Source: an uncultured Pseudomonadota bacterium (GTDB lineage: Bacteria; Myxococcota_A; UBA796; SXON01). From it: a stretch of 45,026 nucleotides of DNA. The DNA lies in assembly GCA_903959175.1 (NCBI GenBank), contig CAJBVW010000203.1, positions 1 through 45,026 on the forward strand, read 5' to 3'. Each line of letters starts with the position of its first letter. Position 1 is the first letter of the stretch. The notes below the pieces were generated by a model that made no database searches, was not told the DNA's origin, and saw only the letters and a list, made by a program, of their open reading frames with translations. Positions 1-45,026 of this stretch are shown here, one piece after another. The position numbers and the translations under genes were made by a program.

Positions 1-122
1 CGCTCGAGGCCGGCGCGGTCGCCCTCTTTGAAGCCCATCCCTGCGTGCAGGCTGAACCCCGCGAAGCTCCCGCACCGCGGGGGAATCTCCAGCTCCTTCC
101 CCCCGAGCACCTGCACGCGCGC
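1..122 (-). pseudogene. IS91-family transposase fragment (partial at left edge)
   Basis: Reading the minus strand, an open stretch encodes a peptide containing GFSLHAGMGFKEGDRAGLE. This resembles the segment of IS91-type (Y2) transposases usually written GFxLHAxVxVxxxDRxxLERLCRY. The frame is closed upstream by TAA at 123-125, so only this internal piece is present, and it continues past the left edge. The catalytic tyrosines cannot be judged. The motif match is to a known family; whether the element was ever active here is not visible. Confidence 0.55.
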
Positions 123-148
123 TTACCCGCGCGCTCCCCGAGGGCCGC

Positions 149-421
149 CTATCCCAGGAGCGAGGTCTGGGAGATCACGGCCTGGACGTCGTCGCTCTCG
201 TCGTCGACACCCTCCTCGCTGGCGCCAAAGCGCGGGTCCGCGAGCATCCCCGCCAGAGCCTGGACGCTGTTGTAGCGCCAAAGTGTGTAGAAGGGTTGCG
301 AACTGCTCCGGGATGACGTCGGGGGTGGTGGACATCTCCCCAACGTCGCCCAAGTATGCCTCGGAGAGTGGGGCATGAACCTCTGCGACAGCTCCCCGTA
401 GAAGAAGTCGTGCAACGCCAC
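149..421 (-). pseudogene. Decayed gene of unknown function, frameshifted
   Basis: The minus strand carries protein-like segments in two frames. One begins ALHDFFYGELSQRF and resumes with VQALAGMLADPRFGASEEG to a TAG. The other supplies AYLGDVGEMSTTPDVIPEQF between them. This pattern fits a coding sequence broken by two small indels. I do not recognise the family. It lies between transposase debris and an intact insertion sequence, where decay is expected. The call rests only on how natural the split peptides look, so it is weak. Confidence 0.25.
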
Positions 422-518
422 GAGTAGGTGGATTAGGAACGAGGCCAGGATTCGCGGGGTCCTGGGGGCAGGCCGACGTTTCGCCCTGCCCCCCCGCCCA
501 GTCCTATCCCGCCACGCA

Positions 519-536
519 CTGACCTTTGATCACATC
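519..536. repeat. Left terminal inverted repeat of the IS4-like element
   Basis: This 18-bp end pairs with 1984-2001 (14 of 18 identical, outer hexamer CTGACC and inner TCACATC conserved). It is preceded directly by the target duplication GCCACGCA and contains the transposase stop codon. Confidence 0.85.
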
Positions 537-1936
537 GTCTTATTCCAGCCCTGAAGGCGCCGAAGTCGGGAAACGATGGGCACGATTGGGGCGACGCGCT
601 CCCACCCCCGCGCCAGGATGATCATCCCAGGCGGGCCTCCGGACGACTTCCCGACGTAACCGCCAAGATCCGCTATCCAGCGCGTCATCTGTCCGATGGT
701 GGGGACGCGCTTTCCGTTCCAGTCCGTGTCCCGCGCCAAGTGCACGGCGTGGATCTCGTCGAGGGAGAACTCCTCGGTGGCCGGGCGCTCGGGCGTGTGG
801 CGCGACAGGTAGGTGAACCGAAGCAGGCGCATCGCTGCGGCTGCGAGCAGCGTTGCCCACGCGCGAATGCCATCTTCGCTGCGGAGTTGTAGATCTTCAA
901 CGTCGCAAGCGCCAGTCTTCCAGGCCTTGTGGAATTCCTCGACCCGCCACCGCTGGGTGTAGCCGTAGATGGTCAGGTGGGCGTCCTCAAGACCCAGAAC
1001 CGGCCGAGTCGTCAGCAGCAGCCAATGGAGGGGCTTCTCGCCCTCGGGCGTGGTTCCGACCTCCTTCGCCGAGACCGCCCAGACTGGGACACGGTGCACC
1101 TTGGAGCTTCGATCATCCGTCATGTGCAGGGTCACCGGACAGGTCCGGACCTCCATCATCGCCGTGCGCGGCGCGCGCCCGCCCGCACCCGTCACCGGCA
1201 GTCGATACGCGCCGAGGACCGGCGTAGCGCCGATAGTAGCACGTAGATAGCTGCGCTTTTCATCGGGACCGGACTCCAGGCGGCGGTCCGACGAGGAGCG
1301 GATGGTGACCCAGCGCCCGGACCGCTGGGCGTCCGCGAGGACGGCCCAGGCGTCGCCGCCACGGTCCAACTGGAACCACGGGATCGTGTCCTTGTCTCCG
1401 TGGTTCTTGAAGAGCGCGTCTACTTCGCCGGCGAGCTCGTACCAGTGCCGCGTCTCCTTCTCCTCCGCGCGCTTGGCTTTGCCGTTCCGCGTGTCGGCTT
1501 CCTCGGCGCGAGCCCACCACGTCTGGCCGCAGAGCCCGACGGGGACTCCGTCCAGGGTGATGGCGATGGCGTTCATCAGCTGAAAGCCACGCGCGCCCTT
1601 GCCGCGTGCGCCGATGGGGCCGGTTCCCTTCTCCTGTCCGGTGTCGGTGATGTTCAGGCTGGAACCGTCCTCGGCGACGAAGACGACCCTCTCGCCGCGG
1701 CAACGCTCGACGCACGCGACGTGCGAGGCCTTGGCGATCTCCTTCCAGTCGACGTTCTCGTTCGACAGCAACCGGTACGCTCCCTCCCGCTCGGCCGTGG
1801 TGCGGAACACCGCGCTTACCGTCCCAGCCGGCGCTTCAGCCACTCGCGCGGCCATGCGCACGAGCCGCTTCCGCCGCCGAGCGTCCCCCACGTCCGCGTG
1901 TCCAAACTCCTCTACGGCCCAACTTTGTAGGTCCAT
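530..1936 (-). CDS. IS4-family (Tn5-like) transposase
   Basis: This 468-aa protein is the DDE transposase that cuts and inserts the surrounding element. The N terminus (MDLQSWAVEEFGHADVGDAR) matches the small DNA-binding domain of Tn5-like transposases. The first catalytic Asp is probably D90 in VAEDGSSLNITD, the second lies in FQLDRGGDAW, and the Glu lies in YTQRWRVEEFHKAWKTG, which fits the IS4-group Y-(2)-R-(3)-E-(6)-K signature. Length is normal for the family (Tn5 Tnp is 476 aa). No frameshift is visible and all three acidic residues are present, so it is probably functional. The ATG start is about 65 bp inside the right inverted repeat. The TGA stop overlaps the left repeat, as is common in compact insertion sequences. 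Confidence 0.92.
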   Translation of the reverse strand: MDLQSWAVEEFGHADVGDARRRKRLVRMAARVAEAPAGTVSAVFRTTAEREGAYRLLSNENVDWKEIAKASHVACVERCRGERVVFVAEDGSSLNITDTGQEKGTGPIGARGKGARGFQLMNAIAITLDGVPVGLCGQTWWARAEEADTRNGKAKRAEEKETRHWYELAGEVDALFKNHGDKDTIPWFQLDRGGDAWAVLADAQRSGRWVTIRSSSDRRLESGPDEKRSYLRATIGATPVLGAYRLPVTGAGGRAPRTAMMEVRTCPVTLHMTDDRSSKVHRVPVWAVSAKEVGTTPEGEKPLHWLLLTTRPVLGLEDAHLTIYGYTQRWRVEEFHKAWKTGACDVEDLQLRSEDGIRAWATLLAAAAMRLLRFTYLSRHTPERPATEEFSLDEIHAVHLARDTDWNGKRVPTIGQMTRWIADLGGYVGKSSGGPPGMIILARGWERVAPIVPIVSRLRRLQGWNKTM

Positions 1937-1983
1937 CGCGTGCTCCGGAGAGCATCGATCACCTGTCGGGGCTGGGGAGGCAA

Positions 1984-2001
1984 GATGTGACTAGTGGTCA
2001 G
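1984..2001. repeat. Right terminal inverted repeat of the IS4-like element
   Basis: This is the inverted partner of 519-536. It is followed directly by the second copy of the 8-bp target duplication GCCACGCA at 2002-2009. The region between it and the transposase ATG must hold the transposase promoter. Confidence 0.85.
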
Positions 2002-2065
2002 GCCACGCAGCCGCCCCCCGCGGGCACGACGCAGACGACGGAGCGCTGCTTGGTGAGGCCGGGCG

Positions 2066-2659
2066 CTACTCGGTACGAACAAACTCCAATCCAGCGTTGA
2101 CGAGCGCAACCCCTACGAGTCCGTCTCCCGCACAAACCGTCGCCAGCGCCTCGGTCGCTCGTATCCCCATGATATACTTGTAGGTCTTGCAGCCGCTCCA
2201 GGTCCCCCCGGCAGGCTTGTCCATCGTACCCCCCGCTTCCGCCAGTTCGACGCTGAACACGTTGCCCCCCTCGCTCTCGCGCTCGCTGTCCCCCTTCGAG
2301 AGCCCACTGGGCAGCAGTTCCATCTCCCCCTCGAAGGATGTCCCTCGCCCTTCGTCTGTCGCTTCGACGAGCGCCACTTGGCCGCCAGTCCCATAGGCGA
2401 GGAGTAGCCCGTAGTCGCCGTCGTAACCTGACGTGCCTGTAACCGTGGCATCATAAGGACAAAGTCTCTCCCCGGCGTCCACCTCACAGTCGTCGGCGTC
2501 GAGGACAATGGTGGCCCCGGAGGCGCTATCGACGAAGGTCAGCGTCCCGGCGCCGCCGTCGAGAAGATCGCCGAGAGCGGGGGCGCACGCACCAACGGCC
2601 ACCCCAGCGAGCCCGATCCACGAGAGAGGCGAACGAAGCAATTCGCGCAAGCTGAACAT
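2066..2659 (-). CDS. Putative secreted lipoprotein, function unknown
   Basis: The 197-aa product starts with a hydrophobic signal (SPLSWIGLAGVAVGAC) ending in a lipobox-like VGAC. It is therefore probably exported by Sec, lipidated at that Cys and anchored in an envelope membrane. The mature part is acidic and Gly/Thr-rich, with several further cysteines (DDCEVDAGERLC, SGCKTY, VCAG) that could form disulfides. This suits a small beta-sandwich domain, but I recognise no family. The ATG has a good ribosome site (GGAGG, about 5 nt upstream). It stands alone on the minus strand just outside the IS4 element, with no operon partner. It is probably host or cargo DNA unrelated to the replication genes. 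Confidence 0.7.
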   Translation of the reverse strand: MFSLRELLRSPLSWIGLAGVAVGACAPALGDLLDGGAGTLTFVDSASGATIVLDADDCEVDAGERLCPYDATVTGTSGYDGDYGLLLAYGTGGQVALVEATDEGRGTSFEGEMELLPSGLSKGDSERESEGGNVFSVELAEAGGTMDKPAGGTWSGCKTYKYIMGIRATEALATVCAGDGLVGVALVNAGLEFVRTE

Positions 2660-2818
2660 TCTTCCTCCAAAGAGCGACTCTACTCGAAGGTCATCGTGTC
2701 GTCAAGGCAGGTAGCGTCCCCGCGCGTGGTGTACGAGGAAGCCAGCACAGCGAACGCTGGTCTCCACTCCACATAGGGCTGGAGAAGGTCACGGGGTCTC
2801 CGGAGGGGCCTTTACACG

Positions 2819-3130
2819 TCAACCACCCCGGAGACCCCCGATGTCCGATCCGCACGTACAGGCACCCGAACTCTTCCGAAGTTCGCCGAGGGCCTGACCC
2901 AGGACTTCTTCTAACAGACCCTCGTAAAGGCGCTGACGCAGATGATGGAGACCGAGGTCTCCGCACTCTGCGGCTGGTCCAGTCTCCGCACTCTGCGGTT
3001 GGTCCAGCCAAAGATCGGCAGCGTAGTACGTCCCGATCCCCTCGCGCTGGTCCTTGTGGGCTGGCGTATCACCAGCGAAGGAGGAGAAGTCGTGCTCCAC
3101 CATCAGCAGGCGCGAACGGACGAAGGCCAA
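2819..3130 (-). pseudogene. Remnant or short gene of unknown function containing a 25-bp tandem duplication
   Basis: This minus-strand frame reads VEHDFSSFAGDTPAHKDQRE and later LHHLRQRLYEGLLEEVLGQA, both natural-looking protein. A 25-bp tandem duplication (2957-2981 and 2982-3006, one mismatch) lies between the two halves. Its length is not a multiple of three, so one half must have changed frame relative to the pre-duplication state. Another natural-looking tail (FAVLASSYTTRGDATCLDD) lies further on in a different frame, up to about 2690. I do not recognise the family and cannot decide between a small real gene and a decayed one. The only in-frame start is a TTG without a clear ribosome site. 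The rest of 2660-3205 shows nothing I can name. Confidence 0.25.
2957..3006. repeat. 25-bp direct tandem repeat, two copies
   Basis: The unit GTCTCCGCACTCTGCGG followed by C/TTGGTCCA occurs twice in direct tandem with one mismatch. It is a local duplication that shifts any reading frame crossing it. Confidence 0.85.
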
Positions 3131-3205
3131 AAGCAGGGGCGAACCTTCCGACTCATGTCCATTCCCCTATACTCTCGCCATCCCGAACGCCCGGATCTTC
3201 CTACC

Positions 3206-4237
3206 CTACCCCCGCCGATCCACCAACACGAACGCCGTCACCCACCCCCGGCCCGCGCTGTAGTCGCGGATCGGGCTCCCCTCGAGGGGCAGCACCGCGG
3301 AGATCCCCTCGCGGAGTTGCTTGATGTACCAGCGCGCCTTGTCGCTGGCGCCCTCGCCGCTCCAGGTGAGCCGCCCGCCGTTCTTGGCCATCGCGCGGAG
3401 CAGCTTCCACGGCTCGGTCGGAACCGACCCGCTCTTGCGCCCGTCGGTCATGCCGAAGTCGGCCGCGGTGCGGCGCTCGCGGAGGGCGCCGACCACCACG
3501 TCGACGGTGTCGTCGTCGACGAAGCGCACGGTGACCTGCCGCCACGTCGCGCCGGCGGGCACCGAGATGGGCCGCACGGTCGCGCGGGTGGCCTTGCCCT
3601 TCGCAGGTGGCGCGAGCGGCGTGGGGTCGAACGTGAGCGGTCCATCGACGCCGACCACCCGGCGGAGCGGGAACACGGGGACGTCCAGCACCGCGGCCCA
3701 TCGGTCGGGGTGCGTGGCGAGGACGACGGCGTGGGCCTCGGGGACGCAGGCGGGCAGCGGCTCGCGCCCCCGCGCGAGGTACACCGCCCGGCGCGGCGCG
3801 CCCCCGAGCTCGCCGAGACGCCACACGCGGCCGGGGCTGGCCTCGTCCACGTCACCCTCGAGCTGGAGGCCGCGCGCGAGGGCGCGGGCCACGGCGCCGG
3901 CGTCGAGGCGCAGGGTGTCGAGCGCGGAGAGCGGGAAGGTCAGGAGGCCCGCGGCCACACCCTCCTCGCAGGCGCCGACCAGCACGAGGGTGCCGTCGGG
4001 CTGCTCGCGCTCGTCGATGTCGACGGCGCAGTAGCGGTCGCAGCCGCGGCACACCGGCCGGGGGAGCGGCGCTCCCCTCTCCAACACGTCCGCGGCGCGG
4101 AGGCCGTTCGCGAGGCCGGGCGGCCACTCCTCACCGATGAAGGCCTCCGACCAGGTGTCGGCGTCGAGGCCGAGCAGGCGCTCCAGGTTGTACTTCCGGC
4201 GCTGGTCGGCCAGGACCAGCTCGTCCCAGTCGCTCAT
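3206..4237 (-). CDS. Unknown protein with possible zinc ribbon and C-terminal winged-helix-like domain
   Basis: The product is 343 aa from the ATG that overlaps the upstream stop (ATGA). The longer 506-aa open frame only adds Arg/Gly-rich shadow sequence and is rejected. Near the N terminus, PVCRGCDRYCAVDID and a following GACEEG resemble a small metal-binding ribbon. The C terminus (EPWKLLRAMAKNGGRLTW, then a helix with KQLRE, ending GRGWVTAFVL) has the shape of a winged-helix domain such as Trans_reg_C, which suggests DNA binding. I do not recognise the full-length family. It is the last gene of a two-gene unit with the 389-aa protein, translationally coupled to it, so the two probably work together. 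The regulator role is inference from the C-terminal pattern only. Confidence 0.7.
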   Translation of the reverse strand: MSDWDELVLADQRRKYNLERLLGLDADTWSEAFIGEEWPPGLANGLRAADVLERGAPLPRPVCRGCDRYCAVDIDEREQPDGTLVLVGACEEGVAAGLLTFPLSALDTLRLDAGAVARALARGLQLEGDVDEASPGRVWRLGELGGAPRRAVYLARGREPLPACVPEAHAVVLATHPDRWAAVLDVPVFPLRRVVGVDGPLTFDPTPLAPPAKGKATRATVRPISVPAGATWRQVTVRFVDDDTVDVVVGALRERRTAADFGMTDGRKSGSVPTEPWKLLRAMAKNGGRLTWSGEGASDKARWYIKQLREGISAVLPLEGSPIRDYSAGRGWVTAFVLVDRRG

Positions 4238-5403
4238 GCCGCGAGCTGCCACCGGGTGAGGTAGCGCCGGATGACCTGGTGCTTCGGGTCGTCGGAGAGG
4301 TCGGTGCCGTCTGGCATGAGCAGCTGGAAGGTCGTCGTGGTGGGCTTCCGGCGCCCGATTCCCCGCCAGATGACGCGGAGCTTCACCCTGGAGATGTCGA
4401 GGCCGCAATCGTAGAGGGCCTCCACATGCACCGCGCGCTCGAGAAAGGCGTGCAGTGTCTCGTTGTCGCCACGCCCGACATCCACATGCGCGCCGCCGCG
4501 GTTCTTCTCGGTGAACCGCACGCCCGCGACCTCGACGTTGAGGATGCCGTCCTTCGCGTCGGTCGGGAAGCGGAAGGCGGGGTCGAGCACCGCGTGGACG
4601 CGGAGGCTGCGGGCGTTGCCGGCAAGCGCGACATCGGGGAGGACGGCCGCCCGGAAGCGCGCCGCGATGGCGTCGATGTCTGAGCGCGCGCCGGGCGCCC
4701 CCACCTCCAGCACGCCCTCCTCCCACCGCCAGATGAACACCACCTCGAAGGCGGGGCTGAAGGACGCGGTGCCGAGGCCGTTCGCGTCGATGGTGAGCGG
4801 CGCCGCCGGGTAGTCCTCAGCGTAGGCGAAGAAGCAGAACCGGTGCGGGTTGAGCCGCTCCTGGACGATCACCTCGCAGTGGCGGGCGCGGCCCTGGGGC
4901 CGGAAGTGCTCGCGCACCGCGTCGGCGAGGCGGCGGCGGGCGAGCTCGTCGACGAGCGGGAGCATGCGCGGGAGGCCGCTGCGCCGACGCAGGCGCGGGA
5001 GCGCCTGGCCGCGCGCATGGGCGAACATCCGCACCGCGTCGAAGGCGCCGCTCGGGACGGCGCCGTGGTCGAGGAAGAGGCGCAGCGCGCGCGCGTGGTC
5101 GCTCCCGAGCGCCCCGATGCGCTCGGCATCGGCGGGGAGGCCTCGCAGCGTGAGCTCGTCCTGGATCGCGGCGGCGCCGGCGCGCCGGGCAACCAGATGG
5201 ACGTCTCTCAGCTCGGTCTCAACCTGCGCCCGCGCGTCGGGAGCCATCCGCCCGATTTCCGCCAGTATCGGCGCCACGTCCCGCGTCCGCAACGCGCCGA
5301 AGGGCACGTCGCGCAGGAGGTCACGCGCGTGGAAGTACTCGGCGAGGAGCGCATTGGGCGCCTGCCGAAGGAAGGTTGAGAACTCGAAGTGGACCGTCGA
5401 CAT
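4234..5403 (-). CDS. Conserved-looking protein of unknown function (389 aa)
   Basis: I chose the ATG at 5403 (MSTVHFEFSTFLRQ) over the one four codons upstream because GGAG lies 6 nt before it. The protein looks globular. The N-terminal third is helical and Arg/Ala-rich, then comes a region with alternating strands (HRFCFFAYAEDYPAAPLTI, FEVVFIWRWEEGVLEVGA), and the C terminus is basic (RVIWRGIGRRKPTTTTFQLL). No catalytic motif, signal peptide or membrane segment is evident. The stop overlaps the next start by 4 bp, and a sigma-70-like promoter lies about 30 bp upstream, so this is the first gene of a two-gene transcript. I cannot assign a family. Confidence 0.7.
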   Translation of the reverse strand: MSTVHFEFSTFLRQAPNALLAEYFHARDLLRDVPFGALRTRDVAPILAEIGRMAPDARAQVETELRDVHLVARRAGAAAIQDELTLRGLPADAERIGALGSDHARALRLFLDHGAVPSGAFDAVRMFAHARGQALPRLRRRSGLPRMLPLVDELARRRLADAVREHFRPQGRARHCEVIVQERLNPHRFCFFAYAEDYPAAPLTIDANGLGTASFSPAFEVVFIWRWEEGVLEVGAPGARSDIDAIAARFRAAVLPDVALAGNARSLRVHAVLDPAFRFPTDAKDGILNVEVAGVRFTEKNRGGAHVDVGRGDNETLHAFLERAVHVEALYDCGLDISRVKLRVIWRGIGRRKPTTTTFQLLMPDGTDLSDDPKHQVIRRYLTRWQLAA

Positions 5404-5430
5404 GCCTTGCTCCATACCTGAACACCCGTA

Positions 5431-5459
5431 CTGTTACAGGGCCATCGGCATGGAGTCAA
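5431..5459 (-). promoter_or_regulatory. Sigma-70-like promoter for the 389-aa/343-aa gene pair
   Basis: On the minus strand, TTGACT and TAACAG are separated by exactly 17 bp, and the predicted start would lie just upstream of the 5403 ATG. The -35 box is close to consensus, the -10 box only moderate. It overlaps the small inverted repeat CTGT-T-ACAG, a possible operator half. Confidence 0.45.
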
Positions 5460-5623
5460 GGGGGTCGAAATGGGGGGCGGACAGAAAATGGACGCTCCCC
5501 ATTGGCGCGTCAAGAGCACCGTTCAGACGGCTAAAATCCCATGTCGCCGCGCTGGAATCCTGGCGGGCAAAACCCATCGTCAAGACGACGCGCCAAACGG
5601 ATGCAGGACCCTTCGGGCCAGGG

Positions 5624-6121
5624 CTACGACCCCGCCGCCTCCAGCCCGATCTCCCCCACCCCGCCCAGCGGGATGGCCTTCCGCATCCCCGGAACGAGGC
5701 GCACCGCGAACTCGGCGACGATGGCCCCGCCCGCGCCGTTCGTGAACCGGGGCCCCGCCGCCACCTTCGCGGCGATTTCCGACGCGAACTGCTCGCGGAC
5801 CACCTCGGCCACGGCGGGCGGGAGGATGAGCACGAGGAAGCCCTGGAGGTTGCGGAAGCCGACCTCCCCCAGCATGCGAATGGGGATGGAGAGCCCCTCC
5901 CCCTCGGGGATGGCGAGCGGGTACACGTCGAGGATCGCGCCGCCCGCGCCGGCGCGCTGGTGACGCGCCGAGACCATGAGCGGCGCCAGGATCTCGCCGA
6001 GGTCGGCGCCGACCAGCGCCTTGAGCCCGTCGAAGGCGAAGGGCCCGACACGCACGGTGGTGGTCGGGACGGTCAGGTTCACGCGCAGCGCGAGGCGGTC
6101 CTTCCGCAGCGCCGGGTTCAC
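5624..6121 (-). CDS. Unknown 165-aa protein, last gene of a three-gene unit
   Basis: The frame starts at a GTG that overlaps the upstream TGA (GTGA), so it is translationally coupled to the 205-aa gene. The product is rich in hydrophobic strands and glycine (VRVGPFAFDGLKALVGADLG, LVLILPPAVAEVVREQF, AIPLGGVGEIGLEAAGS). It lacks a signal peptide and any motif I recognise. A predominantly beta fold is likely from the alternating pattern. It could be a structural or assembly protein, since it shares an operon with two acidic-linker proteins and lies opposite the virion-like operon, but that is only context. The 220 bp downstream to the next gene contain the promoter of the 389-aa gene. Confidence 0.65.
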   Translation of the reverse strand: MNPALRKDRLALRVNLTVPTTTVRVGPFAFDGLKALVGADLGEILAPLMVSARHQRAGAGGAILDVYPLAIPEGEGLSIPIRMLGEVGFRNLQGFLVLILPPAVAEVVREQFASEIAAKVAAGPRFTNGAGGAIVAEFAVRLVPGMRKAIPLGGVGEIGLEAAGS

Positions 6122-6735
6122 GCCCCACCCCGGCCGCGCCCGGCGAGTACGTCCTCGGCCGAAGGGCCTCCGCGGCTCCCGCGCTCGACGATCTCGGGCA
6201 CGAGCACCTCGACGTCACCCTGGCCGTGGTCCTCGTTCTCGGCGTCCATCGCGTCCGCGAGGTCCGAGGTGCCGTCGGAGTCGTCGTCCCCTTCCCCAGG
6301 GTCGTCGTCGTCGTCCGCGTCGTCGTCGGCGTCGTCGTTGTCGCCCGCCTCGCCGCGCACCGAACCGCCGCCCTGGCTCTCCAGCATGTCCAGCATCTCC
6401 TGCTGGCCGCGGGCGATGACCACGAGCGCCTTCCGCACGCCGGGGAGGTGCTGGAGCGACGCGATGGCCTTCGGATCGAGGCGGGCGAGGCCGGTCTCGA
6501 TGCCCTTGAGCGTGGTGTGGATGTCCCCCAGCGCCTGGACCTGCCGGAACGCGAGGTGAGCGGAGTGGAAGGCCTGCTCGTCGGGCGAGAGGTCGGCGAA
6601 GGCCTCGGCGGACTCGAGCAGCGCCGCAGGCGAGCGCGCGTCGAAGCTGTTGGCGTAGAAGCGGTCGGTGAGCGCCGCCCAATCGGGTCGGGAGGACGGG
6701 CGGACGCGGGGCAGACGGGCAGTGATCTCCGGCAT
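6118..6735 (-). CDS. Unknown 205-aa protein with Asp-rich linker
   Basis: The product begins MPEITARLPRVRPSSRPDW and has a helical middle (LARLDPKAIASLQHLPGVRKALVVIARGQQEMLDMLE). It then enters a strongly acidic low-complexity stretch (DNDDADDDADDDDDPGEGDD) and ends in a Gly/Arg-rich tail. AAGGAG lies about 7 nt before the ATG. The helical segment could dimerise. Acidic linkers of this kind recur in several other proteins of this window (the 358-aa, 246-aa, 268-aa and 921-aa products), which suggests a shared physical environment. No family is recognised. It overlaps the following GTG by 4 bp and follows the 358-aa gene after a 35-bp gap. Confidence 0.65.
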   Translation of the reverse strand: MPEITARLPRVRPSSRPDWAALTDRFYANSFDARSPAALLESAEAFADLSPDEQAFHSAHLAFRQVQALGDIHTTLKGIETGLARLDPKAIASLQHLPGVRKALVVIARGQQEMLDMLESQGGGSVRGEAGDNDDADDDADDDDDPGEGDDDSDGTSDLADAMDAENEDHGQGDVEVLVPEIVERGSRGGPSAEDVLAGRGRGGA

Positions 6736-6770
6736 GGGAGGCTCCTTGTGGGGCGTGGGGGAGGGTCGGT

Positions 6771-7847
6771 TCAGGCGGCGGGCGGGGTGCCCGTCGACGG
6801 AGGGGTCTGGGCCGTTCCACCGGCGGCCTCGTTCAGCATCCCGGCGAGCTCCCTGCGGGTCTTCTCGTTGCGCAGGAGCTTTCGGACGTCCGGGTTGCGG
6901 ATGGCCTCGGTCAGCTCGGGCGAGGCGGCGATGATCTCCGCGAGCTCGGCGAGCTCCGGCGGCATCCCGAACTTGGAGGTGGCGAGGGCGCGGCCCAGCG
7001 TGCCCAGTTCGGCGATGAAGGTCTTGCCGAGCTCCTCGCGGACGCGGGAGTCGTTGCCCTCCTGCCGCTCGAGGTTGCCGGCCTCGGCGAGCCCGACGCG
7101 GAGCTTCACGAGCTCGCCGGTCACCGAGTTGAGCCCGTGCTGGAGGTGCTGGATGCGCTGGTCCTGGTTGGAGAGCGCGGTGTTCTGCAGATGGGCGAGG
7201 TGGGCGTAGGTGGCCTGGAGCAGCCCGACGAAGTTCGTGTAGCCCTCCCCCAGCGCGCGCCAGGTGCGCGACTCGGGGAGGTTCTCGGTGCCCGGCGCGG
7301 GCGCGACGGGCATGACGGTGGGGGCCGGCGGCGGGAAGGGCACGACGGTGCCGCGCGCGGGCTCGCCGCCACGGTCGAGGTCGTTCACGCTGAACCGGCA
7401 GGCGTGCAGCGTGCGGTGGCCCTTGGCCGAGTGGACACGGATCTTGAAGTCTCGCGCCTGCTCCCCGCCCATGTTGGCGGCGACGGTGTAGCGGACCCAG
7501 CGCATCGCCGCGTGGGCGAGCTGTTCGAGCGACGGGAGGGAAGAGTCGGGGAGGCCGAGGTCCGCGAGCCGGGGATCATCCTCGCCGTGCTCGTCGTCCT
7601 CGTCGTGGTCCTCGATCTCCTCTCCCTCCTCGTCGCCCGCGGGCTCCACGCCCCGACCGGCCCGGCTCAGCGGCGGGCGGTCGTCGCGCAGGTACCCGGC
7701 GAGGTGGCCGGTGTTGAAGTCGACCCGAGCCAGCACGCGGTCGTTGTTGCGATCCACGATCTCGCAGAGCGCGATGTACCCGATCTCCGCGCGCAGCTCG
7801 TGGATGCGCCGCTCGGTGTCGGTCAGGTCGTTGAACACCAGATCCAT
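6771..7847 (-). CDS. Unknown 358-aa protein with acidic linker and coiled-coil-like region
   Basis: This is the first gene of the leftward operon, starting at ATG with GAGGA a few bases upstream. The N-terminal 60 residues (NDLTDTERRIHELRAEIGYI) look like a compact domain, followed by an acidic stretch (EEGEEIEDHDEDDEHGED). A central domain (RVHSAKGHRTLHACRFSVND) and a Pro/Ala linker lead to long helices rich in Gln, Leu and Glu (TYAHLAHLQNTALSNQDQRI) that may form a coiled coil. No enzymatic motif, signal or membrane segment is visible. The upstream region carries the repeated GTCTCCCGC motif, so its transcription is probably controlled together with the divergent virion-like operon. Function unknown. 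Confidence 0.65.
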   Translation of the reverse strand: MDLVFNDLTDTERRIHELRAEIGYIALCEIVDRNNDRVLARVDFNTGHLAGYLRDDRPPLSRAGRGVEPAGDEEGEEIEDHDEDDEHGEDDPRLADLGLPDSSLPSLEQLAHAAMRWVRYTVAANMGGEQARDFKIRVHSAKGHRTLHACRFSVNDLDRGGEPARGTVVPFPPPAPTVMPVAPAPGTENLPESRTWRALGEGYTNFVGLLQATYAHLAHLQNTALSNQDQRIQHLQHGLNSVTGELVKLRVGLAEAGNLERQEGNDSRVREELGKTFIAELGTLGRALATSKFGMPPELAELAEIIAASPELTEAIRNPDVRKLLRNEKTRRELAGMLNEAAGGTAQTPPSTGTPPAA

Positions 7848-7925
7848 GTCGTCCTCGCCGTCCCAACATGGCGAGGGGGATCCGGTGCGACAACCGGTCT
7901 CCGCATGGCGACTCGTGGGCCTGCT

Positions 7926-8143
7926 TTCCCGCTTCCCGCGGTGGAATCACGGCTCGGAAGTGCGCGGAAGCGCCAGCGTGTACCGTCTCCCGCGCGGGAA
8001 GCGATCGGTACGGGGTGTCTCCCGCGAGGGTTGGTGACACCTCCCGCCCGGCCAGGGCCGGTCTCCCGCCCCCGCGTCCAGCCTCTCCCGCGCGCGCGGC
8101 CCGAACCCTCGATCTTCCACGCAGGAAGGCACCCGCCTCCCGC
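7926..8143. promoter_or_regulatory. Cluster of GTCTCCCGC motifs (left control region)
   Basis: The 556-bp gap between 7848 and 8403 has no convincing gene. It contains exact GTCTCCCGC at 7985, 8017 and 8061 on the plus strand, and near copies (TTTCCCGC at 7925 and 7932, CTCCCGC at 8041, CTCTCCCGC at 8083, GCCTCCCGC at 8135). One copy forms the palindrome TCCCGCGCGGGA (7988-7999). The same nonamer recurs upstream of the rightward operon at 9379-9422. The spacing is irregular, more like multiple operators than replication iterons. Function is inferred from position only. Confidence 0.5.
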
Positions 8144-8385
8144 GGCTGCAAAGTTACCGTCCGCGTGCGGGGCGGGATGCCGTGGGCCACAGAGCAGAGC
8201 CGCTCCTCCATGGGGCGCTGAAATGGCCTTGGAGGCCGTACTGGAAAATCCGTTGGTGGAACGGGCTCCCGACCTCGCAAGCCCCCGGCTCATCTTCAGA
8301 TTGGGCTTTAGCAGCTTTCTTGAGAGTTCTAGCCGCAGCTCGCACAGGTAGTACGCAGCGAGGAGTGGCCAGGAATCGGCAAACC

Positions 8386-8405
8386 GACAATATACTTATA
8401 TTGTC
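8386..8405. repeat. AT-rich 20-bp palindrome at the 3' end of the nuclease-like gene
   Basis: GACAATATA-CT-TATATTGTC is a perfect inverted repeat with 9-bp arms, overlapping the stop codon of the minus-strand gene at 8404. It is far more AT-rich than anything around it. It could be a terminator without a long U tract, an operator, or a recombination boundary of the inserted gene. Confidence 0.6.
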
Positions 8406-9183
8406 AAACCATGTTCTTCGGAACGAGATACGGGGTGATTTCTTTAATCTTTTGCTCCCGAATCTCGGTGTGCTCGGCTTCGATGACTTCCACAACTTCG
8501 GTTCCACGCACCAACAAGAGTCCAATGCCGGCGCGTTTGAGCTTCTCGTCGAGAACGTCACCATCCCAGGTCTTAACTCCGCGACCCGTGACGTGAGAAT
8601 TGAGATATTCGACGGCCAATGCCGGCGTACACGCAAGATAGATCTGATGCGTGTAGTCAGCGAACGTAGTCATCTGATCCAAGCCCCGCTTGAGCTGGAC
8701 AAGGTCATTCTTGAGCTCAACGCCGATGAGCCGCTCAGCGCTGAACCAACCAGCCTTCTTGCGCGCCAAAAGGTCTACGCGCGCCTTCCCCATGGGAATC
8801 TCCTTGTACACCTCGAAGCCGTCACCCTCAAAGTACTTCGAGACGGGCTTTAGGAGATCTGCTTCCTGCTTTACCTTGGGCCAAATAGCGTTTTTCACAG
8901 TGACAGGGATATCCAAACCGAACATATGAAAGGCGAGCTGCTCAAGTTCGTCGACGCCATGGAACATGCCCTTCATGCGCTTCTGCGCCGTCAGAGCCGT
9001 TGAGATCGTGTCGAGTTTGTCTTCGACATCCATCTTCTTCAGCACCTCGGGGCGGCCGACCGCGCCGCAGCGCAGCAGGAGAGCGTCGACCACCTTGGGG
9101 TTGTCGAGCGCCCGTCGAAGCGCCTCCGGCGGAGAGTAGCACCAGAGGCTGTCTTCCTCGGCATCCCGGAACCACTTCTTCAT
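8404..9183 (-). CDS. PD-(D/E)XK nuclease-like protein, probable cargo gene
   Basis: I start this at the internal ATG 9183 (MKKWFRDAEEDSLW) because GAGG lies 7 nt upstream and the longer frame begins in Arg/Gly-rich shadow sequence. The 259-aa product has a helical N-terminal half. Its C-terminal half carries EVYKEIPMGKARVDLLAR followed by IGVELKND, matching the D-(n)-ExK core of PD-(D/E)XK nucleases (D137, E156, K158). This suggests DNA cleavage in defence or repair, though similar folds also occur in non-catalytic proteins. It is less GC-rich than its neighbours and stands alone inside the divergent control region, so it is probably acquired cargo. A 20-bp palindrome marks its 3' end. Substrate unknown. 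Confidence 0.65.
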   Translation of the reverse strand: MKKWFRDAEEDSLWCYSPPEALRRALDNPKVVDALLLRCGAVGRPEVLKKMDVEDKLDTISTALTAQKRMKGMFHGVDELEQLAFHMFGLDIPVTVKNAIWPKVKQEADLLKPVSKYFEGDGFEVYKEIPMGKARVDLLARKKAGWFSAERLIGVELKNDLVQLKRGLDQMTTFADYTHQIYLACTPALAVEYLNSHVTGRGVKTWDGDVLDEKLKRAGIGLLLVRGTEVVEVIEAEHTEIREQKIKEITPYLVPKNMV

Positions 9184-9317
9184 CCACACCTCTTCAGCGC
9201 CGCATCGTAGTGGAGCTGGAGCCGAACCGCAACCAGTGGGGGCGCGACGAACGACCTGACGACTACGCGGGACACCCAAGCCCCCGCGAGCGCGCCACCT
9301 GAGGGCTGGCGCGGCCC

Positions 9318-9422
9318 CTCCCGCATCGCCTCCGCAGCCTCCCGCCGCAGGCCCCCGCCCTCCCGCCTCGGTGCGCGCGTCTCCCGCCTCCAACGTGCCG
9401 AACCGCGGGAGACGCGGGAGAC
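9318..9422. promoter_or_regulatory. Cluster of GTCTCCCGC motifs (right control region)
   Basis: The 353 bp between 9184 and 9536 contain no gene I can support. Exact GTCTCCCGC lies at 9379-9387, and two inverted copies stand in perfect tandem (GCGGGAGAC twice, 9405-9422). CTCCCGC also occurs near 9318, 9339 and 9360. The cluster precedes the rightward operon starting at 9537, mirroring the cluster before the leftward operon, so a shared regulator of both operons is plausible. No clear sigma-70 boxes were found between the cluster and the first gene. Confidence 0.5.
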
Positions 9423-9536
9423 GAAACCCGCTTCCCAAGCCGGTTCTGCCGCGCAAAGTGGTTGGTGTCCGCCGGGCAGCCCGGCACCGATTCCCGCCGG
9501 CTCGGCCGGTCCCTCCACTCCACAAGGAACAACGCG

Positions 9537-10151
9537 ATGAGCACCGCCCTCCAGAAGGCCATCTCCGGTGAGAAGGTCCCCGAGAGCAAGAAGAACGGCA
9601 TCCTCCACGAGGCCCTCGACAGGGTCAAGAGCCTCGGCGGCCGCATGGCCAAAGCCCGCGAGCTGTCCGAGACGCTCGCCGACTCGGTCATCGCCACCGC
9701 GGAGACCCAGGGCACCGTCTTCGCCTCGAGCTTCGCCGAGGGCTACTTCGGCGAGGAGAAGATGGACGTCGGGCCGGTGGATCTGCGCCTCGGCGGAGGT
9801 CTCCTGCTCGGCGGCTACGGCCTCTACCAGACGATGTCCGGCAAGGGCGGAAGCCACAGCCTCGCCATCGGCAACGGCCTGCTCGCCACGGGCATCGGCC
9901 GCATCGGCCGCCACGCCGGCAAGGCCCTCGCCGACAAGAAGAGCGCTCCCGCAGCGCCCCCCGCGCAGGCCCCGGCCGCCGCCGCGCCCGTCCCGGTCAC
10001 CGCGGGCATTCCCGCCATCGCGGCCGACGACATCGGCGAGATCGCCCGGATGGTCCGCATGACCCCCGGCACCGAAGGCGAGCGCGTCGCCCGCGACCCG
10101 GTCGATGGCCGGCGCCACCGCCGCGGCCGCTTCATCCGCGAACGCGACTGA
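9537..10151 (+). CDS. Unknown 204-aa protein, first gene of the virion-like operon
   Basis: I chose the ATG at 9537 (MSTALQKAISGEKVPE), which has AAGGA 9 nt upstream, over the longer frame. The N-terminal 80 residues look helical and charged. A Gly-rich, mildly hydrophobic middle follows (DLRLGGGLLLGGYGLYQTM, then SLAIGNGLLATGIGRIGR) that could insert in or lie on a membrane. A Pro/Ala linker and a basic C terminus (DGRRHRRGRFIRERD) end the protein. The basic tail could contact DNA or an acidic partner such as the Asp-rich product of the next gene. I recognise no family. Its position at the head of a run of small beta-rich and membrane proteins suggests a virion component. Confidence 0.65.
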   Translation: MSTALQKAISGEKVPESKKNGILHEALDRVKSLGGRMAKARELSETLADSVIATAETQGTVFASSFAEGYFGEEKMDVGPVDLRLGGGLLLGGYGLYQTMSGKGGSHSLAIGNGLLATGIGRIGRHAGKALADKKSAPAAPPAQAPAAAAPVPVTAGIPAIAADDIGEIARMVRMTPGTEGERVARDPVDGRRHRRGRFIRERD

Positions 10152-10204
10152 TCCCAACTCCCAGCTTCGAACCCACCTATCCGACTGAACAAGGAACAAC
10201 TCCC

Positions 10205-10945
10205 ATGACCGCTCCTCTCTGGGCCCTCGTGACCTTCACCGCCGCCGGGGAATGCCTCGTCGACCGCACCTCGCTCCGCGCCTCCCTCGACGGGTTCCGC
10301 TCCACCAACGCCCCGAGCTTCGGGTCGGACTTCGACGGCGACGACGACGACGACTTCGGGGACGACCTCGGGGACGACCTCGGCAACGACGTCGGCGACG
10401 ACCTGGGCGACGACCTGGGCGACGACCTCGGCGACGACCTCGGCGACGACCTCGGCGACGACCTCGGCGACGACCTCGGCGACGAGATCGGGATGACGCC
10501 CGCGCAGCGCAAGCGCCGCCGCCTCGCGCGCCGGCAGAAGCGGCTCGAGGTCAAGAACCAGCGCCTCCAGCGGCGTCTCCGCAAGGCCAACAAGGGGAAG
10601 GTCGTGCAGCGCAACGTCACCGTGACCGGATCGGTCGCCACCTCCGTCGGCCAGTCCATGAGCGTGACCCTCACGCCCCGGACCAGCCTCCACCTGTCCA
10701 AGATCTTCGCGACCGGCGACACCAGCTCGACGATCAACACGATCATCTCGGGCGACGACCCGGTGGTGCTCGACAACCTCGACGCCGCGCTGCTCGCGCC
10801 GACGGCCTACCACGGCCCCGGCTTCGAGGGCCGCGTGCTCAAGGCAGGCGTCCCGGTCACCATCAACTACACGGCGGGCTCGACGACCACCGCGCTGAAG
10901 CTGTCCTTCTACGGCAAGGCGCGCGTCAAGTCCCCGCGTTGCTGA
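10205..10945 (+). CDS. Putative structural protein with Asp-Asp-Leu-Gly repeats and beta-rich C terminus
   Basis: This 246-aa product (AAGGA 8 nt before ATG) has three parts. After a short N-terminal segment come eleven tandem tetrapeptides of DDLG type (residues about 53-96). Next is a basic helix rich in Lys/Arg/Gln (RKRRRLARRQKRLEVKNQ). The C-terminal 110 residues look like a beta sandwich (LTPRTSLHLSKIFATGD, DDPVVLDNLDAALLAP, VPVTINYTAGSTTTALKL). The acidic and basic halves could pair within or between subunits. A second, frameshifted copy of the C-terminal part lies at 43348-43608, so the beta domain has been duplicated in this element. A capsid or spike role is inferred from the domain style and operon context; I cannot name a family. 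Confidence 0.7.
   Translation: MTAPLWALVTFTAAGECLVDRTSLRASLDGFRSTNAPSFGSDFDGDDDDDFGDDLGDDLGNDVGDDLGDDLGDDLGDDLGDDLGDDLGDDLGDEIGMTPAQRKRRRLARRQKRLEVKNQRLQRRLRKANKGKVVQRNVTVTGSVATSVGQSMSVTLTPRTSLHLSKIFATGDTSSTINTIISGDDPVVLDNLDAALLAPTAYHGPGFEGRVLKAGVPVTINYTAGSTTTALKLSFYGKARVKSPRC
10361..10492 (+). repeat. 12-bp tandem repeat encoding DDLG, 11 units
   Basis: Units of GACGACCTCGGC or close variants repeat eleven times in frame (DDLG, DDLG, NDVG, seven DDLG, DEIG). Such repeats change copy number readily by slippage, so length variation between related elements is expected. Confidence 0.9.
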
Positions 10946-10962
10946 TCGGACGGGGGTGAGCC

Positions 10963-11589
10963 GTGGGCGCCTGCAAGCTCTCCCGACGCTCCGGCACGGC
11001 GAAGCTCTCCGCTTCGCCGACCGCCGGGGTGGCCGGGACCGAAGGCGAGGTGCTCACGGCCCAGTCCGAGGGCCAGGGCGAGGGTGACTGGCGCATCCTC
11101 GACCTCTGGTCCGACGAGGGTTCCCCCTGGGAGGCCCGCGTCGTCTGGTCCGGTGGCGGGGGTGCGCTCCGCACGGCGCTCGTCAACGTGCCGAAGTGCG
11201 TCCGGGTCTGCGTCCACGCCACGATGATCCAGGTCTTCGGGGCGAACCTCTCGACCTCGGCGAACATCCAGGCGCGCGCGGCGATCGCCGACGGGTACTG
11301 CGACACCGAGAACCAGTGGACCGTTCGCGGCAACGTGCTGGCCCAGGGGCAGACGGTCAGCGCCGCCCCTCCGCCGTGGGCGAAGTTCGCCCGCCTCGAG
11401 CTGTCGGACAACACGCTCCTCGCCACGGCCTTCGTCGAGCTCCTCGACGCGAACGGCACCGCCCGTGGCCGGTACGCCGGCAACGCCCAAACGCAGCCGG
11501 GCGCGCCCATCGGCGATGCCGCCACCGTCCGCCTGGTGCTCCCCGGCGGCACCTACGCCTACCGCCTCGTCTTCCTTCTCCACCTCTGA
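10963..11589 (+). CDS. Putative beta-rich structural protein (208 aa)
   Basis: The frame begins at a GTG (VGACKLSRRSG as written, Met in vivo) 17 bp after the previous stop. The sequence alternates short hydrophobic strands with polar turns throughout (WRILDLWSDEGSPWEARVVW, FARLELSDNTLLATAFVELL, VRLVLPGGTYAYRLVFLLHL). This is typical of beta-sandwich or jelly-roll folds. No signal peptide, catalytic motif or transmembrane helix is present. Its size and place between two other beta-rich proteins make a capsid or vertex component plausible, but no homology is recognised and this is inference. An alternative is a secreted adhesin-like domain, which is less likely without an export signal. Confidence 0.65.
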   Translation: MGACKLSRRSGTAKLSASPTAGVAGTEGEVLTAQSEGQGEGDWRILDLWSDEGSPWEARVVWSGGGGALRTALVNVPKCVRVCVHATMIQVFGANLSTSANIQARAAIADGYCDTENQWTVRGNVLAQGQTVSAAPPPWAKFARLELSDNTLLATAFVELLDANGTARGRYAGNAQTQPGAPIGDAATVRLVLPGGTYAYRLVFLLHL

Positions 11590-11607
11590 TTTCCGAGGGC
11601 CTTCGCC

Positions 11608-12021
11608 ATGAAGTGCTACCCCAACCGATTTGGCACCAAGCTCCTGAGCATCCCGTCCACGGCGCAGGTCAACGTCACCACCAACGGGACCGCCTACCGC
11701 GTGTTCCCCGACGAGAACGACGGCCAGTCCAACGCCGCCCAGGACTACAAGGTCGTGGCGACGATGAACGTTGCAGGCGGCACCTCGCCCACCGCGCAGC
11801 TCATCCTCCAGGGCTCCGTCGACGGCAGCACCTGGATGGACATCGCCCCCGGCGCCCAGCGCTCGGCGGCCGGCACCTACAACGAGATCCTCGACCCGGC
11901 GAACGTCGGCGTCCTGCCCTGGGTCCGCGCCCGCCTCGTGCTCGGCGGCACCGCCCCCCCGAACGTGGACCTCACCGTCGAGCTCGTCTCGACCGGCGGC
12001 TTCCAGCTCGCGACCTCCTGA
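11608..12021 (+). CDS. Putative beta-rich structural protein (137 aa)
   Basis: The 137-aa product starts at ATG 18 bp after the upstream stop. It is almost entirely beta in pattern: AQVNVTTNGTAYRVFPDE, then LILQGSVDGSTWMDIAP and WVRARLVLGGTAPPNVDLTV. The phrase with SVDGSTWMDI followed by a VRARL strand resembles small decoration or spike domains found in some phage structural operons, an impression from pattern rather than a family assignment. It lacks export or membrane signals. With its two upstream neighbours it forms a block of three beta-rich proteins, the strongest candidates for coat components of any particle this operon makes. Confidence 0.65.
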   Translation: MKCYPNRFGTKLLSIPSTAQVNVTTNGTAYRVFPDENDGQSNAAQDYKVVATMNVAGGTSPTAQLILQGSVDGSTWMDIAPGAQRSAAGTYNEILDPANVGVLPWVRARLVLGGTAPPNVDLTVELVSTGGFQLATS

Positions 12022-12055
12022 TCCCCCAACCCTCGCATCCCCCCCGGACGTCGTC

Positions 12056-12637
12056 GTGAACATCACGGTCGCCCTCACCTTCAACGAACGCGACGCGGTG
12101 AGCCTGCTCAACTGGCTCGCCCGCTGCAACGCGCGCCTGCTCCGCGAGCGGCCGTCGCTGCCGTTGCTGTACGCGACGAGCGTTCGCTACGGGCGGGAGG
12201 AGGAGGAGACGTGGTCCGACTTCATCCAGCTGCTCGCGCAGGGCTGGGAGGACTGCGACGCGCTCGCCGCGGCACGCGCGGGTGAGCTCATCGCCCGCGG
12301 ATGGCGCGCCCTCTCCCCGCGCGACCCTGGCTACGCAGCCGCGAAGGCGGCCCGCCTTGAGTCCATCCCCGCCGAGGTCGCGCTGACGACCACGCTCCGC
12401 CCCGGCGAGCACGGCCTCTACCACTGCATCGTCCGCTACACCGTGGCCGGCACCGCCTGGTTCGACGACCCCTCGGCGCGCCTCGGGATGCTCCCCGAGC
12501 GCCTCGACGGGCAGGCGTGCCACGAGCGCATCGTCACCCGCGTCCGCCTCGCCGGCCTGCGCCGCGACCCCGAGCAGGCGCGCCGCCGCCCCCACCGCAC
12601 CCACCACGCGCGCCGCCCGCGGCGCCGGGAGTCCTGA
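12056..12637 (+). CDS. Putative Cys-His-Asp protease or transglutaminase-like protein
   Basis: I start at the GTG at 12056 (MNITVALTFNERDAVS), in frame with the longer shadow ORF. The ribosome site is weak. The 193-aa product contains QGWEDCDALAAARAGEL (Cys67), LYHCIVRYTV (His123) and WFDDPSARLGM (Asp137/138). Cys in a DC motif before a helix, then His on a strand, then Asp is the order of papain/transglutaminase-like enzymes, and a similar DCD...H...DPSxxLGM pattern occurs in phage structural operons. It may process or cross-link virion proteins, or cut peptidoglycan. The C terminus is very basic (RRRPHRTHHARRPRRRES), fit for binding DNA or acidic partners. The last base of the stop is shared with the next ATG (TGATG). 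Confidence 0.6.
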   Translation: MNITVALTFNERDAVSLLNWLARCNARLLRERPSLPLLYATSVRYGREEEETWSDFIQLLAQGWEDCDALAAARAGELIARGWRALSPRDPGYAAAKAARLESIPAEVALTTTLRPGEHGLYHCIVRYTVAGTAWFDDPSARLGMLPERLDGQACHERIVTRVRLAGLRRDPEQARRRPHRTHHARRPRRRES

Positions 12638-13443
12638 TGACCGCCTCCTCTCGCTTCATCCGTGCCCGCGTCGTCGGACGCGTCGAGTTCGCCGGCGACG
12701 GCGACACCTTCGTCGCCGGGCCCCGGCGCAAGCCCTCGAAGAAGGACCGGCAAATCCGCCGCCTCCTGCGGAAGGCGCGCGCCCTGAAGAAGCGCATCGC
12801 CCACCTCCGCATCCGCAAGCCGCTCGGCTGGAAGGGCGCGGTCAAGAGCGCCAAGACCAACCTCCGCGTGGTCATGAGCGACCTCAAGGCGCTCGGCTGG
12901 AAGCCCAAGCGGCCCGCTCGGGCGCGGAAGCCCGGCGAGGACGAGATGGACGCCGCCCTCGAGGAGATCCCCGAGGCCGAGCCCGGCGAGCCGGACGAGG
13001 ACATCGAGGAGCTCCCCGACGCCCCGGAGGAAGGCCCTTCGACCGAGGGCAACTGGCTCGACGGCTACGTCGGCGCCGACCCGGTGAAGAAGCCGAAGAA
13101 GAACCTCTGGCAGGAGGCGGGCAAGCTCCTCGCCGCGAAGTGGAGCGCCCCCGTTCCGCTCGGCGACGGCGCGCGCATCCAGACCCGGCCCGGCCAGCGG
13201 GCGATGGTCGCCACCGTCCGCCCCGGCCTGTTCATCGTGCAGCTCGTGTCCGACGACGCGGCGAAGAAGATCGCCGGGGACAACGTGGGCGTCCTCCCGC
13301 TGCTCCTCTACCCGCTGGTCAAGAACCAGGTGCAGAAGGCGCTGGCCCCGAAGCCCGCGGCCCCCGCCGCGCAGCCCGGCGCAGCCCCGGCCCAACCCGC
13401 CGCCGCGGGCGACCTCGGCTGCGACTACCCGAAGCGGAGCTGA
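12637..13443 (+). CDS. Unknown 268-aa protein with basic N terminus and acidic linker
   Basis: The ATG overlaps the preceding stop, so translation is coupled. The first 120 residues are strongly basic and helical (KPSKKDRQIRRLLRKARALK), consistent with binding nucleic acid. They are followed by an acidic linker (EDEMDAALEEIPEAEPGEPD). A C-terminal globular part contains VRPGLFIVQLVSDDAAKKIA and a hydrophobic stretch VLPLLLYPLVKN, and the end is Pro/Ala-rich. The layout resembles virion internal or scaffold proteins that condense DNA, but I recognise no family. No signal peptide is present. Confidence 0.6.
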   Translation: MTASSRFIRARVVGRVEFAGDGDTFVAGPRRKPSKKDRQIRRLLRKARALKKRIAHLRIRKPLGWKGAVKSAKTNLRVVMSDLKALGWKPKRPARARKPGEDEMDAALEEIPEAEPGEPDEDIEELPDAPEEGPSTEGNWLDGYVGADPVKKPKKNLWQEAGKLLAAKWSAPVPLGDGARIQTRPGQRAMVATVRPGLFIVQLVSDDAAKKIAGDNVGVLPLLLYPLVKNQVQKALAPKPAAPAAQPGAAPAQPAAAGDLGCDYPKRS

Positions 13444-13445
13444 CC

Positions 13446-14105
13446 GTGGCCACCTTCACCCTCCCGGTCAGCGCCGACGCCGTCCTCGCGCGGATGAACG
13501 ACATGCGGATCACCGCCGAGCAGTCGCTCGCGAGCGTCGAGGCCTACGCCAAGACCAACGTGCAGGCCCTCGCGCGCATCGTGCTCGGCTACCGCACCGT
13601 CGTCGCCGACACCGGCGCGCGGCTCGTGCGCCTGCAAGTCGCGGTCACCCAGGCGCTCGCGGCCAAGCCGGGCGACCCGACGCTCACGGCGCTGCTGAAG
13701 CGCACCGTCGAGATGCTCACCGCATGGAGCGCCCACGCGAAGGGCTACACCCAGTACGAACGGCCCGCGACCGCCGCGGAGAAGGGCGAGGCCGTGTCCG
13801 TCGGGTGGGCGGGCGTCGTCATCGCCGTCGCCGTCGCGGGCGCCGTCATCGCCGTCTCCTTTACCGGCGTGGCGTGGGCCGTCGTCCACTACAAGCACGC
13901 GCAGACCCTCTCGGACGAGGTCGCCATCGTCGAGCGGAACCCGGCGCTGGCGGACGCCCTCGCCCGCATCAACTCCACCGCCCCGAGCGCGCCCACGACC
14001 GACCCCGCCAACCCCGGCGGCGGCGGCGGCTGGGGCTGGCTCCTCGCCGCCCTCGGCGTCGCCGGGGCTGCCGTCTACCTCCTCCCCAAGTGGGGCAAGG
14101 GCTGA
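13446..14105 (+). CDS. Putative membrane protein of the virion-like operon (219 aa)
   Basis: The frame starts at a GTG 2 bp after the previous stop. The N-terminal 110 residues are helical (DAVLARMNDMRITAEQSLAS). A long hydrophobic segment (VGWAGVVIAVAVAGAVIAVSF, about residues 118-147) is followed by a soluble stretch. After a Gly-rich linker comes a second membrane helix (WLLAALGVAGAAVYLLP) ending in a short basic tail KWGKG. Two membrane spans, N-terminal helices and no cleavable signal suit an integral inner-membrane or virion-membrane protein. It is one of at least three small membrane proteins in this operon, the main reason to suspect a membrane-containing particle. Confidence 0.65.
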   Translation: MATFTLPVSADAVLARMNDMRITAEQSLASVEAYAKTNVQALARIVLGYRTVVADTGARLVRLQVAVTQALAAKPGDPTLTALLKRTVEMLTAWSAHAKGYTQYERPATAAEKGEAVSVGWAGVVIAVAVAGAVIAVSFTGVAWAVVHYKHAQTLSDEVAIVERNPALADALARINSTAPSAPTTDPANPGGGGGWGWLLAALGVAGAAVYLLPKWGKG

Positions 14106-14109
14106 TCCC

Positions 14110-15636
14110 ATGAGCACGACCACCCACGAGCGTTTCCGCCTCCAGTTCGTCGGCGCCGACGAGGACGTGCCGCGCCTCCTGCTCGCCTACGGGCGCGCGT
14201 GCGGGGGCGAGATCGCCTTCGTCATGCGGCCCCGCGACAACCTCGCGCTGCTCGTCCACCAGGTGAAGAAGCAGCCCGCGAAGGTGTGGCGCACCGACCT
14301 CGGGCTCGCGCCCTCGCACCCGCCGGAGCTCGACATCGACGCGACCGCCGCCGTCGCCGAGATCCGCACGATGAAGGCGAGCCCGTCCCCAGCGGGCCCC
14401 GCCACGCTCAAGGGCAAGTGGGCCGGCGTGCTGGTGTGCGACAACGGCACGCCGCGTGTCACGCTCGAGCGCAAGGTCGCCGCCTACGGCACCCTCCAGC
14501 TCGTGTCGCTCGCGGACGGGCGCTGGCAGGCGCGCTTCGACCGCGCCGCCCGCTGGTTCAGCAAGGCCCGGCAGGAGACCGTCGAGCGGTCGAGCCTCGC
14601 CGACGCCATCACGGCGGGCATGGGCCTCGTCGTCGGGCTCGTGAGCGAGGCGTGCAGCTTCCGCGACACCCGGCGCCGCAACACCGTCGATGCCGAGTAC
14701 GCCACCCAGCACCCCTACACCCCGCCGCGCGAGGCGAAGGACCCCACCGAGCGCTACGCGCCGCGGTCCTCCTTCCGCGCCGTGGCGCAGGCGGACGGCT
14801 GGGTGGTGGTGAACGAGGTCGGCGCCGTCGTCGCGCGGTTCGGCCTCCGCGAGAAGGGCAAGGCCACGAAGCACGCCAGCGCCCTCACCCGCGGGAAGGA
14901 GGACACGCGATCCGTGTCCTCCTCGCCCTCGGCGTCCGTCACGCCGGACATCGCGTCCGCGTTCGGAATGACCGGGATGCCGGGCCTCTCGCTCGTGCCC
15001 GCGCTGGCCGACGTGCCGATGCCCGACTCCCCGGTCGGCGCCCCCGCGCTCGGGCGCGAGGCGACCGCCACCGAGGCCGAGGCCGACGCGCTGGTCGAGG
15101 AGGCCAAGGAGAGCTGGGGCGCCGCCGACGCGCCCGCGCTTCTCGGCCGAGCCGCCAAGCTGCTCCGCCACGCCGAGGCGCTGGTGAAGTCGCCGCGCTG
15201 CATCGGTCCCGAGCAGAAGATGGCGTGGGAGGACCTGCGCCGGGGCGCCGACGCCTACACCCAGGCCCGCGATGCCCTCCTCCGTGGGGAGAAGCCCGAC
15301 ATCGTGACCACGCTGCGGCGCATCGCCGAACGCGTGTCGCTGGCCGCCGCCCGCGCGGCGAAGTCGTGCGCCGCCGGGCAGCAGAAGATCGGGAAGGCGG
15401 CCCGGTCCTCGGCCGACATCGCGGCCGGGATCACCGTCCGCGAAACGCCCTTGGTGACGATGCAGCCCGTATGGCCGCCCGCCGCCGCGCCGCAGTCCGT
15501 GCCGACGACGACGAAGCCACCGCGGACCCGGAAGGCGAAGGCCCCCGAGGTGGACCCGGCGAAGGACCAGGCGCTCGTCAACGCCTTCGCGGACGCCATC
15601 AAGCAGGCCGCGCAGGCGATGGGAGGTGGGGCGTGA
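14110..15636 (+). CDS. Unknown 508-aa protein of the virion-like operon
   Basis: The ATG follows the previous stop by 4 bp. The N-terminal third alternates strands and helices (FRLQFVGADEDVPRLLLAYG, KWAGVLVCDNGTPRVTLERK, AYGTLQLVSLADGRWQARFD). The centre has a beta-like motif (GWVVVNEVGAVVARFGLREK). The C-terminal half is helical and Ala-rich with Ser/Thr and Pro linkers (SWGAADAPALLGRAAKLLRH, IAERVSLAAARAAKSCAAGQ). No enzyme motif, signal or membrane helix was found. It is the largest product in the block of presumed structural genes, so a minor structural or assembly role is possible, but there is no direct evidence. The next gene overlaps its stop by 4 bp. Confidence 0.6.
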   Translation: MSTTTHERFRLQFVGADEDVPRLLLAYGRACGGEIAFVMRPRDNLALLVHQVKKQPAKVWRTDLGLAPSHPPELDIDATAAVAEIRTMKASPSPAGPATLKGKWAGVLVCDNGTPRVTLERKVAAYGTLQLVSLADGRWQARFDRAARWFSKARQETVERSSLADAITAGMGLVVGLVSEACSFRDTRRRNTVDAEYATQHPYTPPREAKDPTERYAPRSSFRAVAQADGWVVVNEVGAVVARFGLREKGKATKHASALTRGKEDTRSVSSSPSASVTPDIASAFGMTGMPGLSLVPALADVPMPDSPVGAPALGREATATEAEADALVEEAKESWGAADAPALLGRAAKLLRHAEALVKSPRCIGPEQKMAWEDLRRGADAYTQARDALLRGEKPDIVTTLRRIAERVSLAAARAAKSCAAGQQKIGKAARSSADIAAGITVRETPLVTMQPVWPPAAAPQSVPTTTKPPRTRKAKAPEVDPAKDQALVNAFADAIKQAAQAMGGGA

Positions 15637-15890
15637 GCCGCTGGTTCCTCGTTACCGGCCCGGCGCTGCTGCTCCTGTCGTGCGCGGTCGCGTTCGCCCA
15701 GGATGGGGGACCGGTTCCCGGCCCCGCGAGTTCGATGCCGAGCGCCGACTTCTTGCTCTCGATGGGGCCCTACGGGGCGCTCGTCTGGGGGGCCTACCTG
15801 CTCGGGAAGGGGGTGAAGGTCACGGTGCAGATTGAGCTTTCGGAGCGAGATCGCGAGCTGATCGAGCAACTTGGGAAGGAGGCGGCGTGA
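15633..15890 (+). CDS. Small membrane protein, possible holin or virion membrane protein
   Basis: This 85-aa product starts at a GTG overlapping the preceding TGA (GTGA). It has an N-terminal hydrophobic segment ending in an Ala-X-Ala-type site (WFLVTGPALLLLSCAVAFAQ) that could be a cleavable signal. A second hydrophobic stretch follows (YGALVWGAYLLGKGVKVTV), then a charged C terminus (ELSERDRELIEQLGKEAA). Size and topology suit a holin, and a lysozyme-like gene lies downstream at 21.8 kb, but a small virion membrane protein fits equally well. The stop overlaps another GTG (15887) whose frame soon runs into the antisense lipoprotein gene; the gene that once followed may have been cut off there. 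Confidence 0.6.
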   Translation: MSRWFLVTGPALLLLSCAVAFAQDGGPVPGPASSMPSADFLLSMGPYGALVWGAYLLGKGVKVTVQIELSERDRELIEQLGKEAA

Positions 15891-15919
15891 ACATCGTCAC
15901 CAGCCCGTTCGAACGACGT

Positions 15920-16543
15920 TCACTGCGCGACCAACGTCCAGGAGGCCGTCGCGTATCCGTCGATTCCGTGGAAGACGATGCCCGACCCGTCGCCAGCCAC
16001 CTCCAGTTCGTGCTGCAGGAGGCAATCCGCGGCGCCCCCTTCCTCGGCCTCGACGTAGCTGCTCACGGTGAACGGCGTGTGCGTTTGGACTGCCGACGAA
16101 TTCGCGTTGCCCAGGCTGGCGAGTACTTCTGGCTCGCTCATGACCGTGACATCGCCTGTGCAGTGCAGACGGAAGCGCGCGACGACCGTTTCCTCGGACA
16201 GCGACAGCGACCAAGTCGCGTTCACCGTCGCCTCGTACACGCCCGTCGAACCGGCGTTCAGCGAGAACCCCGCCGCCATCATGGTGCCCTGTCCGAAGAC
16301 GGTGCTGCCGTCTGCGGTGTCCGCGCCGGTGACGTCGGTGAACGTGACAACCGAGGAGTCCGCCAGGGTCAACGCCCCGCCGTCTCGCTCTCCGAGGAAC
16401 TCCAGACCGCTGACGGATCCGTCCGCACCCTCCTCTCCGGCCACGCCCGGAGCACCGTCTTCGCCGTCCTGACCGGCCGGGCCCTCGGGGCCGACGCACC
16501 CCGCGACAGGGGCGAGAATCAGAAAAAGCATCAGTCGGCGCAC
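15920..16543 (-). CDS. Lipoprotein with collagen-like Gly-X-Y segment, antisense inside the operon
   Basis: The 207-aa product starts at a GTG with GGAGG 5 nt upstream. A short signal (MRRLMLFLILAPVAGC) ends in a lipobox VAGC, so it should be lipidated and placed in an envelope membrane. Right after the Cys come about eight Gly-X-Y triplets (GPEGPAGQDGEDGAPGVAGE), collagen-like. A Thr/Ser-rich beta domain follows (TLADSSVVTFTDVTGADTAD) to the C terminus. Collagen-like lipoproteins of this layout occur in myxobacteria and relatives, often as surface proteins. The gene runs opposite to the virion-like operon and fills a 780-bp gap in it, so it was probably inserted as cargo (a moron-type gene) with its own promoter. 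Function unknown. Confidence 0.75.
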   Translation of the reverse strand: MRRLMLFLILAPVAGCVGPEGPAGQDGEDGAPGVAGEEGADGSVSGLEFLGERDGGALTLADSSVVTFTDVTGADTADGSTVFGQGTMMAAGFSLNAGSTGVYEATVNATWSLSLSEETVVARFRLHCTGDVTVMSEPEVLASLGNANSSAVQTHTPFTVSSYVEAEEGGAADCLLQHELEVAGDGSGIVFHGIDGYATASWTLVAQ

Positions 16544-16671
16544 TGGAACCTCCGGGGGCTCCCCAGACTATCCGACGAGCGTCGCCACCGCACGCCATTC
16601 ACCTCCGCGCCCCTCAGGTTCGCGCGCCCGCTCGCCGAGGGCTCGTGTGCCAACACCCAGGAGATCGCGCC

Positions 16672-19600
16672 ATGAACGCCGCCGCCCAACTCCTCGACGC
16701 CATCGTCCCCATCGTCCGCACGCGCCTTCCGCGCGGCGTCGACGTGGACTACCTCGACGACTTCCTCGACCGGAACCGCTTCGCCCTCGAGGCGGTCATC
16801 GAGCAGAACCTCGGGCCGCTCCTCGCCCGCATGCAGGTGGCGAACCGCCCCTTCGCGCCCGACGAGGACATCCCCGAGCTCTGGACCGCGAGCAAGCGCA
16901 CCGCCGCCAACATCGCCGCGATGGCCACCGCCGCCGCCCTCTACGCGCAGCGCCGCCTCCCCAACGCCGACGAGCGCGCCGTCCTCGCCGGGTACTCCGG
17001 TTGGGGCGGGCTCTCCATCGAGGCGGCCTCCGGCAAGTTCCCGCCGGGCTTCCCCGCGCCTGAAACCCGCGGACTCATTCATGAATTCTACACGCCGAGC
17101 AAGGTGGCGAAGGAAGTCGCGCGCGTCGTCGCCCCGCTCGTCCACGCCCTCCCGCAGGACGGCGAGACGGTCCACGCGCTGGAGCCCTCGGCGGGCATCG
17201 GCCGCTTCCTCCGCGCGTTCGAGGCGGTCCCCGGCCTGACGTGGCACGCCGTCGAGTGGTCCACGCTCTCCTCGCTGATGCTGAAGGCGCTCCGGCCCGA
17301 CCTCGACCTGACCAACGCCCCGTTCGAGCGCTGGGTGCGCGAGAAGGGCGCGGGGGCCGCCGGCCGCCTCGGCCTGGTCGTCTCCAACCCGCCCTACGGC
17401 ATCCGGGGCGCGTCCGTCGCGGAGGACCCGGATCGGGCCTACCGCGAGAAGATGGCGTACCACTACTTCCTCCGCCGCGGGCTCGACCTGCTTGCCCCGG
17501 ACGGGCTGGGCGTCTTCCTCGTCCCCGGCGGCTTCCTCACGAGCCGCACCGCGCAGTTCACCGCGCTCCGAGAGAAGGTGCTGAAGCGCCACCACCTCGC
17601 CGCCGCGTACCGCCTCCCGAGCATCAACGAGAAGGGCCGCGAGGCCATCTTCCCCGGCGCGATGCTGGTCACCGACCTGCTCTTCTTCCGCGCGCGCGGG
17701 GGCGAGCTCGACGCAGTGGACGCCTCCGACGCGGAGATCGTGGCCGGGGGCTACTTCCGGCAGTTCCCGCGCCACATCCTCGGTCGCGAGGTCGGCGAGG
17801 ACCACGGCGAGGACGACCAGACCTCCAAGCCCCGCTGGGGCTACCAGGTCCAGGGCGAGTTCACCCGCCTCCCCGACCTCGTGGAGCGCCCCGTGTGCGG
17901 CGACTGCAAGGTCGTCGCGTTCCCGTCCCGCGGGAAGCAGGCCGCGGACGCGGCGCCAGCCGGTCGCGTGGGCGTCACCCGCGTCACCGAGGCTGACGTC
18001 ACCGACCTCCCGCGCGAGCTCGCCAGTGCGGTCCTGCTCGGCCTCCGGGTAGACCGCTACCTCGCGCTCGTCGCGGCGGAGAACGCCGAGGAGCCGCCCC
18101 TCCTCTGGCCGGAGCTCCACGCGGCGCTGACCTCGTGGCACGCGAGCAACGGCAATCCGCACGCCAACGTCGACCTCGTGAAGCTCGCCCGCGGCGGCAA
18201 CACCGGCGCCGAGCGGTTCCTCTCCGCCTTCGACCGCGCCGGCCACCTGATCGACGGCCTCCGGCGCAAGCCCCCCGTGTTCGAGCCCCGCTACACCGGG
18301 CGCGTCGACGACGTGGTGGCGCAGGCCGAGCACCTCTACCGGACGGCGCGCATGCTCTCCGTGCGCGAGCTGGTGGAGTACCACACGAGCCTCGGCGGGC
18401 CGTTCGCGCCCGACCAGGCGCGGGCGAAGGTCCTCGCCGCAGGCTGGTGCCTCGACGGTGACACCTGGGACGAGCTCTTCCCCGCCGAGGTGTACCTCAC
18501 CGGCGCGCTCTGGCCGAAGATGGACCGGGTGATGGCCCGGCCCGCCGACGCGCAGGCGAAGGCCCAGGTCCAGCGCCTCCTCGACGCGATCAAGCCCGCG
18601 ATCTTCGACGACATCGAGGGCGTGAGCGCCCGGCAGGGCTGGGTGCCGCTCGACCTCGTCGCGGAGTGGGTGAACAGCACCTACACCGGGTACGACGACG
18701 TCACGTTCGTGCGCCAGGGCGGCCTCGTGGCGCCGAAGGGCTGGCAGTACGACCAGATGTCGAAGAAGGGAAACGCCGGGGAGATGCACCCCGAGGTGTT
18801 CCTCATCCTCGGCTGGATCAACCACGACAAGACGATGTTCTCGCCGTCCAAGAAGTTCGACGACGACAACGAGAAGGACATCGACAAGCTCCGCATGAAG
18901 AAGGCGGCCGAGTGGGACGCCAGCTTCAAGGGCTTCGCCGGGGCGACGCCCGAGCGTCGTCTCGCCATCGAGCACGCCTACAACCGGCAGTTCCGCGGCT
19001 ACGTCGCCCCGACGTACACCGCCGAGCCGCTGTCGATCGCGCGCTGGAAGAAGGACGGTCCGCGCCTGCACCCCCACCAGGTCGCCGGCGCCCGACGCGT
19101 CCTCGCCAACCGGGGCGGCCTCCTCGCCTTCGACGTGGGCGTCGGCAAGACGTACACGGGCATCGCGACGCTCGCCCGCGCCCGCCAGGAGGGCTGGTGC
19201 AAGCGGCCGGTCGTGCTCGTCCCCAATTCCATCGTGTGGAAGTGGGAGGCGGACATTCGCCGGGTGCTGCCCGACTACCGCATCGCCGTCATCGGCTCGA
19301 AGAAGAAGGTCATCAGCCGCGGAGAGCGGAAGGGTCTCGCGACGAGCGACACCGACACGCCGCAGGAGCGCGCCGAGAAGTGGACCCGGTTCCAGGCCGG
19401 CGAGTACGACGTGGTGCTGCTGACCTACACCGCGCTCGGGCGCACGCGCATGAACGAGAAGGCCGTCCGCGTCTACGCGGAGCAGTGCGAGGCCATCCAG
19501 CGCGAGGTGGCGCTGCGCCGTCGCAACGCGGCGAAGCGGAAGAAGCTCTCCGAGCGCGACGAGGCCATCCTCCGCGAGGGCATGGCCGCCTGGGTCGCCC

Positions 19601-21822
19601 AGCAGATGGAGCTCGCCGACGGCTGGGAGTACGACCCCGGCATCGCGTGGGACGACATCGGCGTCGACCTCCTCATCGTGGACGAGGCACAGAACTATAA
19701 AAACCTGTATCTACCCGAGGATCGCGAGGGCGGTGTCCCCCGCTTCATGGGCAACCCGGGCGACGGCTCCAAGCGCGCGTGGCAGCTCGACTTCCGGTGT
19801 GCGGCCGTCCGCCGCAAGACCGGCGGCGGCGGCGTGGTGCTCCTCTCCGCCACCCCGGCGAAGAACAGCCCGCTCGAGTTCTACAACCTGATCCAGTACG
19901 TCGACCCCGACGCCTGGCGCCGGATGGGCATCCGCGACCCGGAACAGTTCATCGACCGGTACCTCCGCATCGAGATCAAGCCGGTGGTGACCCCGAGCAT
20001 GGAGGTCGAGGAGCGCGGCGCCGTCGTCGGGTTCCAGAACCTGCACGAGCTGCGCGACACCATCCTCCGCTACGGCGAGTTCAAGACGGCCGAGGACGTC
20101 GGCCTGAAGCTCCCCGAGCCCAAGGTCGAGATGGTCGAGGTCGACATGGACGCCGGCCAGGACGCCAAGTACGACCGCTACGTCCGCGAGATCGAAGCCG
20201 CGCTGAAGTCGGACGACCCCGGCGAGAAGGCGAAGATCCTCGGCCTGCTCGCCCGCATGGCACTGGTGGCCATCCACTCCCAGCTCGACCAGGGCTACGG
20301 GTGGAAGAACGCCGAGCAGGTGAGCGACTCCAACTCGCCCAAGTTCGAGGCCCTCGCCGAGCGGGTGCTGGCGAACCGGACGTGCGGCCACATCGTGTTC
20401 GTCGACAACGTGGCCGCCCACCGCTGGGTCAAGATGGTGCTCGTCAACGCGGGCATCGCGGCCGACCGCATCGGCGTCCTGAACGCCGAGGTCGCGCCCA
20501 ACGCCGCCGACCGCCAGCGCATCGCCAAGGAGTTCAACGGCGAGCCCGAGACGGAGACCGCGCCGAAGTTCGATGTCGTGATCGCCAACGCCATCGCCTA
20601 CGAGGGCATCGACCTCCAGACGCGCACCTGCGCCATCCACCACCTCGACCTCCCGTGGGAGCCGGCCACGCTCCAGCAGCGCAACGGGCGCGGCGTGCGG
20701 CAGGGAAACACCCTCTCCGCCATCGCAATCTACTACTACTTCGCGCGCCGCAGTCAGGACGGGCTCCGCTTCAACCTCATCCAGGGGAAGCGCGGGTGGA
20801 TGACGGAGCTGCTCAAGTCGCAGAACCGGGACACCAACAACCCCGGCGCGCAGATGGACATGGGGCCGGAGGAGATCCTGCTCCTCATCTCGCGCAACCC
20901 CGAGCAGACCCGCGCCCGCCTCGAGGCCGTCCGCGCCCAGCGTGAGGCCGAGGCGAAGAAGAAGATCGCGACCGAGGCGTCGAAGCTCCTCCGCGCCATC
21001 AACGCCCGGTTCCGCAACGCGGAGCGCACCCGCGACGGCGTGGAGGCCGCGCGTCTCCGCGGCGAGGCGGAGGAGCGGCTGAAGCACCTCGCGCGCGTGA
21101 ACGTCGAGGCCTGGCCGTGGGCCGCCGCGAGCGTCGTCGTCCGCGAGACGCCCGTGCTCGTCCCCGAGGGCGGCGGGCCGCTCTACGAGGGGCTCCGGGT
21201 CGGCGTCCCGAGCGCGTGGAACGCGAGCAAGGTCGACTACGTGGAGTTCGGCAAGGTCACCAAGGACGGGCAGATCGCCTTCCGCGCCGCCGGGGAGGCC
21301 GGGTGGAAGCTCCTAAGGGCCGACTCGGCGCAGTTCGCCGCGCTCAAGCCCGAGCACTACGGCGTGACGTTCCCCGCCGACGAAGAGGGCTTCACGCTGA
21401 AGGCCGTGGGACAGGTCGCCGGCGACCGCCTCCGCTACTCCGGCGACTGGCCCGGCCTCGGCTGGCACCACGCCCCCGACGACTGGGTCGAGCGCACCTG
21501 GCCGCAGGTCGCGGACACCGTGGTCGGGGCACTCGCGAAGGTCAGCTACTACAACCAGCAGGCGCAGAAGATCCCCGTCGTGGCGCCCACCGGCATGCGG
21601 ATCGTCAACGCCGGCGCGGCCAACGGTACCGCCGGGGTCACCGTGCTCGCGCCCACCGAGAGCGGCTGGCGGGCGTTCCTCGACGCGGCCCCGTCCAGCG
21701 GCCTGAAGTTCGGCGAGCTCGCCGAGGCCGGGCGCTGGTGGTGGGGGCGGACGATCCCGCGGAACCTGCTCTCGGCCGACGAGGGCGAAGAAGGCGACGA
21801 CGCGTCCCGGGTGGCGTCGTGA
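16672..21822 (+). CDS. Giant N6-adenine methyltransferase-SF2 helicase fusion (DarB-like)
   Basis: I start at ATG 16672 (MNAAAQLLDAIVPIV), with AGGAG 8 nt upstream, nine codons after the longer frame. The 1716-aa product begins with a small domain (residues about 11-48) also found in two other proteins of this window. A gamma-type methyltransferase follows, with motif I EPSAGIGRF (171) and catalytic NPPY (239-242). An SF2 helicase has Walker A DVGVGKT (821-827), DEAQ (1004-1007), LLSATPAKN, and motif VI QRNGRGVRQG (1336-1345). About 370 residues of unknown C-terminal sequence end it. This architecture is known from phages and plasmids, including phage P1 DarB, a virion-packaged anti-restriction protein. 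Both catalytic centres look intact. It overlaps the next gene by 4 bp. A packaged, genome-protecting role is inferred by analogy. Confidence 0.88.
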   Translation: MNAAAQLLDAIVPIVRTRLPRGVDVDYLDDFLDRNRFALEAVIEQNLGPLLARMQVANRPFAPDEDIPELWTASKRTAANIAAMATAAALYAQRRLPNADERAVLAGYSGWGGLSIEAASGKFPPGFPAPETRGLIHEFYTPSKVAKEVARVVAPLVHALPQDGETVHALEPSAGIGRFLRAFEAVPGLTWHAVEWSTLSSLMLKALRPDLDLTNAPFERWVREKGAGAAGRLGLVVSNPPYGIRGASVAEDPDRAYREKMAYHYFLRRGLDLLAPDGLGVFLVPGGFLTSRTAQFTALREKVLKRHHLAAAYRLPSINEKGREAIFPGAMLVTDLLFFRARGGELDAVDASDAEIVAGGYFRQFPRHILGREVGEDHGEDDQTSKPRWGYQVQGEFTRLPDLVERPVCGDCKVVAFPSRGKQAADAAPAGRVGVTRVTEADVTDLPRELASAVLLGLRVDRYLALVAAENAEEPPLLWPELHAALTSWHASNGNPHANVDLVKLARGGNTGAERFLSAFDRAGHLIDGLRRKPPVFEPRYTGRVDDVVAQAEHLYRTARMLSVRELVEYHTSLGGPFAPDQARAKVLAAGWCLDGDTWDELFPAEVYLTGALWPKMDRVMARPADAQAKAQVQRLLDAIKPAIFDDIEGVSARQGWVPLDLVAEWVNSTYTGYDDVTFVRQGGLVAPKGWQYDQMSKKGNAGEMHPEVFLILGWINHDKTMFSPSKKFDDDNEKDIDKLRMKKAAEWDASFKGFAGATPERRLAIEHAYNRQFRGYVAPTYTAEPLSIARWKKDGPRLHPHQVAGARRVLANRGGLLAFDVGVGKTYTGIATLARARQEGWCKRPVVLVPNSIVWKWEADIRRVLPDYRIAVIGSKKKVISRGERKGLATSDTDTPQERAEKWTRFQAGEYDVVLLTYTALGRTRMNEKAVRVYAEQCEAIQREVALRRRNAAKRKKLSERDEAILREGMAAWVAQQMELADGWEYDPGIAWDDIGVDLLIVDEAQNYKNLYLPEDREGGVPRFMGNPGDGSKRAWQLDFRCAAVRRKTGGGGVVLLSATPAKNSPLEFYNLIQYVDPDAWRRMGIRDPEQFIDRYLRIEIKPVVTPSMEVEERGAVVGFQNLHELRDTILRYGEFKTAEDVGLKLPEPKVEMVEVDMDAGQDAKYDRYVREIEAALKSDDPGEKAKILGLLARMALVAIHSQLDQGYGWKNAEQVSDSNSPKFEALAERVLANRTCGHIVFVDNVAAHRWVKMVLVNAGIAADRIGVLNAEVAPNAADRQRIAKEFNGEPETETAPKFDVVIANAIAYEGIDLQTRTCAIHHLDLPWEPATLQQRNGRGVRQGNTLSAIAIYYYFARRSQDGLRFNLIQGKRGWMTELLKSQNRDTNNPGAQMDMGPEEILLLISRNPEQTRARLEAVRAQREAEAKKKIATEASKLLRAINARFRNAERTRDGVEAARLRGEAEERLKHLARVNVEAWPWAAASVVVRETPVLVPEGGGPLYEGLRVGVPSAWNASKVDYVEFGKVTKDGQIAFRAAGEAGWKLLRADSAQFAALKPEHYGVTFPADEEGFTLKAVGQVAGDRLRYSGDWPGLGWHHAPDDWVERTWPQVADTVVGALAKVSYYNQQAQKIPVVAPTGMRIVNAGAANGTAGVTVLAPTESGWRAFLDAAPSSGLKFGELAEAGRWWWGRTIPRNLLSADEGEEGDDASRVAS

Positions 21823-22787
21823 GCCGGGCCAACAACACCCCGCTGCTGCTCGGCGCCGGGGCCATCGGGCTGCTGGTCCTCGCCGCGGCCGCGTCGCCCT
21901 CGGGACGCCGGGCGGCCAAACAACTGGAGGAACGTGTGGAGAGCTTCGTGACCGATTGGATTCCAACCCTGCTCCGCAAGACGAGCCAGCACGAGGGCAA
22001 CTTCTGGTCGGTCCAGGAGAACAAGGACGGCAACGGCGTCAGCTACGGCATCCTTCAGTGGACGCAGAAGTCGGGCTCCCTCGGCGGCCTCCTCCGCGCG
22101 ATGGCCGATGCCGACCCGTCCGAGTTCGCGCGCATCTTCGGGCCGAGCTGGCGGAAAGTGCTCGACGTGACCGCGCGCGCCAGCATGGAGCCGGTGGACG
22201 GCGTGGCGCTCTGGGCCGGGGACTGGGTGGGCCGCTTCGCGAAGGCCGGTCGCCTGCCGATCTTCCAGGAGGTCCAGACCCGCGTCGCCATCGCGTCCGA
22301 CTACATGAGCGGGGCCATCGAGATCGCCCGCCTGCTCGGTGTCCGCTCCGAGCGGGCGATGACCATGTACTACAACCGCACCGTCCACCAGGGCGCGAGC
22401 GGCGCGCTCGGGCCCGCGAAGCGGCTCGCCGCCTGGTACGCCGAGGACCCGACGCGCCGCCCGGCCGAGCCCAAGGACGTGCTCGCGCAGTACGCCTGGA
22501 CCTGCGCCTCGAAGTTCCGCCGCACCACCCCGCCCGCGCGTCGGAACTACAACGACGACGGGAACATCTGGTGGTCCCCGGTGGCGACCGAGTGGAGCGA
22601 GCTCGGCATCGGCAACCACCGCGTCCGCCGCGTGGCCGTCTCCGGCGTGTGGCACGCCCTGACCGGCCCGCCGTCGAAGCCGTGGAGCCTCTACGACCTC
22701 ATCACGAAGCGGTCGAGCGACATCCTCACCGACCCTACCCTCCGCGATGCGCCAGTGGACCTTGGCGTCGCCAAGCTCGCGGGTTGA
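21819..22787 (+). CDS. Membrane-anchored lysozyme-like muralytic enzyme
   Basis: Starting at a GTG that overlaps the helicase stop (GTGA), the 322-aa product has an N-terminal membrane anchor (NTPLLLGAGAIGLLVLAAAAS) followed by a catalytic-looking domain. Glu59 in KTSQHEGNF, then Asp70 and SYGILQW (75-81), match the lysozyme superfamily pattern in which a Glu precedes a [ST]xGxxQ strand. The remainder is helical and Trp-rich. GH46 chitosanase-like and GH23-like muramidases are the nearest comparisons, but I cannot choose between them. In this operon it probably opens peptidoglycan during entry or release. A membrane-anchored lytic enzyme is also found in membrane-containing phages (PRD1 P7). 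It is the last gene of this co-directional block. Confidence 0.7.
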   Translation: MSRANNTPLLLGAGAIGLLVLAAAASPSGRRAAKQLEERVESFVTDWIPTLLRKTSQHEGNFWSVQENKDGNGVSYGILQWTQKSGSLGGLLRAMADADPSEFARIFGPSWRKVLDVTARASMEPVDGVALWAGDWVGRFAKAGRLPIFQEVQTRVAIASDYMSGAIEIARLLGVRSERAMTMYYNRTVHQGASGALGPAKRLAAWYAEDPTRRPAEPKDVLAQYAWTCASKFRRTTPPARRNYNDDGNIWWSPVATEWSELGIGNHRVRRVAVSGVWHALTGPPSKPWSLYDLITKRSSDILTDPTLRDAPVDLGVAKLAG

Positions 22788-22802
22788 CAGATGCTCGCCG
22801 AC

Positions 22803-23462
22803 CTACGGATGAGTGATCCGCCAAGCCTTGGTGGCTGCGACAGTTTGGTTGACAACGCGCCAGGCTCGTCGGGAGGACCGGAGGTAGTAATCTCCCCCGG
22901 TCTTCGCCTTCTCGAAGAGGTGCACCGCATTCCGCGTGCCACGGAGCCACTGTGCGTCACGACGGAGGTCGTCATCGATGATCGCCTCGTCGGAGGCGAC
23001 AGCGATGTACCAGTAGAACGACCGCTTCGGGAGCACGTCGTCGACGTTTGTTGGCGTAAGGAGCGCCGTCGTTTGTGCATTCTTCGGCGGGTCCTTGAAA
23101 CGGTGCGCCTGCCCCTGGAGGTACCCCTTGATGACGGCGTGGCGCAGGGACTCGCCCAGCAGTGCCTCGACGATCGCGGCGTAGTCGATCAACTGCGTCC
23201 GGATGTGGGCGCTTCGCTCCATCCCATCAACGAGCGTCGCCTTGCTGAGTCCGTATATCCACCGGGCACCGTACAAGGTCGCAGCGAGCGTCGTCCGAAG
23301 CGCAGGGTCACCGACGTGGGCGAATTCCAGTTTTTCAAAGCCCGCGACAGTGCCCGCGTCGCGTCGTGCGAAGCCTCGCACGACCTCCATCAGGCCCTCA
23401 CCCAGGATCTCCTGGACACGCTCCTTAGAAGCCGGAGCGGGAGAGGCAGGTACAGTTGGCAT
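22803..23462 (-). CDS. Unknown 219-aa protein, possibly HEPN-like
   Basis: The gene lies convergent with the lytic enzyme (15 bp between stops) and divergent from the methyltransferase. The product is mostly helical (VQEILGEGLMEVVRGFARRD, LIDYAAIVEALLGESLRHAV) and has no signal or membrane segment. Near the C terminus, DAQWLRGTRNAVHLFEKA contains an R-(6)-H arrangement and an RN pair before His, reminiscent of the catalytic motif of HEPN ribonucleases often used in phage defence. That resemblance is weak and could be chance. Base composition is less GC-skewed than the surrounding operon, and the reversed orientation interrupts it, both consistent with a cargo or defence gene. GGAG lies about 12 nt before the chosen ATG. 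Confidence 0.6.
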   Translation of the reverse strand: MPTVPASPAPASKERVQEILGEGLMEVVRGFARRDAGTVAGFEKLEFAHVGDPALRTTLAATLYGARWIYGLSKATLVDGMERSAHIRTQLIDYAAIVEALLGESLRHAVIKGYLQGQAHRFKDPPKNAQTTALLTPTNVDDVLPKRSFYWYIAVASDEAIIDDDLRRDAQWLRGTRNAVHLFEKAKTGGDYYLRSSRRAWRVVNQTVAATKAWRITHP

Positions 23463-23535
23463 GTAGATCGCATCTCCGCATGGTCGAGGCCGCCACGTAC
23501 ACCGTGTGGCGGAGCGACGCCATCGGGAGGCGGCA

Positions 23536-24555
23536 GTGCGGACCCTTGACCTGTTCGCGGGCGCGGGCGGGGCGGCACTCGGCCTCCACGAGGCCGGCTT
23601 CGAGCACGTCGCCTGCGTCGAGCGCGACCCCTCGGCCGCCGCGACGCTGCGGGCCGCGGGCTTCCCCGCCGTCGAGGCCGACGTGCGCGACCTCGACTAC
23701 GCCGCGCTCGCTGGCACCATCGACGTGCTCTGGGCTTCGCCGCCCTGCCAGGCGTGGTCGCAGGCCAACCAGCACGCTCAGCGGAAGGGCGCGGCCGACG
23801 TAGAGCGCAACGGCTGGCCGTGGACGCTCCAGGTCGTGCGGGTCGTGCGGCCGCGGTGGGCGATCTTCGAGAACGTGCGGAACGCCCGGCCCTACGTCGA
23901 CCGGTACGTCGTCCCCGAGCTGCGGAAGCTCTACTCCCACGTCTCCGTGTGGCTGCTCAACGCCGCCGACCACGGCGTGCCGCAGAGCCGCACCCGGCTC
24001 TTCGTCGTCGCCGGGCCGCGCCCGGTCGCGGCGCCGCCCATCGCCCCGCGGCGGACGATGCGCGACGCCATCGCCGTGCCGTGGGACCGGCCCGCGCCGT
24101 GCGTGATGACGAACGAGTGGAAGGGCCGCCCGACCGACCCGTCGTGGTGGAAGAAGCTGAACAACGCGAGCGACGCGCTCGCCATCGCCACGAAGGGCGC
24201 CCGGCGCAAGCTGACCCTCGGGGAGTGCGCGGCGCTCCAGACCTTTCCCGCCGGCTACCCCTTCGCGGGCGCCGTCGAGGACCGGTACCGGCAGGTCGGC
24301 AACGCCGTCCCGCCCACCCTCGCCGCCGCCGTGGCCCGTGCGATCCGGGTCGCCGAGGAGGGCGCCGCCACCATCCGCGAGAGCCTGCCGGCCCTCGGCG
24401 CGTTCGCCGACCGGGTGCTCGCTCGAGCGGTGGCGCTTCTGCGCGCCCATCCGCCCTATGGGATCGACCCCGAGGACGTGGACGGGTTCGTCGCGCGCCA
24501 CGGGGACCGGCTCCGCGACCTCGTCACCACCACCCTGAACCGGAGGGCCCCATGA
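23536..24555 (+). CDS. C5-cytosine DNA methyltransferase with extra C-terminal domain
   Basis: I start at GTG 23536 (MRTLDLFAGAGGAALG) because GGGAGG lies 5 nt upstream and the domain begins there. The 339-aa enzyme transfers methyl groups from SAM to cytosine C5. Motif I is DLFAGAGG, motif IV is ASPPCQAWSQ with catalytic Cys71, motif VI is FENVR, motif VIII is QSRTRLF and motif X is YRQVGNAVPP. The target-recognition region is short. After motif X come about 65 extra residues ending in a domain (PPYGIDPEDVDGFVARHGDR) also present at the C terminus of the next protein and the N terminus of the giant helicase. No restriction enzyme is adjacent, so it is a solitary modification enzyme, probably protecting the element's DNA. 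It overlaps the next gene by 4 bp (ATGA). Confidence 0.9.
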   Translation: MRTLDLFAGAGGAALGLHEAGFEHVACVERDPSAAATLRAAGFPAVEADVRDLDYAALAGTIDVLWASPPCQAWSQANQHAQRKGAADVERNGWPWTLQVVRVVRPRWAIFENVRNARPYVDRYVVPELRKLYSHVSVWLLNAADHGVPQSRTRLFVVAGPRPVAAPPIAPRRTMRDAIAVPWDRPAPCVMTNEWKGRPTDPSWWKKLNNASDALAIATKGARRKLTLGECAALQTFPAGYPFAGAVEDRYRQVGNAVPPTLAAAVARAIRVAEEGAATIRESLPALGAFADRVLARAVALLRAHPPYGIDPEDVDGFVARHGDRLRDLVTTTLNRRAP

Positions 24556-27317
24556 CCTGCCCCTGCCAACACGCCCTGCCCGTCCCCGGCGCCTTCCCCA
24601 AGGCCGCCGGCCGCCTCTCCATCGACCGCGCCGCGCTCCGCCGCGAGCTCGCCGACGACGCCAGTATTCGCGAGGCGATGACCGCCAAGGCGACGGGCCG
24701 CCCGTCCGCGAATGTGTCGGTCCTCTGGGGATACTTCACAAAGGCCGTTTACAAGTCGGGCGACCTCCCGTGGCTCGCCACCCGCGAGGCCCTCCAGAAC
24801 AGCATCGACGCCGTGAAGGCCGCCGTCCGCGCCCGGAAGATCAAGTCCGAAGATGGCTTCTTCGGCGTCCGGTGGAACGAGGAGGAGCGCTCCCTCTCCT
24901 TCGAGGACAACGGGATCGGCATGGACGCGGACACCGTACTCACCAAGTTCCTGTCCATCGGCGAGAGCGGGAAGCGCGACGCCGCCGACTCGAGCGAGGC
25001 CGCGGGCGGCTTCGGCGTCGCGAAGGCCGTGATCCTCGGCGTGTCCCGGTCGTTCCGCTGGCGGATGCACACCCGCGACAACCTCGCCGTCGCCGATGGC
25101 GCCGACGCCGAGGTCCGCATCTTCGACGCCGAGCCGCGCGCCGGGACGGTCCTGACCGTCTACGACGTCGACCCCGACTTCATCCGCTACTGGGACCGCG
25201 CCCGCGGCGTGTACGTCGGCGTCGAGGACCGCCTCCGCGAGCTCCTCGCTGCCAACGACCTCCCCGGCATCCGCCTCTACTTCGGCGACGAAGAGGTGAA
25301 GCCGATGTTCAGCCGCCGGGGCGGCTCGCGCGTGTCGGTCGAAGGCTCCTGGGGCGAGGGCACCACCGCAACCGTCAAGGCGTACCGGCGCGCGCCTGGC
25401 GACCGCGGAGGCGCCTACTACCTGCGGCTCGGAGGCCTCTTCCAGTTCAAGGTGCCCGCCCAGCGGAACGGGCTGAAGGCCGACGTCGTGGTCGACCTCA
25501 CCACGACCGTGCGCCCTGGCCAGCGCGGCTACCCGATGAACGCCGCCCGCGACGGCCTGCAGGACCAGGCGCAGTGGACCTTCTCCGACCTCGTGGACGA
25601 AGTGGAGCGGGAGAACGAGTCCGTCGGACGGAGCGAGGACGACGAGTTCCTCGACGCCGACGACGACGACGCCGACGGCGGGCAGGAGCTCGCCGACCAG
25701 ATGGCGGAGGCCTTCGCCGACCAGGACGTGCGGAAGGCCATCGCCGCTGCAGCGGGCGGCATCGCCGATTTCTACGGCGAGCAGGCGAAGTACGCAGGAG
25801 TCGAGGAGCCGGTGGCCTCGCTCGCCCCGCGCGGGAGCAAGGCGGTGCAGGACGGCGACGCCCCCGAGCGCGCCTGGGTGCTCCCCGCCGGAATGACCGT
25901 CGCCGCCGGCACCACCCCGGTGGAGGCCGACGCCGAGGCCCCGTCCAACGTCCAGGCCGCCAAGGTGCTCCGCGCCGTGCTCACCGAGGCCGACGAGGCG
26001 GGGCGCGCCGCTGGCGGCATCCGCACGGTCATGGTCACCGAGCAGGTGGACCAGGCGCTCCGCCGCGCCGAGGTCGGGCAGGACCTCGACGGCTGGCAGG
26101 CGCAGGCGGTCGAGGCCGCCATTGAGCGCGCGGCCGAAGCCGCCCTCGCCCCCGGCGGCGGCGGGCTGATCCAGGCCGTCTCGGTGTCGAGGGCCACCGG
26201 CGCGCTGGACGCCCTCGTGCCGAAGTGGGCGAAGGCGCTCGACCGCGCCGAGGGCCGCAAGGTGCGGAACCCCTTCGGGAAGTTCGCCGGCATGCGGATC
26301 AGCAAGAAGACCTACGACCGCCAGCGCGCCTACCGCTTCCGCAAGGGCTACGCGAAGTGGCTGCCGCACCTGCTCGCCTGGGACGGCACGCTCCGGCTCG
26401 TCGCCGCCGAGGCCCGCATCCGCCGCACCTTCCGCCCGGGCTTCGTGCTCGACGACAACGTCGTCGCCGAGGCCGTCGAGCGTCCCGGCGGCAAGCGCTT
26501 CCTCTTCATCCACCCCGACCGTTTCGCGCAGGTGGTGAAGGCCCACAAGGAGCGGCCGCTCGCGGTCGCGGCGTTCCTCCACGGCGTCGCCGTCCACGAG
26601 CTCACGCACCTCGATGGACTTATGGGCGAGGGCCACTCGGAAGAATTCGTGGCGCGCCGTGAGGATCTCGGCGCGGCGACGGCCCACCTCCTGCCCGCGA
26701 TCGCGGTCCTCGTCGGGAAGCTCCTCGGCGTGGGCGAGCGCGAGAGCGAGGAGGCGAAGCGGGTCGCGCGGCTGGAGCGGGAGCTGGAGAAGGCGCGGGC
26801 GACGGTGAAGGAGCAGCGGGCGCGGATCGTGGAGATGGAGCGAGGCGCTGCCCCCACGCGCACCGAGGGCACGCGGCTCGTGTGGTCGAACCTGCGCGAG
26901 TGGCTCGACGCCTGGGCGGAGCTCCACCGACGGCGCATCAGCGGCGCCCGCATCGCGGCGACGCGGCAGCACGTCAACGCACTGACCGCCGCGGTCGTCG
27001 AGGGGGGCAGCGTCGACGAACTCGACGAGTTCGAGGGGGTGCTCGGGAGCGCGAACGTCACGCCGCCGCGGGGGCAGCGGGCGGGGCACCATACGACGCA
27101 GCTGAGGGACGCGATCGACCGGGCGCGGGTGCGGCAGCGCGGGCGGGGGCGGGTGGACCCGGAGCGGCTGCTCGAGGCCGCCGTCGGGGCGCTGCGAGCT
27201 CGGCCGCCGGCGGGGGTTAGCGCGGCGTATGTCGCGGGGTTCGTCGCGAGGAACAGGGCGGCGCTGCTGGGAATTGTGCGGGGGGCGTTCAACGCGGCAT
27301 GCCGGGCAGCCCCCTAA
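24552..27317 (+). CDS. GHKL ATPase fused to an HExxH metallopeptidase-like domain
   Basis: The 921-aa product is translationally coupled to the methyltransferase. Residues about 60-370 form a GHKL (Hsp90/MutL/MORC-type) ATPase, with the N box EALQNSIDA (E79, N83, D86), FEDNGIGMD (119-125) and GGFGVAK (152-158). An acidic linker (DDEFLDADDDDADGG) leads to an Ala-rich helical region. A zinc-protease-like domain then has VHELTHLDG (H682, E683, H686) and GHSEEFV, a plausible third-ligand segment. A coiled coil (RLERELEKARATVKEQRARI) follows, and the C-terminal 45 residues repeat the PxGV-type domain of its two neighbours. I know of no characterised protein with this exact combination. ATP-gated proteolysis or protein remodelling near DNA is possible. 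The left end of an IS1380 element begins only 6 bp after the stop. Confidence 0.8.
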   Translation: MTCPCQHALPVPGAFPKAAGRLSIDRAALRRELADDASIREAMTAKATGRPSANVSVLWGYFTKAVYKSGDLPWLATREALQNSIDAVKAAVRARKIKSEDGFFGVRWNEEERSLSFEDNGIGMDADTVLTKFLSIGESGKRDAADSSEAAGGFGVAKAVILGVSRSFRWRMHTRDNLAVADGADAEVRIFDAEPRAGTVLTVYDVDPDFIRYWDRARGVYVGVEDRLRELLAANDLPGIRLYFGDEEVKPMFSRRGGSRVSVEGSWGEGTTATVKAYRRAPGDRGGAYYLRLGGLFQFKVPAQRNGLKADVVVDLTTTVRPGQRGYPMNAARDGLQDQAQWTFSDLVDEVERENESVGRSEDDEFLDADDDDADGGQELADQMAEAFADQDVRKAIAAAAGGIADFYGEQAKYAGVEEPVASLAPRGSKAVQDGDAPERAWVLPAGMTVAAGTTPVEADAEAPSNVQAAKVLRAVLTEADEAGRAAGGIRTVMVTEQVDQALRRAEVGQDLDGWQAQAVEAAIERAAEAALAPGGGGLIQAVSVSRATGALDALVPKWAKALDRAEGRKVRNPFGKFAGMRISKKTYDRQRAYRFRKGYAKWLPHLLAWDGTLRLVAAEARIRRTFRPGFVLDDNVVAEAVERPGGKRFLFIHPDRFAQVVKAHKERPLAVAAFLHGVAVHELTHLDGLMGEGHSEEFVARREDLGAATAHLLPAIAVLVGKLLGVGERESEEAKRVARLERELEKARATVKEQRARIVEMERGAAPTRTEGTRLVWSNLREWLDAWAELHRRRISGARIAATRQHVNALTAAVVEGGSVDELDEFEGVLGSANVTPPRGQRAGHHTTQLRDAIDRARVRQRGRGRVDPERLLEAAVGALRARPPAGVSAAYVAGFVARNRAALLGIVRGAFNAACRAAP

Positions 27318-27323
27318 GCCCGC

Positions 27324-28936
27324 TAACCCAAAAAGTGCGTGAGCACGCCCGTTTCTGACGTGCTCACCTAGACAAAAGACCGGTTCTTCCATAGAAGTGC
27401 GTTGTGAACACAGCCACTTTCAAAGGAGGACCCGGTGGGTCGGACTAACACAACGAGGCGCGGGCCGCTCCCGGCGCCGGACGTGCGCTTCAGCGAGACG
27501 ACGCTCAGCCGGTACGCGGGGGCGATCCCGATGCTCCGGTACTTCCACGAGGTGCTCGAGCTCCCGCAACGACTGGCAGTGGCGGTGCCCGCCGAGGGGC
27601 GCAGGCGTCGGCACCCCGTGCCACACGTGCTCTACGCCTTCCTCGTCGGTGCGCTCCTCGGCATCGAGAAGCTCGCGCACCTCGAGTGGCTCCGCGGCGA
27701 CTGCGTGGTGGAGAAGTTCCTCCGGCTCGCGGCGTGGCCGGTGCGGAAGGTGTTCTCCGAAGCGCTCGCGTCCGTGTCCGAGGCCGGCGTCGCCGCGCTC
27801 TCGGAGCTCCTCACCGCGCTCGGGCTCTGGTCGATCGCGCGACGCGAGACAGCCGTGCTCGACTTCGACAGCACCGCGCTGGTCTGCTTCGGCACGCAGG
27901 AGGGCGCCGAGTTCGGCTACTGCGGGAAGGGCCGGAACCGCCGCCGCCACCACCCGCTCGTGGCGTCCGTGGCGGAGACGCGCGCGGTGGTCCACGCCAC
28001 CTACCGGAACGGCTCGGCCATCGACGAGGAGGAGGCGATGGCCTTCATGCAGGAGGCCGTGGCCCGCGTGCGCAAGAGAGTGGGTGGAGCCATCTCGATC
28101 CGCGCCGACGCCGGCTTCTGGTCGAGGGCGATGGGCACCTGGCTGCTGGAGGCCGGAATCCCGTTCACGTTCGCGATGCCGCTCTACAGCGCACTAAAGC
28201 TGCACCTGATGACAGTCCCCTTCAAGGTCGTTGCCGACGACGACGACGACATCGAGGTGGGCGTGCTTCCCGGTACGGCGATGGGCTACGCCCCGCGCCT
28301 CCGCATCGTCGTCATCCGCCGCCGCGTCCACGACGCCAGCGCGCCGCCGCCGGGCAAGGTCGTGTCGTGGGATCCGGATTGGCGCTACCAGGCCATCGTG
28401 ACGAACACGACGTGGGAACCGCTGGACGTCTGGCGCTTCTACAACGACCGCGGCGATGCCGAGCGCGTGTTCAAGACCGGAAAGCAGGCCCTCGGCCTCG
28501 GCTGGCTCGTAAGCCACGAGCTGCGCGCCAACTCGGTCGCCTTCCTGCTCCGCCTGATCGCCTACAACGCGGACCTGCTCTTCCAGCAGGACGCCGAAAG
28601 GCGAGCACGCACCGACGAGCGGCCCATCCGCCGCCTCGGCCTCCAGGCACGCCAGCACTACTTCTACCAGCTCGCCGGGCGGCTCCTGCGCGTCCACAAC
28701 CGGTGGGTCCTCAGCCTGCCGGTGAACAGGCAGGTCGAGGCCATGTGGGCCTACTACGACCGAGGGCCGGCGACCGGCTGACTCTCCACATCGCTGACGC
28801 CTCGCCCCCGGATGGGGGAAGGGGGTTGTGTGACCCGGTCCGTCGGCGTGCCCGTCGGCGGCCCCCTGACGGGGCCCAAGGCGCGCGGTCGCAGGCTCAC
28901 GACGCGTTTACGCCGCTTCGCGCACATTTTGGGCTA
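27324..28936. mobile_element. IS1380-family insertion sequence
   Basis: The ends are imperfect inverted repeats. 27324-27342 reads TAACCCAAAAAGTGCGTGA, and 28918-28936 reverse-complemented reads TAGCCCAAAATGTGCGCGA, 16 of 19 identical. The 1.6-kb size fits IS1380. I could not identify a clear 4-5 bp target duplication, so the outer boundaries may be off by a few bases or the flanks have changed. Just inside the left end is a perfect hairpin, GTGAGCACG (27339-27347) with CGTGCTCAC (27359-27367), which could shield the transposase from outside transcription. About 155 bp after the transposase gene, noncoding and GC-rich, belong to the element. Confidence 0.75.
27435..28781 (+). CDS. IS1380-family transposase
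   Basis: The 448-aa DDE transposase starts at GTG 27435 behind a strong ribosome site (AAAGGAGG). Conserved segments of the IS1380 family are present. VLDFDSTALVCFGTQEGAEF holds the first Asp, followed by GYCGKGRNRRRHHPLVASV. ISIRADAGFWS holds the second Asp. FYNDRGDAERVFKTGKQALG holds the Glu in the family's Y-(2)-RG-(2)-E-(4)-K pattern. Length is normal and no frameshift is visible, so it is probably active. The element separates the ATPase-peptidase gene from the defence island and may have helped bring the island in. Confidence 0.9.
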   Translation: MGRTNTTRRGPLPAPDVRFSETTLSRYAGAIPMLRYFHEVLELPQRLAVAVPAEGRRRRHPVPHVLYAFLVGALLGIEKLAHLEWLRGDCVVEKFLRLAAWPVRKVFSEALASVSEAGVAALSELLTALGLWSIARRETAVLDFDSTALVCFGTQEGAEFGYCGKGRNRRRHHPLVASVAETRAVVHATYRNGSAIDEEEAMAFMQEAVARVRKRVGGAISIRADAGFWSRAMGTWLLEAGIPFTFAMPLYSALKLHLMTVPFKVVADDDDDIEVGVLPGTAMGYAPRLRIVVIRRRVHDASAPPPGKVVSWDPDWRYQAIVTNTTWEPLDVWRFYNDRGDAERVFKTGKQALGLGWLVSHELRANSVAFLLRLIAYNADLLFQQDAERRARTDERPIRRLGLQARQHYFYQLAGRLLRVHNRWVLSLPVNRQVEAMWAYYDRGPATG

Positions 28937-29080
28937 AGGGCGCAGCCGCGGTACTGCGGGCGGGACGTTCGTCCGTAGCCCCGACGGTAGTGCGAGCACA
29001 ACGAAGTGCGGTGGGGCCAGCTTCCATCGCGGTCAGGTCATGATACCCTCGCGCGAACAACTCGGCCCGGAGGCCACGGC
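28937..29080. other. Intergenic region between the IS1380 element and the restriction-modification operon
   Basis: No gene is seen in this 144-bp stretch. It must hold the promoter of the defence operon, but I see only a weak TGATAC box at 29040 and no convincing -35. No C-box-like controller repeats were noticed. Confidence 0.4.
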
Positions 29081-30259
29081 ATGCACTCCATCGAACTCTT
29101 CACCGGCGCTGGAGGGCTGGCGCTCGGGACGCACAAGGCAGGCTTCCGCCATCGGGCGTTGTACGAATGGAACAAACAGGCCTGCGAGACGATTCAGGAG
29201 AACGCAAGGCGGGCGGCAGTTCCCGGAACGGAGTCGTGGGCCCCCGTCGAGGGAGACGTGCGCGGGGTGAACTTCGCGAAGCTGGGGCCCGTAGATCTCG
29301 TCGCAGGCGGTCCGCCCTGCCAGCCGTTCAGTATCGGAGGAAAGCATCACGGGGAAGCCGATGTCCGGAACATGATCCCGGAGTTCGCCCGCGCGGTGAG
29401 TGAACTCGAGCCGCGCGCCTTCCTTATGGAGAACGTCAAGGGCCTACTTCGCGAGACCTTTCGAGACTACTTCGAGTATTCCGTCCTTCAACTCTCGTTC
29501 CCGAAGGTAACCCCGAAGGAAGGCGAGGACTGGCGCGATCATCTTCGGCGATTGGAGGAAGAGAAGGAGAAGGCCGCCAAAGGTTCCCTCGACCCAAAGC
29601 ACTATTACGAGGTTGTCTTCAAGAATGTGGTGAACGCCGCCGATTACGGAATTCCGCAGACTCGAGAGCGCGTCTTCGTCGTGGGCTTCCGCGCGGATCT
29701 CAAGGTGGCGTGGCAGCCCCCGGAGAAGAAGTACAGCAAACTTGCCCTCGTACGGGACCAGTGGGTGACGGACGAATACTGGCGCCGATACGACATGGAC
29801 AGACCGTCCGGCGCGCGCCCCCCATCCGCTGGCGTCCTCCGTTTGGCAGCTGCGGGCGACGGTTGCAAACCGTGGCGCACCGTCCGAGACGTTATTCACG
29901 ACCTTCCGAAGCCCAAACCAGACACCGACCCTCCTGGCTTAACGAACCACCGCCTGACCCTCGGCGCGAAGACCTACGCTGGCCATACCGGCAGCCCGAT
30001 TGACCTCCCCGCAAAGACGCTCAAGGCCGGAGTTCACGGCGTACCCGGGGGAGAAAACATGCTGGCGTTTCCTGACGGTACTGTCAGATACTTTACGGTA
30101 CGGGAAGCGGCTCGGCTCCAGACCTTCCCCGACGAATGGGAATTCGCCGGAGCGTGGTCCGAGGCCATGCGGCAGCTCGGCAACGCGGTGCCAATGGAGT
30201 TGGCGCAAGAGTTCGCCCTCAGCATCGCGAAGGCGTTGGGAGCGCTGGATGCCAGTTGA
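29081..30259 (+). CDS. C5-cytosine DNA methyltransferase of an Eco29kI-like restriction-modification system
   Basis: Start ATG 29081 has GGAGG 7 nt upstream. The 392-aa enzyme has all main C5 methyltransferase motifs: I (ELFTGAGGLALG), IV (GGPPCQPFS, catalytic Cys80), VI (FLMENVKG), VIII (IPQTRERVFVVG) and X (RQLGNAVPM). The long segment between VIII and IX is the likely recognition domain. Because the next gene encodes an Eco29kI-type GIY-YIG nuclease, this is probably the cognate protecting methylase. Eco29kI itself recognises CCGCGG, but the specificity here is unproven. The gene overlaps the nuclease gene by 11 bp. Codon use is more relaxed than in the virion-like operon, as expected for acquired defence genes. 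Confidence 0.92.
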   Translation: MHSIELFTGAGGLALGTHKAGFRHRALYEWNKQACETIQENARRAAVPGTESWAPVEGDVRGVNFAKLGPVDLVAGGPPCQPFSIGGKHHGEADVRNMIPEFARAVSELEPRAFLMENVKGLLRETFRDYFEYSVLQLSFPKVTPKEGEDWRDHLRRLEEEKEKAAKGSLDPKHYYEVVFKNVVNAADYGIPQTRERVFVVGFRADLKVAWQPPEKKYSKLALVRDQWVTDEYWRRYDMDRPSGARPPSAGVLRLAAAGDGCKPWRTVRDVIHDLPKPKPDTDPPGLTNHRLTLGAKTYAGHTGSPIDLPAKTLKAGVHGVPGGENMLAFPDGTVRYFTVREAARLQTFPDEWEFAGAWSEAMRQLGNAVPMELAQEFALSIAKALGALDAS

Positions 30260-30908
30260 GCAGTACAACCCCCTTGACTACGCAAACCTTACCAAAGACT
30301 GCGTCCGGGAGCTGATGGCCCGGGGACCGTGGCCTCTCGCAACGATCCCGGGCGCGCCGTTTCAAGGCTCGGGCGTCTATGCGCTCTTCTACTCGGGTGA
30401 CCTGCCGGTGTACCACGAGGTCAAATCACCGCAAGCGGACTGGCCGATCTACGTCGGAAAAGCGGAACCGGCCGGACGGCGGAAGGGAAAGTCGCGAGGC
30501 ATGGAGCCCAGCGCCTTGCATGGTAGACTCAAGGAGCACCACGGCTCCATCTTGGCGGCCAGCGGGACGTTGTCGCCTGACGACTTCTTCTGCCGGTACC
30601 TTGTGGTCACTCCCCTGTGGATCACGATGGCCGAGCGCTTCCTCATCGAGCACTACCAGCCGCTCTGGAACGTCTGCGTGGAGGGCTTCGGGGGCCACAA
30701 TCCCGGGCGCGGACGACACGCAGGGCGGATCTCTTGGTGGGATGTGCTTCACCCTGGGCGGCCGTGGGCGCAAAGCTTGGATCAAGGGCGGGCAAGCTCT
30801 GAGGCGGTTGAGATGGTTACGGCGTTCCTGCAGGCACGACCCCCACGGCAGGCGCCGAAGCCACTACCTGGGAACGCAGCGAACTACATGGACGACAACG
30901 AGGACTAA
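30249..30908 (+). CDS. Eco29kI-family GIY-YIG type II restriction endonuclease
   Basis: The 219-aa product begins MPVEQYNPLDYANLTK inside the methyltransferase gene's end, with GGGAG upstream. The GIY-YIG core is present: GVYALFY (42-48) and PIYVGKA (66-72). These are followed by basic residues and LHGRLKEHH, then a conserved Glu segment (AERFLIEHYQPLWNV) with the terminal Asn. Length and pattern match the Eco29kI family (about 214 aa), one of few type II restriction enzymes using the GIY-YIG fold. It cuts unmodified DNA at the site protected by the upstream methylase. The MORC-like gene starts on its last stop base (TAATG), so the whole operon is translationally linked. Confidence 0.88.
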   Translation: MPVEQYNPLDYANLTKDCVRELMARGPWPLATIPGAPFQGSGVYALFYSGDLPVYHEVKSPQADWPIYVGKAEPAGRRKGKSRGMEPSALHGRLKEHHGSILAASGTLSPDDFFCRYLVVTPLWITMAERFLIEHYQPLWNVCVEGFGGHNPGRGRHAGRISWWDVLHPGRPWAQSLDQGRASSEAVEMVTAFLQARPPRQAPKPLPGNAANYMDDNED

Positions 30909-33235
30909 TGGACACCCCTACCACTCTCAGCATCAAGCCGTCGCCGCGCATCCTCCGCGTCCTTGGAGATATCGAGTTCGAGCCCTGGCAGTGCATCGCG
31001 GAGTTGATCGACAATGCCTTCGATGACTTCCTGGAGGTTCACCGCCGGGGTCACCACTGGCCCGACGGTTTCACGGTTTCGGTGTCGTTGCCGGCCCAGG
31101 CGAGCGCCGACGCAGTGCTCGTGGTGGAAGACACAGGCCGAGGAATGAGCCTTGATGTTCTGAACAACGCCGTCCGCGCCGGGTGGTCGAGCAACGACCG
31201 TTTCAGCAAGCTCGGTCTCTTCGGCATGGGGTTCAACATCGCCACCGCCCGCTTGGGTCGGGTCACGCGGCTGTTAACCGCCCGGGTAGAGGACTCCGAG
31301 TGGGTGGGGGTTGAGATCGACCTCGACCGCGTCGGGGACGACTTCGATGTTCCCGTGATCAGATATCCGAAGCAGGCGTTGTTTGAGCACGGCACCCGCG
31401 TGGAGGTCACCCGCCTGGAGCCCTCTCGTGCTGGCTGGTTAGGCAAGAACGCCGCGAAGATTCGGGCAACCCTCGGCGACGTCTACTCCTACCTGTTGAG
31501 CGAATGGCCGTTCAGCCTCTACGTCGACGGCGTCCGGGTGGCTCCCCGTCGTCCATGCATCTGGGGTGACAACAGGTCAGTCATCTACGGCTCTGGCCCT
31601 ACCGCCGAGGTCATCCCCGCGATCGTGCGCCTCGACCGGGCGCTCCCGGACGCCGAGGCGTGCTTGACGTGCGGCAATTGGCAGCCACCGGGCATCAGCG
31701 CATGTTCGGAGTGCGGCTCGACCACTCTCGAGTCGCGTGCCCGCCGCATCCACGGTTGGATCGGCATCCAGCGCCACCTACACAAGTCCGAGTTCGGAAT
31801 CGACTTCCTTCGAAACGGTCGAAAGATCCTCCGCTCCGACAAGCGTCTTTTTTCTTGGTTGGACCCGAATGATCCGCTCGCCGCAGCGGAGGTGGAGTAC
31901 CCGGTCGAGCTCGGGCAGGGGGGCCGGATCGTCGGCGAGATTCACCTTGACCATGTGCCGGTCAACTACCAGAAAAACGCCTTCGAGTGGAGCGACCGCG
32001 GCTGGATCGCCGCAGCGCGATTCCTGCGCGGGGACGGTCCGTTGCTCCCGAAGCGCGCCAAGGAACTTGGCTATCCGCCGAACGACTCGCCTCTCTCCCG
32101 GCTGCATCGGGGCTACCGGCGGAACGACCCGGGGTATCGATGCCTCGTCCCTGGCAATGGCGCCGGCCCAATCCACGGCGACACACTGGAGTGGAAGGAA
32201 AAGTTTCACAAGGGCGCGCCCGAGTGCCTGACCGACCAGAAGTGGTGGGACGCCGTTGTCTACCACGAGAACAAGGTGGCTCAGTCGAACGGCGGCGGCG
32301 CCCCAGGTGGCTCCGGCGACATCCTCGGGTACCTCGGGCTAGGCCCTACGACCAGCGGCAGCTCGACCACGGGGGGCGGCACGCCTTCCAAACCCAAGGC
32401 GCCCCAGGCTGTCCCCGAGACCGAGAAGGAGCGTGCCGAGCGTTTGAAGTCAGGCGGAGAGGCAGTGCCATCACTCTCGAAGGAGTATGGTGTCTCTGAC
32501 CTCGGCCCGGCCATCGAGGTCACTGCGATTGCGATCAAGGGCGAACCCTTGATCGATGCGAACGGGTCACGAACCCCTGTGTTGTTGTGGCGAGAATCCG
32601 GCAAGAGGTACCTTGCTTTCATTGACGTAGGGCACACGATTTTTCAGTCGTTCCCGGTGGACCCGGGGGTGCTTCTCGCAGTGGAGATCGCCAACCTCCT
32701 TCGGGTGCGGCAGGAGTCCAAGCTTGCCCTGGCGGAGGTCGCGGCGCAACTCGTCGCGACCCGCCTGCCTGACCTCCGCGTGGAACAGAGCTACCTCGCC
32801 GGTCAGGCACGCGACCTCCTGGACTACGTTCGGCAGCGAATGGCGGACGCGGTCGCCGGCAATCCAGAACGCGCGTGGCAGCACCTGTCTCTCGAGGAGC
32901 GTGGCGCGACCGAAACCCGGTTGGTCGTAGCGGGAGCGACGGGCTCGCTGGACGATGTTCAGAAGACTGGCGAGTTTCTTCTGTACGTGCCCGGCACCTT
33001 TCTGGCGCGCCTGATCGAAGCTTGGCCTGAAGCGTTTTTCGATGGGAAGGTCTTCCGGGGTGGACACGGATCGGTGACGACTGCGGCGGGTCGGCACGTC
33101 ATGGTGGGGCGCATCGTCTCCTACATTTACGACGTGGCCGTAGTCGCTGAGGTGAACGCCATCTCCATGGCCTCGCTCTCTCGCTCGGCGCTCAGCATTC
33201 AGCTCCTCCGTGGCGAACTCGCCGGAGGGCAGTAG
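30908..33235 (+). CDS. MORC/MutL-like GHKL ATPase of the restriction-modification operon
   Basis: The 775-aa protein has a GHKL ATPase at its N terminus: AELIDNAFDD (E32, N36), VVEDTGRGM (75-80) and KLGLFGMGFN (101-110). A zinc ribbon is inserted in the following domain (C252, C255, C266, C269 in CLTCGNWQPPGISACSECG). A Gly/Ser/Thr-rich linker (about 460-510) and a C-terminal domain of unknown fold follow. Iyer, Abhiman and Aravind (2008) described prokaryotic MORC-like ATPases encoded beside C5 methylases, nucleases and SF2 helicases in restriction-modification operons, and this locus matches. It probably acts as an ATP-driven DNA clamp or looping factor that coordinates cleavage. It starts on the upstream stop (TAATG). 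Confidence 0.85.
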   Translation: MDTPTTLSIKPSPRILRVLGDIEFEPWQCIAELIDNAFDDFLEVHRRGHHWPDGFTVSVSLPAQASADAVLVVEDTGRGMSLDVLNNAVRAGWSSNDRFSKLGLFGMGFNIATARLGRVTRLLTARVEDSEWVGVEIDLDRVGDDFDVPVIRYPKQALFEHGTRVEVTRLEPSRAGWLGKNAAKIRATLGDVYSYLLSEWPFSLYVDGVRVAPRRPCIWGDNRSVIYGSGPTAEVIPAIVRLDRALPDAEACLTCGNWQPPGISACSECGSTTLESRARRIHGWIGIQRHLHKSEFGIDFLRNGRKILRSDKRLFSWLDPNDPLAAAEVEYPVELGQGGRIVGEIHLDHVPVNYQKNAFEWSDRGWIAAARFLRGDGPLLPKRAKELGYPPNDSPLSRLHRGYRRNDPGYRCLVPGNGAGPIHGDTLEWKEKFHKGAPECLTDQKWWDAVVYHENKVAQSNGGGAPGGSGDILGYLGLGPTTSGSSTTGGGTPSKPKAPQAVPETEKERAERLKSGGEAVPSLSKEYGVSDLGPAIEVTAIAIKGEPLIDANGSRTPVLLWRESGKRYLAFIDVGHTIFQSFPVDPGVLLAVEIANLLRVRQESKLALAEVAAQLVATRLPDLRVEQSYLAGQARDLLDYVRQRMADAVAGNPERAWQHLSLEERGATETRLVVAGATGSLDDVQKTGEFLLYVPGTFLARLIEAWPEAFFDGKVFRGGHGSVTTAAGRHVMVGRIVSYIYDVAVVAEVNAISMASLSRSALSIQLLRGELAGGQ

Positions 33236-33236
33236 T

Positions 33237-34907
33237 TTGACCGCCGCTTTTCTCGCGCCGGAGGTGTTGCTCGCCGGTGGTCCCAGACGGTTCAATCTGG
33301 CCGTGGAGCGCTTGCTCCTGCACCTTGGGTTTGATGATGTGAGGATTATTGACGGCGCGGGCGACGGCGGTGGCGATATCCTCGTGCATCGGACTAACGA
33401 GTCGTTCGTATTCCAGTGCAAGTGGACAACTTCAAGGAGTATCTCACGGGATGCCGTCGACGAGGTAGAACGAGCCCGGACGCTCTATGGGGTGGATCGC
33501 GCGGTGGTGGTGACGAACGCGACCCCTGACGCGGGCGCGCAGAAGCGCGCGGAAGCTCTCGGGCGGATCGGGTCTCGCATCGAGTTCTGGACGGGTATGC
33601 ATCTTCGGCGTCTTGCCGAGGCAATTCCAACACACGTACCGTCGCTGTTTACGCCCCGCCCGTACCAAAGTGAGGCTATCGAAGCGCTCGAAGCCGACCT
33701 CGCCAGACGCAGGCGCGCACTGCTGATTTTAGCGACGGGCCTCGGGAAGACCGTGGTGGGAGGCGAGGTCGTTCGTCGTTATCTGGAGCGGCAGCCACAG
33801 GATCGCGTGCTGGTGGTCGCGACCATGAAAGACCTCGTCCAGCAGCTTGAGCGAGCGTTCTGGCGGCATCTTCCAAAGTCGACCCCGACGCAGGTTCTCA
33901 CAGGAGACCAGAAGCCGAATCGACTCGAAGGGGTGACGTTCGCCACGGTCGAGTCTGCCGTGAACATCGCAGTGGATGGGTATCGTCCCGCGCTCATCAT
34001 GGTGGATGAAACACATCATCTGGGCGAGGGTGGTGACTGTCAAGAGCTTCTGCGGTTGTGCTCCGGAGCAGCGCAGTTCGGCGTTACTGCGACGCCGTGG
34101 CGAGGAGACGGGTTCGACATCTCGACTCACTTTGGGGAGCCGAGCTATCGTATGGGCATCGCGCCGGGGATGGCGAAAGGGTACCTCGCACAGGTCGACT
34201 ACCAAGTATTCGTCGATAACGTGGACTGGGATGTTGTACGCGGCGCCAGCAGGGAGGGCTACTCCCTTAAGGAACTGAACTCGAAACTGTTCATGCCCCA
34301 GCGCGACGAGGCGGTTCTAGAGGAGTTGTGGGCCGCCTGGACTGCCACTCCCGAACCCCGAGCCATCGTGTTCTGTAAGACGATCGAACATGCCGAGCGC
34401 ATGGCGATGATGCTCTCTCGGTGGGTGCCAAACTGGGCAAATGCGACGTTTCTGCACACTGGCTTAGGGAAACGCGAGCGCGAGGTCGCTTTGAGCGCCT
34501 TTCGCTCTGGACGAATCCCGATCCTGACCGCAGTGGACATCCTGAACGAGGGAGTCGATGTCCCCGACGTCAACATCATCGCGTTCCTGCGGGTGACGCA
34601 CAGCCGGCGCATCTTCGTTCAGCAACTCGGCCGTGGCCTCCGCATCAAACAGGGCGTGAAGGAGCGGGTGCGAGTACTTGACTTCGTCACGGACATCAGG
34701 CGGATCGCTGCGGTCGTCGGACTCAGGCGTGACCTCGATGCGGCGCGTTCGCCGGCGGAGACGCTCATGCTCGGGACTGCGGCGAACATCTCCTTCTCCG
34801 ACCAGAATGTCGGGACTCTGATGGACGCGTGGCTGAAGGACGCCGCGAGTGTCGAGACGGCGCTCGACGAGGCAAAGTTGCAGTTTCCCGAGCCCGGAGG
34901 TCCTTGA
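33237..34907 (+). CDS. Mrr-type nuclease-SF2 helicase fusion
   Basis: I prefer the TTG at 33237, which has GGAGG 8 nt upstream and follows the MORC stop directly. The longer frame from GTG 33210 lacks a ribosome site. The 556-aa product begins with an Mrr/RecB-like nuclease domain: IIDGAGDGGGDILV (D47) and FVFQCKW (Q60, K62), the D-(n)-QxK form. A DExH helicase follows: LATGLGKT (Walker A), IMVDETHH, GVTATPWRGDG, FCKTIEHAERM, and motif VI VQQLGRGLR. Such fusions accompany MORC-type restriction systems. The helicase may translocate or unwind DNA to extend degradation after the GIY-YIG nuclease cuts. It overlaps the next gene by one base (TGATG). Confidence 0.88.
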   Translation: MTAAFLAPEVLLAGGPRRFNLAVERLLLHLGFDDVRIIDGAGDGGGDILVHRTNESFVFQCKWTTSRSISRDAVDEVERARTLYGVDRAVVVTNATPDAGAQKRAEALGRIGSRIEFWTGMHLRRLAEAIPTHVPSLFTPRPYQSEAIEALEADLARRRRALLILATGLGKTVVGGEVVRRYLERQPQDRVLVVATMKDLVQQLERAFWRHLPKSTPTQVLTGDQKPNRLEGVTFATVESAVNIAVDGYRPALIMVDETHHLGEGGDCQELLRLCSGAAQFGVTATPWRGDGFDISTHFGEPSYRMGIAPGMAKGYLAQVDYQVFVDNVDWDVVRGASREGYSLKELNSKLFMPQRDEAVLEELWAAWTATPEPRAIVFCKTIEHAERMAMMLSRWVPNWANATFLHTGLGKREREVALSAFRSGRIPILTAVDILNEGVDVPDVNIIAFLRVTHSRRIFVQQLGRGLRIKQGVKERVRVLDFVTDIRRIAAVVGLRRDLDAARSPAETLMLGTAANISFSDQNVGTLMDAWLKDAASVETALDEAKLQFPEPGGP

Positions 34908-35491
34908 TGGCACGGAAGGTCACGAACGACGACCACGTTCAGAGTGTGGTCCGCAAGGTCTACGCGGACGCGTTGCGGGTCGACTGGGAGTACCTGACGC
35001 AGCGGGAGCACACGGAGCAGTACGCGCGCTGGCTCACCGATCCCGAGGTTGGTGGCGTCTTGGCGCCGTGGATGAGTCCGGAGGAGCAGCGCGTCTGGCT
35101 CAAGGACGGACCGCTCAAGGAGTTCGCCCGGGCGCTGGCGGGAATGGGAGATTACGCCGTGTACCTGGACGAGCACCCGCGAAGCCCGCAGGTGGTGGTG
35201 AAGCGCTTGCTCGGTGAGGGCTGGAGTCCAGTGCCGCAGAGCGGCAACACGAAGCCTTTGAGGTGTCGCGCCTCGGACGGCGCAAGATCCGTCACGCTGC
35301 TCTGGGGGCCAGCGAGAGACTTCAAGCATCTGCTCTGGGCTGCGCTTGAGGGGCTGGACCAGAGCCCGGAGATGCAGCTCCGGATTGCGGTTTTCGACAC
35401 GATCTCGAGGCCCTTCGCGTCGGGCGAGAGGGATAAGCTCGCCAGGATTGCTTCACGATGCGGCATCGAAGTGAGCTTCATCCGGCTCTGA
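34907..35491 (+). CDS. Unknown 194-aa component of the MORC restriction-modification operon
   Basis: Coupled to the helicase by TGATG and preceded by GGAGG, this gene is clearly part of the operon. The product is soluble and mixed alpha/beta: DHVQSVVRKVYADALRVDWE, a Trp-rich centre (APWMSPEEQRVWLKDGPLKE), ARSVTLLWGPARDFKHLLWA, and a C-terminal IASRCGIEVSFIRL. No catalytic motif or zinc site is visible, and I recognise no family. Its place as fifth gene of the operon suggests an accessory subunit, specificity factor or inhibitor for the system. It overlaps the convergent Vsr gene by 39 bp, so the two transcripts share complementary 3' ends. Confidence 0.75.
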   Translation: MARKVTNDDHVQSVVRKVYADALRVDWEYLTQREHTEQYARWLTDPEVGGVLAPWMSPEEQRVWLKDGPLKEFARALAGMGDYAVYLDEHPRSPQVVVKRLLGEGWSPVPQSGNTKPLRCRASDGARSVTLLWGPARDFKHLLWAALEGLDQSPEMQLRIAVFDTISRPFASGERDKLARIASRCGIEVSFIRL

Positions 35492-35953
35492 AGGAGGTTT
35501 GGCCACGCGCGGTCCGGCAGCACCCCGCCCTTCTCGACCAGGCGGGCCCAATGCACCCCGGAGTTGTTGGCTGACAGCAGTGGGGTCCTTGAGTTGGCAC
35601 TCCCAGACCACCACGACCCGCCACCCAGCGAGCGCAAGGGCCTCGCGCTGAGCATCATCTCGCGCCCTGTTGGCTTCGAGCTTTGGCAGCCAGAAATCAA
35701 GCCGAGATTTCGGCAATCGCGCAAGTCGGCAAAGGGGCTCCATGTGGCGGTGCCAGAAGCATCCGTGCACGAAGATTGCTGTGCGCCGACCACTGATAAC
35801 GATGTCCGGCTTTCCCGGCAGACCGCGCGAGTGCAGCCGATAACCGTACCCCATCGTCCGCAGCAGCTTCCTCACGGTGAGCTCGGGTGCAGTGTTCTTG
35901 GACCTCACGCGCGCCATCCGCTGACTGCGCTGCTTGGGGGAAAGACTGTCCAT
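35453..35953 (-). CDS. vsr: Very short patch repair endonuclease (Vsr)
   Basis: I start at ATG 35953 (MDSLSPKQRSQRMARV); the upstream extension of the frame is Pro/Arg-rich and noncoding in style. The 166-aa enzyme nicks DNA at T:G mismatches that arise when 5-methylcytosine deaminates, and it usually accompanies C5 methylases. Family hallmarks are RMARVRSKNTAPEL, the catalytic Asp in KPDIVI (D50), FVHGCFWHRH (H63, C65, H68), and VVVWECQLKDP. A 30-residue Gly/Pro/Arg-rich C-terminal tail is atypical and overlaps the convergent gene. No clear ribosome site precedes the ATG, but ATATAAC lies just upstream as a possible -10, so a leaderless or very short leader is possible. It would repair damage caused by the neighbouring methylases. 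Confidence 0.9.
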   Translation of the reverse strand: MDSLSPKQRSQRMARVRSKNTAPELTVRKLLRTMGYGYRLHSRGLPGKPDIVISGRRTAIFVHGCFWHRHMEPLCRLARLPKSRLDFWLPKLEANRARDDAQREALALAGWRVVVVWECQLKDPTAVSQQLRGALGPPGREGRGAAGPRVAKPPSEPDEAHFDAAS

Positions 35954-36381
35954 GGCTGAAGTTATATCCGTGCCCCCCGCGAACGTCGCCGCGGCGCGCT
36001 GCGACGGCCTCGGGGGACTGCAAGCGCCAGTAGAACTTGCGCTTGGGCGGCGGGCGCCCACTCGTCCCCGCCGTCCCCACCCCGTCCCCGCCCCGGCGGG
36101 TCTCGCCATCACCAGCGGCAATCAGCCCTTTTCCAACCCGTCCCCGAAGTCCCAGCCCCCGCGACAGCCTCCCCCACGCGCGCGAACCTCGCGCTCACGT
36201 TCAGCCACCGGCGTGATCGCGTCCTCCCCCAGAGCAGGCATGCGGGGCGCCCCAAACCGGGGACTTCGGGGACCACCCGCGAAAGCCGGCCCCACACGCG
36301 CACTTCCTCGTCCCCGTCGAGGCGGGAAACGACCGGGGCCGCCGGGCTCGCAGGCGGGGACCGTCACCGCCCGCCCGGCCA
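35954..36381. other. Noncoding GC-rich region with GTCCCCG motifs
   Basis: No ORF here has natural protein composition; the longest frames are Pro/Arg/Gly-rich. The stretch separates the defence island from the replication module and carries the GTCCCCG cluster listed separately. Confidence 0.5.
36064..36361. repeat. GTCCCCG motif cluster, candidate replication origin or control region
   Basis: Seven exact GTCCCCG heptamers lie in 298 bp: plus strand at 36064, 36084, 36140 and 36310; minus strand at 36258, 36267 and 36355. One near copy is at 36073. Two are embedded in a perfect 14-bp inverted repeat, GTCCCCGAAGTCCC at 36140-36153 and GGGACTTCGGGGAC at 36260-36273. Adjacent copies are 9 to 11 bp apart, close to one helical turn. 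It sits at the end of the primase-helicase operon. An iteron-type origin is inferred; no AT-rich unwinding stretch is obvious. Confidence 0.5.
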
Positions 36382-38547
36382 TCACGGAGCCGGATCAGCC
36401 TCAACCGGCTCCCCGCTCACCGCGTCCGCCCCGGCGCGCGCGACGACGAAGCACCGCTCCTTCCGTTCGCCGATCGTGGCCTTCCGCGTGCGGTGGCCCT
36501 CGTCGCGGAGGAGCCAGCCGCGCTGCTCCCACACCCGGAGCACGGCCTCGGCGTCGTACTTCTGCCGCTCCAGGAAGCCGCGCAGCTCGGTCGGGAGCAC
36601 GGCGAGGGCGCGCCAGTCGGCCCGGCTCGCCCATGCGCCGAGCCAGCCCCCGGTGGGCGCATCGTTGCCGCTCGGCTCGCCCTCCAGGCGCCCGTAGAAG
36701 CGGTGCTGCTGGCTCGTGGCCCAGGAGAGCACGTCGCGGAGCGCGTCGGAGGCCCGGTCGGCCTCGGCCGAGGCCTTGATGACGGCCTCCCACGCCACGA
36801 GCACCGGGTCGGAGGTCGGCGCCGGCACCCCAAGCGCCTCGTGCAGGAGCCACTTCGCCACGTCGAGCGCCGCGACGTACTGCGCGGCCCGGCCCGCCAC
36901 CGGGTTGCCGTTGCAGAGCTTCGTCCACTCCTCCACGCGCCAGGCGTAGAGGCGGCGGAGGCCCGCGCCCGCGTCGGCGAGTCCGAGCAGGTACTGGAGC
37001 AGGCGCGGCCCGGCGTGCCCGTGGTGGTCGAGCACGCCCGCCGTGATGCGCTGGACGGCGACCAGCGTGTCGGCGCTGCACCCGCCGAAGGGCGAGCCCC
37101 AGATGCAGAGCGTCCGCGCGCGCGTGCCGCCGTCGTTGGTGAAGCTCGTCGCCGGGGCCTCGCCCGTGGAGAGGAGCACGCCGTGGGCGCGCGAGGTGCG
37201 CTGGATGCCCTGGAGCGAGCCGCGCCCGCGCCCGACGCCCGAGGCGAAGTCGTAGAGGGTGCGCCCCACGTCCTCGGACTTCCGGGCGCGCTTGGTGTCG
37301 TCGAGGAAGGTCGGGAGGTAGTCGGTGAGCGCCGCCGCCCGCTCGACGTAGACGCGGGTGTTGTCCCACGACACGACGATGCCGCCGCCGCGCTCGTCGG
37401 GGTTCCCCCACACCGACGCCGCGAGCCGCAGCGTGGTCGTCTTGCCGCGGCTCGTCTCACCGCAGAAGTCCACGATGAAGTTGGCGAGCGTGGGGAAGAA
37501 CGCCATGAGCGGCGGCACCAGCGAGGCGTAGAGCGCCACCATCGCGGCCGGGTAGGGCAGCGCCGCGTTCACGGCGTCGAGCCAGCCCTCCCAGGTGCCG
37601 GTGACGCGGAAGCCGTCGGCCAGGGCGCGCACGCCCGGCTCGGTCACGAGGAGGTGGAGCTGGCGGGGCACCCAGCGCGCCGGGGGCAGGTCCTCGACGG
37701 CGCCCGCGCTCACCGTGCCGCCCGCGCGCACCACGGAGCGGCCCCACAGGAAGCACCGCTCGTCGCCGGTGCCGTGCCAGCCCATCTGCGAGGTCACGCG
37801 GGCCTCGGGGATGGCGTCGAGGTTTGCCGCTTCGAAATCGTCCAGGTAGGCCACGAGGTCGGACGCGGAGTTCGAGGTCACCGGCGCGTCATGCGCGGCG
37901 TAGGCGACGAGGCCTCGCGCGTCGGCGGCCTTCGCACGGGGCACGGGGTGGAGGTGCCAGCCGCCGCCCGCGCCCGCCCAGGCCAGCGCGTAGGTGACGC
38001 TGTTGTCGTGGACGTCGCGGTACCGGCCCTCGATGAGGAGCGGGCGGTGGGCCACGTCCACGGCGTTCACGTTGCCGCTGTCGGGGCTCACGCGCAGCTT
38101 CGCCACGCCGCGGGGCGACACCTCCCAGCCGGGCGGGGAGCGCAGGCCCACGGGCAGGACGTGGGCGCCGAGCACCGGCGCCAACGCCTCGGCGAGCGGC
38201 AGCGCCGTGCTCCGCTCCATCGCCACCTGGAGCCGCCCCTCGGCCTCCGCGCGGGACTGGCGTAGGGCGGCCTCGCGGATTGCTCGCTCCAGCCGACCCG
38301 CGCGCTGCCGCATCCCCTTCTTCGCGCCGAGCCGCATCACCAGCGCCGCCACGCGGTCGGGGGAGCTCCGCCACGCGGCGGCGAGCGCGTCCATGCCCTC
38401 GGCGTCCTCGAGGAGCGCCGCGAGCTGGACGGTCGCCTCCGCCGGGTCGTCCGTCTCCACGAGCTTCGTGAGGCGGGCGAGCCCGACGTTGGCGTCTGGG
38501 GGCGTCGTCGGCGTGGTCGCCGTCACTGCGGGCATCCAGTCATGCAT
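36382..38547 (-). CDS. DUF927-family replicative helicase-like ATPase
   Basis: I start at ATG 38547 (MHDWMPAVTATTP), preceded by GAGG, rather than seven codons earlier. It overlaps the primase gene by 8 bp. The 721-aa product has a helical N terminus and then a DUF927-type ATPase core with FCGETSRGKTTTLRLAASVW (Walker A, 363-370), VSWDNTRVYVERAAA and LPTFLDDTKRA (Walker B-like), HGVLLSTGEAP and a C-terminal winged-helix-like segment (LRGFLERQKYDAEAVLRVWE). DUF927 proteins are encoded with primases in plasmids, phages and integrative elements and are thought to act as replicative helicases. It is the last gene of the replication operon. Confidence 0.82.
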   Translation of the reverse strand: MHDWMPAVTATTPTTPPDANVGLARLTKLVETDDPAEATVQLAALLEDAEGMDALAAAWRSSPDRVAALVMRLGAKKGMRQRAGRLERAIREAALRQSRAEAEGRLQVAMERSTALPLAEALAPVLGAHVLPVGLRSPPGWEVSPRGVAKLRVSPDSGNVNAVDVAHRPLLIEGRYRDVHDNSVTYALAWAGAGGGWHLHPVPRAKAADARGLVAYAAHDAPVTSNSASDLVAYLDDFEAANLDAIPEARVTSQMGWHGTGDERCFLWGRSVVRAGGTVSAGAVEDLPPARWVPRQLHLLVTEPGVRALADGFRVTGTWEGWLDAVNAALPYPAAMVALYASLVPPLMAFFPTLANFIVDFCGETSRGKTTTLRLAASVWGNPDERGGGIVVSWDNTRVYVERAAALTDYLPTFLDDTKRARKSEDVGRTLYDFASGVGRGRGSLQGIQRTSRAHGVLLSTGEAPATSFTNDGGTRARTLCIWGSPFGGCSADTLVAVQRITAGVLDHHGHAGPRLLQYLLGLADAGAGLRRLYAWRVEEWTKLCNGNPVAGRAAQYVAALDVAKWLLHEALGVPAPTSDPVLVAWEAVIKASAEADRASDALRDVLSWATSQQHRFYGRLEGEPSGNDAPTGGWLGAWASRADWRALAVLPTELRGFLERQKYDAEAVLRVWEQRGWLLRDEGHRTRKATIGERKERCFVVARAGADAVSGEPVEADPAP

Positions 38548-39445
38548 GGGCGAGGCCCTCACGAGCATCGAGGAGCAGGTCGAGCGGCCCGTACCAGCCG
38601 CAGGAGTTGCGGTGGCTGCAGCGGGCCGAGCTCATTCGGCCGGGCTCCAGCCAGAACCACACCGACGACCGGGCACAGGCGGGGCAGCAGATGGCGTCGG
38701 CGCGGCGGCCTGACACGCGCGCCCCGAGGTACTCGGCGGCACGGTGGCGGGCCTCAGGCTCCTGGGCGAGCCGCAGGCGCGCGAGGCGCCGCGCGGCGTC
38801 CATCGGCAGAGTCAGCGGGGTGAGCGGGCGGCGCGGCCGGGGCGGCGCGTCGGGCGGCACCAGGGCGAGGGCCTCGGTGAGCACCGCGTCGGGGTCGAGC
38901 AGCGGCGCCTCCGCCCACGCCTTCGCCAGCGCGCGGCCCCCGTCCGGCCGGAGGGCCGGGAGGAACAGCGCGCGGGCGAGGTCCTTCGTCTGCGGGTCGG
39001 CACCGCTCCCCAGCCGCCGGGCGAGGATGACCCAGAGGAGCTTGTACTCCCGCGCGTCCACGTCGCGCCCGAGCGGCAGCACGAGGCGGAAGCGCTGCTC
39101 CGCCGTCGTGTGCCGCCAGGTGGTGTAGATGACGTGGTGGGCGCCCACGAAGCGCGCGTGCGCCTCGCGGGTGCTCACGCCGTTCTCCACGTCGAGCGCC
39201 ACCACCGACGCGCGCTCGAAGCCCGCATTGTGGCGCCGGTCGCCTGCGAAGGCCCCGACCAGAAAGAAGGGGCACGCGAACTTGCCCGCACCCGGGACGG
39301 GCGCGGTGAGGAGCGCGTCGAGGGCCCCGAGGTCGCCCGTCCAGCGCCGCCCGACGACCGGCCACACCACGCCCTCGGCCGCATCGGGGGATGCGTCGGG
39401 GCGGGGCGTGGGCGGGTCGAACAGGGTGAGGGTGAAGGTCCTCAC
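38540..39445 (-). CDS. AEP-like DNA primase with C-terminal zinc finger
   Basis: The 301-aa product starts at a GTG overlapping the preceding stop (GTGA). ASVVALDVENG followed by VIYTTWRHTTAEQRFRLVLP is the pattern of archaeo-eukaryotic-type primases of mobile elements, in which an hhDhE-type strand binds metal and a later HT...RFRhhhP segment contributes to the active site. The C terminus has a probable zinc finger (CCPACARSSVWFWLEPG, then CSHRNSCGW). Together with the DUF927 protein next to it, this gives the primase-helicase pair needed for self-directed replication. A primase role is fairly secure; polymerase activity is open. Confidence 0.72.
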   Translation of the reverse strand: MRTFTLTLFDPPTPRPDASPDAAEGVVWPVVGRRWTGDLGALDALLTAPVPGAGKFACPFFLVGAFAGDRRHNAGFERASVVALDVENGVSTREAHARFVGAHHVIYTTWRHTTAEQRFRLVLPLGRDVDAREYKLLWVILARRLGSGADPQTKDLARALFLPALRPDGGRALAKAWAEAPLLDPDAVLTEALALVPPDAPPRPRRPLTPLTLPMDAARRLARLRLAQEPEARHRAAEYLGARVSGRRADAICCPACARSSVWFWLEPGRMSSARCSHRNSCGWYGPLDLLLDAREGLAHA

Positions 39446-39606
39446 GCGCGCCTCCGAAAGGCCTGGCGGCGAGGGTCGCTGACGGCCCGCGAGGCCTGCT
39501 TCCAGCGGGCTTCGTAGGGGTCGCGCCGGGGAGCGACGGGCGGCGCCACCGGCGGGCGGACGGGGTGCTGCCCGGCCGGCAGCGGCGGCGCGGCCGGCGG
39601 GGTCAC
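39442..39606 (-). CDS. Small Pro/Arg-rich protein between antirepressor and primase
   Basis: This 54-aa frame is not listed alone in the ORF track. It starts at a GTG overlapping the stop of the BRO-like gene (GTGA), and its own stop overlaps the primase start (GTGA), so it is exactly fitted between two coupled genes. The product has a Pro-rich N terminus (TPPAAPPLPAGQHPVRPPVA) and a basic C-terminal helix (PYEARWKQASRAVSDPRRQA). It may be a small partner of the primase or merely keep ribosomes moving along the operon. No family is recognised; support comes from the double overlap. Confidence 0.5.
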   Translation of the reverse strand: MTPPAAPPLPAGQHPVRPPVAPPVAPRRDPYEARWKQASRAVSDPRRQAFRRRA

Positions 39607-40319
39607 GCGGCCTCCGCGTGCAGCGTGTCGAGCACGAAGGCGAGGTCCACGGGGATCTTCGCCAGCGGCATCACCCCGGCGGGCGCGCGGGACAGCGCGA
39701 TCTGGGCGGAGGCCACTTCGAAGCGCACCAGCGCGTCGGTGTCGATGCGCCCTAGGCTGTGCAGCCAGAGGCCGATGCTGCTCACGGCGGCCGAGCGGAA
39801 GCGCCGGTCGGCGAGGTCGGCCTGGTTCCACAGGCGCAGCTCGCGGAGCTCCTTGAGGTCGATCATCGTGCCCTCGGGCGCCTTGGCCGTGGCCTCCGCC
39901 TTCTCCGTGCCGGGGGCCGGGATGCCCTCGCCGCGACGAAGCCGCGGCAGGATCTCGTCCACCAGGAAGCGGCGCAGCCGGCGACCGATCGCCTTGCTCG
40001 TCTTCAGGAGCACGAGGTCGAGGCCCGGCTCCAGCAGCACGATGACCTTGTTGGCGTAGGGCGACACCGCCTCGCGGGTGCCGTTCACCGCGGCCTTCAC
40101 CGCGGCGAGCTCCTTGCCGGTGATGACCACGTAGTCGTGGTTCTCGATGAACTCCGCGGCCCACTCGCCGGTGATGGCGTTCACGAGGCGGCGGCCGCCA
40201 TGGGCGTAGCCGAGCAGCTCGCCGATCTCGTGGGCGGGCCAGCCGGCGACCCCGCCGAGGGCGATGGTGGTGAGGGGGCGGCCCTCGAAGGTGAGGGTGA
40301 GGTGCGCGAGCGTGGACAT
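39603..40319 (-). CDS. BRO-N/antirepressor-like DNA-binding protein
   Basis: I chose ATG 40319 (MSTLAHLTLTFEGRPL), which has GGAGAG 6 nt upstream, over a start 10 codons earlier. The 238-aa protein has a BRO-N-type domain: an early segment GWPAHEIGELLGYAHGGRRL, then NKVIVLLEPGLDLVLLKTSK, and the family's closing motif RRFLVDEILPRLRRG (compare FxxWVxxEVLPxIR). A C-terminal domain contains a helical LRLWNQADLADRRFRSAAVS. BRO/antirepressor proteins of phages bind DNA and control the lytic-lysogenic switch or replication. Here it sits inside the replication operon and may regulate its timing or induction. Confidence 0.75.
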   Translation of the reverse strand: MSTLAHLTLTFEGRPLTTIALGGVAGWPAHEIGELLGYAHGGRRLVNAITGEWAAEFIENHDYVVITGKELAAVKAAVNGTREAVSPYANKVIVLLEPGLDLVLLKTSKAIGRRLRRFLVDEILPRLRRGEGIPAPGTEKAEATAKAPEGTMIDLKELRELRLWNQADLADRRFRSAAVSSIGLWLHSLGRIDTDALVRFEVASAQIALSRAPAGVMPLAKIPVDLAFVLDTLHAEAA

Positions 40320-40380
40320 GGGAAACTCTCCAGTTGGATGGCGGGACAAGCCGCCGGCCTCGCTGACCGGCGGGGAGCGG

Positions 40381-40605
40381 TCAGGAGCGAGGAGCCGGGG
40401 GCGGGCGGAGCGCGCCCACGCGTCGGCAGAAGCGGGCGACCGCGGCGCGGTCGGGGAACGAGAGGGACACGTCGACGGCGCCCTCGACGAGGCGCAGCAC
40501 GCCGGGCGCGTCGGGCTCCCAGCGCACGTCCGGGTCCTGGACCTCGGCGGCCACGCTGAGCGACCCCATCTCGAGGGTGGGGAGGATGCGGAGGGCGGTG
40601 CTCAC
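40381..40605 (-). CDS. Unknown 74-aa protein of the replication operon
   Basis: The GTG start overlaps the stop of the 83-aa gene (GTGA). The product is mostly beta in pattern (SLSVAAEVQDPDVRWEPDAP, GAVDVSLSFPDRAAVARFCR) and ends Pro-rich. No motif is recognised. Its coupling and conserved direction support it as a real early gene. Confidence 0.6.
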   Translation of the reverse strand: MSTALRILPTLEMGSLSVAAEVQDPDVRWEPDAPGVLRLVEGAVDVSLSFPDRAAVARFCRRVGALRPPPAPRS

Positions 40606-40853
40606 GACAGCGCCTCCAGCAGCCCGCCTCCGTCCGAGGCGAACGGCGACACGCGGTCGCGCTCGCGGTCGATGGCGTCGGCGTCGACGCCGAGCTCGGC
40701 GGCCACCTCGGCGCGCGCGTTGGCGATGAGGCGGTCGGCCATCGCCTCGGCGAAGGCGTCCAGCGCCTCCTCCCAGGCGCGCTGGGCGTCCTCGGTGGGG
40801 ATGGGCTTGACCACCACGCGCAGGCGGGGCGTCTTGCGGGGGAAGGTCGGCAT
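40602..40853 (-). CDS. Unknown 83-aa protein, first gene of the replication operon
   Basis: The ATG has AGGAGAA about 8 nt upstream, a strong ribosome site. The product begins with a basic strand-rich segment (MPTFPRKTPRLRVVVKPIPT). A long amphipathic helix follows (AQRAWEEALDAFAEAMADRL), then a second helix, and the length and charge pattern would suit a small dimeric regulator. I recognise no family. It is the first gene after the candidate promoter and operator region around 40.94 kb, the usual place for an autoregulator, but that role is inference. It overlaps the following gene by 4 bp. Confidence 0.6.
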   Translation of the reverse strand: MPTFPRKTPRLRVVVKPIPTEDAQRAWEEALDAFAEAMADRLIANARAEVAAELGVDADAIDRERDRVSPFASDGGGLLEALS

Positions 40854-40935
40854 CGGTCGTTCTCCTGGGCTGCCGAGAGGCGGCGACCGAGGAGAGAGCA
40901 GGAGGCGTGCCGAGGCCTTAGATGCAGGTATACCC

Positions 40936-40970
40936 TATGTTTCGGTGATACATCGGGGGTGATGTTTCAG
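40936..40970. promoter_or_regulatory. AT-richer control region with repeated ATGTTTC, upstream of the replication operon
   Basis: Within otherwise very GC-rich sequence, ATGTTTC occurs twice in direct orientation (40938 and 40962, 24 bp apart) around GGTGATACATC. On the minus strand GGGTATACC at its edge could serve as a -10 for the replication operon about 80 bp downstream. The repeats are candidate operators. Confidence 0.4.
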
Positions 40971-41026
40971 GGGTTGGGGCGCCTCGCGGAGGGGACGGGG
41001 CGGCTGGCCGGTGGCGCGGGGGCGGT

Positions 41027-41121
41027 GGCGCGTTGGGGGGGGCGCGCGGGGGGGCTGATGGGGTGCGACGGGGGTGGGATGGGGCCGGCGGGGCGCGTTG
41101 GGCTCTTGGCGGGCGCGTTGG
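41027..41121 (+). repeat. Three GGCGCGTTGG repeats downstream of the Fic gene
   Basis: The decamer GGCGCGTTGG occurs at 41027, 41092 and 41112 in the same orientation, the last two 20 bp apart. The same motif recurs as a pair 21 bp apart upstream of the serine recombinase (44427, one mismatch, and 44448). The surrounding 40.98-41.14 kb is G-rich and noncoding. Confidence 0.6.
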
Positions 41122-41146
41122 CCAGAGCGGGGCCGACGATACGTGC

Positions 41147-42376
41147 CTACCCGCCCTCGAGCTCCGTCCCCTCGCGAAGCCGGCGCAGGTACGCGTCGTA
41201 GGCGAACGTTCGGTCCCGGCGCTTGCCGGTCGTCTCGACGAGGATGCCCGCCTCCACCAGCGCGTCCAGCGAGCGCGCCGCCGTCGGCCGGGCCACGCCG
41301 AGCAGGCGCATGACGCTTGCCGTCGTGAGCATCGGGTTGCGCGGGAGGAGCTCGAAGAGGCGGACGGTCGCGACCGTGGCGTCGGGGTGGGCGAGCAGCC
41401 GGGTGCGGTCGGTGGCGACGAGCGTGAACAGCTCCTTCGCCGCGGCGACCGCCTCCTCGGCGATAGTGCCGACGCCGTCGAGGAAGAAGTCCAGCCACCC
41501 CTCCCAGTCCCCGTCCACGCGCACGGCGTTGAGCCTCCGGTAGTACTCGGCCCGGTGCCGCTTGAAGAAGAGCGACAGGTAGAGGAGGGGCTGGGTGAGC
41601 AGCCCCCAGTGCTCCAGGAGCAGGCTCACCAGGAGGCGCCCGATGCGCCCGTTGCCGTCGAGGTAGGGGTGGATCGTCTCGAACTGGACGTGCAGCAGTC
41701 CCGCGCGCACGAGCGGGTGCAGCCCCTCGCCGTCGGCGTGGATGCACCGCTCCAGCTCGGAGAGCGCCTCGCCGAGCCGGTGGGGAGGAGCCGGGACGAA
41801 CGCAGCGTTGCCGGGGCGCGAACCGCCGATCCAGTTCTGGCTCCGGCGGACTTCCCCCGGCAGCTTCGACGCGCCGCGCACCCCGCGCATGAGCCGGGCG
41901 TGGGTCGCGTTGAGGAGCCGCATTGAGAGCGGCGGCCCCTGAGGATCAGCCAGCTGCGCCCGCGCGAAGTGCAGCGCGTCGACGTAGTTGCACACCTCCT
42001 CCACGTCGGCGGTCGCCGGCGCGGGCGCCGTGTCCCCCTCAGTGGCCTCGAAGGTCAGGAGGTCCACCAGCGTGGCCTGCGTCCCCTCGATCTGCGAGGA
42101 GATGACGGCCTCCTTGCGGACGAAGGCGTAGATGAACCAGTCCATCGAGGGCACCATCGCCCCCGCGAGCTCCAGCCGTACCAGCGCCTGCTCCGCGACC
42201 CGGAGGCGCTCGTGCAGCGGCCCCCCGAGCTCCAGGGGAGGGTCCCGCGGCGGCAGCGGGAAGGGCACGAAGGCGCGCACGGTCTCGCCGCCGGCGATGG
42301 TGGTGTCGTAGTCTCCGGTCGCTCGATGCACGGGGGCTCCCTGCCTGGGAACGGCGTCGTTCTCCGGGCTCGCCAC
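41147..42376 (-). CDS. Fic-family AMP-transferase (class II) with C-terminal winged helix
   Basis: The 409-aa protein starts at a GTG. It has a Fic_N-type N terminus with an inhibitory motif VISSQIEGTQ (S93-x3-E97-G98), the [ST]xxxE[GN] signature of self-inhibited class II Fic enzymes. The catalytic loop HPYLDGNGRIGRLL (from H236) matches HPFxxGNGRxxR exactly in its key residues. The C terminus (PNMLTTASVMRLLGVARPTA in style, with a TGKRRDRTFAYDAYL tail) is a winged helix as in many Fic regulators. It transfers AMP or another NMP to a protein Ser/Thr/Tyr, probably as a toxin or stress regulator. A perfect 12-bp inverted repeat overlaps its start codon, suggesting autoregulation. A decayed AbiEi-like antitoxin gene lies directly upstream. 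Confidence 0.9.
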   Translation of the reverse strand: MASPENDAVPRQGAPVHRATGDYDTTIAGGETVRAFVPFPLPPRDPPLELGGPLHERLRVAEQALVRLELAGAMVPSMDWFIYAFVRKEAVISSQIEGTQATLVDLLTFEATEGDTAPAPATADVEEVCNYVDALHFARAQLADPQGPPLSMRLLNATHARLMRGVRGASKLPGEVRRSQNWIGGSRPGNAAFVPAPPHRLGEALSELERCIHADGEGLHPLVRAGLLHVQFETIHPYLDGNGRIGRLLVSLLLEHWGLLTQPLLYLSLFFKRHRAEYYRRLNAVRVDGDWEGWLDFFLDGVGTIAEEAVAAAKELFTLVATDRTRLLAHPDATVATVRLFELLPRNPMLTTASVMRLLGVARPTAARSLDALVEAGILVETTGKRRDRTFAYDAYLRRLREGTELEGG

Positions 42377-42400
42377 TAATAACGCACTCGTTATTAGTGG
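42373..42400. promoter_or_regulatory. Perfect 12-bp inverted repeat over the Fic start codon
   Basis: CCACTAATAACG-CACT-CGTTATTAGTGG is a perfect palindrome with a 4-bp centre. It is AT-rich against a GC-rich background and covers the Fic start codon and the stop of the upstream remnant. It is probably an operator bound by the Fic winged helix or a partner antitoxin; a recombination site is the alternative. Confidence 0.7.
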
Positions 42401-42730
42401 GGCTGGCGAGGAACGCGCGCGTTCGTTGAGGGCTGCCGGGACGTGGGCGCCGTCGCCGGTGGGGTTGAGGCGATGCCTCCGAACGGTGCCAGCGCCTCGG
42501 CCACCGCGCCAAGGTCGCCCCGCGCGACCAGCCCGCGGCGCAGGGCCCGACGGGCAGCTTGGCTGAGCAGCTCCGATCGTACCGAGTTCTGCCCGAACTC
42601 GTCCCGCGCTCGCTCCAAGGCCACCGCCGAAGATTGCCCCTCCGAGGATGTCCTACTGGCGTCGAGCTGGTCGCGTCGGTGGTGTTGGACGCCAACCGCT
42701 ATGGCGGTCGCCACAACACTGTGCGCGGAG
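42394..42730 (-). pseudogene. Decayed second copy of an AbiEi-like antitoxin gene
   Basis: The C-terminal part (QAARRALRRGLVARGDLGAV through AEALAPFGGIASTPPA) closely matches the end of the intact gene at 43610-44269 (QALRRGLAARGDLGAVADAL). The match continues weakly through a His-His segment, VGVQHHRRDQLD. The N-terminal winged helix is missing. The nucleotide match is also clear (shared GAACGCGCGCGTTCGTTGAG). It ends 17 bp before the Fic start, so an antitoxin-like gene once preceded the toxin-like gene in the same transcript. Confidence 0.7.
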
Positions 42731-42824
42731 CGAGAATCTCGGTCCACGCCGTGCCTACGGTGCGTGCATGCTCGCCACCGCGCCGCTCGTGGTGCGGCGG
42801 TACGGTACCAGGGCGGGCTGGCCT

Positions 42825-43262
42825 CTACCGAGTAGCCGTAACGGACCACATTGTCGCGCAGATGGGATGCACGTACCCGCCGCCCTCCACCTTCTGGCTC
42901 TCGGCCACGCTTGTCGAAAGGTAGCTGCCGGTCAGCTTCCCGTCGGCGAGCCTGAGCTGGGCGCTGCGAATGAGCACGAGCGCGTCGTGTCCCGGGACCT
43001 CCTTAGTGGCGCCGCCGAACAACGTAAGAGAGCCGTCTTTCGCGGGCCCTTTGAGCGAGGTCAACCCCGAGGTGTCACCGATGACCTGGACCGTGTAGTT
43101 CCCGTCTGAGCCTGTGGAAACGAGCCACTGAACGGCGCGTTCACCACCTTCGCCGGCGACCTTAGGACATGTGATGGACTCCGACTTCAACCTGACGTTC
43201 CATGTGCCCACGATCGAGGGGGGGTCGGCGGCGAGGCCGATTGCAACAAGAGCGATCATCAT
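42825..43262 (-). CDS. Small secreted protein of unknown function
   Basis: The 145-aa frame begins with a short hydrophobic segment (MMIALVAIGLAADPP) that looks like a signal peptide cut after LAA. The mature part is beta-rich (IVGTWNVRLKSESITCPKVA, NYTVQVIGDTSGLTSLKGPA, QLRLADGKLTGSYLSTSVAE), similar in style to small lipocalin- or beta-sandwich-type secreted proteins. Two Cys could form a disulfide. No ribosome site is close to the ATG, and the true start may lie a few codons upstream. It stands alone between two pseudogenes and is likely accessory cargo. Confidence 0.6.
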   Translation of the reverse strand: MMIALVAIGLAADPPSIVGTWNVRLKSESITCPKVAGEGGERAVQWLVSTGSDGNYTVQVIGDTSGLTSLKGPAKDGSLTLFGGATKEVPGHDALVLIRSAQLRLADGKLTGSYLSTSVAESQKVEGGGYVHPICATMWSVTATR

Positions 43263-43347
43263 GGCGACTTTGGCGTTCCCTTTGAGTTAGAAACCGAGGA
43301 AATAGAGATAACCGAATCATCTGAATCCGCAACCTCCTCGTAGCAGA

Positions 43348-43608
43348 CGTGAAATGCGCGCCCTGGACGAGCCTCCACCCGTCGAAGATCTTTGCCACCG
43401 GCGACACGAGAGCGACGAACACCGGGATCATGTCCGGCGACAACCCCGTGGTGCTCGACGACCTCGATGCCGCGCCGACCGCGGGCCCGGGTCCTCCGGC
43501 CGCGTGCTTAGGCCCGGCGTGCCCGTAACCATTCAACTACGCGACCGGGTCGACCACCACAGCGTGAACCTCTCCTTCTACGGCAAGGTGCAGGTCCACC
43601 GCGTCCTT
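43348..43608 (+). pseudogene. Frameshifted second copy of the DDLG-repeat structural gene's beta domain
   Basis: The plus strand aligns with the 3' third of the gene at 10205-10945. SLHPSKIFATGD, SGDNPVVLDDLDAA, GRVLRPGVPVTI, NYATGSTTTA and LSFYGKVQV correspond to SLHLSKIFATGD, SGDDPVVLDNLDAA, GRVLKAGVPVTI, NYTAGSTTTA and LSFYGKARV. The matching pieces alternate between two frames, so at least three frameshifts have accumulated. The acidic repeats and the N terminus are absent. It is a dead partial duplicate 33 kb from the intact copy. Confidence 0.85.
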
Positions 43609-43609
43609 A

Positions 43610-44269
43610 TCAGCGCGGCGAGCGAGGAACGCGCGCGTTCGTTGAGAGCCGCCGAGACGTGAGCGCCGTCGCCGGTGGGGTTGAGCCGATGCCTCCGAAC
43701 GGAGCGAGGGCGTCGGCCACCGCCCCCAGGTCGCCCCGTGCGGCAAGCCCGCGCCGAAGCGCCTGCCGGGACGCCTCACCGAGTAGCTCGGGCGAGAGAC
43801 CGCCGGTGGCGCAGTCGTTCAGCGTTCGGGCCACCGTCGTCGTGGGTACGGCGCCGAACCAGATGCGCGCCTCGTGCGGTACGTCATCGTGGTGGAGCAC
43901 GCCCCCTCCTGGGACGCGCAGGCGTCGCCTCGCCCATCCTGCGGGAACGGTCAGGTGGGCCGACGCCAGGAGCATGTCCGAGAGGCCGTGGAGGGCGAGC
44001 ACGGTTTCGTGCGAGAGCACCCCCGCGCCCCCTGACCACAGCCACGCCGCGACGAGGTCCTCGTTCTCGCCCGCGGGGAAGTGGACGAGCCGGTAGATGC
44101 CGTGTCGCACCCGGATCACGCGCCCTGCGTGTACATGCTGCACGAGCAGCTGGGCCGAGTACCCCGCCTCCGCCGCCTGCTTCGCCGTGAAGAGTCCCTC
44201 CTGCGCCGAGGCCACCTCGAAGAGGCGGTCCCAGTCGGGCCGGGGCGGACGGCCGGACTCCAGGCACAA
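43610..44269 (-). CDS. AbiEi-like type IV antitoxin (orphan)
   Basis: The 219-aa product matches AbiEi-family antitoxins. It has a winged-helix N terminus (FEVASAQEGLFTAKQAAEAG, LVQHVHAGRVIRVRHGIYRL), then GGAGVLSHETVLALHGLSDM, HLTVPAGWARRRLRVPGG, a conserved LHHDD segment and VARTLNDCATGGLSPELLGE. AbiEi proteins repress their own operon and counteract an AbiEii nucleotidyltransferase toxin. No such toxin is encoded downstream in this window, so the gene is an orphan or works with another toxin, perhaps Fic. The TTG start at 44269 lies almost on the predicted -10 box, so translation probably begins further in, possibly at the GTG of FEVAS. Confidence 0.8.
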   Translation of the reverse strand: MCLESGRPPRPDWDRLFEVASAQEGLFTAKQAAEAGYSAQLLVQHVHAGRVIRVRHGIYRLVHFPAGENEDLVAAWLWSGGAGVLSHETVLALHGLSDMLLASAHLTVPAGWARRRLRVPGGGVLHHDDVPHEARIWFGAVPTTTVARTLNDCATGGLSPELLGEASRQALRRGLAARGDLGAVADALAPFGGIGSTPPATALTSRRLSTNARVPRSPR

Positions 44270-44298
44270 ACATTAAGTCTGGCTTTAGGTTCGTGCAA
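44270..44298 (-). promoter_or_regulatory. Sigma-70-like promoter for the AbiEi-like gene
   Basis: On the minus strand TTGCAC and TAATGT are separated by exactly 17 bp. Transcription would begin a few bases inside the annotated frame, which argues for a downstream start codon. Confidence 0.5.
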
Positions 44299-44426
44299 CA
44301 GGTGGGCGCCGGCGCGACCCGCGGCCCAGCCGGCGCGCTCCCCCACCCCGACGCGGCGCTCCTCCCCCCGGATGGCGCGCGACGCCCCCCGAGCGCGGCG
44401 CCCCCGCCCGCCGATGAGGCAGCGGC

Positions 44427-44457
44427 GGCGCGTTGACTTGGGTGCGCGGCGCGTTGG
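44427..44457 (+). repeat. Pair of GGCGCGTTG(G/A) repeats upstream of the serine recombinase
   Basis: GGCGCGTTGA (44427-44436) and GGCGCGTTGG (44448-44457) lie 21 bp apart in direct orientation. They match the repeats near the Fic 3' end at 41.03-41.12 kb. The rest of 44303-44546 is GC-rich with no supported gene. Confidence 0.55.
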
Positions 44458-44564
44458 CAGAACGTCGCTCCGGCGGCGAAAGCCGACGACCAAGCGCATG
44501 GAAAACTCGCCTTTCCTGGTGTTTTCGACGACCCGCGATCCAGGCCTTGACAGCCGGGGGTCGC

Positions 44565-44580
44565 TGGCATCCCTTTTGCA
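44565..44580 (+). promoter_or_regulatory. Candidate sigma-54 (-24/-12) promoter for the serine recombinase
   Basis: TGGCATCCCTTTTGCA fits the consensus TGGCAY-N5-TTGCW, with the required 10 bp between GG and GC. It ends about 55 bp before the recombinase ATG, same strand. A TTGACA at 44547-44552 lacks a good -10 at 16-18 bp. If sigma-54 is used, an enhancer-binding activator would control recombination. Confidence 0.45.
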
Positions 44581-44634
44581 GTCAGGGTCGCGGCCGGGGC
44601 CAAGCCCGAACGTTTCCCCCCTCGGAGAGCTCTC

Positions 44635-45026
44635 ATGAACGTCGTCACCTACTGCCGCGTCTCCTCGGACGAGCAGGCCCTCAAGGACATCTCCATCCCC
44701 GCCCAGCGCAAGCTGCTGACGCGCTGGGTCGAGGAGCGGCCCGACCACCGCATCCTGCGCGAGTTCGTGGACGAGGGAGAGTCCGCCTACGCCCCCGCGA
44801 ACAAGCGGCCCGGCTTCTGCGAGATGATCGCCTACTGCAAGAAGGCCGACGTGAAGGCCATCGTCGTCCACAAGCTCGACCGCTTCTCCCGCGACCGGGA
44901 GGAGTCGATCCTCTTCAAGAGCCTGCTCCGCAAGCACGGCGTCCTCGTGAAGAGCATCACCGAGACCTACGACCCCGACACCCCGCAGGGCTTCCTCTAC
45001 GAGGGCATGATCGAGGTCATCAACCA
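44635..45026 (+). CDS. Serine recombinase (large serine integrase type), partial at right edge
   Basis: This frame is missing from the ORF track because it runs off the window. It starts at ATG 44635 with GGAGAG 5 nt upstream. The 130 visible residues form the resolvase/invertase catalytic domain. VTYCRVSSDEQ gives the catalytic Ser10 and Arg8, followed by IPAQRKLLTRWVEE, FVDEGESAYAPANKRPGFCEMI, and AIVVHKLDRFSRDREESI with the conserved DRFSR arginines. YDPDTPQGFLYEGMIEVIN follows, as in large serine recombinases. Such enzymes integrate, excise or invert DNA at short att sites without host factors. It is probably the integrase of this element, so an attachment site would be expected nearby or just beyond the gene. 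Confidence 0.9.
   Translation, partial: MNVVTYCRVSSDEQALKDISIPAQRKLLTRWVEERPDHRILREFVDEGESAYAPANKRPGFCEMIAYCKKADVKAIVVHKLDRFSRDREESILFKSLLRKHGVLVKSITETYDPDTPQGFLYEGMIEVIN

Follow-up and report, generated by a model that had tools for sequence, protein, structure and literature searches.

What might a single polypeptide do that carries a GHKL-type ATP-binding site and, far downstream in the same chain, a metallopeptidase motif? The question is raised by a 921-residue open reading frame with an ATG start (24552..27317, + strand) in the window, by which we mean the whole 45,026-nucleotide stretch analysed here. The original prediction described a GHKL ATPase fused to an HExxH metallopeptidase, and the intact ATP site, the HELTH motif and the coiled helix that it named are all present where it had placed them. 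This protein belongs to a widespread, uncharacterised family of mobile-element proteins, which we call GHKL-zincins, and represents it in the Myxococcota.

Domains and active sites of the GHKL-zincin

The N-terminal part is an Hsp90-type GHKL ATP-binding domain (residues ~50-180; 24699..25091, this and the following domains on the same + strand), recognised through profile matches to HSP90/HtpG. Its ATP site is intact, with an N-box containing E79 and N83 (EALQNSIDA), a G1 box from D119 to M124 (DNGIGM) and a G2 box from G152 to K158 (GGFGVAK). The match to the NCBIfam HSP90 profile PRK14083 (E 8.7e-10) covers residues 77-156 only, and its 37.7 bits compare with an NCBIfam cut-off of 455 for full-chain Hsp90 membership; the domain also matches HtpG itself (2ior, E 6.3e-6) and, in hhalign, HtpG-like relatives (probability 98.0). 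A putative transducer/middle domain follows (residues 181-345; 25092..25586), delimited from the family alignment, in which N330 and R333 are invariant and Q337 is nearly so (15 members). Its end, YPMNAARDGLQ, presumably resembles the NxSRxxLQ element of the Hsp90 middle domain; with Hsp90 and HtpG the GHKL-zincin has in common the ATP-binding domain and possibly this element as well, and it differs from them in having a protease and a coiled coil where Hsp90 has its C-terminal dimer domain, none of which was recognised. That the ATP module of the Myxococcota and viral members is nearest to Hsp90 suggests protein rather than DNA clients, and a DNA clamp is thus only one of two readings; no DNA-binding domain was recognised in the GHKL-zincin.

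The HELTH active-site motif (residues 682-686; 26595..26609), invariant in the family, lies about 600 residues beyond the GHKL ATP site, within a zincin metallopeptidase domain (residues 572-730; 26265..26741) delimited by an AF2 model and Foldseek. The model of this domain reached a pLDDT of 79.4 and a pTM of 0.73; a full-length model was poor (pLDDT 39.8, 4 sequences) and was set aside as unusable, the alignments behind the models being of limited depth and built from window and related-locus sequences only. In the domain model, H682, E683 and H686 sit on the active-site helix (model residues 97-115). Foldseek retrieved EcxA (4l6t), abylysin, jannalysin and YbeY (probability 0.96-1.00), with viral SprT-like proteins among the best matches (0.99-1.00); despite probabilities near 1 the E-values are modest, at best 0.0016 for a viral protein and 0.022 in the PDB. 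Pfam WLM and YgjP matches in one GHKL-zincin and a TIGR04338 match in another support placement in the zincin clan, and the zincin profile, run against PDB sequences, gave nothing relevant. Judged on the models, we consider the predicted zincin-type fold of the C-terminal half genuine. The fold and the HExxH...H ligand pattern are common to Spartan/SprT, Wss1/WLM, YgjP and the minigluzincins, but to our knowledge no such protein also has a GHKL ATPase as part of its polypeptide.

We propose His695 (26634..26636; HExxH-x8-H) as the third zinc ligand on the basis of its conservation, since each relative whose sequence extends over this position has it; E704 is also invariant in the family, and of the two the histidine is the better candidate. 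The possibility that HELTH might fall in a helix unrelated to metallopeptidases, with no third ligand, is not what structure prediction gave, and the predicted joining of a GHKL ATPase to a zincin-type domain with a third ligand is borne out. More broadly, E79, N83, D119, G121, M124, the GGFGVAK box, H682, E683, H686 and H695 are invariant in an alignment of 15 family members that are 56-78% identical to the window protein. Since an HExxH arises in only 1.5% of shuffles of this protein and the site residues do not vary across the 15 members, the motifs, taken as sequence patterns, are not due to chance. The gene is under purifying selection (median dN/dS ~0.22 overall), with the zincin domain its most constrained part (~0.13), and we regard the fold and the two-domain architecture as well supported. 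Beyond the zincin lies a coiled-coil-like helix (residues 733-763; 26748..26840), which is helical in both models and has weak coiled-coil Pfam matches.

Relatives on plasmids and a viral contig

The original prediction knew of no characterised protein with this domain order. We found no named family that covers the GHKL-zincins and, in the literature searched, no description of them; the architecture is nevertheless not unique, as plasmids and a viral contig encode homologues. The 178-kb viral contig encodes a protein with the same GHKL-then-zincin order and the HExxH...H...F signature, and so do all of the GHKL proteins (17/17) that we examined on plasmids of proteobacteria and one haloarchaeon. 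Written as HExxH-x5..9-H-x3-F/Y, the signature occurs in each of these 17 plasmid proteins versus 40 of 36000 shuffles, and a histidine equivalent to H695 is present in every one, at variable spacing. Several of these plasmid proteins (from Acinetobacter, Bosea, Rhizobium and Natribaculum) had been retrieved through the GHKL half only. In hhalign the zincin halves are related at a probability of 96.4 (E 1.1e-9); for the GHKL halves it is 98.2. Only 2 of 68 HtpG-type relatives contain any HExxH, both within His-rich runs, and distant matches in Clostridia are mostly HtpG-like proteins of ~640 residues that lack a zincin.

In the viral collection the single relative was retrieved by the zincin-half alignment only, while searches with the whole protein, the family alignment or the GHKL half gave none; in the curated phage collection no relatives turned up, whether the query was the window protein or its zincin alone, the viral homologue or a mega-plasmid member. 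On conjugative and mobilizable plasmids, resistance and plant-pathogen plasmids among them, and on the viral contig, GHKL-zincins have gone unnoticed under the label 'ATP-binding protein'. T4 rIIA-type proteins are likewise phage-borne GHKL proteins with a variable C-terminal extension, which in the GHKL-zincins is a zincin; phrog_2979 RIIA aligns with the viral homologue at E 8e-4, across its GHKL domain only, and the window protein has no RIIA PHROG match at E 0.1. On the plasmids, the genes have topoisomerase III/IA, ssb, primase, virB11/virD4 or a C5 methyltransferase in their vicinity. We also considered whether the 'M48 metallopeptidase' genes beside the Acinetobacter GHKL genes represent a split GHKL/protease pair, and rejected this because those GHKL proteins have a zincin of their own.

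Gene neighbourhood and terminal tag

In the window, the GHKL-zincin directly follows an orphan C5 cytosine methyltransferase (23536..24555, +; PF00145, E 1.6e-44; PCQ, ENV and QSRTR motifs present). The methylase stop and the GHKL-zincin start overlap as ATGA (4 nt) behind GGAGG, and the overlap recurs in about 9 other loci, with a short gap in the rest, in line with the translational coupling originally proposed. Further upstream lie a 1716-residue DarB-like protein (16672..21822, +), in which PHROG and Pfam matches identify an Eco57I-type N6 methylase and an SNF2 helicase (phrog_11801, E 2.8e-159; phrog_10089 DarB-like antirestriction, E 1.2e-72), and a possible lysozyme/chitosanase-like protein with an N-terminal membrane segment (21819..22787, +; PF01374 match weak and below cut-off, gene syntenic in relatives). 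These are preceded by a block of small genes with no assigned function, possibly virion structural (9537..15890, +), which is kept in relatives and has a partial relative block on a viral contig (L181). The usual order is DarB-like, lysozyme-like, orphan C5 methylase and then GHKL-zincin, in multiple copies per genome, and comparison of the relatives' loci places the GHKL-zincin in the element's conserved core, not in variable cargo.

The architecture does recur beside methylases at these loci, where a C5 methyltransferase lies directly upstream in ~23 of the 26 that show the upstream gene; as an obligatory partner it was rejected, most of the plasmid copies examined having none. A DarB-like gene also lies near the viral homologue; this gene and its counterpart in the window are of the kind represented by DarB of phage P1 and the SNF2-DNA methylase polyvalent module. 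DarB itself has neither a GHKL nor a zincin. The MORC/paraMORC restriction GHKLs resemble the GHKL-zincins in combining a GHKL with a putative transducer domain beside DNA methylases, and differ from them in that GHKL-zincins lack a nuclease, carry a zincin and have an ATP module nearest to Hsp90/HtpG. In relatives, no endonuclease is conserved beside the GHKL-zincin and an SNF2 helicase occurs only within the DarB-like protein, so that the restriction endonuclease and SFII helicase typical of MORC/paraMORC operons were not found together at these loci. Separately from the GHKL-zincin, the window contains a MORC-like GHKL R-M cluster downstream (29081-35491).

The GHKL-zincin, the C5 methyltransferase and the DarB-like protein have in common a terminal tag of ~42 residues (PPxGVxxxYVxxFVxRNR), detected by tag matches at the C-terminus of the GHKL-zincin (27168..27293, +), at the C-terminus of the methylase (24418..24540, +; E 5.5e-19) and at the N-terminus of the DarB-like protein (16690..16815, +; E 2.1e-19). 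In the home genome all 11 tag matches fall on DarB-like, methyltransferase or GHKL-zincin genes or their fragments, and in relatives the tag is also found on DpdA (Pfam E 2.2e-14), Mom-like and PAPS-reductase proteins. The tag probably routes the tagged set to one place, for example into a particle or onto the DNA of the element itself. Neither the viral homologue (L182) nor the plasmids have it, and thus it cannot explain the whole family.

A proposed role in counter-defence and its alternatives

The occurrence on plasmids and a viral contig, together with a tag in common with DNA-protecting enzymes, suggests that the GHKL-zincin probably helps invading DNA past host defences. We infer a protease gated by ATP, and put the probability at about 0.5 that it is a mobile-element counter-defence or establishment factor, whose clamp presents a target, perhaps DNA-bound, to the protease. 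ATP binding would close an Hsp90/MutL-type N-terminal clamp, which would hold or remodel a protein target, possibly on DNA, and bring it within reach of the SprT/WLM-like zinc protease at the C-terminus for cleavage. As part of the tagged set, to which the DarB-like methylase-helicase and the C5 methylase also belong, the GHKL-zincin may disable or remove proteins with which the host attacks or obstructs the invading DNA, so that the DNA can establish itself in a new cell. The argument is one of guilt by association; if it is right, plasmid survival on entry becomes testable with a point mutant. An ATP-regulated clamp joined to a Spartan/Wss1-like protease in one chain would be a new enzyme design.

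Among the closest parallels is ArdC, the best-studied antirestriction protein to pair DNA binding with a metalloprotease. Like other polyvalent metallopeptidases it is encoded by mobile elements and has at its C-terminus a zincin similar in structure to Spartan; it is found on conjugative plasmids (R388/pSa), and its proposed action in the recipient cell parallels that of the GHKL-zincin. ArdC differs in having a DNA-binding N-terminal domain where the GHKL-zincin has its ATPase (and no ArdC N-terminal Pfam match), and in using Glu as third ligand, versus the proposed His; there is no mention of GHKL in the paper on polyvalent proteins. Against a protease-based model stands the finding that ArdC does not need its protease activity (PMC7213743).

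The alternative that survives best, though we think it unlikely, is a DNA-maintenance protease like Spartan or Wss1, which would clear DNA-protein crosslinks (relaxase or topoisomerase adducts, replication blocks) from the element's own DNA during transfer or replication. The SprT/WLM-like fold, a third ligand that is His in Spartan too (PMC7213743), and plasmid copies that adjoin topoisomerase III/IA, ssb or primase genes or sit in a conjugation operon all fit this; the tag, however, groups the protein with DNA-modification and antirestriction enzymes, and the Hsp90-nearest ATP module of the Myxococcota and viral members points to protein clients. Less probable again is a maturation protease, acting on tagged polyvalent or structural proteins ahead of their delivery in the way suggested for the P1 DdrB metallopeptidase: self-processing has been predicted for polyvalent zincins (PMC5512222) and the gene is syntenic with DarB-like and putative virion genes, but the family also occurs on plasmids that lack such genes and retains throughout a GHKL half that simple self-processing would not need. 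That the zincin is only a binding or structural module while the clamp does the work has a precedent in ArdC, whose protease activity is dispensable (PMC7213743); we find it improbable, as the catalytic residues are all kept from Myxococcota to a haloarchaeon in what is the most constrained region of the protein. The least credible reading is defence cargo, either an abortive-infection protein or a toxic effector that senses DNA; a DNA-sensing effector was half of the original suggestion. GHKL ATPases are known from restriction and defence systems of bacteria (PMC2292703) and an R-M cargo cluster lies nearby, but nothing points to an effector or toxin: no PADLOC family (0) or NCBIfam defence model matches, the gene belongs to the conserved core and no antitoxin-like partner was seen.

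The other half of that suggestion, an anti-defence device, is the one favoured by the DarB-like and orphan methylase neighbours, the common tag and the plasmid and viral homologues. We can also extend the counter-defence reading, tentatively and with more doubt than belief, to a new class of ATP-gated proteases that plasmids, viruses and virus-like elements would use in cells they have just entered to strip or destroy proteins on incoming DNA, with the tag as a portable co-delivery signal for a counter-restriction kit (DarB-like, C5 methylase, DpdA, Mom-like, GHKL-zincin). The tag also offers a direct way to learn what set of proteins such elements deliver together. An optional module between the coiled helix and the tag (residues ~765-866; 26844..27149, +), missing in several orthologues, weakly matches an LPD1-domain protein on a Cupriavidus plasmid.

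Domain layout, zinc site and ATP module

The open reading frame at 24552-27317 is genuine and uninterrupted and encodes 921 amino acids; the upstream C5 methylase shares an ATGA overlap with its start, which is preceded by GGAGG. The protein carries an N-terminal GHKL ATP site (E79 and N83; D119-G121-M124; GGFGVAK, residues 152-158), followed by a putative transducer region, an acidic linker, the HELTH motif (residues 682-686), a coiled helix (residues 733-763) and a C-terminal tail. The motifs of this GHKL-zincin are invariant across 15 family members (56-78% identity to the window protein), and the gene is under purifying selection, with the zinc domain most constrained (median dN/dS 0.13).

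No Pfam family matches the zinc domain of the window protein; its assignment as a zincin is based on three lines of evidence. H682, E683 and H686 are invariant in the family, as is an additional histidine, H695. The isolated domain, modelled from four sequences (pLDDT 79.4, pTM 0.73), is matched best in the PDB by four proteins, EcxA, abylysin, jannalysin and YbeY, all of which we take to be HExxH metal-dependent hydrolases, while SprT-like proteins are among its best viral structural matches (probability 0.99-1.00). Finally, the WLM and YgjP-like Pfam models match one plasmid GHKL-zincin, and TIGR04338 matches a haloarchaeal one. On these grounds the zinc site of the original prediction is upheld, with H695 as candidate third ligand: the HELTH segment falls within a zincin-like model, and not in a non-metallopeptidase helix devoid of such a ligand.

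On sequence comparison, Hsp90/HtpG is the closest kin of the ATP module: HtpG is its best solved relative, and hhalign joins it to HtpG-like proteins with a probability of 98.0. The segment YPMNAARDGLQ, in which R333 and N330 are invariant, bears a possible resemblance to the Hsp90 middle-domain element, which supplies a catalytic arginine. The HSP90-family profile matches with an E value of 8.7e-10, in a match confined to residues 77-156 and far under the cut-off, and the family therefore falls outside Hsp90 proper.

A segment at 26844-27149 (+) is an optional module, missing in some orthologues. It is near-identical in the window and in the divergent C406 paralogue, suggesting recombination, and has weak similarity to part of an LPD1 protein from a Cupriavidus plasmid.

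Spread of the architecture

The architecture is not unique to the window. A search using the zinc domain alone as query gave weak matches on conjugative plasmids, in Pseudomonas and Stenotrophomonas, to genes annotated 'ATP-binding protein'; their products likewise have GHKL N-terminal and zincin C-terminal. Outward searches were made from these proteins, and 17 proteins were read for the zinc signature, from Pseudomonas, Stenotrophomonas, Burkholderia, Paraburkholderia, Methylibium, Variovorax, Xanthomonas, Photobacterium, Acinetobacter, Bosea, Rhizobium and the archaeon Natribaculum. HExxH-x5..9-H-x3-F/Y is present in all 17, compared with 40 of 36000 shuffled sequences; since several of the proteins were recovered via the GHKL half alone, the zinc site is not a selection effect. 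A 178-kb viral contig also encodes a zinc domain (46% identical) C-terminal to GHKL, with a DarB-like helicase gene nearby. The groups are joined by hhalign via either half, although scores are low for some of the small-group pairings, and a single origin of all groups is therefore not established.

None of the named families and defence profiles covers the window, viral or plasmid GHKL-zincins, and we found no description of them in the openly accessible literature searched. Zincin-bearing mobile-element proteins are already known as a general kind, as are the component domains; the combination and the terminal tag discussed below appear to be undescribed in that literature.

Adjoining the viral homologue is a 2443-aa gene (L182:2-7330, -), possibly a giant polyvalent protein. 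On Pseudomonas putida plasmid p12969-2 (L183:2992-7080), a C5 methylase is followed directly by a 92-aa ORF and then by a GHKL-zincin, resembling the window order.

Host element, terminal tag and proposed working

The window is a complete contig from a Myxococcota genome. The gene is part of an element that occurs in multiple copies and has a core conserved in gene order throughout the class: small genes, three of them leftward and about nine rightward, the DarB-like methylase-helicase, a lysozyme-like gene, the C5 methylase and the GHKL-zincin, after which variable cargo follows. The element is likely virus-like, because a 77-kb viral contig carries relatives of part of the small-gene block; neither a capsid nor a packaging enzyme was identified.

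Three of its proteins share a tag of ~42 residues (PPxGVxxxYVxxFVxRNR), C-terminal in the GHKL-zincin (27168-27293) and methylase (24418-24540) and N-terminal in the DarB-like protein (16690-16815). In the home genome 11/11 matches lie on these genes or fragments thereof, and 32 of 71 genomes across the class have the tag. Bearers were classified by type for unusual cases only; nearly all were again DarB-like, methylase or GHKL-zincin, the exceptions being a DpdA protein, a Mom-like/XF1762 protein, a PAPS-reductase-like protein and one short fragment. Since modification or protection of DNA is the role of most bearers whose function is recognised, the tag places the GHKL-zincin, by association, in a counter-restriction set. 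It was detected neither on the viral homologue nor on plasmids; our guess is that it is a co-delivery signal. The L113:6843-9665 paralogue appears to bear a hemerythrin domain beyond the tag (PF01814, one family member, E 4.2e-7).

We suggest that the GHKL-zincin probably works as a clamp plus protease: ATP would close the GHKL clamp onto a protein client or DNA, and the zincin would then cut the client, so that the incoming element survives. The closest working parallel is ArdC, whose protease activity is dispensable for antirestriction and whose third ligand, unlike the one proposed for the GHKL-zincin, is a glutamate (PMC7213743). The main rival is DNA maintenance of the Spartan kind instead of counter-defence; Spartan's third ligand is a histidine (PMC7213743), as is H695, the candidate here.

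Cargo and other genes of the window

The restriction cargo at 29081-35491 (+) comprises a C5 methylase, an Eco29kI-type endonuclease, a second, MORC-like GHKL (30908-33235, +), an Mrr/ResIII helicase and a small protein, and is similar to the MORC-type R-M operons described in Iyer 2008. A DDE_Tnp_1_4 transposase (27483-28781, +) lies directly 3' of the GHKL-zincin; a likely DDE transposase is found at 530-1810 (-), and a resolvase-like serine recombinase at 44635-45024 (+) is truncated by the contig end. The genes at 36382-42331 (-), encoding a DUF927 primase-helicase, a BRO-like antirepressor and a SoFic-type Fic protein, probably serve replication and accessory functions.

The 193-aa protein at 12056-12637 (+), with a relative on viral contig L181, has no Pfam match; its conserved EDCD, YHC and DDPSARLGM motifs resemble a Cys-His-Asp triad, and it is possibly a cysteine protease of the element. 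At a related locus, a 506-aa protein without a match in Pfam or PHROG occupies the usual methylase position (L032:8211-9731). The segment at 43349-43528 (+) partially repeats a segment of the 10205-10945 gene and is probably a remnant.
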